From the NCBI RefSeq assembly GCF_024345855.1, contig NZ_JAGQBX010000019.1, forward strand, positions 1 to 43,394: a DNA stretch of 43,394 bases, written 5' to 3'. Under the pieces are notes generated by a model. The model was not told the origin of the DNA. It saw only the letters and a program-made list of their open reading frames with translations, and did no database searches. The number at the start of each line of letters is the position of its first letter. Within the stretch, counting starts at the first letter, position 1. This document shows positions 1-43,394 of this stretch, one piece after another. The DNA is from Synechococcus sp. GreenBA-s (GTDB taxonomy: Bacteria; Cyanobacteriota; Cyanobacteriia; PCC-6307; Cyanobiaceae). A program made the position numbers and the translations under genes.

Positions 1-25
1 GGCGGGTCGTGGCGCAGCGGCGATC

Positions 26-40
26 CCGCCCAACGGGCGG
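26..40. terminator. Short GC hairpin at left edge
   Basis: Six-base arms CCGCCC and GGGCGG are separated by the loop AAC. GC-rich hairpins without a T-run are common at cyanobacterial gene ends, so this may terminate a gene lying to the left of the window. It could also be chance in GC-rich DNA; the first 150 bases hold no gene I can support. Confidence 0.25.
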
Positions 41-84
41 CGCGCCGCGAAGCCCCGACCCGCCGGTGGCGCCCCCGTAGCAAC

Positions 85-98
85 CACTACTTGTAGTG
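85..98. promoter_or_regulatory. CACTACTTGTAGTG palindrome, NrdR-box-like operator
   Basis: A perfect inverted repeat, CACTAC-TT-GTAGTG, lies in the short AT-richer stretch upstream of the first gene. It keeps the outer CACTA...TAGTG of the NrdR box (family consensus near ACACTATATATAGTGT). NrdR represses ribonucleotide reductase genes, normally through two boxes about 30 bp apart; I see only one clear copy. It could act on the gene at 151 or on a minus-strand gene left of the window. The assignment is by similarity to a remembered consensus. Confidence 0.35.
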
Positions 99-123
99 CC
101 CTTCCCAATCCAGGCACCGCCGC

Positions 124-129
124 TAGCGT
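124..129 (+). promoter_or_regulatory. Possible -10 box TAGCGT
   Basis: TAGCGT matches the loose TAnnnT -10 pattern that recurs upstream of several genes here. It lies 21 bases before the ATG at 151 and 25 bases after the CACTAC palindrome. No clear -35 is seen. Confidence 0.25.
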
Positions 130-150
130 GGCCCCAACCGTCATGACGTC

Positions 151-441
151 ATGGCTCAGCTGCACGATCTGCGCCTGCGGCTGCTGGTGCAACAGGAGAG
201 CGAGCGCATCGCCGACAGCCAGCCGGACGAGCTCGATCTCTCGGTGGTGCAGGCCCGCTGCCTCTGCTGGCTGGCCCTGCTGGCCGAGGCCCATGAGGAC
301 CAGGCCACCGACGCGGAGCGCCGTGGCGACGTCGAGCAGGCCATGGGTTGGTTCGCCGATTCGATGCGGCTGCGGGACGTGATCCAGGTGGTGAGTTCGA
401 TAGAAATTCCCCTGCCCGCCACGGGCGATGCGCCGCTCTGA
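151..441 (+). CDS. Small hypothetical protein (96 aa)
   Basis: I do not recognise this protein. It is 96 residues, acidic and predicted helical, with the stretch VQARCLCWLALLAEAHED near residues 33-50 and no signal peptide or clear membrane segment. The ATG chosen lies within the 12-bp palindrome CATGACGTCATG (142-153); another frame is open at 128-382 but its translation is rich in Cys, Trp and Arg, as in shadow frames. A hairpin at 444-476 follows immediately, then another unknown gene on the same strand. It is probably a lineage-specific cytoplasmic protein; function unknown. Confidence 0.6.
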   Translation: MAQLHDLRLRLLVQQESERIADSQPDELDLSVVQARCLCWLALLAEAHEDQATDAERRGDVEQAMGWFADSMRLRDVIQVVSSIEIPLPATGDAPL

Positions 442-443
442 AA

Positions 444-476
444 GGCGCCCCAGGGCAGGTCCATCGCCCTGGTGCC
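444..476 (+). terminator. Hairpin between the two small genes
   Basis: The core arms CCAGGGC (450-456) and GCCCTGG (466-472) pair perfectly around a 9-base loop, and outer GGC/GCC can extend the stem. It begins three bases after the stop at 441 and ends about 30 bases before the next start. No T-run follows, so it may terminate, attenuate or stabilise the transcript. Confidence 0.45.
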
Positions 477-507
477 ATGATGGGACTGACTCAGTGAAGG
501 GACTGCG

Positions 508-981
508 GTGCCGGAAGAGCCCTGCCAATGCCCTGATTGTCAGCGGTTCTACCGGGAACACGACCGCCTGATCCGCGAGAATCCCACCCTGCGTCAGCAG
601 CAGGAGCTCAACTGGGCTGCGCTGCAGTCGTTCCGCACCCTGGCGGGCCGGGTGCTCGAGGAGCTGCAGAAGATCCACGGCGACGGCGACGGCCCGGCAC
701 CTGCGGCCGCGACCCCTGGCGCCACCCCAGGCGGCCCGAACGAGGCGGCGGACCAGGACGCCATCCAGCAGGCCATGGGCGATCTGGAGAACATCAACGC
801 CCATCTGTTCTCGATCGAGGCCCTGATGGAGCGCATCTTCGATGTGCGCGTGCCGGAGGAGGTGGAGCAGAAGTTCCGCGAGCTGGCCGGTGAGCTGGCC
901 CCCGATCCCCTCAATGCCGATCGCCTGCGCCTGAACCGGCTGCTGCACCAGACGCCGGATCTGCCCGACCACCGGGGCTGA
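508..981 (+). CDS. Hypothetical protein with N-terminal Cys cluster (157 aa)
   Basis: Unrecognised protein starting with GTG; AAGG lies 8 bases upstream of it. Residues 6-11 read CQCPDC, a possible metal or redox site. Residues 13-55 are strongly helical and charged, a Pro/Ala/Gly-rich linker covers about 60-78, and a second helical segment follows (around 85-135). This layout suggests a small cytoplasmic scaffold or adaptor with two helical parts joined by a flexible linker. Its last 71 bases overlap the convergent acetate kinase gene on the other strand, whose C-terminal tail is non-conserved there. Codon use resembles the neighbouring housekeeping genes. Confidence 0.72.
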   Translation: MPEEPCQCPDCQRFYREHDRLIRENPTLRQQQELNWAALQSFRTLAGRVLEELQKIHGDGDGPAPAAATPGATPGGPNEAADQDAIQQAMGDLENINAHLFSIEALMERIFDVRVPEEVEQKFRELAGELAPDPLNADRLRLNRLLHQTPDLPDHRG

Positions 982-2134
982 ACCCCTGGGCCGGCGCGCT
1001 CTGCGCCTGGAAGCGCCACGGCTGGCTTGACGCTGTCAGGCAGAGCCGCGCCACCATCCCCTCCTCATCGGCGGGGACCCGCAGAAGTGTGAAAGGGGGC
1101 AGCCAGGCCAGGGCCGCCCGGAGTTCTTCGGCCAGCAGGGCGTCGTTGGCGCCGATGCCGCCGCTGAGGGCGATCACATCCATTCCCCCCAGGCTGGCGG
1201 CCATGGCGCCGATGCCCTTCAGCAGGCTGTGGCGGAACACCGCCAGGGCCAGCTGGGCGCCGCCATGGCCGCTGCCGGCGGCGTGGCGCAGCTCACGCCA
1301 GTCGCCGCTGAGGGCCGAGAGACCTCGGAGGCCGCTCTCGCGGGTGAGCTGCTGATCGAGCTCGGCCAGCGGCAGCCCCTCGCGCAGCAGGTGCAGCAGC
1401 AGCCCCGGATCCACGGAGCCGCTGCGGCTGGCCATCACCAGCCCCTCCAGCGGCGTGAAGCCCATGGTGGTGTCGAGGCTGCGGCCGCCGCGGATGGCCG
1501 CCAGGGAGCAGCCGGCCCCCAGGTGACAGCTGATCAGCCGCAGCTCCCCGGCGGGCTGCGCGCCCGGGCCCTGGCCGCTGACCCGCAGGCGGGCCACGGT
1601 CTCGGCCACGTGCTGGTGGTTCAGGCCGTGGAAGCCGAAGCGGCGCAGGCCGCGGCGGCGCCAGGCCTCCGGGATGGCATAGGTGTAGGCCTCGGGGGCC
1701 AGGCTGGCGTGGAAGCCCGTGTCGAAGCAGGCCCACTGGGGCAATGACGGCCGCGCCGCCTGCAGCCAGAGGATCGCCTCCAGGGCCGGACCGTTGTGCA
1801 GGGGCGCCAGGGGCACCAGGGCCCGCAGCGCGGCCAGCACGGCGGCGTCGATGGCGGTGGGGCGGGTGAGGGTCTCGCCGCCGTGGACCACGCGGTGGCC
1901 CGCCAGCTGGATGCGCGGCCACCAGGGCTGTAGCTGGGGCAGCAGCCATTGCTCCAGCACCTGGGCCAGCGGTTCGCCCCGCAGCTCCCGCTGGCCGCTC
2001 CACGGGCGGGAACTGTGCTCCCCGCCCTTGGGCCCGGCCGCCGCCCCGGCGGCGACCAGGGCCGCCTTGATGCTGGAGCTGCCCACGTTGAGCACCAGCA
2101 CCAGATCCTGGGGCTCCAGTTCAGGGCCCGCCAT
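911..2134 (-). CDS. ackA: Acetate kinase, with an unusual substitution
   Basis: Interconverts acetyl-phosphate + ADP and acetate + ATP. AckA/ASKHA landmarks are present in order: NVGSSS (16-21), HRVVHGG with Arg81, FDTGFH with Asp138, RRFGFHG with His169, DTTMGFTPLEG (221-231), SRSGS with Arg237, SGLRGLSALSGDWREL (267-282), ALSGGIGAND (322-331) and DEEGMVAR (356-363). The usual HLGNG phosphate/adenosine motif reads HLGAG, so the conserved Asn is Ala207, and TSH after FHG is LNH. After about residue 365 a non-conserved 40-residue tail runs into the convergent gene. The start lies four bases after the glycogen phosphorylase stop, making it the last gene of an operon with glgP and phosphoketolase, which supplies acetyl-phosphate. 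Family is certain; activity is slightly in doubt because of Ala207. Confidence 0.92.
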   Translation of the reverse strand: MAGPELEPQDLVLVLNVGSSSIKAALVAAGAAAGPKGGEHSSRPWSGQRELRGEPLAQVLEQWLLPQLQPWWPRIQLAGHRVVHGGETLTRPTAIDAAVLAALRALVPLAPLHNGPALEAILWLQAARPSLPQWACFDTGFHASLAPEAYTYAIPEAWRRRGLRRFGFHGLNHQHVAETVARLRVSGQGPGAQPAGELRLISCHLGAGCSLAAIRGGRSLDTTMGFTPLEGLVMASRSGSVDPGLLLHLLREGLPLAELDQQLTRESGLRGLSALSGDWRELRHAAGSGHGGAQLALAVFRHSLLKGIGAMAASLGGMDVIALSGGIGANDALLAEELRAALAWLPPFTLLRVPADEEGMVARLCLTASSQPWRFQAQSAPAQGFSPGGRADPASGAAAGSGAGDRH

Positions 2135-2138
2135 GGCC

Positions 2139-4657
<2,519 letters not shown>

Positions 4658-4661
<4 letters not shown>

Positions 4662-7114
4662 GCTCCGGTCTCCTGGGGGGCTGTGCTGGGGGCGCTCCAG
4701 CGCCACTCGGTGATTTCGGCGGCGTCCATGCCGTGCTCGTGGGCGTAGGCGCGGTTGGCCAGGATCGCTTCCTTCATGCGTTCTTTCACGTGGGCGGCGC
4801 GGGATCCCAGGCCGGGCACGCGATCGATCACGTCGATCACCAGATTGAAGCGGTCGATCTGGTTGTTCATCGCCAGCTCCAGTGGCGTGTTGATGTTGCC
4901 CATTTCCTTGTAGCCGCGCACGTGGAAGTTGGCGTGGTTGGTGCGGCGGTAGGTGAGGCGGTGGATCAGCCAGGGGTAGCCATGGAAGTTGAAGATCACG
5001 GGCCGGTTGGTGGTGAACAGGGTGTCGAAGTCGCGGTGGCTGAGGCCATGGGGATGTTCGCTGGGGTCGGTGAGGGCGAACAGCTTCACCACGTTCAAGA
5101 CGCGGATGCGCAGCCTGGGAATCTCGCGCCGTAGAATCTCCACGGCCGCCAGGGTCTCCTTGGTGGGGATGTCTCCGGCGCAGGCCATCACAACATCCGG
5201 TTCATCGGGCTCATGGCCGATGTGGTCGTTGCTGGCCCAGCTCCACAGGCCGATGCCCTTGGCCACATGGGCGCGGGCCTGCTCCAGGGTGAGGTACTGC
5301 AGGTGCTTCTGCTTGTCGCTCACGATGATGTTGCAGACGTTGGTCTCCACCAGCGCCTGCTCCGCCACCGCCAGCAGCGAGTTGGCATCGGCCGGCAGAT
5401 AAACCCGCACCACCTCGCCGCTCTTGTTGCCCGCCAGGTCGATGAAGCCGGGGTCCTGGTGGGTGAAGCCGTTGTGGTCCTGCCGCCACACGGTGGAGCT
5501 GATCAGGCAGTTCCAGGGGGCGATCGGAGCGCGCCAGGTGGCGTGGTGAATGCAGGATTCCAGCCACTTGGCGTGCTGGTTGAACATCGAGGCGATCACA
5601 TGGGCGAAGGCCTCATAGGTGTGGAAGAAGCCATAGCGACCGGTGAGCAGATAGCCCTCCATCATTCCCACCAGGGTGTGCTCGCTGAGCATCTCCACCA
5701 CCCGGCCCTCGCGGGCCAGCTCGCTGCCGCCCAGGTCCTCGGGCAGGAAATCCTCCATCCACACCTTCTTGCTCAGCTCGTAGATCGCCTGCAGGCGGTT
5801 AGAGGCCGTTTCATCGGGGCCGAACACCCGCAGGGAGTCGGGGTTGCGGCCGATGGTGTCGCGGAGCAGGGCGCCAAGGGGAGCGGTGTTCTCATGCTCC
5901 ACCTGGCCCGGCGCCGGCACCGCCACGGCGTAGGCCGTGCTGGGGGGCAGGTGCAGCTTGCGGCGCAGCAGACCGCCGTTGGCGTGGGGATTGGAGCCCA
6001 TGCGCCGGTTGCCCACGGGCGAGAGGGCCTGCAGCTCGGGCTGCAGCCGGCCGTTGGCATCAAAGAGCTCCCAGGGTCGGTAGCTCTTGAGCCAGCTCTC
6101 CAGTTGCTGCAGCTGGGCAGGATCGTGGCGGGGGTTGGGCAGCGGTACCTGGTGGCTGCGCCAGAACCCCTCCAGCTTCTGGCCGTTGAGTTCGGCGGGG
6201 CCGGTCCAGCCCTTGGGGGAGCGCAGCACGATCAGCGGCCAGGCCGGTCGCACCGCCTCGCCGCTGGCGCGGGCCTCGGCGCGCACCTGCAGGATGCGGC
6301 CGATGGCGGTGTCCATGGCCTCGGCCATGGCCCGGTGCATCGCCGCTGGCTCCTGGCCCTCCACGAACAGGGGATCCCAGCCGTAGCCGCGCAGCAGGCT
6401 CGCCAGCTCGTCCCTGGGGATGCGGGCCAGCAGGGTGGGATTGGAGATCTTGTAGCCGTTGAGGTGCAGCACCGGCAGCACCGCGCCGTCGTGCACCGGG
6501 TTGAGGAACTTGTTGATGTGCCAGCTGGTGGCCAGGGGCCCGGTCTCGGCCTCGCCGTCGCCGACGCAGGCCAGGGCGATCAGGTCGGGGTTGTCGAACA
6601 CCGCCCCGCAGGCGTGGGAGAGCACGTAGCCCAGCTCGCCCCCCTCGTGGATCGAGCCGGGGGTTTCCGGGGTGCAGTGGCTGCCGATGTGGCCCGGGAA
6701 GGAGAACTGCTTGAAGAAGCGCCCCATCCCCGCGGCGTCCTGGGATTTGTCGGGATAGATCTCGCTGTAGGAGCCATCCAGGTAGGTGGGCGCCAGCACC
6801 CCCGGCGCCCCGTGGCCTGGCCCGGACAGGTAGATCATGTCCAGTTCGTGGTGGCGGATCACCCGGTTGGCGTGGGCCCAGATGAACGCCTGGCCTGGAC
6901 TGGACCCCCAGTGGCCCAGCAGCCGGTTCTTGATGTGCTCAGGCCGCAGCGGTTCAGCCAGCAGCGGGTTGTCGCGCAGGTAGATCATCCCCACCGCCAG
7001 GTAGTTGGCGGCGCGCCACCAGGCATCCGTCAGCGCCAGCTCCTGCTCCAGGTCCACACCGGCGATCCGGACGCTGCCGGGGGCGAGGCCTCCTGCCGAC
7101 TGGGTGGCGGTCAT
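4658..7114 (-). CDS. xfp: Xylulose-5-phosphate/fructose-6-phosphate phosphoketolase
   Basis: A thiamine-diphosphate enzyme splitting xylulose-5-P or fructose-6-P with phosphate into acetyl-phosphate plus glyceraldehyde-3-P or erythrose-4-P. The 818 residues fit the family. Landmarks are [14 protein letters not shown] with His68, [10 protein letters not shown] with His101, [13 protein letters not shown] with His156, the cofactor motif GDGEAETG (185-192), then [56 protein letters not shown] and [17 protein letters not shown]. The ATG at 7114 is chosen because residues upstream of it in the open frame show no family similarity. It heads an operon with glgP and ackA and diverges from the antiporter gene across 94 bp containing a dyad at 7123-7142. 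Dual substrate use is assumed from the family. Confidence 0.97.
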
Positions 7115-7122
7115 GACGGACG

Positions 7123-7142
7123 GGTCCGATCGTGCCCGGACC
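7123..7142. promoter_or_regulatory. Dyad upstream of the phosphoketolase operon
   Basis: Arms GGTCCG (7123-7128) and CGGACC (7137-7142) flank an 8-base spacer, ending 9 bases before the phosphoketolase ATG. On the minus strand a TACGGT -10-like box (7145-7140) overlaps one arm. The position suits a repressor operator or a small hairpin in the leader; no known regulator motif is recognised. Confidence 0.4.
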
Positions 7143-7208
7143 GTAGCCGTGCTCACCGGTCCCACGCCCCAGACCCCAGACTCTCGTGGTGAATTGCCCA
7201 CGCCCGCG

Positions 7209-8576
7209 ATGAGCCTGCCGCCATACCTGCTGCAGGTCGGCCTGGAGGTCAGTGCCCACCAGCTTGAAGTGGCCGACACGCTGATCGGCGTCGGCCGCTT
7301 CCTGGTGATCTTCGTGGCGGCCCGGCTGATGGCCGAACTGCTGGTGCGGCTGCAGCTGCCGACCATCCTCGGGGAGCTGGTGGCTGGGGTGCTGATCGGC
7401 GTCTCGGGTCTACACCTGATCGTGCCGCCCGAGACCCAGGCCGCCGTGAGCGGCGCGGTGCTGGACCTGGTGGGCTCCCTGGCGGATCTGCCGGCCGCCA
7501 GCGTCCGTGACATCTACGTGGAGAGCTTCCCCAGCCTGGAGTCGGTGGCGAACCTGGGTCTCTACGCCCTGCTGTTCCTCACCGGCCTGGAGAGCGAGCT
7601 CGATGAGCTGGTGGCGGTGGGGGGCCAGGCCACCACGGTGGCGGTGGCGGGGGTGGCCCTGCCCTTCGCCCTGGGCACCCTCGGCCTGATGCTCCTGTTC
7701 CACGTGGATCCGATCCCGGCGATCTTCGCCGGCGCCTCGATGACGGCCACCAGCATCGGCATCACCGCCAGCGTGTTCGGCGAGCTGAAGATGCTGCGCT
7801 CGCGCGAGGGGCAGATCGTGATCGGCGCCGCCGTGCTCGACGACATCCTCGGCATCGTGATCCTGGCGGTGGTGGTGAGCCTGGCGGGCGGCGGCAGCCT
7901 GGAGCTGGGGCCGATCCTCAAGTTGGTGACCGCGGCGCTGGTGTTCGTGGTGGCGGCCATCGGCCTCAGCCGCAGCGCCGCCCCCGCCTTCGACGCCCTG
8001 ATCGATCGGCTCAAGGCCCCCGGCGAGGTGATCGTGGCCTCGTTCGTGGTGCTCTCGCTCAGCTGCTTCGCGGCCACCGCCATCGGCCTGGAGGCGGCCC
8101 TGGGGGCCTTTGCCGCCGGCCTGATCCTCAGCACCTCCAAGCACACCCACGCCATCCAGGAGTCGGTGAAGCCGGTGGTGGCCCTGTTCGCCACGATCTT
8201 CTTCGTGCTGATCGGCACCGGCATGGACCTCTCGGTGCTCGATCCCACCAACCCGGCCAACCGCCCCGGCCTGGTGATCGCCGCCTTCCTGCTCGTGGTG
8301 GCGATCGCCGGCAAGGTGGCGGCCGGCTGGGCCTTCCTCTCAAAGCAGCCCACCAACCGGCTGGTGGTGGGCCTGGGGATGATGCCCCGCGGCGAGGTGG
8401 GCCTGATCTTCCTGGGGCTCGGCACCCAGGCCAAGTTGCTCAGTCCGCCCCTGGAGGCCGCCATCCTGCTGATGGTGATCGGCACCACCTTCCTGGCCCC
8501 GCTGCTGCTCAGACTGGTGCTGGCCGGAAAGGATGGAGATCCCGATGCCGACGCCCTCGCCGAAATCCCCACCTGA
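7209..8576 (+). CDS. Cation/proton antiporter, CPA2 type (NhaS3-like)
   Basis: A multi-pass inner or thylakoid membrane exchanger of Na+ (or K+) for H+, 455 residues with about 12 hydrophobic segments. The family signatures are [14 protein letters not shown] (51-64), [14 protein letters not shown] (121-134), [16 protein letters not shown] (175-190), the ion-binding Asp pair in AAVLDDILG (207-215), and [15 protein letters not shown] near the C-terminus. A segment around residues 72-110 replaces a tight loop and looks like an extra extramembrane insertion. The ATG at 7209 begins just before the first hydrophobic helix; upstream codons are not conserved-looking. No C-terminal TrkA-N domain is present. 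It diverges from the phosphoketolase operon and overlaps the methyltransferase gene downstream, with which it is probably co-transcribed. Confidence 0.93.
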
Positions 8577-9096
8577 CTCACCCCTGGCGGGCTGGGGCCT
8601 GAGCTGGGGCGGCTGGCTCGACAACCGCCACGGCGAGTGGTGGCTGCTGGCCCAGCTGCTGCTGATCGCCGCCCACCTGCTGCCGCCCTGGCCGGCGCCG
8701 GGGGTCTGGGGCTACGCCTGGCCCCTGCCGCTGGCTGCGGCCGGTGCCCTGCTGTTGTTGCTGGGGCTGGTGCTGGCGGCCCTGGCCTTCGGCGGGCTGG
8801 GGGCCAGCCTCACGCCCCTGCCCGATCCCAAGCCCGGCGCCGCCCTGGTGACGAGCGGTCCCTACCGCCGCTGCCGCCATCCCCTCTATCAGGCGGTCCT
8901 GCTCTGCTCCCTGGGGGTGACCCTGGCCCTGGGCAGCCTGCTGCACCTGGCCCTGCTGCTGGCCCTGGCGGGGGTGCTGGGCGGCAAGGCGCGGCGGGAG
9001 GAGCGTCAGCTGCTGCTCTGCCATCCCGGCTACCCCGCCTATCGGGCGGTGACGCCGGCGATCGTGCCCGGCCTGCCCTGGCTCGACTGGCGCTGA
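8545..9096 (+). CDS. ICMT/phospholipid methyltransferase-like membrane protein
   Basis: A 183-residue membrane protein of the isoprenylcysteine carboxyl methyltransferase/phospholipid methyltransferase fold. Four to five hydrophobic segments are visible. The family core is present: VTSGPYRRCRHPLYQAVLL (S-adenosylmethionine-binding region), a long hydrophobic stretch, then ARREERQLLLCHPGYPAYRAVTP, the paired-Glu and PxYxxY-like C-terminal motif. I chose the ATG at 8545 because GGAG lies six bases upstream; an ATG at 8533 is also in frame. Either start overlaps the antiporter gene, implying coupled expression. The bacterial members have no settled substrate; prenyl, lipid or small-molecule methylation are all possible. 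Confidence 0.82.
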   Translation: MPTPSPKSPPDSPLAGWGLSWGGWLDNRHGEWWLLAQLLLIAAHLLPPWPAPGVWGYAWPLPLAAAGALLLLLGLVLAALAFGGLGASLTPLPDPKPGAALVTSGPYRRCRHPLYQAVLLCSLGVTLALGSLLHLALLLALAGVLGGKARREERQLLLCHPGYPAYRAVTPAIVPGLPWLDWR

Positions 9097-9115
9097 GGCG
9101 CCGGGGCTCAGCCCC
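9089..9115. terminator. Two adjacent GC hairpins between convergent genes
   Basis: GGCGC-TGAG-GCGCC (9089-9102) spans the methyltransferase stop and is followed directly by GGGGC-TCA-GCCCC (9103-9115). They fill the gap before the end of the minus-strand gene at 9130, so they could terminate both. No T-runs flank them. Confidence 0.45.
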
Positions 9116-9129
9116 AGGCCAGGCAGGGT

Positions 9130-9426
9130 TCAGGGATCGCCGCGCAGGCTGGCCAGGCCCCAGAACAGGCCGGAGAGGGCGGCCATCAGCCCGAGGCTGG
9201 TGCCCCAGCCGGGTCCCAGGGCCCAGCCCAACCCCAGGTTGGTGAGGGCGCCCACCCCCAAGGCCAGCGCCAGGCTGGCCACCACCAGCAGGGCCTGTTG
9301 CACCCCCTCCTCCAGGGGACCGTCGGCCAGCACCTGCTCCAGGCGGGTGAGCGGTGCGCTGAGGGGCACGTAGAGGGCCAGGGCCCAGAGGGCCGTTCCG
9401 GGGAGCAGCAGCGTCCAGTCGGGCAC
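9130..9426 (-). CDS. Small conserved-looking membrane protein (98 aa)
   Basis: A 98-residue protein with three hydrophobic helices: about 5-24, 44-66 (LLVVASLALALGVGALTNLGLGW) and 72-92 (GWGTSLGLMAALSGLFWGLA). A loop between the first two carries RLEQVLADGPLEEGVQQ. The start is GTG. I do not recognise the family with confidence; its size and topology resemble small DUF membrane proteins of cyanobacteria. It converges with the methyltransferase gene and diverges from the alpha/beta hydrolase over 52 bp. Confidence 0.68.
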   Translation of the reverse strand: MPDWTLLLPGTALWALALYVPLSAPLTRLEQVLADGPLEEGVQQALLVVASLALALGVGALTNLGLGWALGPGWGTSLGLMAALSGLFWGLASLRGDP

Positions 9427-9451
9427 GGGCCAGCGGGCGGGATGGGCTCCC

Positions 9452-9457
9452 TAGCAT
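9452..9457 (+). promoter_or_regulatory. Possible -10 box TAGCAT
   Basis: TAGCAT sits 21 bases upstream of the GTG of the alpha/beta hydrolase gene, within the 52-bp divergent gap. It matches the TAnnnT pattern; no convincing -35 is visible. Confidence 0.3.
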
Positions 9458-9478
9458 CGACCACCCTGCCCCCGCCCG

Positions 9479-10492
9479 GTGACCAGCCCCGCCGCCGCCG
9501 CCGCCTCCGCCGCTGCCTCCGTCGCCGCCCCAGTCGCCGCTCCTGTCGAGCCGCTCGCCGCTGCGCCAGGAGGGGAGGGAGCCGACGGGACCCCCGCGTT
9601 GCCGGAGGGGCCGTGGTGTTTCCAGGGGCATCGCGTGCACTGCCTCAGCCGCCGGCCCGAGCGGCCCGTGGGGCCGGCGATCCTGCTGGTGCATGGCTTT
9701 GGCGCCTCCACCGACCACTGGCGCTTCAACATCCCCGTGCTGGCCGAGCACCACGAGGTGCATGCCATCGACCTGCTGGGCTTCGGCCGCAGTGCCAAGC
9801 CCGTGGGTCCCAGCTACGGCGGCGCCCTTTGGCGCGACCAGCTGGAGGCCTACGTGCGCGAGCGCATCGGCCGCCCCACGGTGCTGGTGGGTAACTCCCT
9901 CGGCGGCTATGCGGCCCTGGCGGCCGGTGCCGCCCTGGGGGAGCAGGCGGCCGGCGTGGCGCTGCTGAATGCCGCCGGCCCCTTCTCCGATGAACAGGCC
10001 GAGCCCCGGGGCTGGGGGGCGATCGCCCGCCGCACCATCGGCAGCGCCCTGCTCAAGAGTCCGGTGCTGCAGCGGCTGCTGTTCGAGAACCTGCGCCGTC
10101 CCGCCAGCGTGCGCCGCACCCTGCGGCAGGTCTACATCGACAAGACCAACGTCGACGACGCGCTGGTGGAGTCGATCCTGCGGCCGTCGCGCGATCCCGG
10201 CGCCTTCGGCGTGTTCAGGACGGTGTTCGACATTCCCCGCGGCCAGCCCCTCGATGAGCTGTTCGCCCAGCTGCAGGCGCCGCTGCTGCTGCTCTGGGGG
10301 ATCCGCGACCCCTGGATCAATGCCGCCGGCCGTCGCGGCGCCTTCCAGCGCCACGCCCCGGCCAGCACCACCGAGGTGGTGCTGGAGGCCGGCCACTGCC
10401 CCCACGACGAGGTGCCGGAGCAGGTGAACCGGGCGATGCTGGAGTGGCTGGCGGGCCTGCCCGGTGGCGGATCCGAGCCCTCCCGCCCTTAG
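9479..10492 (+). CDS. Alpha/beta hydrolase fold protein
   Basis: A 337-residue serine hydrolase fold protein. Landmarks: the oxyanion motif LLVHGFGASTDHWRFN (about 69-84), HAIDLLGFGRSAKP, the nucleophile elbow VGNSLGGYAAL (about 141-151), the acid in LLLWGIRDPW (about 272-281) and the histidine in LEAGHCPHDEVPE (about 300-312). The serine motif GNSLGG and overall layout resemble cyanobacterial and plastid hydrolases of the pheophytinase/chlorophyll dephytylase branch, but substrate cannot be read from sequence. The first 35 residues from the GTG are an Ala/Pro-rich low-complexity stretch; an in-frame TTG at 9599, preceded by a GGAGGGGAGGGAG tract, may be the true start. The epimerase gene follows after 17 bases. 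Confidence 0.85.
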   Translation: MTSPAAAAASAAASVAAPVAAPVEPLAAAPGGEGADGTPALPEGPWCFQGHRVHCLSRRPERPVGPAILLVHGFGASTDHWRFNIPVLAEHHEVHAIDLLGFGRSAKPVGPSYGGALWRDQLEAYVRERIGRPTVLVGNSLGGYAALAAGAALGEQAAGVALLNAAGPFSDEQAEPRGWGAIARRTIGSALLKSPVLQRLLFENLRRPASVRRTLRQVYIDKTNVDDALVESILRPSRDPGAFGVFRTVFDIPRGQPLDELFAQLQAPLLLLWGIRDPWINAAGRRGAFQRHAPASTTEVVLEAGHCPHDEVPEQVNRAMLEWLAGLPGGGSEPSRP

Positions 10493-10509
10493 CCCTTCCG
10501 CCCGCCGTC

Positions 10510-11412
10510 ATGCCCCTGAGTCAGCGCACCGAGCCGTATCCCCACTGGGAGTTCACCGCACCCTGGGGCGATCGGCTGCGGATCGTGCCCGAGCGGGGCG
10601 GCCTGGTGACGGGCTGGCAGTGCGGGGGCCGCGAGCGTCTGTATTTCGACGCCGAGCGCTTCGCCGATCCGGCCGCATCGGTGCGGGGCGGCATCCCGGT
10701 GCTGTTTCCCATCTGCGGGAACCTGCCCGGTGATCGGCTGGAGCTGCCCCAGGGGGCGTTCGTGTTGCGGCAGCACGGCTTTGCGCGGGATCTGCCCTGG
10801 CAGCTGGAGCCCCTCGAGCCCGGAGGCGCCGGGGACGGGGCCGGTATTCGGCTGCGCCTGGAGGACAGCCCGGCGACGCGGGCGAGCTTTCCGTTTGCCT
10901 TCCGCCTGGAGCTGGAGTACCGCCTGGAGCCAGGCGCCCTGGCGATCACGGCGCGCATCAGCCACCGGCCAGAGCCGGGGCCTGCGGACGGGGTCACCAC
11001 GCCGGCGTCGGCCATGCCCTTCAGCTTCGGGCTGCATCCCTACCTGGCGGTGAGTGCCCTGGAGGCGGTGGAGCTGGAGGGCCTGCCCGACACCTGCTTC
11101 GACCACCACCCCATGGCGCCGGCGGCCACCGCCAGCCAGCTGGAGCGGCTCCTCCAGGGGGTGGATCTGCTCAGCGCGCCGCGGGGCCCGGTGCGGCTGT
11201 GGGATCGCGGGGCGGGCTCTGGCCTCGAACTGCAGACCGCGGCCCCCTTTGACCTGGTGGTCGTCTGGACGGATCCCCCCCGGCCGATGCTCTGCCTGGA
11301 GCCCTGGACCGCGCCCCGGGGTTCGCTGGCAACGGGCGAGCGGCGCCTGGAGCTGGCGCCCGGCGCCAGCCAGGTGCTGCACTGCCGCTATCGGGTGCTC
11401 GACGACCTCTGA
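10510..11412 (+). CDS. Aldose 1-epimerase family protein
   Basis: A 300-residue protein of the galactose mutarotase fold, which interconverts alpha and beta anomers of hexoses or hexose-6-phosphates. Visible motifs are RGGIPVLFPICGNLPGDRL (about 59-77), HGFARDLPW with a conserved His (about 90-98), FSFGLHPYLAV with the catalytic-type His (about 173-183) and CLEPWTAPRGSLATGERRLELAPG near the C-terminus, holding the likely catalytic Glu. The FP-GN and EPWT patterns are nearer the hexose-6-phosphate mutarotase branch than classic GalM. The ATG at 10510 is chosen, since residues before it in the frame are proline-rich readthrough of the upstream gene. Probably co-transcribed with the hydrolase. 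Confidence 0.87.
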   Translation: MPLSQRTEPYPHWEFTAPWGDRLRIVPERGGLVTGWQCGGRERLYFDAERFADPAASVRGGIPVLFPICGNLPGDRLELPQGAFVLRQHGFARDLPWQLEPLEPGGAGDGAGIRLRLEDSPATRASFPFAFRLELEYRLEPGALAITARISHRPEPGPADGVTTPASAMPFSFGLHPYLAVSALEAVELEGLPDTCFDHHPMAPAATASQLERLLQGVDLLSAPRGPVRLWDRGAGSGLELQTAAPFDLVVVWTDPPRPMLCLEPWTAPRGSLATGERRLELAPGASQVLHCRYRVLDDL

Positions 11413-11449
11413 GCCTCGCGTGCGGAGGCCCAGCCATTGGGTCGCTCAG
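11409..11449. terminator. Nested inverted repeats spanning two convergent stops
   Basis: CTGAGC (11409-11414) and GCTCAG (11444-11449) each include the stop codon of one convergent gene. Inside, GCCTC (11413-11417) and GAGGC (11425-11429) form a small stem. The arrangement suits a shared bidirectional terminator, though each stem is short. Confidence 0.35.
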
Positions 11450-12684
11450 CTGGCCTGCACCCCCGGCAGCCGGCCGCGGGCCAGCTGCTGCAGCGGGTCG
11501 AACTGGCGCTTCACGGCCTCGATCAGGGGCCGCGAGGGGGCGTCCTCCCAGGCCGGCAGGCCCGCGCTGGCGGGCTGCTCCAGCACCGTGAGCTGGCCGC
11601 CCAGGGCCCGGCAGCGGCGGCGCAGGGCCTCCACCCGGTAGGCGGGCAGCTGGCTCGCCTCCGCCCAGGCCAGGCCCAGGCCGCTGCCGGCCGCCAGGCT
11701 GAGCCGCAGCCCCGCCAGCAGCGGATCCGCCAGCAGCGCTGCGGCCTCGGCGGGCAGGACGCCCAGTCGCAGCAGCCAGCGTCCAGTTCGGGGACCAGCG
11801 GCAGCGGGGGGCAGCGGGTCGGGGCCGCTGCCCTGATCGGGGCCCAGGGCGACGGCCCGCAGGGCCTCCAGACGCTCCGGATCCAGCTCCTGGCGCCGCA
11901 GGCCGGCGCTTTCGGCATCGGCGCCGATGGCCGCCAGATGGTCGGCGATGGCCTCGCCGCTGACGCTGGCCAGCCCCAGCAGCAGGCCCGGCAGGGGCGG
12001 CTGGCCGGCGGCCTCGCCCAGGGGGGCGCTCCACCAGTCGAGCAGTTCCGGGCCGAGGGCGGCCGCCAGCAGGCGGCGCCGCAGCGGCTCCAGCTGCTGC
12101 GGCTCCCCCTGCAGCAGCAGGCCGCGGCGCTGGGGCGGCAGCGGCATGGTGCGCAGGGTCAGCTCGGTGATCAGGGCCAGGGAGCCCCAGCTGCCGGTGA
12201 GCAGCCGCATCAGGTCGTAGCCGGCCACGTTCTTCACCACCTTGCCGCCGGCCCGGGCCGCGGTGCCATCGGTGCGCAGCAGGCCGATGCCGATCAGCTG
12301 GTCGCGCACGCCCAGGTGCCGCTGGCGCAGGCCGCCGGCCATGCCTCGCGCCACCAGGCCCCCCACCGTGCCGGCCCCCAGGCCATCGGCGCTGCTGCCC
12401 CAGGGCCAGTCCAGGGGCAGCCACTGGCGCTGCTCCGCCAGGGCCTGCTGCAGGTGCTGCAGCGGCAGCCCTGCCTCCACGGTCACGGTGAAGTCGCCGG
12501 CGGCATGCTCCAGGACCCGGTTCAGCCGGGCGGTGCTCACGATGGTGGGGCGCTCCTGCCCCGGGCCCGGCTGCACCGGCGGGCCCCAGTGCAGGCGAGT
12601 GCCCTGGCCGGCGGGCAGCCAGGGGGTGGCCTGGCGGTGGAGCTCCCGCACCAGGTCCGGCAGTGCGTGGGGCTCGGGCGTCAT
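11446..12684 (-). CDS. glcE: Glycolate dehydrogenase FAD-binding subunit GlcE
   Basis: FAD_binding_4/VAO-fold protein of 412 residues, the second flavin subunit of membrane-associated glycolate dehydrogenase, which oxidises photorespiratory glycolate to glyoxylate. Seen: TIVSTARLNRVLEHA, FTVTVEAGLPLQHLQQAL, the flavin motif GAGTVGGLVARGMAGG, GGKVVKNVAGYDLMRLLTGSWGSLALITELTLRTMP, and an extended C-terminal half ending in KRQFDPLQQLARGRLPG. This KRxFDP...PGR-like end is typical of GlcE. The ATG at 12684 begins at the conserved-looking domain. The gene is longer than E. coli GlcE (about 350). GlcF is encoded 1.8 kb away on the same strand, with a DUF2892 gene and an opposite-strand kinase between them; GlcD is not in the window. 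Confidence 0.9.
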   Translation of the reverse strand: MTPEPHALPDLVRELHRQATPWLPAGQGTRLHWGPPVQPGPGQERPTIVSTARLNRVLEHAAGDFTVTVEAGLPLQHLQQALAEQRQWLPLDWPWGSSADGLGAGTVGGLVARGMAGGLRQRHLGVRDQLIGIGLLRTDGTAARAGGKVVKNVAGYDLMRLLTGSWGSLALITELTLRTMPLPPQRRGLLLQGEPQQLEPLRRRLLAAALGPELLDWWSAPLGEAAGQPPLPGLLLGLASVSGEAIADHLAAIGADAESAGLRRQELDPERLEALRAVALGPDQGSGPDPLPPAAAGPRTGRWLLRLGVLPAEAAALLADPLLAGLRLSLAAGSGLGLAWAEASQLPAYRVEALRRRCRALGGQLTVLEQPASAGLPAWEDAPSRPLIEAVKRQFDPLQQLARGRLPGVQAS

Positions 12685-12701
12685 CACGGCACGATGGTGC
12701 C

Positions 12702-14210
12702 ATGGCAGGGCAGAGCAGCAGCGCCGGGGTGCCGGGAACCCCGGCTTGGGTTGGGGCACCGCCGGGGCGCGGCCCACGGATCAAGATCGTCGTGCTCGAC
12801 GACGACCCCACCGGCTCCCAGACGCTGCACGGCTGCCCGCTGCTGCTGCGCTGGGATCCGGCCAGCCTGCGCCGGGGCCTGGCCCATCCCTCCCCGCTGC
12901 TGTTCCTGCTGGCCAACACCCGCGCCCTGGCGCCGGCCGCGGCGGCCGAACGGGTGCGCGCGATCTGCCGGGCCCTGCGGCCGGCCCTCGCGGAGGCCCA
13001 GGCGGCGGGGGAGCTCGACCACTGGCTGGTGGTGAGCCGGGGCGATTCCACCCTGCGCAGCCACTTCCCGCTGGAGGTGGAGGTGATCGCCGCGGAGCTC
13101 GGTCCCTTCGAGGCCACCCTGCTGGTGCCCGCCTTCCTGCCGGGCGGCCGCACCACCGTGGATGGGGTGCACCTGTTGCACGGCGAGCCGGTGCACACCA
13201 CCGCCTTTGCCCGCGACCGGCTGTTCGGCTACGGCACCAGCTATCTGCCGGCCTGGGTGGAGGAGAAGAGCGGTGGCCGCATCCCGGCGGCGGCGGTGCA
13301 GCGGATCGACGGGGCGGAGCTGGAGGCCGCGGCGGCGGATCGGCGGACCGGCGGCGGGGGCTACCGGCGGCTGCGGGAGCGGCTGGCGGAGCTGCAGGGG
13401 AATGCCTGCGTGGCGGTGGATGCGGAGCGGCCGCAGCAGCTGTCGGCCCTGGGAGCCGTGGTGCGGGAGCTCACGGCTCCATCCGGGGGCGCGACTGGGG
13501 GGCGGCCGCGGCGGTTCCTGTTCCAATCCGCCGCCAGCCTGCTCAACGGCCTGGCGGACCTGCCGCCCCAGCCCCTTGATGCCGCCGGCCTGGCGGCCCT
13601 GCGGCGCCGGGATGTTTCTGGCCAGCCGCTGCCCGGTCTGGTGCTGGTGGGCTCCCACGTGCCCCTGGCCGATGCCCAGCTGGAGACGCTGCTGGCGGAA
13701 CCGGGCTGCGGCGGGGTGGAGATCGCTGTGGCCAAGGTGCAGCGGCTGCTGGAGGGTCCGCTTCCCGACCAGTTGCTGGCTTCCCTGGAGGCCACCTGGC
13801 TGGAGCAGCTGCGGGCCCACCTGGCGGCGGGACGCACGCCGGTGCTGTTCACCAGCCGCGGCGAACGGCCCAGCCGCAGCGCCGCCGAGGGCCGGGCCCT
13901 GGGGCTGGCGCTGGCGGGGCTGATGGCGCGGATCGGCGCTGCCCTGGCACCCCGGCTGGGCTACCTGATCAGCAAGGGAGGCACCACCAGCCAGACCCTG
14001 CTGGCCGAGGGTCTGGAGCTGGCGGCGCTGCAGCTGGAGGGCCAGCTGCTGGCGGGGCTCTCGCTGGTGCGGCCGGCGCAGGCGGGCGGCATCCCCGGCG
14101 TGGCGGGGCTGCCGATCCTCACCTTCCCGGGCAACCTCGGCGATGCCGGTACCCTGGCGCTGGCCTGGCGCTGGATGGAGACCGGGGCTGCGGGGCCAGC
14201 GGTGGGCTGA
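12702..14210 (+). CDS. Four-carbon acid sugar kinase family protein
   Basis: A 502-residue protein of the four-carbon acid sugar kinase family (formerly DUF1537; OtnK/DtnK/LtnK relatives), which use ATP to phosphorylate 3-oxo-tetronates or other C4 acids. The N-terminal substrate domain shows VVLDDDPTGSQTLHG (30-44) and VVSRGDSTLRSHFPLE (about 117-132); the C-terminal nucleotide domain shows LFTSRGERPS, LGYLISKGGTTSQTLLAEGLEL and ILTFPGNLGD. An Ala/Arg/Gly-rich stretch near residues 205-275 looks like a lineage insertion. The ATG at 12702 is 17 bases from the divergent glcE start. Its place among glycolate dehydrogenase genes suggests a role in hydroxyacid metabolism, but the usual partners (aldolase, isomerase, dehydrogenase) are absent here. 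Confidence 0.88.
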   Translation: MAGQSSSAGVPGTPAWVGAPPGRGPRIKIVVLDDDPTGSQTLHGCPLLLRWDPASLRRGLAHPSPLLFLLANTRALAPAAAAERVRAICRALRPALAEAQAAGELDHWLVVSRGDSTLRSHFPLEVEVIAAELGPFEATLLVPAFLPGGRTTVDGVHLLHGEPVHTTAFARDRLFGYGTSYLPAWVEEKSGGRIPAAAVQRIDGAELEAAAADRRTGGGGYRRLRERLAELQGNACVAVDAERPQQLSALGAVVRELTAPSGGATGGRPRRFLFQSAASLLNGLADLPPQPLDAAGLAALRRRDVSGQPLPGLVLVGSHVPLADAQLETLLAEPGCGGVEIAVAKVQRLLEGPLPDQLLASLEATWLEQLRAHLAAGRTPVLFTSRGERPSRSAAEGRALGLALAGLMARIGAALAPRLGYLISKGGTTSQTLLAEGLELAALQLEGQLLAGLSLVRPAQAGGIPGVAGLPILTFPGNLGDAGTLALAWRWMETGAAGPAVG

Positions 14211-14225
14211 GGGCTCCGCGGCGGT

Positions 14226-14492
14226 TCAGCGCCGGGTGGAGAGCCTGAGCGGCGCGTAGAGCAGGCAGGTGCCCATGGCACTGCTGAGCAGCAGCACCGC
14301 GGCCACCACCCCCATCAGCAGGGAGGTGAGGCCGGAGAACTGGCCCGTGAGCTGCAGCAGCACGAGCACGGCGGCGATGGAGGCGCGCAGGAGGCGGTCG
14401 GTGCCCCCCAGGTTGCGGGCGATTCGCCTGGCCGGGACCTCCGTGGGATGGGTTGGGGTCCCAGCCTGGCAACGCTGCAGCCGGCAGGCCAA
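14226..14492 (-). CDS. DUF2892/YgaP-type small membrane protein
   Basis: An 88-residue ORF whose C-terminal 62 residues match the DUF2892 pattern: RNLGGTDRLLRASIAAVLVLLQLTGQF, a second membrane helix MGVVAAVLLLSSAMGTC, then LLYAPLRLSTRR. The two-helix hairpin with N-GG-DR and C-LYAPL is characteristic; in YgaP this domain anchors a rhodanese, but it often stands alone. The only start before the domain is TTG at 14492; the first 26 residues do not look conserved, so the real start may be a downstream non-ATG codon. It begins 15 bases after the glcF stop and is probably co-transcribed with icd and glcF. Confidence 0.72.
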   Translation of the reverse strand: MACRLQRCQAGTPTHPTEVPARRIARNLGGTDRLLRASIAAVLVLLQLTGQFSGLTSLLMGVVAAVLLLSSAMGTCLLYAPLRLSTRR

Positions 14493-14507
14493 CCCCCCCA
14501 GCGCGGT

Positions 14508-15925
14508 TCACCCAGCCGCGGGCGGCGGCGGGTTGAGGGGCGCGCCGCGGAAGCTGCGATCGAGCAGCTGGATCGGGTGCAGCACCGGCAGGGGCTGGGG
14601 GCTCTCCTCCAGGTGGCGGCGGATCTGCAGGGTGCAGCCGATGTTGGCGCTCACGGCCAGGTCGGCGCCGCTGCCGGCCAGGTCGGCGGCCTTGAGGCGG
14701 CCCAGCTCGGCGGCCTCCTCCGGCTGCACCAGGTTGTAGATGCCGGCGCTGCCGCAGCAGACCCCCGCCTCCACCGCCTCGCGCAGCTGCACGTGCGGAA
14801 TCCGGCGCAGCAGCGCCCGTGGCTGCTCCTGGATGCCCTGGCCATGCAGCATGTGGCAGGCGTCGTGGTAAACGAGCCGCAGAGGCCGCTCGGCCGTGGC
14901 CGGTGTGCCGTCGGGGTGCGGCAGGGGCCGCAGGCTGGCCTCGAAGGCCTCGCTCAGGCCCAGGCGCGCCAGGAACTCCTGGATATCGGCCACCTGGCCG
15001 GCGAAGGCGGAGCCGCGGGCGGCCCAGGCCGGCTCGCTGGCCAGGATCGCGTCGAGCTGCTTGAGGGTGTGGCCGCAGCCGGAGGCCGCCACCAGCACGG
15101 CCTCCAGGGGTTCGGGGCCCGCCGGTTTGCCGGGGCCAAGCACGGATTCGAAGCTGTCGATCAGGGCGCCGGCCAGCTCACGGGTCTGCTCCAGTTCGCC
15201 CTGGTGGTGGGTCACGGCGCCGCAGCAGCCCTGCTGCGGTGGGATCACCACCTCGATGCCGTTGGCGCTCAGCACCCGCACCGCCGCCGCGTTCACCTCG
15301 GGATCGAACAGGCGCTGCACGCAGCCCAGCACCAGCCCCACCCGGGCCCGGCGTTCACCCTGGGCCGGCACCACCACCGGAAAGCCGTCGCGGAAGGCCT
15401 CGGGGGCCAGGGGCGGCAGCAGCCGCTCCATCGCCTCCAGCTGGGGGCCGAGCAGGCGGGTGAGGCCGCTGCGGCGGGCCAGGGCCTGCAGGGGTGTGCC
15501 CGCGTAGGCGCGCAGGGGCGCCAGCAGCGCCCGCAGCCTCTCCGGGTAGGGCAGCAGCGAGAACAGGAGACGACGGAAGGCCCTCTGTGCCGGGCTGCGC
15601 AGCTCCGGTGCGTTCAGCTGGGGGCGGGTGGCCTCGATCAGCTGGTCGTAGCGCACGCCCGAGGGGCAGGCCGTCACGCAGGCGAGGCAGCCCAGGCAGG
15701 AGTCGAAATGGCTGGCGACGGTGGCATCCAGCTCCAGCTCCCCTGCCTCGATCGCCTTGAGGGCGTGGATGCGCCCCCGGGGCGAGTCCATCTCTGTGCC
15801 CAGCACGCGGTAGCTGGCGCAGGTGGGCAGGCAGAAGCCGCAGTGCACGCAGGGATCCAGCGGCGATCCGCCGCCGGCGAAGCTGGAGGCCGCCGCCCCT
15901 GCGGCCGTGGCGCCGGCTCGCTCCA

Positions 15926-15926
<1 letters not shown>
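14508..15926 (-). CDS. glcF: Glycolate dehydrogenase iron-sulfur subunit GlcF
   Basis: A 472-residue iron-sulfur subunit passing electrons from the GlcD/GlcE flavins to the quinone pool. Two ferredoxin-type 4Fe-4S motifs are clear: CVHCGFCLPTC (Cys 26, 29, 32, 36) and CLGCLACVTACP (Cys 77, 80, 83, 87). Two CCG domains follow: QQGCCGAVTHHQGE with ASGCGHTL, and YHDACHMLHGQG with GVCCGSAGIYN. The ATG at 15926 shares its A with the icd stop (TGATG), so the two are translationally coupled. The longer open frame upstream is shadow sequence inside icd. The pairing places a photorespiratory enzyme subunit in one transcript with a TCA-cycle enzyme. Confidence 0.95.
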
Positions 15927-17371
<1,445 letters not shown>

Positions 17372-17406
17372 CGCAGGCGTCGACCGGGACGTTGGGGGGT
17401 CAGCCG

Positions 17407-17412
17407 AGCCTA
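17407..17412 (-). promoter_or_regulatory. Possible -10 box for icd
   Basis: On the minus strand TAGGCT lies about 35 bases upstream of the icd ATG. It fits TAnnnT; TTGAGC lies 14 bases further upstream, too close for an ideal -35. No NtcA site (GTA-N8-TAC) was found in the gap by eye. Confidence 0.25.
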
Positions 17413-17556
17413 TGCGCCGGTCCCGGGCTCAATGGTTTGTGGGGATCAGCGGTGGTGGCGCCGGTGTGCTGGGGTTGGCTCCGTTGGGCCGTTGGGCTGT
17501 GTCGGCGGCCGCCCACCTGGGCTGCGCCCGCTGCCCGGCTCCTGCAGGATGGACCC

Positions 17557-18018
17557 ATGAACGCCGCGGATCAGGCCCGATCACTGGAGCTGGCCCAGGC
17601 CATCGCCTCGGTGGTGCGGCTGCTGCGGACCCATTTCCCGGATGCCCGGGCCAACCTCACCCCCTGGCGCGACGATCCGCTCACCCGCGCCTTCGCCGAG
17701 CAGGAGAGCCTCGACCTCTCCTTCCACTTCCCGGGCTGGAGTCCGCGCACCCAGTGCCGCTCGTTTCTGGTGCAGCTGCGGCTGGAGCGGGCACCGGGGG
17801 CGGATGGGCTTCCGGCCGGGCGGCCGCGGCTGCTGGGGGTGCTGATCCGCGGGCTCACCTATGAGTCGGAGCGCTGGCGGCTGGCCACCCTGGGCGACTG
17901 GCAGCCCTCCGGTTCCCACCTGCCCCAGCCGGCGGTGGTGGCGGCCCTGCAGCAGTTCTGCCGCGAGCTGTTCGACCTCTTCGACGGCGGCGGCAGGCTC
18001 GAGGCCAGGGCCGCGTAA
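17557..18018 (+). CDS. Hypothetical protein (153 aa)
   Basis: An unrecognised 153-residue cytoplasmic protein. Residues 1-30 form a helix (LELAQAIASVVRLLRTHFPD), then PWRDDPLTRAFAEQESLDLSFHFPGWSPRTQCRSFLVQLRLE and LLGVLIRGLTYESERWRLATLGDWQPSGSHLP suggest alternating beta strands, ending in a helix (AALQQFCRELFDLFDGG). This alpha-beta pattern and sober codon use support a real gene. The ATG at 17557 has AGGATGGA just before it. It lies between icd (divergent) and ho1 (same strand, 90 bp on); no functional link is evident. Confidence 0.75.
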   Translation: MNAADQARSLELAQAIASVVRLLRTHFPDARANLTPWRDDPLTRAFAEQESLDLSFHFPGWSPRTQCRSFLVQLRLERAPGADGLPAGRPRLLGVLIRGLTYESERWRLATLGDWQPSGSHLPQPAVVAALQQFCRELFDLFDGGGRLEARAA

Positions 18019-18058
18019 CCCTTCGCAACCTTGGCGCCGGCGCCGGGAATGTGCCGCC

Positions 18059-18064
18059 TACCTT
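18059..18064 (+). promoter_or_regulatory. Possible -10 box TACCTT upstream of ho1
   Basis: TACCTT lies 44 bases before the ho1 ATG in the 90-bp gap after the hypothetical gene. TTGGCG occurs further upstream but at a spacing of about 22, too long for an ideal promoter. Confidence 0.3.
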
Positions 18065-18108
18065 GATCCGACCGACCGAGCAGCGTTTCCCAACGCCCCC
18101 TGCAGACC

Positions 18109-18828
18109 ATGGCCGTCGCCCTTGCTGCCCAACTGCGTGAAGGGACCAAGAAGTCCCACACGATGGCGGAGAACACCGGCTTCGTGAGCTGTTTCCTCAA
18201 GGGCGTGGTCGACAAGGCGAGCTACCGCAAGCTCGTGGCCGACCTCTTCTTCGTGTACACGGCCATGGAGGAGGAGATCGGCAAGCTGCGCCAGCAGGGC
18301 CATCCCGTGGTGGGCCCCGTGGGCTTCCCCGAGCTGAATCGCCGCGAGACCCTGGAGCAGGATCTGGCCTACTACTTCGGTGCCGACTGGCGCAGCAGCG
18401 TCAAGGCCACGCCGGCGGCTGAGGAGTATGTGGCCCGCATCCACCAGATCGCCCAGGAGGCCCCCGAGCTGCTGGTGGGTCACCACTACACCCGCTACAT
18501 CGGCGATCTCTCAGGCGGCCAGATCCTCAAGAACATCGCCCAGAAGGCGATGAACCTGGGCGAGCACGACGGCCTGCGCTTCTACGAGTTCGAGGCCATC
18601 CCCGACGAGAAGGGCTTCAAGGCCAGCTACCGCGCCACCCTCGACGCCCTGCCGATCGACCAGGCCATGGCCGACAGGATCGTGGAGGAGGCCAACCACG
18701 CCTTCCACCTGAACATGAAGATGTTCCAGGAGCTGGAGGGCAACCTGGTGGCCGCCATCGGCAAGGTGCTGTTCGGCTTCCTCACCCGCCGCCAGCGGTC
18801 TGGCAGCACCGAGGTGGTGGCGGCCTGA
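18109..18828 (+). CDS. ho1: Heme oxygenase (biliverdin-producing)
   Basis: Ferredoxin-dependent oxygenase opening heme to biliverdin IX-alpha, first step of phycobilin synthesis. The 239 residues match cyanobacterial HO1. Motifs: LREGTKKSHTMAENTGF with the proximal heme ligand His17, FLKGVVDKASYRKLVADLFFVYTAMEEE, HHYTRYIGDLSGGQIL with the distal-helix GDLSGGQ (132-138), and FHLNMKMFQELEGN. The start follows directly from the conserved N-terminus. It implies phycobiliprotein-based light harvesting or heme recycling. The glycan gene that follows starts 66 bp later, but in-frame readthrough codons make that start uncertain. Confidence 0.97.
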   Translation: MAVALAAQLREGTKKSHTMAENTGFVSCFLKGVVDKASYRKLVADLFFVYTAMEEEIGKLRQQGHPVVGPVGFPELNRRETLEQDLAYYFGADWRSSVKATPAAEEYVARIHQIAQEAPELLVGHHYTRYIGDLSGGQILKNIAQKAMNLGEHDGLRFYEFEAIPDEKGFKASYRATLDALPIDQAMADRIVEEANHAFHLNMKMFQELEGNLVAAIGKVLFGFLTRRQRSGSTEVVAA

Positions 18829-18893
18829 GCGCCGCTGGAGCGGGCAACCCGGGGTCGGCTGCGGCAGAGTCGCCCCTGGCTGACCTGATCCGC

Positions 18894-19970
18894 TTGGGCT
18901 CCCCTGCGCCCCGCCCGCTGCGTTTTCTCGTGCCCGGCACCGGCAGCCGCTTCCGCGGCGGTGGTCTGCTGGTGGAACTGCAGACGGCGCGGCTGACGGC
19001 CCAGCTGCGGCCCACCGAGGTGGTGACCTACCGGCAGCGCGAGCCCGAGCATCCGTTTCTCGATGACCTGCTGCGGGCGGAGAGGGCTCCGGGCGAATCT
19101 CTCTGGATCGTGAGCTGGGGGTTCGACGTGCCGAAGCTGCTGCGGCGCCTGCGGGGCCGGCCCGTGGCCTACCACGCCCACAGCAGCGGCTACGGCTTTG
19201 CCCTGCCCCCGGGAACCCCGGTGCTGGCGGTGAGCCGCAACACCCTGGGCTACTGGGGCGACCGCAGCCCCCGCAGTCCGCTGGCTTTGGTGCCCAACGC
19301 CCTGGAGCCGATGTGGCTGGAGCGGGGCGCCAGGCCGGGTAACGCGGCGGCGGCGGCCTCAGCCCCCCAGCGCCCGATCGATGTGCTGGTGCAGCGGCGC
19401 AAGAGCAGTGCCTATCTGCTTCAGAACCTGGTACCCGCGTTGCGGGCCCGGGGCCTGCGGGTGGAGGTGCAGAGCGGCTGGGTGGAGGATCTCGTGGCCC
19501 AGTTCAACAGCGCCACGGTGGTGCTCTACGACTCGGCCGACTACTGGCGAGGCCGTGGCGTGAGCGAGGGCTTCGGCCTGCCGCCCCTGGAGGCCCTGGC
19601 CTGCGGCTGCGTGGTGTTCAGCAGCCTCAATCACGCCCTGGCCGACACGCTCGATCCCGGTGTGCTGGGCCACCAGATCGGCGCCGGCAGCCTGGAGGCC
19701 GACCTGGAGCGCATCGCCGCCGCCGTGGCGGATCCGGCGGCCTGGCGCGCCGATCCCCAGGCGTTGGCCACGCTGCTGGAGGGGTGCAGCGAGACGGCGC
19801 TGCTGGAGCGCTGGAGCCGCGCCCTGGCAGCGATTGACGCCCACTGGGACCGGCTGGCGGAGGGGGTAGCGCCCCTGCAGTCCCCACCGCCCTGGCGCCT
19901 GCGCTGGAGCCAGCGGCTGGAGCGCGGGCTCCGGCTCTGGAGCAGACTCGCCTCTGCGACCGCGCGCTGA
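18894..19970 (+). CDS. Glycosyltransferase, GT4-like
   Basis: A 358-residue GT-B fold protein. The N-terminal half starts PLRFLVPGTGSRFRGGGLLVELQTARL, a glycine-rich loop typical of GT4 acceptor domains; the C-terminal half has VLVQRRKSSAYLLQNLVPAL and the donor-site signature GVSEGFGLPPLEALACGCVVFSS with the E-x7-E spacing. The start is TTG at 18894; the frame is open further upstream without ATG or GTG, so the start is provisional. The stop overlaps the next start as TGATG, coupling it to the EpsG-like gene. It probably transfers a sugar to a lipid-linked or surface glycan; donor and acceptor unknown. Confidence 0.83.
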   Translation: MGSPAPRPLRFLVPGTGSRFRGGGLLVELQTARLTAQLRPTEVVTYRQREPEHPFLDDLLRAERAPGESLWIVSWGFDVPKLLRRLRGRPVAYHAHSSGYGFALPPGTPVLAVSRNTLGYWGDRSPRSPLALVPNALEPMWLERGARPGNAAAAASAPQRPIDVLVQRRKSSAYLLQNLVPALRARGLRVEVQSGWVEDLVAQFNSATVVLYDSADYWRGRGVSEGFGLPPLEALACGCVVFSSLNHALADTLDPGVLGHQIGAGSLEADLERIAAAVADPAAWRADPQALATLLEGCSETALLERWSRALAAIDAHWDRLAEGVAPLQSPPPWRLRWSQRLERGLRLWSRLASATAR

Positions 19971-21178
19971 TGCTGCTCGCCCTGCTCCCCAGCCAGGCGC
20001 CTTACCGGGTGGATCAGGTGATGGCGGCCCCGGGGCTGATGGCCGGCCTGTTCGGCCTGCAGGTGCTGCTGGCCGGTGCCCTGTCCTGGAGTGGCAGTCG
20101 GCGAGCCTGGCGCTGCTGGTGGCTCGCAGCCGCGGGACTGTTGACCCTCACGGCTGTCTTCTTTGCCTTGGGGAGTTGGGGCACGACGGATGTCACCAAG
20201 CTCAGCTACTGGTTTGCGGCCGCCCCCGGCACGGGGATTGGGGGAGAGCCCTTCTGGCATCTGGTGGCTCCGGTGATCCCGCTCCTTCCCTATCGGATGG
20301 CGGCGGTGCATGGCCTGGTGGCGGCCGGCTACGGGCTGGCGGCGATCCTGCTGGCGCGCCACTGGCAGCGGCCTGCCTGGGCGGGCTGGTGGTGCCTGTT
20401 CCTCACGGCCAGTCCGATGCTGCGGGGATTCCTGCAGAACGGCCAGAGCCGTCAGGCCCTGGCCTTGCTGTTGTTGCTGCCTCTGATGCTGCTGGCGGCG
20501 CGGCTGGTGCGGTTGCCCCGGGGACTGGTGGGTGGTGCCACGGTCTGGTCGGCGCTGAGCCACACCACCTTCCCCGTCAACCTCCTGTTTGCCCTGCTGC
20601 CGGCCCTGGTCAGCCGGGATGGACGGGGCAGCGCTGCTGGGGTGCCACGCCGACACTGGCCGTGGCTGCTGCTGCCGGCCCTCATCGCGGTGCTGCTGCT
20701 GGTGGTGCTCGGGCCCGTAGCCCTGCAGAAGCTCAACATTTACGCCAACCAGATGAGCTTCTTCAGCCACTACGCCGTGCACCGCGAGGTGCTGCTGCTG
20801 GAGGCGGCCATGGCCCTGGCTGTGGTGCTCGCCTGCCGGCAGCGGGGGATGGGGCCCCGGCAGCTGTGGCGTTGCCCGCGGAGCCGGGTGCTGGGGCTGT
20901 TCGCCCTGCTCTATCTGGCCCTGCAGGCCTCCGTGGAGTGGGAGTGGTGGCCCCAGATCACCTTTCGGCTGGCCGATGGGGTGGGGCTGTTTCTGCTGAT
21001 CAGCTTCCTGGCCTGGCTGCGGCACTACCGCGCTGAGCGGCTGCTGCTGCCGGCCCTGGCCGTCACGCTGGTCTACTGGTTGGACGACCGGATCCTGCCC
21101 TCCGGCGGGTTTCACTGCGGCCAGGATGACGCGTTCCTCTGCATTCCCGATCGCTGGCCCGGCCTGGTGCGCTACTGA
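19970..21178 (+). CDS. EpsG/Wzy-like polytopic membrane protein
   Basis: A 402-residue protein with roughly ten hydrophobic segments and short polar loops. The segment TASPMLRGFLQNGQSRQALALLLLLPLMLL (about 143-172) resembles the R-Q-A-x-A region of EpsG-family proteins, which are proposed polysaccharide polymerases. Another loop, LNIYANQMSFFSHYAVHREVLLLEAAMAL, is less conserved-looking. A Cys-containing tail (FHCGQDDAFLCIPDRW) lies after the last helix. It is translationally coupled to a glycosyltransferase and followed 12 bases after the stop by a strong hairpin. A Wzy-type polymerase is the best guess; O-antigen ligase is an alternative. Confidence 0.75.
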   Translation: MLLALLPSQAPYRVDQVMAAPGLMAGLFGLQVLLAGALSWSGSRRAWRCWWLAAAGLLTLTAVFFALGSWGTTDVTKLSYWFAAAPGTGIGGEPFWHLVAPVIPLLPYRMAAVHGLVAAGYGLAAILLARHWQRPAWAGWWCLFLTASPMLRGFLQNGQSRQALALLLLLPLMLLAARLVRLPRGLVGGATVWSALSHTTFPVNLLFALLPALVSRDGRGSAAGVPRRHWPWLLLPALIAVLLLVVLGPVALQKLNIYANQMSFFSHYAVHREVLLLEAAMALAVVLACRQRGMGPRQLWRCPRSRVLGLFALLYLALQASVEWEWWPQITFRLADGVGLFLLISFLAWLRHYRAERLLLPALAVTLVYWLDDRILPSGGFHCGQDDAFLCIPDRWPGLVRY

Positions 21179-21190
21179 GGTCCGGCGGTG

Positions 21191-21223
21191 CCCCTGGCCT
21201 GGCCCAGGCTCCAGCGCCAGGGG
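21191..21223 (+). terminator. Strong bulged hairpin after the EpsG-like gene
   Basis: Arms CCCCTGGC-CTGG (21191-21202) and CCAG-c-GCCAGGGG (21211-21223) give 12 base pairs with a single-base bulge and an 8-base loop. It starts 12 bases past the stop codon. There is no T-run, so it would be a factor-independent terminator of the T-poor type, separating the first glycan unit from the ABC transporter operon. Confidence 0.6.
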
Positions 21224-21276
21224 TGATCGGTTGCCGGGCTGGCCACGGCCTCACTGGGGTTGCGGCTTGGGCTGGG

Positions 21277-21282
21277 TAGGTT
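21277..21282 (+). promoter_or_regulatory. Possible -10 box TAGGTT for the exporter operon
   Basis: TAGGTT lies 24 bases before the GTG of the ABC transporter and downstream of the terminator hairpin, where a promoter for the long plus-strand glycan run would be expected. No ideal -35 is seen. Confidence 0.3.
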
Positions 21283-21306
21283 GAAGCCGGGCCTAGCCCC
21301 CCTCTG

Positions 21307-23187
21307 GTGGGTTTGAACGTGGTGGAGCAGACGGTGCCGGGTCGCAAGTCAGAACGCCGCCCGGCCAAGCTGCTCAACAGCCAGACCCTGTCCCAGCTCT
21401 CCCAGCTGCTCGCCTACCTGCCCCGCAAGCGTCTGCGGGGCCTGGCCGTGCTGCTGGTGGTATCGCTGCTGGTGGGTCTGTTTGATCTGGTGTTCGTGGG
21501 CCTGCTGGCGCGGCTGGTGGGGGCCATGAGTGGCTCCCGGCTGGCGGACACGATCCCCAACATCTTTGTGTTCGGAGGCGGCAAGGCCGACCAGGGCCTG
21601 TGGATCGCCGGCCTGCTGATCGGGTTGGTGTGGATCACCATGGCGCTGAAGTATGGCGCTGCGCTGATCCAGAGCCTGCTGAGTGCACAGATCTGGGCCG
21701 ATTACGGCGAGCGCATCTACGCCAATGTGCTCCTGCAGCCCTACGAGTATTTTCAGACCCAGAACACGGCCCACATGCTGGCCCGGTTGAACCGGATTCT
21801 CAGCCGCATCTCCGACGACATCGTGCTGCCGATGCTCACGGTGGTGTCCAACCTGCTCTCTGTGGGTGTGTTGACGGTGGGCATCGTGGTGGCCTTCGGT
21901 TGGCGGGCCCTGCTGATCTTTGCCTTTCTGTTCGCTGCCTATGCCCTCTCCTCGCTGCTGATCACCCCGCCCCTGCGCTTTGCCACCAAGCAGAAGCTGG
22001 TGTTTTCGCTTCGGGTCAATTCGTTGCTGATGGAATCCACTCGTTCGATTCGCGATGTGCAGCTCTATGGGGCTGAGCGCCATTACCTGCATCAGTTCGA
22101 AGCCATCGGCACCCGCGGCAAGAAGTTCGACCGCATCTCCAAGCTGCTGCCGGATGTGCCCCGCTATGTGATCGAGCCCGCCGGCATCACGGTGCTGTTC
22201 CTGGTGGGCCTGCTGCCGGCCCTGCTGCACCGCGATGCCACCCGGATGATCCAGGACGCGATGCCTACCCTGGCGGCGATCATGTTCGCCGGGCTGCGGC
22301 TCTCAGCGCCGATCCAGGCCATCTTCCGCTCCATCAACAAGCTGCGGGGCGGCCTGCCGGACATCAGCGATGCCCTGCAGCTGCTGCAGCTCATACCCAA
22401 GCGCCTGCTGCTGGGGTCGGCTGCCACGCCCACCCCGAGCGGGGTGATGCCCCGCACGTCGATTCGGCTGGACAATGCCTGGTACCGCTATCCCCAAGCC
22501 AAGAACTGGGTGATCCAGGGGGTGAATCTCACCGTACCCGTGGGCTCGCGGGTGGCCCTCGTGGGCCAGACCGGCGGGGGTAAGTCGACAGCGGCCCATC
22601 TCCTGCTGGGTCTGCTGCAGCCCCAGCAGGGCCAGTTGCTGCTGGACGGCATTCCGGTGACTGCCTCCGAGCTGCCGGCCTGGCAGGCCTGCTGCGCGAT
22701 AGTGCCCCAGAACATCGTGCTGCTTGATGCCAGCGTGCGCGCCAATGTGGCCTTCGGCGCCGATGATGAGGCGATCGATGACGATGCTGTCTGGGAGGCC
22801 CTCGAGATGGCCCAGCTCGACGAATTCGTGAGTGAGTTGCCCTACGGCTTCTATACCGTGGTTGGGGAAGATGGTATGCGCCTTTCCGGTGGCCAGCGCC
22901 AGCGCCTGGCCCTGGCCCGCGCCTTCTACAAGCAAGCCAAGGTGTTGATCCTCGATGAGGCCACCAGCGCCCTTGACAACAAGACCGAGAACGACGTGCT
23001 CGAGGCCCTTGAGCTGGTGGGGCGGCGCTGCACCACGGTGGTGATCGCCCACCGGCTCTCGACGATCCGCTACTGCGATCGCATCTTCGAATTCGAGCGG
23101 GGGCGGATCAAGGCCTCCGGGGATTACCAGCTGCTGCAGGAGCGCTCCGACACCTTCCGGGAGCTGGTGGCCCTCCAGGAGGGCTGA
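21307..23187 (+). CDS. ABC exporter, fused membrane and ATPase domains (MsbA/PglK-like)
   Basis: A 626-residue half-transporter. About six membrane segments occupy residues 35-330 (for example GLAVLLVVSLLVGLFDLVFVGLLARLVG near the start). The ATPase domain has Walker A GQTGGGKST (about 420-428), a Q-loop around IVPQNIVLLDASVRANVAFG, signature LSGGQRQRLALARAF (about 526), Walker B VLILDEATSALD (about 546) and the switch His in IAHRLST. Homologues flip lipid A, lipid-linked oligosaccharides (PglK) or heterocyst glycan (HepA). Placement ahead of six or more glycosyltransferase-type genes points to a lipid-linked glycan substrate. The start is GTG at 21307; a second GTG at 21319 is possible. The next gene begins five bases after the stop. 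Confidence 0.93.
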   Translation: MGLNVVEQTVPGRKSERRPAKLLNSQTLSQLSQLLAYLPRKRLRGLAVLLVVSLLVGLFDLVFVGLLARLVGAMSGSRLADTIPNIFVFGGGKADQGLWIAGLLIGLVWITMALKYGAALIQSLLSAQIWADYGERIYANVLLQPYEYFQTQNTAHMLARLNRILSRISDDIVLPMLTVVSNLLSVGVLTVGIVVAFGWRALLIFAFLFAAYALSSLLITPPLRFATKQKLVFSLRVNSLLMESTRSIRDVQLYGAERHYLHQFEAIGTRGKKFDRISKLLPDVPRYVIEPAGITVLFLVGLLPALLHRDATRMIQDAMPTLAAIMFAGLRLSAPIQAIFRSINKLRGGLPDISDALQLLQLIPKRLLLGSAATPTPSGVMPRTSIRLDNAWYRYPQAKNWVIQGVNLTVPVGSRVALVGQTGGGKSTAAHLLLGLLQPQQGQLLLDGIPVTASELPAWQACCAIVPQNIVLLDASVRANVAFGADDEAIDDDAVWEALEMAQLDEFVSELPYGFYTVVGEDGMRLSGGQRQRLALARAFYKQAKVLILDEATSALDNKTENDVLEALELVGRRCTTVVIAHRLSTIRYCDRIFEFERGRIKASGDYQLLQERSDTFRELVALQEG

Positions 23188-23192
23188 ACGCC

Positions 23193-24392
23193 ATGGCCGA
23201 CATCACCCTGATCGCCACGGCCGACTGGGATCACCCGCTCTGGACCAACAAGCAGCACGTGGCCTGCAGCCTGGCGGCACTGGGACACCGGGTGCTCTAT
23301 GTGGAGTCGCTGGGGCTGCGGCCGCCCCGCCAGGGGCCCCGGGGACCGGCGGCTGGCCAGGCCGGCTCGGATCGGGGCCGGATCTGGCGGCGCCTGCGCC
23401 ATGGCCTGTTGCCCCCCCGCCGGGTGCGGCCTGGCCTGTGGGTGTGGTCGCCCCTGGTGCTGCCCGGGGCCCAGGGCGGTCTGGCGCTGAGCGTCAACCG
23501 GCTGATGCTGGGGCTAGGGCTGGGCTTGTGGCGCCGGGTTCTCGGCCTGCGGGCCGACTGGCTGTGGACCTACAACCCCATGACCCTGGCGGTGCTCGAG
23601 CCGGGGCCGTGGCGGCGTCTGATTTACCACTGCGTCGATGCGATCCAGGCCCAGCCTGGGATGCCGGCCGCTGCGATCGAGCACTGGGAGCAGTGCCTCT
23701 GCCGGCGGGCCGATGTCGTGTTCGTGACCTCGCCGGATCTGCAGCGTCGTCTGGCGCCGCTGAATCCGCTCACGCGCTTCTATCCCAACGTGGCTGATGG
23801 CGCCCACTTCGCCCGGGCCCTGGATCCGGCCCTGCCCCTGCCGGACGACTTGGCGGCGATCCCGGCGCCACGGCTGGGCTTCGTGGGGGCGATCAGTGCC
23901 TACAAGCTCGACCTGGCGCTGCTCGAGCAGCTGGCCCGGGCCCACCCCGGCTGGTCGCTGGTGCTGATCGGGCCGGTGGGGGAGGGGGATCCCGACACGG
24001 ATGTGGCGGCGCTGGCCGAGCTCCCCAACGTTCATCTGCTTGGTGCACGGCCTTATCACGTCCTGCCGGCTTATCTCAAGGGCTGTGCCGTGGGTCTGCT
24101 GCCCCTGCGCCTCAACGCATACACCCAGGCGATGTTCCCGATGAAGTTCTTTGAGTACCTGGCGGCGGGTCTGCCCGTGGTGGCCACGCGCATCGCGTCG
24201 CTGCAGGCCTATGGGGAGGCGGCGCTGCTCTGCGAGCCCACCGCCGACGCCTTCTCGGCTGCGATCAAGCAGGCGCTGGATGGCCAGGGCCCCGGGCTGA
24301 CCAGTCGCCTGGCCCTGGCTGGCCGCCACACCTACGCCTCCCGCACCCAGCGCATGTTGGAGGTGCTGGACAGTCTGCAGCAGGCAGGATGA
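23193..24392 (+). CDS. Glycosyltransferase, GT4 family, TuaH-like
   Basis: A 399-residue GT-B glycosyltransferase. The N-terminus ITLIATADWDHPLWTNKQHVACSLAALGHRVLYVESLGLR is typical of the TuaH-like subgroup, as is the middle LIYHCVDAIQAQPGMPAAAIEHWEQCLCRRADVVFVTSPDL. The C-terminal donor domain has LGFVGAISAYKLDLALLEQLARAHPGWSLVLIGPVGEGDPD and the nucleotide-sugar region MKFFEYLAAGLPVVATRIASLQAYG. The start ATG follows the ABC transporter stop by five bases, and its stop overlaps the next start as ATGA. It acts on the cytoplasmic face; sugar specificity cannot be read. Confidence 0.9.
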   Translation: MADITLIATADWDHPLWTNKQHVACSLAALGHRVLYVESLGLRPPRQGPRGPAAGQAGSDRGRIWRRLRHGLLPPRRVRPGLWVWSPLVLPGAQGGLALSVNRLMLGLGLGLWRRVLGLRADWLWTYNPMTLAVLEPGPWRRLIYHCVDAIQAQPGMPAAAIEHWEQCLCRRADVVFVTSPDLQRRLAPLNPLTRFYPNVADGAHFARALDPALPLPDDLAAIPAPRLGFVGAISAYKLDLALLEQLARAHPGWSLVLIGPVGEGDPDTDVAALAELPNVHLLGARPYHVLPAYLKGCAVGLLPLRLNAYTQAMFPMKFFEYLAAGLPVVATRIASLQAYGEAALLCEPTADAFSAAIKQALDGQGPGLTSRLALAGRHTYASRTQRMLEVLDSLQQAG

Positions 24393-25399
24393 CGGCCTCC
24401 ACTCCCAGGGCCATCAGTGTGCTCACGGTCTGCATGAACCGTGCGGAGCACCTGCGGATCTCGGCGGCCCACGTGGCTCGCTGGCCCCACCACGTCGAGC
24501 ACCTGATTCTCGACTGGAGCAGTGATCCCCCTCTTCGCCGCGAGGAGCTGCCGGAGGACCCTCGGATCCGGCTGCACCGGGTTGAGGGCGAGCGCCGCTG
24601 GAACCTGTGCCGTGCCTACAACTTCGCCGCCCTCCTGGCCCGGGGCGAGGTGCTGCTGAAGCTCGACGCCGACTGCTGGCCGGCGCCGGAGTCCGATCCG
24701 CAGTCGCTGCTTCTCCAGGGTCCGCTTTGGATGGGGGCCGGTGCGGGGGGGAGTGCGGGCCAGTTCCTGATGCAGCGTGACCTGTTTGACCAGGTCGGGG
24801 GCTTCAACGAATGGATGGTTGGTTGGGGCTTTGACGACAAGGATCTGCGCGTGCGTCTGGAGCTGGTCGCCTCCTGTCCGCTGTGGACCCTGCCGGAGGG
24901 ATGGGTCGTCGTGATGCCCCATGCCGATGCCACCCGGGTCGGCGCTGCGCTGCAGCGTGACACCGCCATCGCACGACAGCAGGCGCTGGCAGCCCTGCGC
25001 GCCTCCCGCCTGCACAATCGCCTGGTGGCGGCCCAGTGCCCCTGGGGGTCGAACCGGCCGTCGAGCCGCTACCTTTCCCAACCATCGGCGGATGCGGTGC
25101 CCCACTGGTGCGCGGAGGCCTCCACAATTCCGGTGCTGCCGGCTCCCCTGGAGCGCTCGCTGGCCCAGCAGCGACGGCGCACGTTCTGGGCCGTCTTCCT
25201 GGCGATCCCGGATCCGGCGATCGAGGCACTGCCTGAGAAGTTGCTGCCCGGAGATGTGCAGGGCCGCTGGCCTGTGGACTGGTGGCATCGCTTTTACTGG
25301 TTCAGCCTGCGCCCGTTGCTGATGGCGCCGGTGTGGGGCCTGGCCCTGCTGCGCGGAGCCGGTCGCTGGCGCTCCGGGGGGCGGCCGGGCTCGCGGTGA
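24389..25399 (+). CDS. GT2-like glycosyltransferase, tandem copy 1 (336 aa)
   Basis: GT-A fold glycosyltransferase. Residues 9-20 read ISVLTVCMNRAE; HLILDWSSDPPLRREELPEDPRIRLHRVEG covers 38-67; CRAYNFAALLARGEVLLKLDADCW contains the metal/nucleotide DxD at Asp93-Asp95. The segment LFDQVGGFNEWMVGWGFDDKDLRVRLE (132-158) is the galactosyltransferase C-terminal type module (GGF-E...GWG-DxDL). Residues 190-336 are a less recognisable extension ending near a hydrophobic stretch (RPLLMAPVWGLALLRGAG). It is coupled (ATGA) to the TuaH-like gene. The next gene encodes a paralogue of exactly the same length from its most likely start. Confidence 0.9.
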   Translation: MTASTPRAISVLTVCMNRAEHLRISAAHVARWPHHVEHLILDWSSDPPLRREELPEDPRIRLHRVEGERRWNLCRAYNFAALLARGEVLLKLDADCWPAPESDPQSLLLQGPLWMGAGAGGSAGQFLMQRDLFDQVGGFNEWMVGWGFDDKDLRVRLELVASCPLWTLPEGWVVVMPHADATRVGAALQRDTAIARQQALAALRASRLHNRLVAAQCPWGSNRPSSRYLSQPSADAVPHWCAEASTIPVLPAPLERSLAQQRRRTFWAVFLAIPDPAIEALPEKLLPGDVQGRWPVDWWHRFYWFSLRPLLMAPVWGLALLRGAGRWRSGGRPGSR

Positions 25400-25475
25400 T
25401 CCCCGGCGATGGGCTGACGTCGACTGCTCAACTGTGCCGGCCGTCGTCATCGACGCGATGGCGCGATTGCCTGCT

Positions 25476-25505
25476 TTGAAGTGCTGGGGGAGGCTGGCTT
25501 ATGCT
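25476..25505 (+). promoter_or_regulatory. Internal sigma-70-type promoter
   Basis: TTGAAG (25476-25481) and TATGCT (25500-25505) are separated by 18 bases, in an AT-richer part of the 127-bp gap between the tandem glycosyltransferase genes. A start near 25512 would leave a short leader before the ATG at 25527. It is the best-matched promoter in the window and would allow the second half of the run to be expressed separately. Confidence 0.5.
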
Positions 25506-25526
25506 CATTCCAGCATCGTGGAAAAC

Positions 25527-26537
25527 ATGCCGGAAGCCCAGGGAATCACGCCTTCCGGTCTTTCTTTTCCGTCAGCTGCAATCAGCATCATCACGGTCTG
25601 TATGAACCGCCGGCACCATCTGCTGCAGTCGCTGCCGCGGGTGTGTGCCTGGCCTCACCATCAGGAGCACATCGTTGTCGACTGGAGCAGCCGTACCCCG
25701 ATTGCCCGCAGTGACCTGCCGGATGACCCGCGCATCCGGCTCCTACGCTTACAGGGGGAGACCCAGTGGCATCCAAGCCAGGCCTACAACTTCGCCGCTG
25801 CCCAGGTCCGGGGTGACTGGATCTTTCGCCTGGATGCCGACTGCTGGGTTCAGGACCTGGATCCGTCGCAGCTGATGGCGTGTGATCCCGCGGACGGCTG
25901 GGTGGCCCGCGCGTCCCAGGGGGGGAGTCTGGGTGCCGTCCTGGTGCGCAGGGATCTGTTTGCTGCCATCGGCGGCTTCAATGAACTGATGCGCAGTTAT
26001 GGCTTTGAGGACAAGGATCTGATCTACCGCCTTGAAGCCCAGCCCGGTGTGCACATCGGCAGCCTGGCGCCCGAGCATGTGGTCTTCATCCCCCATTCCG
26101 CTCAGGTGCGCGCCAACCTGCCGGGCTCCGAGGCCAAGGCCCGTGCGTTGAAGCGGGCGACCTCCCTGTCCAACCGTTTCCTGGCTGCTTCCTGCCCCTG
26201 GCCCGGCCACTACCGATGCGCCAGCTACCGCCAGGAGCCAGAGGGTCACTGGCTGCTCGAGCCTGGCACCCTGCCTTGCCCTCCCCGGGAGATCGCCGAG
26301 GAGGCCCAGCGGCTCAGGCGGACCATCTTCTGGGGGCGCTTCCTGCTGCTGCCCGAGCTCTATGTGATCCAGGCCCCCCAGGTGCTGCTGCCTTCGGACA
26401 GGGATGGGCAGTTCCCGATCCACAGCACCCATTACCTCTACTGGCACACGGTTCGACGTCTCGTGGCGCTGCCGCTGTCGATACTGACCGTCCTGCGGCG
26501 TCTGGGTGTATGGGTTCGCTGCCACTCCGCAGGCTGA
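25527..26537 (+). CDS. GT2-like glycosyltransferase, tandem copy 2 (336 aa)
   Basis: Paralogue of the preceding gene: ISIITVCMNRRHHLLQS (19-35), EHIVVDWSSRTPIARSDLPDDPRIRLLRLQGE (47-78), QAYNFAAAQVRGDWIFRLDADCW with DxD at Asp103-Asp105, and LFAAIGGFNELMRSYGFEDKDLIYRLE (144-170). The ATG at 25527 is preferred over one 93 bases upstream because it lies after the promoter and yields 336 residues, identical to copy 1; an in-frame GTG at 25518 is an alternative. GC content is lower than in the flanking genes. Both copies end in a region mentioning LLP-D-x-x-W/Q-P followed by a hydrophobic stretch, a possible membrane anchor. Likely adds a second, different sugar of the same repeat unit. Confidence 0.88.
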   Translation: MPEAQGITPSGLSFPSAAISIITVCMNRRHHLLQSLPRVCAWPHHQEHIVVDWSSRTPIARSDLPDDPRIRLLRLQGETQWHPSQAYNFAAAQVRGDWIFRLDADCWVQDLDPSQLMACDPADGWVARASQGGSLGAVLVRRDLFAAIGGFNELMRSYGFEDKDLIYRLEAQPGVHIGSLAPEHVVFIPHSAQVRANLPGSEAKARALKRATSLSNRFLAASCPWPGHYRCASYRQEPEGHWLLEPGTLPCPPREIAEEAQRLRRTIFWGRFLLLPELYVIQAPQVLLPSDRDGQFPIHSTHYLYWHTVRRLVALPLSILTVLRRLGVWVRCHSAG

Positions 26538-27646
26538 AGAGCTGGATTGGTCATCAGCTGCGCTGGGCGGTGATGCCCCTGGCGCGATTCATGACCCGCC
26601 CCTATGCCCAGGACGTTGAACTGCTCCAGGCTTACGCCGGCCTGGTGCGTCAGGCCTATCACGCTGGCATCTTTCAGCCCTTGCTGAGCACCGATGTGTT
26701 CTGGAAAGGTTTCTGGCGCTCGCCTGACGATCTGCCGCCCACCAAATCACCGGCACGGCGGGAACGTGACAATGCCGTGCATCACTATGGCCATGATGTG
26801 CTGCTGAAGCGGCATGCGGGTCTGCCCCTGGTGGGGCGGCCCCTGCCGTTCCTGCTGGAGCACGGGGTCAATTTCAGTGACCAATCGGCCTTTGAAGTGC
26901 CGGAGCCCTGGGTGCGTACTTACCTGTGCATGGGGGAGCGTCGGGCTGCTCTGTTGCGCCAGAAGCATCCTGTCCAGGCCCATGCCATTGGTCCCTATAT
27001 CCGTTATGCTCAAATCCCCGTGAATCCAGGGCGGCTCGCTGAGCTGAAGCAGCGATTGGGGAAGACGCTGCTCGTCGTACCGCCCCATTCCACCGCGCAG
27101 GTGCAACGGATGTGGTCGAACGCGGAGTGGATCCAGCTGGTGGAGCGCTATCGCCGCGCCCATGGTTATCAGCGTGTCCTTTGGATGGGCTTCTGGAAGG
27201 ATCCCCTGCCCTTTGCTGAGTGGCTCCCCGACTGGATCCCCGCCGGCAATGGCCACGCCTCCAATCCCTGGTTCCTGGATTGTCAGCGGCTGTTGTTCGC
27301 TTTGGGCGATGCCGTCTGCACCTTTGCGCTGGGAACCCATGTCGGCTATGCCCTGGAGCTCGGCCTACCAGTTCTGTTCGGTCGGCAGGCCCTTGATCAG
27401 GACATGAGCCGGACCGATGCCGTCTGGCGACCGCGTTTCCAGGGAGAGCTGGAGGAGCGGGAACGGTTGATTGACCGGCTGCTGCGCGACGCGGACGGCG
27501 ACGAGCTCCTGTGCCTGGATCGCAGCCGTGCCCTGGAGCTCCTGGATCCGTGGTTCGGCTTTTCCCGCCAGGTGTCCAGTGCGGCGATGGCGGCGGTGCT
27601 TCAGGGGCGCGATGCCGAGGCGTCGCGGCGACCGCTCCGTGGCTGA
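26510..27646 (+). CDS. Uncharacterised protein, possible GT-B glycosyltransferase (378 aa)
   Basis: I do not recognise the family with confidence. After a basic start (MGSLPLRRLKSWIGHQLRW), residues about 80-150 read VHHYGHDVLLKRHAGLPLVGRPLPFLLEHGVNFSDQ; then AHAIGPYIRYAQIPVNPGRL and KTLLVVPPHSTAQVQRMWSNAEWIQLVERYRRAHGYQRVLWMGFWKDPLPFAEW look like the interdomain region of GT-B enzymes (linker, beta strand, P-HS motif, helix). Later FALGTHVGYALELGLPVLFGRQ resembles a donor-binding helix. The first 28 bases overlap the preceding gene. Composition is AT-richer than average. A glycosyltransferase or sugar-phosphate transferase for a capsule-type glycan is the best inference, from context and layout. 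Confidence 0.75.
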   Translation: MGSLPLRRLKSWIGHQLRWAVMPLARFMTRPYAQDVELLQAYAGLVRQAYHAGIFQPLLSTDVFWKGFWRSPDDLPPTKSPARRERDNAVHHYGHDVLLKRHAGLPLVGRPLPFLLEHGVNFSDQSAFEVPEPWVRTYLCMGERRAALLRQKHPVQAHAIGPYIRYAQIPVNPGRLAELKQRLGKTLLVVPPHSTAQVQRMWSNAEWIQLVERYRRAHGYQRVLWMGFWKDPLPFAEWLPDWIPAGNGHASNPWFLDCQRLLFALGDAVCTFALGTHVGYALELGLPVLFGRQALDQDMSRTDAVWRPRFQGELEERERLIDRLLRDADGDELLCLDRSRALELLDPWFGFSRQVSSAAMAAVLQGRDAEASRRPLRG

Positions 27647-28484
27647 GGCCCGCGGCCGGCCACTCTGGCTGCGGTTCCGCTCCCGCCGCAGTGTGCTGGC
27701 CCTGGAGGAAGAGGCCCGCGCGGCCCTGGCCCATGGCGATGTCGCCGTTGCCCTGGTGGCCCTCGAGACCCTGGCCAGGCGCTACCGCTGGCATGCCCCG
27801 GTGGAGGCGTTGCTGTTCCGCCGTGCGGCCCGGCCCGCAGGCGGGGCACAGGCGGAGGCCTTGCTACGGGGAATCGCAGCCTGCGCCGGGTTCCGCCGCC
27901 ACCACCGCGCCTATGCCGCCGTGAGCCTGGTCTACCGAGCTGCCGCCAGCGGCGACTGCTCCCTGGCCCGGGAGCTGCAGGTGGGCCTTGAGGCGGCGGT
28001 GGCTGAGCTGGAGGCGGATCCGGCCACGCTGCACTGCGGCCGCCGCAACCGCGAGAACCGCCTCAAGCGGCTAATATCCAGTCGGGCGGCCCTGCTGCAC
28101 CTGGCCCTGCTGCAGCACGATCAGCAGGCGCTGGCGGCCATCGGCCCCTGGGCCCACGCCCTGCTGGCCCGCCTCGACTTCGACCGCCTGCCGGCGGATG
28201 TGAGCCTGCGGCTGATGAGCAACTTCGGCCGCTGCCTGGCCCTGCAGGCCCCCTTGGCCCCCCAGGCCCTGCGACTCGATCTGGAGCGCCTGGTGGCCGA
28301 GGCAGCCCGGCCACGGCATCGCCACAGCCGGGCCCCGGAGGATCACCTCGGCTTTCTGCGGGGGCTGCTGGCGGATTTGGGCACTGGCGCACCGCTGCTG
28401 GCGATTCTCAACGTCGACACGCCGGAGCTGCGGGCGGGCCTCGGGGCCTTCTGGCAGGCTGCCGCCCAGGGGCGCGGGGCCTGA
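27612..28484 (+). CDS. Unknown helical protein in glycan operon (290 aa)
   Basis: Unrecognised protein, about 290 residues from the ATG at 27612, which overlaps the preceding gene by 35 bases; an internal GTG (VAEARG) is an alternative start. It is almost wholly alpha-helical and Arg/Ala/Leu-rich. Repeating helix pairs such as VLALEEEARAALAHGDVAVALVALETLARRYRW and ALLHLALLQHDQQALAAIGPWAHALLARLDFDRLP suggest TPR-like or related solenoid repeats. There is no signal peptide or membrane segment. It sits between the unassigned GT-B-like gene and two GT4 enzymes, so a scaffold or regulator of glycan assembly is possible. Confidence 0.72.
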   Translation: MPRRRGDRSVAEARGRPLWLRFRSRRSVLALEEEARAALAHGDVAVALVALETLARRYRWHAPVEALLFRRAARPAGGAQAEALLRGIAACAGFRRHHRAYAAVSLVYRAAASGDCSLARELQVGLEAAVAELEADPATLHCGRRNRENRLKRLISSRAALLHLALLQHDQQALAAIGPWAHALLARLDFDRLPADVSLRLMSNFGRCLALQAPLAPQALRLDLERLVAEAARPRHRHSRAPEDHLGFLRGLLADLGTGAPLLAILNVDTPELRAGLGAFWQAAAQGRGA

Positions 28485-28489
28485 CTGCC

Positions 28490-29647
28490 ATGGCCAGGGT
28501 GCTGATCGCGATCCATGCGCTGCGCACCGGCGGCGCCGAGCGCGTGGCCCTGCAGTTCGCCCGCTGGCTGCTGGAGGCGGGCCATGGGGTGGTGCTGCTC
28601 ACCCCCGCCCGGGTCGGCGCCGACTTCTACCCCCTGCCCGCCGGCCTGGAGCGCCGCCACGAGCCGCCCCTGCCCGGGCGACTGGACTGGCTGGGCCCCC
28701 TGGTGTTTCCGCTGCGGGTGTGGCGGCTGCGCCGGCTGCTCCAGGCCGAGCACTTCGATCTGACCCTCGGCATGACCACCCTGCCGGCGGTGAAGCTTCT
28801 GCTGGCTGCCTGGGGTCTCGGCCTGCCGGTGGTGGTGGCGGAGCGGATCTTCCCCGGCGCCACCCCCCTGGCCCTGCCCTGGCGCTGGCTGCGGCGGCTC
28901 ACCTATCCGCGGGCGGCCCTGCACCTGGTGCAGACCGAGGCGATCGCCGCCTGGCTGCGGCAGCGGCGGCTGGCGCACCGTACCGCCGTGCTGGCCAATG
29001 CCATCCCCTGGCCCCTGCCCGAGCACCCGCCGCGGGTCGACCCCGACGGCCTGTTGGAACCCAGGGAGCGGCTGGTGTTGGCCGTGGGCACCAAGCCCCA
29101 CCAGAAGGGCTTTGACCTGCTGGTGCCGGCCTTCGCCGCGGTGGCCGCACGGCGGCCGGGCTGGCGGCTGGCGATCGCGGGGCTGCCCCCGGAGGCCTGG
29201 CCCGCCGGCTGGCCCGCTCTGCCGGCCGGTGCGGCGCGGCCGCTGCTGCCGGGACGGGTCGGCAATCTGGCGGAGTGGTACGCCCGCGCCGACCTGTTTG
29301 TGCTCAGCTCCCGCTTCGAGGGCATCCCTAACGTGCTGCTTGAGGCGATGGCCAGCGGCTGCCCCTGCCTGGCGATCGACTGCCCCACCGGCCCCGCCGA
29401 GCTGATCGCCCACGGCCAGAACGGCTTGTTGCTCCCGGCCGGCTCGGGGGTCTCTGAGCTGATGGCGGCTCTGGAGGCGTTGATCGATGCCCCCGAGCGG
29501 CGGCGGCGGCTCGGCCACGGGGCCCTGGCCGTGCGGCAGCGCTTCGCCGAAGCCACGATCCGCAGCCAGTTCCTGGCCGCCCTCGCCCCCTGGCTCCAGC
29601 CCGTGTCCCCGTCCGCGGCCGCCTCGCCCTCCGCCACCACGCCATGA
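28490..29647 (+). CDS. Glycosyltransferase, GT4 family
   Basis: A 385-residue GT-B enzyme. The start RVLIAIHALRTGGAERVALQFARWLLEAGHGVVLLTP is the classic GT4 acceptor loop (GGAERV). RLVLAVGTKPHQKGFDLLVPAFAAV marks the start of the donor domain with the K-G-x-D phosphate contact, and LSSRFEGIPNVLLEAMASGCPCLAIDCPTGPAEL holds the E-x7-E motif. This pattern is nearest to GalNAc/Gal transferases such as PglH/WbpX-like and RfaG-type members. The start lies five bases past the preceding stop, and its own stop overlaps the next start as ATGA. Substrates unknown. Confidence 0.92.
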   Translation: MARVLIAIHALRTGGAERVALQFARWLLEAGHGVVLLTPARVGADFYPLPAGLERRHEPPLPGRLDWLGPLVFPLRVWRLRRLLQAEHFDLTLGMTTLPAVKLLLAAWGLGLPVVVAERIFPGATPLALPWRWLRRLTYPRAALHLVQTEAIAAWLRQRRLAHRTAVLANAIPWPLPEHPPRVDPDGLLEPRERLVLAVGTKPHQKGFDLLVPAFAAVAARRPGWRLAIAGLPPEAWPAGWPALPAGAARPLLPGRVGNLAEWYARADLFVLSSRFEGIPNVLLEAMASGCPCLAIDCPTGPAELIAHGQNGLLLPAGSGVSELMAALEALIDAPERRRRLGHGALAVRQRFAEATIRSQFLAALAPWLQPVSPSAAASPSATTP

Positions 29648-30807
29648 CCCGCTCCGATCTGCGGCTGCGCCTGCTGGCGTTCGTGCCCTCGGCCCAGGCC
29701 CCCTCGGAAACTTTCATCCGGGCGAATCTGCGGGGCCTCCCCTTCGACACCATCGCCTATTTCGGCGATGACCTCTCCTGGAAGCAGCCCTGGCAGGGCG
29801 CCTATGCCACCTCGGTGCTGCTCAGCAAGGCGCTCTACAGGCTCGGCCTGCGGCGTGCCGGCACCCTGCCGCCCTCGCTGGTGGCCTGGGCCCTTTGTCG
29901 CCGCCACCGGCCCGATGCCCTGATCGCCGAATTCGGCTTTCACGCCGTGCGGATGATGGAGGCGGCCGCCTGGAGCGGCATCCCCCTGGTGGTGCAGTTT
30001 CACGGCTCCGATGCCTCGGCCCGCAGCCGCCTGGTGCCGCTTCGGGAGCGCTACCGGCGCCTGCTGAGTCTCGCGGCGGGGGTGGTGGCCAAGTCGGAAC
30101 CGATGCGGCGCACGTTGCTGGAGCTGGGGGCCCCCGCCGAGCGCCTGGTGGTGAGTCCCTGCGGCGCCGATGCCGGACTGTTCCATGGGTCCACGCCGGG
30201 CCAGGCCCCGCCCACCTTTCTGGCGGTGGGGCGGTTTGTGGCCAAGAAGGGTCCCCTGCTCACGATCCAGGCTTTCGCCGCCGCGCTGGAGCAGCTCCCC
30301 CCTGGCCAGGCCGCTGGGTTGCGGCTGGTGATGGTGGGTGATGGCCCGCTGCTCCCGGCGGCGGGCCAGTTGGTCAATGACCTGGGCTTGCAGGAGCAGG
30401 TGCAGTTCCCCGGTCTGTGCAGCCCCGCCGGGGTGGCGGATCGGATGCGCGCCTGTCGCGCCTTCCTGCAGCACTCCCTGGTGGCTCCCGATGGCGACAG
30501 CGAGGGCTCACCGGTGTCGGTGATGGAGGCCCAGCTGAGCGGTCTGCCGGTGATCTCCACCCGCCATGCCGGCATCCCCGAGGTGGTGCTGGAGGGTGAA
30601 ACGGGTCTGCTGGTCGACGAGGGCGATGTGGCCGGCATGGCGTTGGCCATTGCCAGGCTGGCGGCCGATTCGGCCCTGGCCGAGCGGCTGGGGCGGGCGG
30701 CGGCGCTGCGGGCCGGATCGGCCTTCACCGTGGCCCACCACCTGGAGGCGGTGGCGGGCCTGGTCGAGCGGGTGGTGGCGGAGCGCAGGCCGACTCCTCA
30801 GGATTGA
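29644..30807 (+). CDS. Glycosyltransferase, GT4 family, WcaL-like
   Basis: A 387-residue GT-B enzyme resembling colanic-acid/amylovoran transferases. N-terminal features are RLRLLAFVPSAQAPSETFIRANLRGLPFDTIAYFGDD and YRRLLSLAAGVVAKSEPMRRTLLELGAPAERLVVSPCGAD. The donor half has FLAVGRFVAKKGPLLTIQAFAAAL, VMVGDGPLLPAAGQLV and LVAPDGDSEGSPVSVMEAQLSGLPVISTRHAGIPEVV, the usual E-x7-E region. It is coupled to the previous gene (ATGA). Its last ten bases overlap the convergent acyltransferase gene. It is the final plus-strand gene of the glycan run. Confidence 0.93.
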   Translation: MTRSDLRLRLLAFVPSAQAPSETFIRANLRGLPFDTIAYFGDDLSWKQPWQGAYATSVLLSKALYRLGLRRAGTLPPSLVAWALCRRHRPDALIAEFGFHAVRMMEAAAWSGIPLVVQFHGSDASARSRLVPLRERYRRLLSLAAGVVAKSEPMRRTLLELGAPAERLVVSPCGADAGLFHGSTPGQAPPTFLAVGRFVAKKGPLLTIQAFAAALEQLPPGQAAGLRLVMVGDGPLLPAAGQLVNDLGLQEQVQFPGLCSPAGVADRMRACRAFLQHSLVAPDGDSEGSPVSVMEAQLSGLPVISTRHAGIPEVVLEGETGLLVDEGDVAGMALAIARLAADSALAERLGRAAALRAGSAFTVAHHLEAVAGLVERVVAERRPTPQD

Positions 30808-32864
30808 CGATCGAGCGCCAGCAGCCCGTGGCTGTTCAGGAAGTCTCGGAAATCACCATAGAGAAGCGCGCCACCTTGGTTGTTGAGGTGGTCGTCGTCG
30901 AAGAAGATACGGTGCCCCTCGCGATAGTTTCGGCACGTGGGCCCCTCGGGACAGAGCACCGGGAAGGGGTCGTAGAGCAGCAGATTGGGATGGCTTCGGG
31001 AAGCGGCCTCGAGTCTGTCGGTCAGCACGCGGAACCGTCGGCTCAGTTGCTCCCGGTCTGCCTGGAGTTCACAGCCTGGATCGAGCAGTGGACGAAACCA
31101 CTCCCGCACGCACAGTTCCGGTGGTGGGAGGTCGCGCCCGCGCGCGAACTTGGGTATCGGCAGCACCACCACGACGGGGACCTTCTTCAGGGCTGCCCGC
31201 TGGGCCAGAGCCTCCAAGTCTCCCAGCCAAAGGGCATAGGCCTGGTCGCGTGTCAGGGGTTGGCCTCGCTCATCGGCAAAACGATTGCGACGATCGATAC
31301 CGAAAACACTGGGCAGGAAATTAGAGACAACGAGAACATCTCCAGGCTGGAGCTCAGCCATTGTCCGTTTGATCACTCGGGCCTGCTGATCCTTGTCAAG
31401 GGCCTTCCAGGCACGTGTTTCCAGTTCTGGGCTGAGGGGCACGAGCTGTCCGTGGACGTAGAGGAGTCGCAGGCCGATCCCGTCCTCGCGGTGCAGCCGC
31501 TCCAGCAGTCCGGTGAGGTGACCGGCATGGCTGTCACCGAGCACCAGCAGCCTTGGCTGGCCTGCCCTCGCCGGCAGGGTGCACAGGCGGCTGCTCCGGG
31601 CCAGGGGCGGTCCCTCACCCCGGTACCAGCTGCAGTTGGCCTTCGTCACTGTTGTGGTGGCAATGGTGCTGCGTTCCACTTCCTGGCGAGTGGCGGCGGC
31701 CGGCCTGCCGCGAAAGGCCGCCGCTAGGGCAGTTCGTTCAAACCCCAGCAACGTCAGGGCGGTCAGGCAGGCGGCGCTCAGGCCGACCCTGAGCGTGGCG
31801 GCTCTGCTGCTGGGCCAGCTGGCCTGACGAGCCGGCGTCTCGATCCAGCGGTAGGACAGCCAGCCCAGCAGCAGCATCAGGCTCAGTTGCCCAGGTGCTG
31901 TCCACGGATGGATGCCGATGGTCCAACGGCTCAGGACCAGGACGCTCCAGTGCCAGAGGTAGAGCGAGTAGGAGAGGCCGCCGAGCCACAGGACGACCGG
32001 CCTGGTGAGCAGGTCGTGGACTGCGCTATCGGGTCGCAGCGCTACTAGCAGGAACCAGGTCAGGGCAGCCACCGCCAGCGTGGCGGTGGTGATCCAGGCC
32101 TTCACAACAAACAAGAGAGCGATCAGGGGCAGTGCAAACCAGAAGGGGTTGACCTGCTGGAGAAGCCCATGCAAGTGCCCTCGCCGCTGCACGGCGAGGA
32201 AGGCCAGGCAGCCCAGACCCAATTCCCAAAACCGCGCCGGCATCAGAAAGAACGCTCCAGCCGCATCGCGATCCGCCAAAACCAGGTAGAGCACCAGCGA
32301 ACCGAGACCAAGTCCACCGATGGCCAGGGCCAGGCGTCTGGCACCGTGAACCAGGCCCTGGGCAAAGCCCGTGAGCCAGAGAAGGAGGGGAAAGAAGAAG
32401 TAGAATTGCTCCTCGACCCCCAGAGACCATGTCTGGGTGAAAAGGTTGTAGTCAGAGGATTCGGCGAAGTAGTCGGTTGCTGTGTGGTGGAGATAGAGAT
32501 TGGAGAGGCCGAAGATGGCGCTCATCCCTGTCCGCCAACTGGTGCCACCGGCGGGTGCATAGGGCGGGATCACCAGGCTTCCCATCAGGACTGTGACGGC
32601 AATGCAGACCAGCAACGCCGGCAGCAGGCGCTTCATCCGCCTGGCGTAGAAGCTCGTCAGCCAGTCGCGCCAAGTGGTCGCGGGTCGTCGGGAGAGGGAG
32701 CTGGTGATCACATAGCCCGAGATCAGAAAGAAGACATCGACGCCCAGGAAGCCATTCGGTGCCAGGCTTTTGTTGACGTGATTGGCGATGACGGCCAGAA
32801 CGGCGATGGCCCGCAGCCCGTCAATGTCATGGCGATAACTGGAGCTCGCCGAACCCTTGGACAC
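30798..32864 (-). CDS. AT3-SGNH acyltransferase (OafA-type)
   Basis: A 688-residue membrane enzyme that acylates cell-surface sugars. The N-terminal acyltransferase-3 domain (about 1-370) has ten or more hydrophobic helices with YRHDIDGLRAIAVLAVIANHVN (essential-type His29), GFLGVDVFFLISGYVI, FYARRMKRLLPAL and QTWSLGVEEQFYFFFPLLL. The periplasmic C-terminal SGNH domain has PRLLVLGDSHAGHL (block I serine) and FFDDDHLNNQGGALL (Asp/His pair). The start is GTG with AGGAG six bases before it. GC content is lower than the neighbours. Facing the glycosyltransferase run head-on, it probably O-acetylates the glycan made there. Confidence 0.94.
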   Translation of the reverse strand: MSKGSASSSYRHDIDGLRAIAVLAVIANHVNKSLAPNGFLGVDVFFLISGYVITSSLSRRPATTWRDWLTSFYARRMKRLLPALLVCIAVTVLMGSLVIPPYAPAGGTSWRTGMSAIFGLSNLYLHHTATDYFAESSDYNLFTQTWSLGVEEQFYFFFPLLLWLTGFAQGLVHGARRLALAIGGLGLGSLVLYLVLADRDAAGAFFLMPARFWELGLGCLAFLAVQRRGHLHGLLQQVNPFWFALPLIALLFVVKAWITTATLAVAALTWFLLVALRPDSAVHDLLTRPVVLWLGGLSYSLYLWHWSVLVLSRWTIGIHPWTAPGQLSLMLLLGWLSYRWIETPARQASWPSSRAATLRVGLSAACLTALTLLGFERTALAAAFRGRPAAATRQEVERSTIATTTVTKANCSWYRGEGPPLARSSRLCTLPARAGQPRLLVLGDSHAGHLTGLLERLHREDGIGLRLLYVHGQLVPLSPELETRAWKALDKDQQARVIKRTMAELQPGDVLVVSNFLPSVFGIDRRNRFADERGQPLTRDQAYALWLGDLEALAQRAALKKVPVVVVLPIPKFARGRDLPPPELCVREWFRPLLDPGCELQADREQLSRRFRVLTDRLEAASRSHPNLLLYDPFPVLCPEGPTCRNYREGHRIFFDDDHLNNQGGALLYGDFRDFLNSHGLLALDRQS

Positions 32865-32962
32865 TGGTTTCTCCTGTGCGGCTGATTCGTGGGATCAACG
32901 TTGTAAGAAGGGTTGGGGCGCCGAGGCGTCTGGCCTGATCGGGCCTACGCCGATGGGGTCCC

Positions 32963-32968
32963 TAATGT
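32963..32968 (+). promoter_or_regulatory. -10 box TAATGT immediately before the helicase start
   Basis: TAATGT ends six bases before the ATG at 32975. A transcript started at the usual distance would begin at or next to the A of ATG, so the mRNA could be leaderless. No purine-rich ribosome site other than AAGTGG abutting the ATG is present. Confidence 0.4.
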
Positions 32969-32974
32969 AAGTGG

Positions 32975-35419
32975 ATGGTCACTCACCAGCCCCAGCACGC
33001 CAGTTCCGGTGGCTTCCTCGCCGGCCTGAACGACGCCCAGCGCAAGGCGGTGGACCACCACACCGGCCCATTGCTGGTGGTGGCCGGCGCCGGCAGCGGC
33101 AAGACCCGCGCCCTCACCCACCGCATTGCCCACCTGATCGGCCACCACGGCGTGGATCCGGCCGAGCTGCTGGCGGTCACCTTCACCAACAAGGCCGCCC
33201 GCGAGATGAAGGAGCGGCTGGAGCTGCTGCTGGCCCAGAAGCTTGCCCAGAGCCAGTTCGGCCAGCCTTGGAGCACCCTGCCGGCGGTGGAGCAGCGCCA
33301 GCTGCGCTCGCGCATCTACCGCGAGGTGATCAAGGACCTCTGGATCGGCACCTTCCACGCCCTGTTCGCGCGGCTGCTGCGCTTCGACATCGATAAGTTC
33401 AAGGACCCGGAGGGTCTGAGCTGGACCCGCCAGTTCTCGATCTACGACGAAGGCGACACCCAGAGCCTGGTGAAGGAGATCGTGACCCAGGAGCTTGGGC
33501 TCGATCCCAAACGCTTTGAGCCCAAGAAGGTACGCTGGGCCATCAGCAGTGCCAAGAACCAGGGCTGGATGCCCGAGCAGTTGGAGGCCGATGCCGGCGG
33601 CCAGCGGGGCAAGTTGATGGCCGAAACCTACCGGCGCTATCGCCGCGCCCTGGCCGCCAACAACGCTCTGGACTTCGACGATCTGCTGCTGTTGCCGGTG
33701 CAACTGCTGCGCCAGAATGATCAGATCCGCAACTACTGGCACCGTCGCTTTCGCCACGTGCTGGTGGATGAATACCAGGACACCAACCGCACCCAGTACG
33801 ACCTGATCAAGCTGCTGGTGACGGATGGCCAGGATCCGGAGACCTACGACAACTGGCAGGGGCGATCGGTGTTCGTGGTGGGCGATGCCGACCAGAGCAT
33901 CTACAGCTTCCGGGCCGCCGACTTCACGATCCTGATGGGCTTCCAGGACGACTTCGGCGATGGAGCGCCCGATGACGCCACGGCCACGATGGTCAAGCTG
34001 GAGGAGAACTATCGCTCCACCGCCACGATCCTGGAGGCGGCCAATGCCCTGATCGCCAACAACTCTGAGCGGATCGACAAGGTGCTGCGGCCGACCCGCG
34101 GCGAAGGCGAGCCGATCACGCTCACCCGCTGCGACGACGAGATCGCCGAGGCGGAGGCGGTGGTGCACCGCATGCGCATGCTGGAGGCGGCCCATCCGGA
34201 GCTGCGCTGGGGCGACATGGCCGTGCTCTACCGCACCAATGCCCAGTCGCGGGCGATGGAGGAATCCCTGGTGCGCTGGGGCATCCCCTACATCGTGGTG
34301 GGTGGTCTGCGCTTCTACGACCGGCGCGAGATCAAGGACGTGCTCTCCTACCTCAAGCTGCTGGTGAATCCGGCCGACACGGTGAGCCTGCTGCGGGTGC
34401 TCAATACCCCGAAGCGCGGCATCGGCAAGACCACGATCGAGCGTCTCACCGATGCCTCCAACCAGCTGGGTATCCCCCTCTGGGAGGTCGTGAGCGACCC
34501 CGAGGCCGTGCGTTCCCTGGGGGGGCGTTCGGCCAAGGGGCTGCTGCAGTTCTGCGAACTCATCAACGATCTGCAACGGCGCGTGCAGGAGGCCCCCCCG
34601 TCGGAGCTGGTGCAGCGGGTGATGGAGCAGAGCGGCTATGTGGCGGAGCTGATCGCCGATGGCACCGATGAGGCCGAAGACCGGCGCCGCAACCTCAATG
34701 AGCTGGTGAACGCCGCCCTGCAATACCAGGAGGAGAACGATGAGGGTTCCCTGGAGGATTTCCTGGCCTCCGCGGCCCTGGCCAGCGACGCCGACAGCAA
34801 GGACACCGAGCGGGATCGCGTCACCCTGATGACCCTGCACGCCAGCAAGGGGCTCGAGTTCCCGGTGGTGTTCCTGGTGGGGATGGAGCAGGGGTTGTTC
34901 CCCAGCTACCGCTCCCTGGAGGATCCGGCGGCGATGGAGGAGGAGCGGCGCCTCTGCTACGTGGGCATCACGCGGGCCAAGGAGCGGCTCTACCTCTCCC
35001 ACGCCAGTGAGCGGCGTCTGTGGGGTGGCATGCGCGAGCCGGCGGTGCCCTCAGTGTTCCTGTCCGAACTCCCTGAGGAGCTGGTGCAGGGCGATATCCC
35101 CCGCAGTGGCGGCGCCGCCATCCGCCGTGAGAACCGCCTCGATCGGCTCACACGGGTGGATCGGGAGGAGTCGCAGCGGGTGGCTGCCGGTGGTGCCGCC
35201 GCGGCTCCGGCCAATGCGGTGCGGCGCCGGACGGTGGGTCCGGGCGCCGGTAAGGCCTGGGCGGTGGGCGATCGGCTGCGCCATGCCGCCTTCGGCGAGG
35301 GACTGGTGACCCACCTGTTCGGCAGCGGCGAGAAGATCTCGATCGCGGTGAAGTTCGAGGGCCTGCCGCCCAAGATCCTCGATCCGCGCCTGGCGCCGAT
35401 CGAGCCGGTGGAGGTCTGA
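32975..35419 (+). CDS. pcrA: ATP-dependent DNA helicase, UvrD/PcrA type
   Basis: Superfamily 1A 3'-5' DNA helicase of repair and recombination, 814 residues. Motifs: LNDAQRKAVDHHTGPLLVVAGAGSGKT (Walker A, Lys43), VTFTNKAAREMKERL, LDFDDLLLLPVQLL, VLVDEYQDTNRTQYDLI, VVGDADQSIYSFRAAD, LEENYRS, VMTLHASKGLEFPVVFLVGMEQGLFP (as LMTLHASKGLEF) and EERRLCYVGITRAKERLYLSHA. After an Ala-rich linker, the C-terminus AWAVGDRLRHAAFGEGLVTHLFGSGEKISIAVKFEGLPPKILDPRLAPIEPV is the PcrA-type Tudor-like domain that binds RNA polymerase. The ATG at 32975 is the only good start. Four bases separate it from the sulfotransferase gene. Confidence 0.97.
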   Translation: MVTHQPQHASSGGFLAGLNDAQRKAVDHHTGPLLVVAGAGSGKTRALTHRIAHLIGHHGVDPAELLAVTFTNKAAREMKERLELLLAQKLAQSQFGQPWSTLPAVEQRQLRSRIYREVIKDLWIGTFHALFARLLRFDIDKFKDPEGLSWTRQFSIYDEGDTQSLVKEIVTQELGLDPKRFEPKKVRWAISSAKNQGWMPEQLEADAGGQRGKLMAETYRRYRRALAANNALDFDDLLLLPVQLLRQNDQIRNYWHRRFRHVLVDEYQDTNRTQYDLIKLLVTDGQDPETYDNWQGRSVFVVGDADQSIYSFRAADFTILMGFQDDFGDGAPDDATATMVKLEENYRSTATILEAANALIANNSERIDKVLRPTRGEGEPITLTRCDDEIAEAEAVVHRMRMLEAAHPELRWGDMAVLYRTNAQSRAMEESLVRWGIPYIVVGGLRFYDRREIKDVLSYLKLLVNPADTVSLLRVLNTPKRGIGKTTIERLTDASNQLGIPLWEVVSDPEAVRSLGGRSAKGLLQFCELINDLQRRVQEAPPSELVQRVMEQSGYVAELIADGTDEAEDRRRNLNELVNAALQYQEENDEGSLEDFLASAALASDADSKDTERDRVTLMTLHASKGLEFPVVFLVGMEQGLFPSYRSLEDPAAMEEERRLCYVGITRAKERLYLSHASERRLWGGMREPAVPSVFLSELPEELVQGDIPRSGGAAIRRENRLDRLTRVDREESQRVAAGGAAAAPANAVRRRTVGPGAGKAWAVGDRLRHAAFGEGLVTHLFGSGEKISIAVKFEGLPPKILDPRLAPIEPVEV

Positions 35420-35423
35420 GCCT

Positions 35424-36290
35424 GTGGCGCCCCGCAAGCTGTTGTTGATCCGTGGCCTTGGCCACAGCGGCACCACAATTCTCGATCTGGCCCTGGGAGC
35501 CCATCCCCGCATCGTGGGGCTGGGAGAGGCTGCCCGCATCCTGCGCAGGCCGCTGCCGGGTGAGGAGCACCGAGGTCCTGCCCAGCTGAGGGCTGAACTC
35601 AGGCATCAACGGGTCTGCACCTGTGGTGCGACGGCAGCCCAGTGTCCCGTATGGGGGGATCTGCTGGAGTGGCTACCCGCCCATGATCATCTGCCATTGG
35701 CCGATAAGTTTCGGCGCCTGATGGAGGCGGTGAGCTTGGCAGGGGTGCAGGCTGGTCATGCTGATGACTGGCTGGTTGATTCCTATCAGGACGATCTCGA
35801 GCTTCCCTCCCAGTCTTTTGCGGATCTGGATGTGAGGGTGGTGTTCCTGGTTCGTGATGTGCGCTCGTGGGTGTATTCAAGAGTCCGGGATCGCCGCAAC
35901 AAGGGGAAATCCCTTCTGGGTGTCCGCAATGTGGCCCGCTGGTGCCGCGTCAATCGCCGTTTTGAACGGGAGCTTCAACGCTGTGGCAAGCCGGTTTTCC
36001 ACTTGGGCTACGAAGAGCTGGCCCTGGCGCCGGACCGGGCGCTTGGCCGGCTGTGTGAGTGGTTGGGCCTCGAGTTCTCGGAGGCCATGCTCACGCCTGG
36101 ATTGGCATCAGGCAGCCACATTCTCTCTGGAAACAGGGTGCGCTTTGATCCTCAGAAAACCCGGCAGATCCGCTACGACGCCTCCTGGCTTCAGGCTACG
36201 GCGTGGCCGGCCTCGGCCGCGCTGATCTGGCCTCAGCTCGCGCAGATGAATCACCGCCTGGTTTATGCCAACGAATGGATAGGTGGCTGA
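35424..36290 (+). CDS. Sulfotransferase (PAPS-dependent)
   Basis: A 288-residue protein of the P-loop sulfotransferase family, moving sulfate from PAPS to a hydroxyl of a sugar or small molecule. The 5'-phosphosulfate loop is LIRGLGHSGTTILDLALGAHP (8-28). CTCGATAAQCPVW (65-77) matches the C-x-CG...CP-W segment of related bacterial enzymes. The 3'-phosphate site is VVFLVRDVRSWVYSRVRDRRNKG (139-161), and HLGYEELALAPDRALGRLCEWLGLEF is the usual conserved helix. The start is GTG four bases after the helicase stop. GC content is clearly lower than in the helicase gene, suggesting later acquisition. A role in sulfating a surface polysaccharide fits the region. Confidence 0.87.
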   Translation: MAPRKLLLIRGLGHSGTTILDLALGAHPRIVGLGEAARILRRPLPGEEHRGPAQLRAELRHQRVCTCGATAAQCPVWGDLLEWLPAHDHLPLADKFRRLMEAVSLAGVQAGHADDWLVDSYQDDLELPSQSFADLDVRVVFLVRDVRSWVYSRVRDRRNKGKSLLGVRNVARWCRVNRRFERELQRCGKPVFHLGYEELALAPDRALGRLCEWLGLEFSEAMLTPGLASGSHILSGNRVRFDPQKTRQIRYDASWLQATAWPASAALIWPQLAQMNHRLVYANEWIGG

Positions 36291-36313
36291 TGCGGCGGAT
36301 CGCCTCCCATTCG
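36272..36313 (+). terminator. Long inverted repeat over the sulfotransferase stop
   Basis: CGAATGG (36272-36278) and CCATTCG (36307-36313) are 28 bases apart, with AGG/CCT and GGCG-GAT-CGCC pairing inside. It spans the TGA at 36288-36290 and could be a T-poor terminator. The long spacer makes this weaker than the other hairpins here. Confidence 0.35.
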
Positions 36314-36589
36314 TGCTGGCCTTGCCACGGGATGTCGTAGAGGACTACTTCTCCTGAGCGCATCCGGGTTCTGTTCAGTCTCTCCATGGCGTTGTCGGCT
36401 CGGTCACTCGGCCGCTTCCCGGTGCCGTGGCCATCACTGCCTTCCCAGAGGCCTGCCGTGCGGATTCGGGGGGGATCAGGCTCCATTTGCCCCTGACGCT
36501 CTGCTAGCCCGCGCGCCCATGTGTCTTGAGGCTCAGATCACAACCATCGGCCTGGACTAATGAAGGGGGGCACGTCAGGGACCTGAACC
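36291..36589. other. About 300 bp without a supportable gene
   Basis: Between the convergent sulfotransferase and kdsA ends I see no convincing coding sequence. A 96-codon minus-strand frame (36196-36486) contains a readable stretch, RMRSGEVVLYDIPWQGQHEWEAIRR, but matches nothing I know and overlaps the sulfotransferase. The composition is AT-richer than the surroundings. It could be gene debris from the same transfer as the sulfotransferase. Confidence 0.5.
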
Positions 36590-37399
36590 TCAGAGGCTGC
36601 TGGGGGCCAGGCCGCCGGCCACGGCGCCACGGATGGCCAGCAGCTGCTCCAGCAGCGGTTCAAGCCGGTGCAGCGGCACCATGTTGGGCCCGTCGCTGAG
36701 GGCGTTGTCGGGGTCGGGGTGGACCTCCATGAACAGCCCATCCACCCCCACGGCCACCGCAGCCCGAGCCAGGGGTGCCACGAACTCCCGTTGGCCGCCG
36801 GTGCTGGTGCCGTTGCCGCCCGGCTGCTGCACCGAGTGGGTCGCATCGAAGATCACCGGGCAGCCCAGCTCCTGGAGCTGGGGCAGGCCGCGGTAGTCCA
36901 CCACCAGGGTGTTGTACCCGAAGCTGCTGCCCCGCTCGGTGAGCCAGAGGTTCTCCACGCCGGCCTCCCGCAGTTTCTTCACCACCTGGGCCATGTCCCA
37001 GGGGGCGAGGAACTGGCCCTTCTTCACGTTGATGATCTTCTCAGTGCCGCGGGTGGCGGCGGCGGCGGCCAGCAGCAGGTCGGTTTGGCGGCAGAGGAAG
37101 GCGGGGATCTGCAGCACGTCCACCACCTCGGCCACCGGGGCCGCCTGGTGACTCTCGTGGATGTCGGTGAGCACCGGCAGCCCGAAACGCTGCTTCACCT
37201 CGGCCAGCACCTCCAGGCCGCCGCTGACGCCGGGGCCGCGGAACGAGCCGCCCGAGCTGCGGTTGGCCTTGTCGTAGCTGGCCTTGAAGATGTAGCGGAT
37301 GCCCAGCCGGTCGGTGATGGCCTTCACCTGCTCGGCGATCTCCAGGGCGAGCTCCCGGCTCTCGATCACGCAGGGACCGGCGATCAGCGTGAGGCTCAT
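36590..37399 (-). CDS. kdsA: 3-deoxy-D-manno-octulosonate 8-phosphate synthase
   Basis: Condenses phosphoenolpyruvate with arabinose-5-phosphate to KDO-8-phosphate. The 269 residues show IAGPCVIES (6-14), [87 protein letters not shown] and [20 protein letters not shown]. Cys10 stands where the E. coli enzyme has Asn, and the His (DATHS), Glu (FMEVH) and Asp (SDGPN) ligands are kept, so this is the metal-dependent class, as in Aquifex. It is divergent from the HIT gene and transcribed away from the kdsB cluster; kdsC and kdsD lie 4-6 kb away. Confidence 0.97.
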
Positions 37400-37444
37400 G
37401 GGCAGGGGGGCGCGGCGGTTGCGGCAGTCCGGGCTGGGGCCAGC

Positions 37445-37478
37445 ATGCCGGAAGCTGCAGCAGCGAGCTTGCCGGCAT
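37445..37478. promoter_or_regulatory. 12-bp bulged hairpin in a divergent intergenic region
   Basis: ATGCCGG-AAGCT (37445-37456) pairs with AGCTT-g-CCGGCAT (37466-37478) around a 9-base loop; one G is bulged. It lies 45 bases from the kdsA start and 70 from the HIT gene start, in a gap where nothing should terminate. It may be a 5' leader structure, an operator or a small repeat. Confidence 0.45.
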
Positions 37479-37548
37479 CGCGCCGGTTCCGCCGGCTGCC
37501 CTCAGCCTGGTGCCACGCCAACCCCACCACCAACCCCCACCCTCGCCG

Positions 37549-38058
37549 ATGCCTGAGGCCTCGCCCCAGCCCAGCGCCATTCCCCCTGGTGCCTGCGGCG
37601 TCTGCGGCCTGCACGCCGATCCCGAAGCCCGGGACCGCTGGCAGATCGGCGCTGACGGCCTCTGGCTGCTACGGCACCACCCCGATCCGGCACCCGTGGC
37701 CGGCTGGCTGATCCTCGATGCCGTGCGGCACCTGGGCGGGCCGATCGACTTCCGGCTCCAGGAGGCCGCTGCCTGGGGTGGGGCGGTGCAGCGGGCCTCG
37801 CGGCTCGTTCAGGCGCTCACGGGTTGTGAGCGCGTCTATGCGATCGCCTTCGGGGAGGGGGCGCGGCACCTGCATCTGCACCTGATCCCCCGCCGGGAGG
37901 GGGACAGCGGGACCGAGGCCTGGGCGGTGGCCGACGTCTACCGGGCGGTGGCCAGCGGGAGCCGGCCGGCCGCCGATCCCGCTGCCGTGGCCGAGCTGGT
38001 GGCCCGGGCCCGGACGCTCTGGGGCGCCGCCGGCGACGGCCCTACGCTCGCGCCATGA
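37549..38058 (+). CDS. HIT-family protein (nucleotide hydrolase/transferase)
   Basis: A 169-residue HIT-fold protein. CGVCGLHADPEARDRWQIGADGLWLLRHHPDPAPVAGWLILDAVRH is the typical N-terminal part (a short Cys motif, then P-AGWL), and FGEGARHLHLHLIPR holds the His-x-His-x-His triad (107, 109, 111). Relatives hydrolyse diadenosine polyphosphates or AMP-linked compounds. The ATG at 37549 is chosen; an in-frame ATG at 37510 adds only a Pro/His-rich tail. Its stop overlaps the next gene as ATGA, coupling it to a glycosyltransferase, which suggests a role in the same locus or simple operon sharing. Confidence 0.83.
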   Translation: MPEASPQPSAIPPGACGVCGLHADPEARDRWQIGADGLWLLRHHPDPAPVAGWLILDAVRHLGGPIDFRLQEAAAWGGAVQRASRLVQALTGCERVYAIAFGEGARHLHLHLIPRREGDSGTEAWAVADVYRAVASGSRPAADPAAVAELVARARTLWGAAGDGPTLAP

Positions 38059-38753
38059 GCCAGCCCATTCCGGTTTTCATCGGCTACGACCCGCGCGAGC
38101 GGGCGGCCACCAACGTGCTGATCGACAGCCTCTTTCAGCGCAGCTCGGCACCGCTGGCGATCACGCCGATCGTGACGCCCCAGCTGGAGGCCCAGGGGCT
38201 GTTCAGGCGCGAGCGCGACCCGAAGCAGAGCACCGCCTTCTCCTTCACCCGCTTCCTGGTGCCTCACCTGATGGGATATCAGGGCTGGGCGCTGTTCATG
38301 GACTGCGACATGCTCTGCCGCGGCGACATCGCCGAACTCTGGGCCCTGCGGGATGAGCAGTACGCCGTGATGTGTGTCCAGCACGAGCACAACCCCAACG
38401 AGTCGGTGAAATTTCTCGGGGAGCCCCAGAGCCCCTACCCCAAGAAGAACTGGAGCTCGCTGATGCTGCTCAACTGCAGCCGCTGCACCGCCCTCACCCC
38501 GGAGTATGTCAACACGGCGACAGGACTGGAGTTGCATCGCTTCCACTGGCTCGCCGGTGACCATGAGATCGGAGCCCTTGACCAGGGCTGGAATCACCTG
38601 GTCGACGTGCAGGACCCCGCCAAGGCCGAGGGCGCCACGCTGCTGCACTGGACCCTGGGGGGGCCCTGGTTCCGCGAGCAGCGTCTGATGGGTGGCGTAC
38701 TGGCGGCCGAGTGGTTCGCCGCCCGCGACGACAGCTCCCGTCTCTGGGACTGA
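38055..38753 (+). CDS. GT-A glycosyltransferase, copy A (232 aa)
   Basis: A compact GT-A fold enzyme resembling GT8-type transferases. The N-terminus IPVFIGYDPRERAATNVLIDSL (5-26) is the nucleotide-binding beta-alpha unit; FSFTRFLVPHLMGYQGWALFMDCDMLCRGDIAELW (63-97) contains the DxD at Asp83-Asp85. NWSSLMLLNCSRC, LTPEYVNTATGLELHRF and LLHWTLGGPWF, with a probable metal-ligand His, follow. It is coupled to the HIT gene (ATGA) and to kdsB (TGATG). A close paralogue lies just beyond kdsB. Linkage to kdsB raises the possibility that the acceptor or product contains KDO; the enzyme itself does not resemble KDO transferases of GT30 or GT99/GT107. Confidence 0.87.
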   Translation: MSQPIPVFIGYDPRERAATNVLIDSLFQRSSAPLAITPIVTPQLEAQGLFRRERDPKQSTAFSFTRFLVPHLMGYQGWALFMDCDMLCRGDIAELWALRDEQYAVMCVQHEHNPNESVKFLGEPQSPYPKKNWSSLMLLNCSRCTALTPEYVNTATGLELHRFHWLAGDHEIGALDQGWNHLVDVQDPAKAEGATLLHWTLGGPWFREQRLMGGVLAAEWFAARDDSSRLWD

Positions 38754-39532
38754 TGGCGATGCGCACGATCGTGGCCGTGCCGGCCCGGCTCGAATCCTCC
38801 CGCCTGCCCCGCAAGGTGCTGGCGGACATCGGTGGCAAGCCGATGCTGCAGCGGGTGCTGGAGGCCTGCCGCCAGGCCGAGAGTCCGGCGGCGGTGGTGC
38901 TCTGCACCGACTCCGAGGAGTTGCTGAAGGCGGCGAAGCGCTGGGGCTGCCAGGCCCTGCTCACCAGTCCGGCCTGCAGCTCCGGCAGCGATCGGCTGGC
39001 CTCGGTGGTGGAGCCCCTAGTGGCCCTCGGCGGCGGGGCAGCGGCCGAGACCCTGGTGGTGAACGTGCAGGGGGACCAGCCCTTCCTCGATCCGGCCGTG
39101 ATCGATGCGATGACGGCTGAATTTGCGCGCCGCACGCCGCTGCCGGAGGTGCTCACGCCCATCTACCGCATGGGGGCCGACAAGGTGCACAACCCCAACG
39201 TGGTCAAGACGCTGGTGTCGAGCGACGGGCGCGCCCTCTACTTCTCCCGCTCCGCCATTCCCCACGTGCGCGGTGTGGATCCGGAGCACTGGCATGCCCA
39301 TGTGCCCTTCTGGGGCCACGTGGGCATCTACGGCTACCGGGGCGATGTGCTGGCCCGCTGGCCCCAGCTGCCGGCGTCGCCCCTGGAGGACAGCGAGAAG
39401 CTGGAGCAGCTGCGGCTGCTGGAGGCGGGCATCGGCATCGGCACGTTCCCGGTGGCGGAGGAGTCGCTGTCGGTGGATACGGCCGAGCAGCTGGAGCAGG
39501 CCCGGGCGATCGCGGCTGGCCTGGAGGGCTGA
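38753..39532 (+). CDS. kdsB: CMP-KDO synthetase
   Basis: 3-deoxy-manno-octulosonate cytidylyltransferase, activating KDO with CTP to CMP-KDO. The 259 residues start MAMRTIVAVPARLESSRLPRKVLADIGGKPM, matching the PAR-x-x-S-x-RLP-x-K-x-L signature. Later motifs: LCTDSEELLKAAKRWGCQALLT, SGSDRLASVV, VNVQGDQPFLDPAVIDAM, YFSRSAIPHVR, HVGIYGYRGDVLARW and EDSEKLEQLRLLEAGIGIGT. The ATG at 38753 shares its A with the previous stop; a second ATG at 38759 is possible. It stands between two paralogous GT-A glycosyltransferase genes. Confidence 0.96.
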   Translation: MAMRTIVAVPARLESSRLPRKVLADIGGKPMLQRVLEACRQAESPAAVVLCTDSEELLKAAKRWGCQALLTSPACSSGSDRLASVVEPLVALGGGAAAETLVVNVQGDQPFLDPAVIDAMTAEFARRTPLPEVLTPIYRMGADKVHNPNVVKTLVSSDGRALYFSRSAIPHVRGVDPEHWHAHVPFWGHVGIYGYRGDVLARWPQLPASPLEDSEKLEQLRLLEAGIGIGTFPVAEESLSVDTAEQLEQARAIAAGLEG

Positions 39533-39582
39533 ACGGAGCTGACCTGACGTGAGCTGGGCAGGTTGGCTGGTGCCTAGGTCAG

Positions 39583-39598
39583 TCCCGGCATGCCGGGA
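39583..39598. repeat. Perfect 16-bp palindrome after kdsB
   Basis: TCCCGGCATGCCGGGA is exactly self-complementary, 51 bases past the kdsB stop and 130 before the next gene. As a hairpin it gives a short CCCGG stem. It may help end the kdsB transcript. An AT-richer stretch at about 39645-39680 follows, with TTGCAT and TTTGAT at a 16-base spacing as a weak promoter candidate for the second glycosyltransferase copy. Confidence 0.4.
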
Positions 39599-39727
39599 TG
39601 GACTGCCATGGCTCAGCCGGCGCCAGGCCAGCCCCGGGCGAGCCTTGCATAACGCCAGCATTGTAGTTTGATTGCAAGATCAACTCGGTTGGCGTCTCCG
39701 GCGCCTGTCTCCTCCTGCTGCGCTGCC

Positions 39728-40435
39728 ATGGCCCTGCCCATTCCGGTGTTCATCGGCTACGACCCCCACGAGCGGGCCGCCGTGAACGTGCTGATCGACA
39801 GCCTTGTCCAGCACAGCAGTCAGCCCCTGGCGATCACGCCGATCGTCGCCCGGCAGCTCCAGGGCGTGTACGGCCGTGGGCGCGATCCGCGCCAGAGCAC
39901 GGAGTTCTCCTTCAGCCGCTTCCTGGTGCCCCACCTGATGGGCTACCAGGGCTGGGCGATCTTCATGGACTGCGACATGCTGGCCCGCGGCGACATCGCC
40001 GAACTCTGGGCCCTGCGGGATGAGCGCTATGCGCTGCTGTGCGTGCAGCACGAGCACGTGCCCCGCGAGGACGTGAAGTTCCTCGGTGCCCTCCAGACCC
40101 GCTACGAGAAGAAGAACTGGAGCTCGCTGATGCTGTTCAACTGTGGGCGCTGCACGGCCCTCACGCCCGAGTACGTCAACACGGCGTCCGGCCTGCAGCT
40201 GCACCGCTTTGAGTGGCTTCAGGGCGACTATGAAATCGGCGCCCTGCCGATGGAGCGCTGGAATCACCTGATCGACGTGCAGCCCCCGCGGACGGAGCCC
40301 GCGGCTGCGGGCGGTCCGGCCCTGGTGCACTGGACCCTGGGCGGCCCCTGGTTTCAGGAGTACCGCCTGGGGGGCGGTGTACTGGCGGCCGAGTGGTTGG
40401 CAGCCAGGGACGAGGCCTTCCGGCTCTGGAACTGA
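39728..40435 (+). CDS. GT-A glycosyltransferase, copy B (235 aa)
   Basis: Close paralogue of the gene at 38055: IPVFIGYDPHERAAVNVLIDSL (5-26), FSFSRFLVPHLMGYQGWAIFMDCDMLARGDIAELWALRDERY with DxD at Asp81-Asp83, KKNWSSLMLFNCGRCTALTPEYVNTASGLQLHRFEWL and LVHWTLGGPWFQEYRLGGGVLAAEWLAARDEAFRLW. Identity is high in the middle and lower at residues 41-58 and 200-215, where acceptor choice may differ. The ATG at 39728 aligns with copy A; the frame is open upstream without similarity. Its stop lies inside a 13-bp hairpin shared with the convergent acyltransferase. Confidence 0.87.
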   Translation: MALPIPVFIGYDPHERAAVNVLIDSLVQHSSQPLAITPIVARQLQGVYGRGRDPRQSTEFSFSRFLVPHLMGYQGWAIFMDCDMLARGDIAELWALRDERYALLCVQHEHVPREDVKFLGALQTRYEKKNWSSLMLFNCGRCTALTPEYVNTASGLQLHRFEWLQGDYEIGALPMERWNHLIDVQPPRTEPAAAGGPALVHWTLGGPWFQEYRLGGGVLAAEWLAARDEAFRLWN

Positions 40436-40446
40436 GCCGGAAGGCC
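40414..40446. terminator. Perfect 13-bp hairpin between convergent genes
   Basis: Arms GGCCTTCCGGCTC (40414-40426) and GAGCCGGAAGGCC (40434-40446) pair without mismatch around the loop TGGAACT. The structure includes the last codons and stop of the plus-strand glycosyltransferase and ends two bases before the stop of the minus-strand acyltransferase. No T-run is present on either strand. It is a strong candidate for a bidirectional terminator built partly from coding sequence. Confidence 0.7.
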
Positions 40447-40448
40447 AC

Positions 40449-41495
40449 TCACCAGCCCATCGCCCGCAGGGCTCTGTCGTAGAGCCGTTGCCCCCACCAG
40501 GACAGGCCCGCGATCAGGGGTACGCCGACCACCAGCAGCACCAGCAGCAGCCACCAGGGGTGGGCTGGCTCGAGGCCGGCGGCGGCAGCCTTGAGGCCCT
40601 TCAGCAGGGGGCGATGCAGCAGGTACATGAAGAAGCTCGCGGTGCTCGTGGCCTGCAGCCAGCCCGGCAGGCTCCAGCCGCGCAGTCGGCGGCAGGTGAC
40701 GACCACCAGCAGAGCGGGGACCAGGGCGGCCATCGGCAGCGAGCGGAGGCTGGTCTCGATGGCACGGCCCTGGACGCCAAGGCTGATGGTCAGGGCGACA
40801 AGGGCCAGCGCCGTCAGGAGGGCCAGGCCTCTGGAGTGCAGGGGGCCCCGCGCATCGGCGTGGCCCAGCAGCTCGCCTGAGAGCAGCAGCCCTACGGCGA
40901 AGGGCGGGAAGTAGAGGAGGATTCGCGGATCCAGGCCACCGAGGAGTCGATCGAGCGCGCCCAATCCCAGGGCCAGAGATCCGCAGAGCACCACCTGGGC
41001 CTGCGCTCTGCTCCCTGTCCTGACGATCAGACTGTGGCGAATGATCAGAAGCAGTGGTGCCGCTGCGTAGAACAGCACGAGCATGTTCACGTACCAAAGC
41101 GTCCGAAGTGGCTCGCCGTTGAAGGCGGGAATCAGCAGCAGCCCCTTCGCGACATCGGGCCACTTCAGGAGTTCAACCAGTCCAAAGAGCACCAGGGCCG
41201 CCCAGTAGGGCGGCACGATTCGCAGGAACCTTGCCCAGTAGTACCTCCAGATGTGGCCGCCAGTGCGGATCTCCCGTCGGCCAGCCAGGGCGCCCGCCAT
41301 CAGGGTGAACAGGCCAAGCACTACCACCGTCAGTCGGTATGTGACGGCGTTCTTGTATCCATCAATGCCGTCGACATAGCCCAGCAGATGCCAGAAGCCA
41401 ACGATGTAGAGAATGCTGCCGCCGCGCAGCAGGTCAATTGCGGCATGGCGCCGAGAGGCAGGGGTTCCTGGTGCGTGGCCGAGGGACTCAGTCAT
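40449..41495 (-). CDS. Acyltransferase-3 family membrane protein (348 aa)
   Basis: An AT3-fold membrane acyltransferase without the SGNH extension. It has about ten hydrophobic helices. Motifs: RHAAIDLLRGGSILYIVGFWHLLGY with a conserved-type His, YYWARFLRIVPPYWAALVLFG with Arg and Pro-Pro, TLWYVNMLVLFYAAAPLLL, and ASFFMYLLHRPLLKGL near the C-terminus with His-Arg-Pro. The ATG at 41495 overlaps the kdsC stop by eight bases, so it is the last gene of the rmlB-kdsD-kdsC unit. It probably acetylates a sugar of the KDO-containing or rhamnose-type glycan. Upstream codons in the longer frame are kdsC shadow. Confidence 0.88.
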   Translation of the reverse strand: MTESLGHAPGTPASRRHAAIDLLRGGSILYIVGFWHLLGYVDGIDGYKNAVTYRLTVVVLGLFTLMAGALAGRREIRTGGHIWRYYWARFLRIVPPYWAALVLFGLVELLKWPDVAKGLLLIPAFNGEPLRTLWYVNMLVLFYAAAPLLLIIRHSLIVRTGSRAQAQVVLCGSLALGLGALDRLLGGLDPRILLYFPPFAVGLLLSGELLGHADARGPLHSRGLALLTALALVALTISLGVQGRAIETSLRSLPMAALVPALLVVVTCRRLRGWSLPGWLQATSTASFFMYLLHRPLLKGLKAAAAGLEPAHPWWLLLVLLVVGVPLIAGLSWWGQRLYDRALRAMGW

Positions 41496-42078
41496 TGTGA
41501 TCGCGCCAGCCCTGGCCCTCCAGTTCGCTCCAGAAGGGGGTCGGCTGCAGCAGCCGCTCCGCCAGTTCCCGCACGGCGCCGCGCCCGCCGGGCCGCAGCA
41601 GCACCAGATCCGCCTGGCGGCGCAGGGGACGTGCCGCATCGGCCGTGGCCACCAGCAGGCCCACCTGGCCCCGCACGGCCAGGTCGTTGAAGTCGTCCCC
41701 CACGAAGGCCGTGGCGGTGGGCGTGACGCCCAGCTCGGCCTGCAGGGCCGCCAGGGCCTGGGGCTTGTCCTTGGCGCCCACCAGGCAGTGGCGGATGCCG
41801 AGGTGCCGGGCTCGTACCTCGGTGGCGCCGCCGCGGCCGCCGCTCAGAAAGGCCACCTCAATGCCGGCGTGCTGGAGCAGGCGAATCCCCAGCCCATCGC
41901 GCACATCGAAGCGCTTGATCAGTTCCCCCTGGGGGCCGTACCAAAGCCCGCCATCGGTGAGCACGCCATCCACGTCCAGCACCAGCAGGCGCACGGCCGC
42001 CAGGCGCGAGCGCTGCCGCCACCAGCGCCAACGGCGGCGCAGCTGCCATGGGCTGCCGAAGTCATGGCTCCCGCTCAT
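41488..42078 (-). CDS. kdsC: KDO-8-phosphate phosphatase (HAD family)
   Basis: Hydrolyses KDO-8-phosphate to KDO. The 196 residues belong to the HAD family C0 subclass: LLVLDVDGVLTDGGLWYGPQGELIKRFDVRDGLGIRLLQHAGIEVAFLSGGRGGATEVRARHLGI contains the nucleophile and acid Asp35/Asp37, the flap-like strands and the Ser of motif II; AKDKPQALAAL gives the Lys of motif III; FVGDDFNDLAV the acidic motif IV. An Arg/Trp-rich N-terminus (QLRRRWRWWRQRSR) precedes the domain and is unusual, possibly a membrane- or partner-binding extension. The start overlaps the kdsD stop (ATGA). Confidence 0.94.
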   Translation of the reverse strand: MSGSHDFGSPWQLRRRWRWWRQRSRLAAVRLLVLDVDGVLTDGGLWYGPQGELIKRFDVRDGLGIRLLQHAGIEVAFLSGGRGGATEVRARHLGIRHCLVGAKDKPQALAALQAELGVTPTATAFVGDDFNDLAVRGQVGLLVATADAARPLRRQADLVLLRPGGRGAVRELAERLLQPTPFWSELEGQGWRDHND

Positions 42079-43073
42079 GCCCCCGCCCTGCTGAGGCCGG
42101 CCTGCACCAGATCGTGCAGCCGGAGCAGGCCGAGCATCTGCTGGGCGCCGCCCACCACCGGCAGCACGGCGATCGGCTTGCGTCGGTTGCGCTCCATCCG
42201 CTCCAGGGCCTCCACCGCCAGCACCTGCTCGTCCACGGTGATCGGATCGGCCGTCATCAGGTCGGCGGCGGTGAGCTCGGCCCACTCCGGCGGGCTGTGC
42301 TGCTGCAGGGCCCGGCGCAGGTCGCCATCGGTGATCAGGCCGTGGATCCGGCTGGGGTCGCCGGAGTGGGTCACCCAGCCGGCCCCCACCCCATCGGCGG
42401 TGAGCTGGGCGATCACCTCGGGCAGGGGTGTGCCGGCCTGCAGCGGCGTCAGCCGGCTGGCGGGAATCATCAGGTCCCCGGCCGTGAGGGTGAGTTGCTT
42501 GCCCAGGGCGCCGGCCGGGTGGTTGAGCGCAAAGTCCTGGGGAGAGATGCCGCGCCGCTCCATCCACACCGCCGCCAGGGCATCGCCGATGGCCATGGCC
42601 ACCGCCGTGCTGGCGGTGGGGGCCAGGTTGAGCGGGCACACCTCCCGGTCCACGGAGCCATCGAGCACCACGTCGCAGCCGCGGGCCAGGGAGGAGTCGA
42701 TCCGGCCCACCAGGGCGATGCGGCGGCTGCCGCGGCGGCGCAGGTGGGGCAGGATCTCCAGCAGTTCAGCCGTCTCGCCGCTGTTGGAGAGCAGCAGCGC
42801 CACGTCGTCGGGGGCCACCACCCCGAGGTCGCCGTGCAGGGCGTCCAGAGGGTTGAGGTAGATCGCCATCAGGCCGATCGAGGAGAAGGTGGCGGCGATC
42901 TTGCGGGCCACGATGCCGCTCTTGCCCACCCCGGTGATCACCAGCTTGGCGCGGCGATCCGCGCAGCCATCGAGCAGCTCCAGGGCCGCCTCGACCTCGC
43001 TCGCCGCCAGGCGTTCCGCCGTGGCGGCAATGGCCGCCGCCTCTTCCTGCAGGCAACGGGTGAGCGCGGACAA
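42075..43073 (-). CDS. kdsD: Arabinose-5-phosphate isomerase
   Basis: Converts ribulose-5-phosphate to arabinose-5-phosphate, the KdsA substrate. It contains a SIS domain (about 30-190: KLVITGVGKSGIVARKIAATFSSIGLMAIYLNPLDALHGDLGVV, LLLSNSGETAELLEIL, LNLAPTASTAVAMAIGDALA, FALNHPAGALGK) and two CBS repeats (DLMIPASRLTPL... and DLMTADPITVDEQ...RRKPIAVLPVV). There is no ATG near the domain start; I propose TTG at 43073, giving 332 residues against 328 in E. coli. A purine-rich GGGGGAGA lies about 20 bases further up, and a GTG at 43202 would overlap rmlB, so the start is provisional. First full gene of the minus-strand KDO unit. Confidence 0.94.
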   Translation of the reverse strand: MSALTRCLQEEAAAIAATAERLAASEVEAALELLDGCADRRAKLVITGVGKSGIVARKIAATFSSIGLMAIYLNPLDALHGDLGVVAPDDVALLLSNSGETAELLEILPHLRRRGSRRIALVGRIDSSLARGCDVVLDGSVDREVCPLNLAPTASTAVAMAIGDALAAVWMERRGISPQDFALNHPAGALGKQLTLTAGDLMIPASRLTPLQAGTPLPEVIAQLTADGVGAGWVTHSGDPSRIHGLITDGDLRRALQQHSPPEWAELTAADLMTADPITVDEQVLAVEALERMERNRRKPIAVLPVVGGAQQMLGLLRLHDLVQAGLSRAGA

Positions 43074-43141
43074 GGGCCGAGGGCAGAAGGGTGCGGTGAT
43101 TCTCCCCCAGCCCTGGTGGGGTGGCGGCGGTGCCGGTGGGC

Positions 43142-43394
43142 TCAGCGGCGTGTGCCGATGCGCTCGCCGGTGTATCCCGCCCGCTCCCGAACCCCCTGGC
43201 ACCAGGTCAGGTTGGCCAGATACCAGTCCACCGTGGCCGCCAGCCCCTCCCGGACGCTGTGGCGGGGCTGCCAGCCCAGCTCCGTGCTGATGCGGCTGGG
43301 ATCGATGGCGTAGCGCCGGTCGTGGCCCGGACGATCCGTCACGGGGGTGATCAGGCGGGCGTGGGGTGCGCCAGCGGCGAGCCGCTCATCCAGC
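43142..43394 (-). CDS. rmlB: dTDP-glucose 4,6-dehydratase, C-terminal part
   Basis: The window edge cuts this gene; only the last 83 or so codons are present. The readable end, LITPVTDRPGHDRRYAIDPSRISTELGWQPRHSVREGLAATVDWYLAN, is the well-known RmlB/RfbB C-terminus (V-DRPGHDRRYAID, LGW-P, G---TV-WY--N). It is followed by a short Arg/Gly-rich tail. RmlB makes dTDP-4-keto-6-deoxyglucose, the precursor of rhamnose and other deoxysugars for surface glycans. It is followed by kdsD on the same strand about 70 bases on, so the deoxysugar and KDO pathways are probably co-expressed. Confidence 0.92.
   Translation of the reverse strand, partial: LDERLAAGAPHARLITPVTDRPGHDRRYAIDPSRISTELGWQPRHSVREGLAATVDWYLANLTWCQGVRERAGYTGERIGTRR

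Follow-up and report, generated by a model that had tools for sequence, protein, structure and literature searches.

An apparently complete set of CMP-Kdo genes

The window analysed, 43,394 nucleotides long, is an entire contig (C11, ending at position 43394) of the Synechococcus sp. GreenBA-s assembly, which comprises 92 contigs. It carries kdsA, kdsB, kdsC and kdsD together with two GT8-fold glycosyltransferase genes that flank kdsB, as well as acyltransferase, sulfotransferase, ABC exporter and further glycosyltransferase genes (Table 1). All four Kds proteins scored above curated cut-offs, those for KdsA and KdsB belonging to Kdo-specific equivalog models (TIGR01362 and TIGR00466) and those for KdsC and KdsD to subfamily models (TIGR01670 and TIGR00393). 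Alignment to solved enzymes showed the catalytic segments to be retained; a loss of catalytic residues is what the original prediction had named as speaking against it. In KdsA, the Cys (agpCvies), His (athsvq), Glu (fmEvhp) and Asp (alsDgp) segments, which we take to be the metal ligands in the Aquifex enzyme, all align with 1fwn, and segments that we assume to be catalytic are kept in KdsB (vNvQGDqPf and svDTaeqle; against 3duv), KdsC (DvDGVLTDG and fvGDDfND; against 7t35) and KdsD (GVGKSGI, SNSGET and NHPaGALG; against 5uqi). The predicted set of four kds genes was thereby borne out, as was the presence nearby of glycosyltransferase, acyltransferase and rmlB genes, the first being the two GT8-fold genes and the last only a 3' end. 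As judged from sequence, the CMP-Kdo pathway (KdsD, KdsA, KdsC, KdsB) appears complete and its genes look intact; a chance cluster is excluded because of the family scores and the conserved neighbourhoods seen in other genomes.

Table 1. Features of the contig, in order of position (~, approximate start).
Feature	Coordinates	Strand	Basis
c18, membrane protein without known family	19970..21178	+	
ABC exporter, MsbA/HepA/PglK type	21307..23187	+	TIGR02203 280.9 bits, under cut-off 602
Glycosyltransferase block (GT4/GT2 families) around c16	23193..30807	+	
c16, GT-B-fold protein, candidate Kdo transferase	26510..27646	+	closest fold TagF; no Pfam or NCBIfam family
ORF without family inside glycosyltransferase block	27471-28484		
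AT3-SGNH acyltransferase	30798..32864	-	PF19040 96.9 bits, PF01757 71.9 bits
Sulfotransferase adjoining kdsA	35424..36290	+	PF13469 56.7 bits
kdsA, Kdo-8-phosphate synthase, probably metal-dependent type	36590..37399	-	TIGR01362 406.7 bits, cut-off 314; alignment to 1fwn
Small HIT-like protein (HxHxH) between kdsA and GT8 gene	37510..38058, start uncertain	+	HIT at E 0.3 only
GT8a, GT8-fold glycosyltransferase, DCD metal motif	38055..38753	+	PF01501 31.3 bits, cut-off 24.3
kdsB, CMP-Kdo synthetase	38759..39532	+	TIGR00466 187 bits, cut-off 155.2; alignment to 3duv
Second GT8 copy, 77% identical to first	39728..40435	+	PF01501 24.7 bits, cut-off 24.3
AT3 membrane acyltransferase	40449..~41495	-	PF01757 96.2 bits
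kdsC, Kdo-8-phosphate phosphatase	41488..~42093	-	TIGR01670 141.2 bits, cut-off 106.95; alignment to 7t35
kdsD, arabinose-5-phosphate isomerase, SIS and CBS domains	42075..~43064	-	TIGR00393 240.9 bits, cut-off 203.7; alignment to 5uqi
rmlB 3' end, last 83 codons, cut by contig end	43142..43394	-	NF007582 E 1.5e-21, its last 71 positions

A GT8-fold glycosyltransferase gene linked to the kds genes

The GT8a product matched LgtC in fold (Z 17.9, rmsd 3.0 over 209 residues), sharing with it and other GT8 enzymes both the fold and the DxD motif, here DCD and invariant in 18 of 18 aligned rows. It differs from them in lying close to kds genes in picocyanobacterial genomes and in carrying, by alignment, GGPW at the site of the usual GT8 motif HxxGxxKPW, with its Lys. 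No conserved QXXXD or (K/R)XHP was found in the GT8 protein. One of its arginines, Arg-162, at first looked promising as a Kdo marker and was rejected on testing.

The rarity of kds genes that the original prediction implied did not hold up, KdsA exceeding its cut-off in 60 of the 151 family genomes in a profile search. A GT8 orthologue (at least 336 bits) occurs in 50 of the 151, namely 49 of the 60 with kdsA and one of the 91 others, and this single exception (G105) has both kdsB and kdsC beside it on a 3.3-kb contig. The control glycosyltransferase c6, from the same region, was found in 50 genomes with kdsA and 32 without it; the Fisher value for co-occurrence overstates independence because the genomes are kin. 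When named GT8 loci were examined with up to 8 kb of DNA on each side, at least one kds gene was present in 66 of 78 and all four in 35, while the GT8 gene lay directly upstream of kdsB on the same strand in 39 of the 60 kdsB-bearing loci and the HIT-like gene was present in 24 of the 78. No kds gene was seen in the other 12, five of which had 8 kb on both sides, nor within 13 kb in two (G045, G072) of four further orthologue loci. All four kds genes accompany the GT8 gene in Synechococcus WH7803 (L122) and RCC307 (L061) and in Prochlorococcus MIT 0701 (L069), the four frames being intact and together in other genera too, and in WH 5701 (L125) the GT8 gene is accompanied by one or more kds genes. 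Three loci (L044, L061, L071) contain the module with no other glycosyltransferase in the stretch examined. Viral relatives of GT8a, which have DCD and GGPW in common with it, showed no kds gene in the flanking DNA examined at any of 80 loci, and a second viral set gave none at 84 of 84. The GT8 gene travels with the CMP-Kdo pathway in many picocyanobacteria.

Known Kdo transferases in the genome and the family

Profile searches of the GreenBA-s genome found no PF04413 (GT30, WaaA) and no PF05159 (KpsC/KpsS, GT107/GT99) protein, with 3 and 2 of 14 control genomes positive, respectively, in line with the original prediction, to which no KdtA, KpsC or KpsS homologue was visible locally. PF06258 (ELM1/KdoT) likewise gave no match in this genome and none over cut-off in the 151 (controls positive, 1 of 14), two weak family matches of 19–21 bits lying in other genomes, and PF07388 (GT38 polysialyltransferase) was absent here and over cut-off in one of the 151 (controls positive, 3 of 14). 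PF07922 (GT52 sialyltransferase) matched none of the 151, but no control genome either, and a search for homologues of E. coli WaaZ, run without a control, gave no match in this genome. Of the joint absence of Kdo and of any Kdo transferase, which the original prediction would have held against itself, the transferase half is seen in this genome for the families searched.

Among the 151 genomes, strong WaaA (GT30) matches (147–160 bits) occurred in nine, from two genera, and strong KpsC/S matches in 18, all of them with kdsA; 51 of the 60 kdsA-positive genomes had no GT30 match over cut-off. Strong matches to both GT30 and KpsC/S were lacking in 38 kdsA-positive genomes, of which 35 have the GT8 gene; bare Pfam cut-offs put the figure at 34 of 37. 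The gene is also present in 14 of the 22 kdsA-positive genomes that have KpsC/S or WaaA, and six of the 11 kdsA-positive genomes without it have WaaA. Three situations thus coexist in one family: WaaA, KpsC/S, and no transferase found.

c16, a TagF-like candidate

Within the glycosyltransferase block, c16 has homologues in 15 of the 151 genomes, all with kdsA, at 0.8–1.7 kb from kdsA in 11 and at 10–15 kb (maximum 15.2) in four, including GreenBA-s. The GreenBA-s copy is 48–50% identical to the three other distant copies and 38–46% to the 11 linked ones, and c18 homologues adjoin c16 and kdsA in five neighbourhoods examined (L054, L056, L063, L067, L076). The structural model of c16 is modest (pLDDT 71.7, with residues 1–90 mostly below 50 or little better). 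Its closest fold match was TagF (Z 10.7, rmsd 4.5, 242 residues), followed by TarL (Z 10.6) and the capsule multienzyme 8a0m (Z 10.3), with UDP-GlcNAc 2-epimerases close behind (Z 9.7); to judge from structure titles, the best matches bind CDP-glycerol, CDP-ribitol or CMP. Foldseek returned one match at E <0.001 (TM 0.35), and KpsC and WbbB were not among the 50 structural matches listed. CDP-alditol phosphotransferases of TagF/TarL type, although the best fold matches (Z 10.1–10.7 over 239–248 residues), differ from c16 in sequence, with 10–12% identity and no Pfam match to a family of this type at E up to 1. According to parts of a recent study (PMC12887879), QXXXD and (K/R)XHP are motifs of retaining Kdo transferases; none of 10 aligned c16 rows has (K/R)XHP or a D four residues past a conserved Q. 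Of the 38 kdsA-positive genomes without a known transferase, 26 lack c16, which therefore cannot be the general answer. Within this genome, it is the best candidate that can be named for Kdo transfer.

Where the Kdo may go

Passages of a review describe cyanobacterial LPS as lacking Kdo, with low values listed for a few species, and report none in the LPS of WH8102 and CC9311 (PMC4515613), which counts against a Kdo-containing glycan; part of a 2010 survey credits cyanobacteria with only lpxA, C, D and B (PMC3087551). By gene content, a module without a Kdo-attaching enzyme of the known families searched points to a Kdo-containing surface coat. We see about an even chance that a heritable Kdo module feeds a surface glycan other than a WaaA-built lipid A-core and that the GT8 enzyme extends it. 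Ribulose-5-phosphate would be converted to CMP-Kdo by KdsD, KdsA, KdsC and KdsB, and Kdo would enter a sulfated and/or O-acylated surface glycan instead of being placed on lipid A by WaaA; the GT8 enzyme may then add a UDP-activated sugar to a Kdo-containing acceptor. Kdo transfer would fall to an enzyme whose family has yet to be assigned in cyanobacteria, with c16 as the candidate here, and another enzyme would have to transfer Kdo where c16 is missing. That c16 or the kds-linked GT8 enzyme uses CMP-Kdo as a new-family transferase, replacing WaaA and KpsC in building a Kdo surface glycan, is a tentative and somewhat unlikely proposal. The acceptor, which the original prediction left open, is narrowed but not solved.

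Known systems resemble this one in part. The Kdo2-lipid A pathway has the same KdsD–KdsA–KdsC–KdsB supply but employs WaaA, strong matches to which are limited to the nine relatives above. Group 2/3 capsules, with their KpsS/KpsC poly-Kdo linker, are alike in the kdsA–D supply, the ABC exporter and the glycosyltransferases in the locus, and differ in the PF05159 proteins, none of which was found in this genome; strong KpsC/S matches occur in 18 relatives. The split Kdo assembly of Acinetobacter, as partly described in PMC12856342, indicates that Kdo transferases beyond WaaA/Kps exist, although its ELM1-like KdoT found no counterpart over the PF06258 cut-off in this family.

An unlikely but real alternative is that another part of the genome encodes a Kdo transferase of a described family outside those searched, with GT140 (KrkA) the foremost possibility. 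Parts of PMC12887879 describe KrkA of E. coli K13, which places Kdo in a polysaccharide repeat unit, as unrelated in sequence to earlier transferases, and report GT140 homologues from cyanobacteria and negligible similarity between GT140 and GT99/GT107; a PF05159 search would therefore miss GT140. c16 differs from KrkA in not showing its QXXXD.

It is distinctly improbable that Kdo is transferred by the GT8-fold enzyme itself, as a GT-A enzyme that adopted CMP-Kdo as donor. Its being the sole glycosyltransferase in the stretches examined of the three minimal modules, its presence in nearly all kdsA-positive genomes without WaaA or KpsC/S and its GGPW in place of the Lys-bearing motif would fit. 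However, viral relatives with no kds gene in the flanking DNA examined also have DCD and GGPW, an argument for a shared donor of diphosphate type, and those of its structural matches that are characterised enzymes use UDP-sugars; its occurrence alongside KpsC/S or WaaA, the missing retaining-transferase motifs and the failed Arg-162 idea also stand against it.

We consider it very improbable that the pathway is relictual or that its product is a related ulosonate, such as 8-amino-Kdo or Kdn, in place of Kdo. KdsB, KdsC and KdsD do fall below the strictest equivalog models (196.5 vs 281 bits for NF003948, 140.4 vs 208 for NF007019 and 227.2 vs 505 for NF008141), but KdsA and KdsB pass their Kdo-specific models, the Kdn phosphatase model was not reached (108.5 bits vs a cut-off of 180), and all four frames, intact here, also occur together in other genera. 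That the module serves a classical lipid A-core LPS through WaaA can be practically dismissed, since GT30, although always accompanied by kdsA in the nine genomes that have it, was not found in this genome and gave no match over cut-off in most kdsA-positive relatives.

Phages and grazers recognise these cells through surface glycans, and the annotation of one WH7803 cyanophage includes its own kdsA and kdsB. The data show that a full set of genes for Kdo supply is common among picocyanobacteria, and they indicate which genes to test.

The CMP-Kdo gene set and its locus

The original prediction of a complete CMP-Kdo pathway was borne out by profile searches, in which KdsA, KdsB, KdsC and KdsD each passed the score threshold of a model at family or subfamily level, and by alignment with solved enzymes, in which the catalytic segments of all four were retained, so that the gene set is present and the pathway looks intact. 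An rmlB gene, also predicted beside the kds genes, is indeed there, but the end of the contig leaves only an 83-codon piece of it. The window is one entire contig (43,394 bases) of a 2.85-Mb assembly (92 contigs, 99.84% complete). Two GT8 genes, 77% identical to each other, flank kdsB, and a second AT3 acyltransferase gene lies among the kds genes. Because the neighbouring segment carries a glycosyltransferase block, an ABC exporter (MsbA/HepA/PglK type), an AT3-SGNH acyltransferase and a sulfotransferase, the kds genes can be said to adjoin a surface-glycan locus; uvrD, a helicase gene identified by reading without a family search, lies in the same segment.

Features of the window discussed in the text
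Feature	Position	Strand
c6, glycosyltransferase	18894-19970	
c6 with adjoining heme oxygenase gene	18109-19970	
c18, membrane protein	19970-21178	+
Segment with glycosyltransferases, ABC exporter, AT3-SGNH acyltransferase, uvrD, sulfotransferase	18.9-36.3 kb	
c16, GT-B-fold TagF-like protein	26510-27646	+
ORF directly after c16	27471-28484	
kdsA	36590-37399	-
HIT-like protein	37510-38058	
GT8 gene of the module	38055-38753	+
kdsB	38759-39532	+
Second GT8 copy	39728-40435	+
Second AT3 acyltransferase	40.4 kb	
kdsC	41488-~42093	-
kdsD	42075-~43064	-

Distribution of kdsA and known Kdo transferases in the family

The available text of PMC4515613 reports LPS without Kdo in WH8102 and CC9311 and low Kdo values for a few other cyanobacteria, and that of a 2010 survey describes cyanobacteria with only lpxA, C, D and B (PMC3087551). 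Among the 151 family genomes, which include the one under study, KdsA exceeded the cut-off in 60; 66 had a KdsA match, and the six under the cut-off (a partial one in G137 at 277 bits, and five at 89–102 bits) were scored as lacking kdsA. Gene neighbourhoods were retrieved for 40 of these 60 kdsA-positive genomes, with genes called by an in-house script that mislabelled some kdsC as kdsB.

Strong matches to the KpsC/KpsS family (PF05159) were found in 18/151 genomes, all kdsA-positive, after three weak ones (21–45 bits; G043, kdsA-positive, and G050 and G097, kdsA-negative) had been set aside from 21 genomes over the cut-off. For WaaA (GT30, PF04413), 15 genomes had matches; nine of these, from two genera and all kdsA-positive (G081 and G143 among them, at L345 and L346), were strong (147–160 bits), and six weak ones (20–27 bits) were set aside, three of them barely over the cut-off and in kdsA-negative genomes. 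In one genus (g45, five genomes) the WaaA gene shares a contig with kdsA, ~27–31 kb away. ELM1, the family of Acinetobacter KdoT according to the accessible text of PMC12856342, was over the cut-off in 0/151 genomes. Neither strong WaaA nor strong KpsC/S matches occurred in 38/60 kdsA-positive genomes. When all matches over the Pfam cut-offs were kept, KpsC/S was present in 21 genomes (19 kdsA-positive) and WaaA in 12 (nine kdsA-positive), leaving 37 kdsA-positive genomes with neither, of which 34 have the GT8 gene.

The absence of WaaA and KpsC/KpsS, originally noted for the window, was found to extend to the whole genome of this strain, which gave no match to PF04413, PF05159 or the ELM1/KdoT family; searches for GT38 and, without a control, for WaaZ gave none in this genome either. 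A GT52 search had no match in any of the 151 genomes, nor in its controls.

The glycosyltransferase c6, conserved near kdsA and used as a control for the region, was rejected as Kdo-specific, being present in 32 kdsA-negative as against 50 kdsA-positive genomes. It adjoins a heme oxygenase gene, an arrangement that recurs in many of the fetched neighbourhoods.

A GT8 gene accompanies the kds genes

An orthologue of the module GT8 gene (336 bits or more, with lower-scoring matches treated as paralogues) is present in 50/151 genomes, namely 49 of the 60 with kdsA and one of the 91 others. In that one, G105, kdsB and kdsC share the 3.3-kb contig of the GT8 gene, so the missing kdsA is probably a gap in the assembly (240 contigs, 86% complete). 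GT8 occurs in 35 of the 38 kdsA-positive genomes that have no strong WaaA or KpsC/S match, and six of the 11 kdsA-positive genomes without GT8 have WaaA. In G115, in RCC307 and in G053 (a single-cell genome of Prochlorococcus), the five-gene module was found with no other glycosyltransferase in the stretch inspected. Laboratory strains that carry GT8 include Synechococcus WH7803 as well as RCC307.

At least one kds gene was seen in 66 of 78 named GT8 loci, many of them ended by contig edges, and all four in 35; where kdsB was present, GT8 lay directly upstream of it on the same strand in 39/60. The closest of the 78, at 90% identity, is from Vulcanococcus limneticus, although records nearest to the genome studied here may be excluded; this agrees with the picocyanobacterial origin originally suggested. 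Five of the 12 loci without a kds gene have 8 kb on both sides, and in two of these five (L129 in G124, L144 in G048) kdsA is 13–20 kb away; among four further orthologue loci, those of G045 and G072 show no kds gene in 13 kb. A HIT-like protein whose gene overlaps the GT8 start in the window was found in 24/78 named loci. Among the papers listed by searches of an open-access library, none was seen, from its title, the opening of its abstract or selected passages, to connect the kds genes of picocyanobacteria with a GT8 gene.

Picocyanobacteria also carry a second GT8 subfamily (L347–L353, L355–L357, L361), 52–64% identical, with DAD (once DGD) versus DCD and mostly Gln at position 162; kds genes were near 0/11 of these paralogue loci. 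Viral GT8 loci, considered as a source of linked partner genes, had kds genes in 0/80. Conversely, among the best 80 KdsA loci in viral contigs (L265–L344), kdsB was nearby in 38 and a GT8 relative in three. Cyanophage S-SCSM2R (host WH7803; L102:13980-17505) carries annotated kdsA and kdsB, then two family-less proteins and a GT8 relative with 38% identity to the window protein.

Position 162 of GT8, which we take to be equivalent to LgtC Gln-189 (an equivalence that profile alignment did not show), is Arg in 102/104 cyanobacterial orthologue rows, which can repeat a genome (the exceptions, G025 and G072, have Gln), and in 0/11 paralogue loci (10 Gln, 1 Cys). In the four viral loci where a GT8 relative was seen alongside kdsA, two of them identical, the residues are His-Arg. 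Arg-162 was nonetheless rejected as a Kdo signature or carboxylate-binding switch, because in a wider viral sample 67/84 relatives carry it and none has a kds gene nearby (flanks of up to 8 kb in either direction, or 4 kb in the case of four phages).

The GT8 protein gave no meaningful match to PDB sequences. Its predicted structure (pLDDT 77.3) best matched LgtC, GlyE, WbbM, LARGE1 and UGGT. We accordingly read GT8 as an enzyme that would attach a sugar from a UDP-activated donor to an acceptor containing Kdo; transfer of Kdo by GT8 itself would be a bolder reading.

Candidates for the Kdo transferase

Inside the glycosyltransferase block, c16 belongs to no Pfam or NCBIfam family (its sole Pfam match, Phostensin at E 0.24, is noise) and had no meaningful match among PDB sequences. 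It is present in 15/151 genomes, all kdsA-positive, at 0.8–1.7 kb from kdsA in 11 and at 10–15 kb in four, including the strain studied here; these four distant copies make up a separate, looser group. SynAce01 (L092) has a copy next to kdsA. The ORF directly after c16 likewise has no Pfam or NCBIfam match. The AlphaFold model of c16 is GT-B-like (pLDDT 71.7, pTM 0.74); it best matches the structures of TagF, of TarL and of a CMP-bound capsular multienzyme (Z 10.3–10.7), with UDP-GlcNAc 2-epimerases scoring nearly as high (9.7); KpsC and WbbB were not among the 50 matches listed. The donors of TagF and TarL are CDP-alditols, and their reaction frees CMP; a CMP-Kdo transferase would also yield CMP. 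An invariant His-Gly in c16 (H118-G119) is reminiscent of the catalytic His of TagF. Neither QXXXD nor (K/R)XHP, given in the accessible text of PMC12887879 as motifs of retaining Kdo transferases, is found in c16. Since c16 is absent from 26 of the 38 kdsA-positive genomes without a strong WaaA or KpsC/S match, it is not a general solution. Homologues of c18, a family-less membrane protein, adjoin c16 and kdsA in five fetched neighbourhoods, which suggests a possible partner role for c18 as polymerase or flippase.

A phylum-wide survey, in its available text, describes a confined distribution of KpsC/S, KpsF and KpsU and raises other mechanisms of Kdo transfer as possible (PMC4594306). The most serious open rival as Kdo transferase is a GT140 enzyme, homologues of which are said to occur in cyanobacteria in the accessible part of PMC12887879. 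Across the family, the wide spread of the Kdo module makes it ordinary; what is unusual is that over half of its carriers (38/60) have no assignable Kdo transferase.
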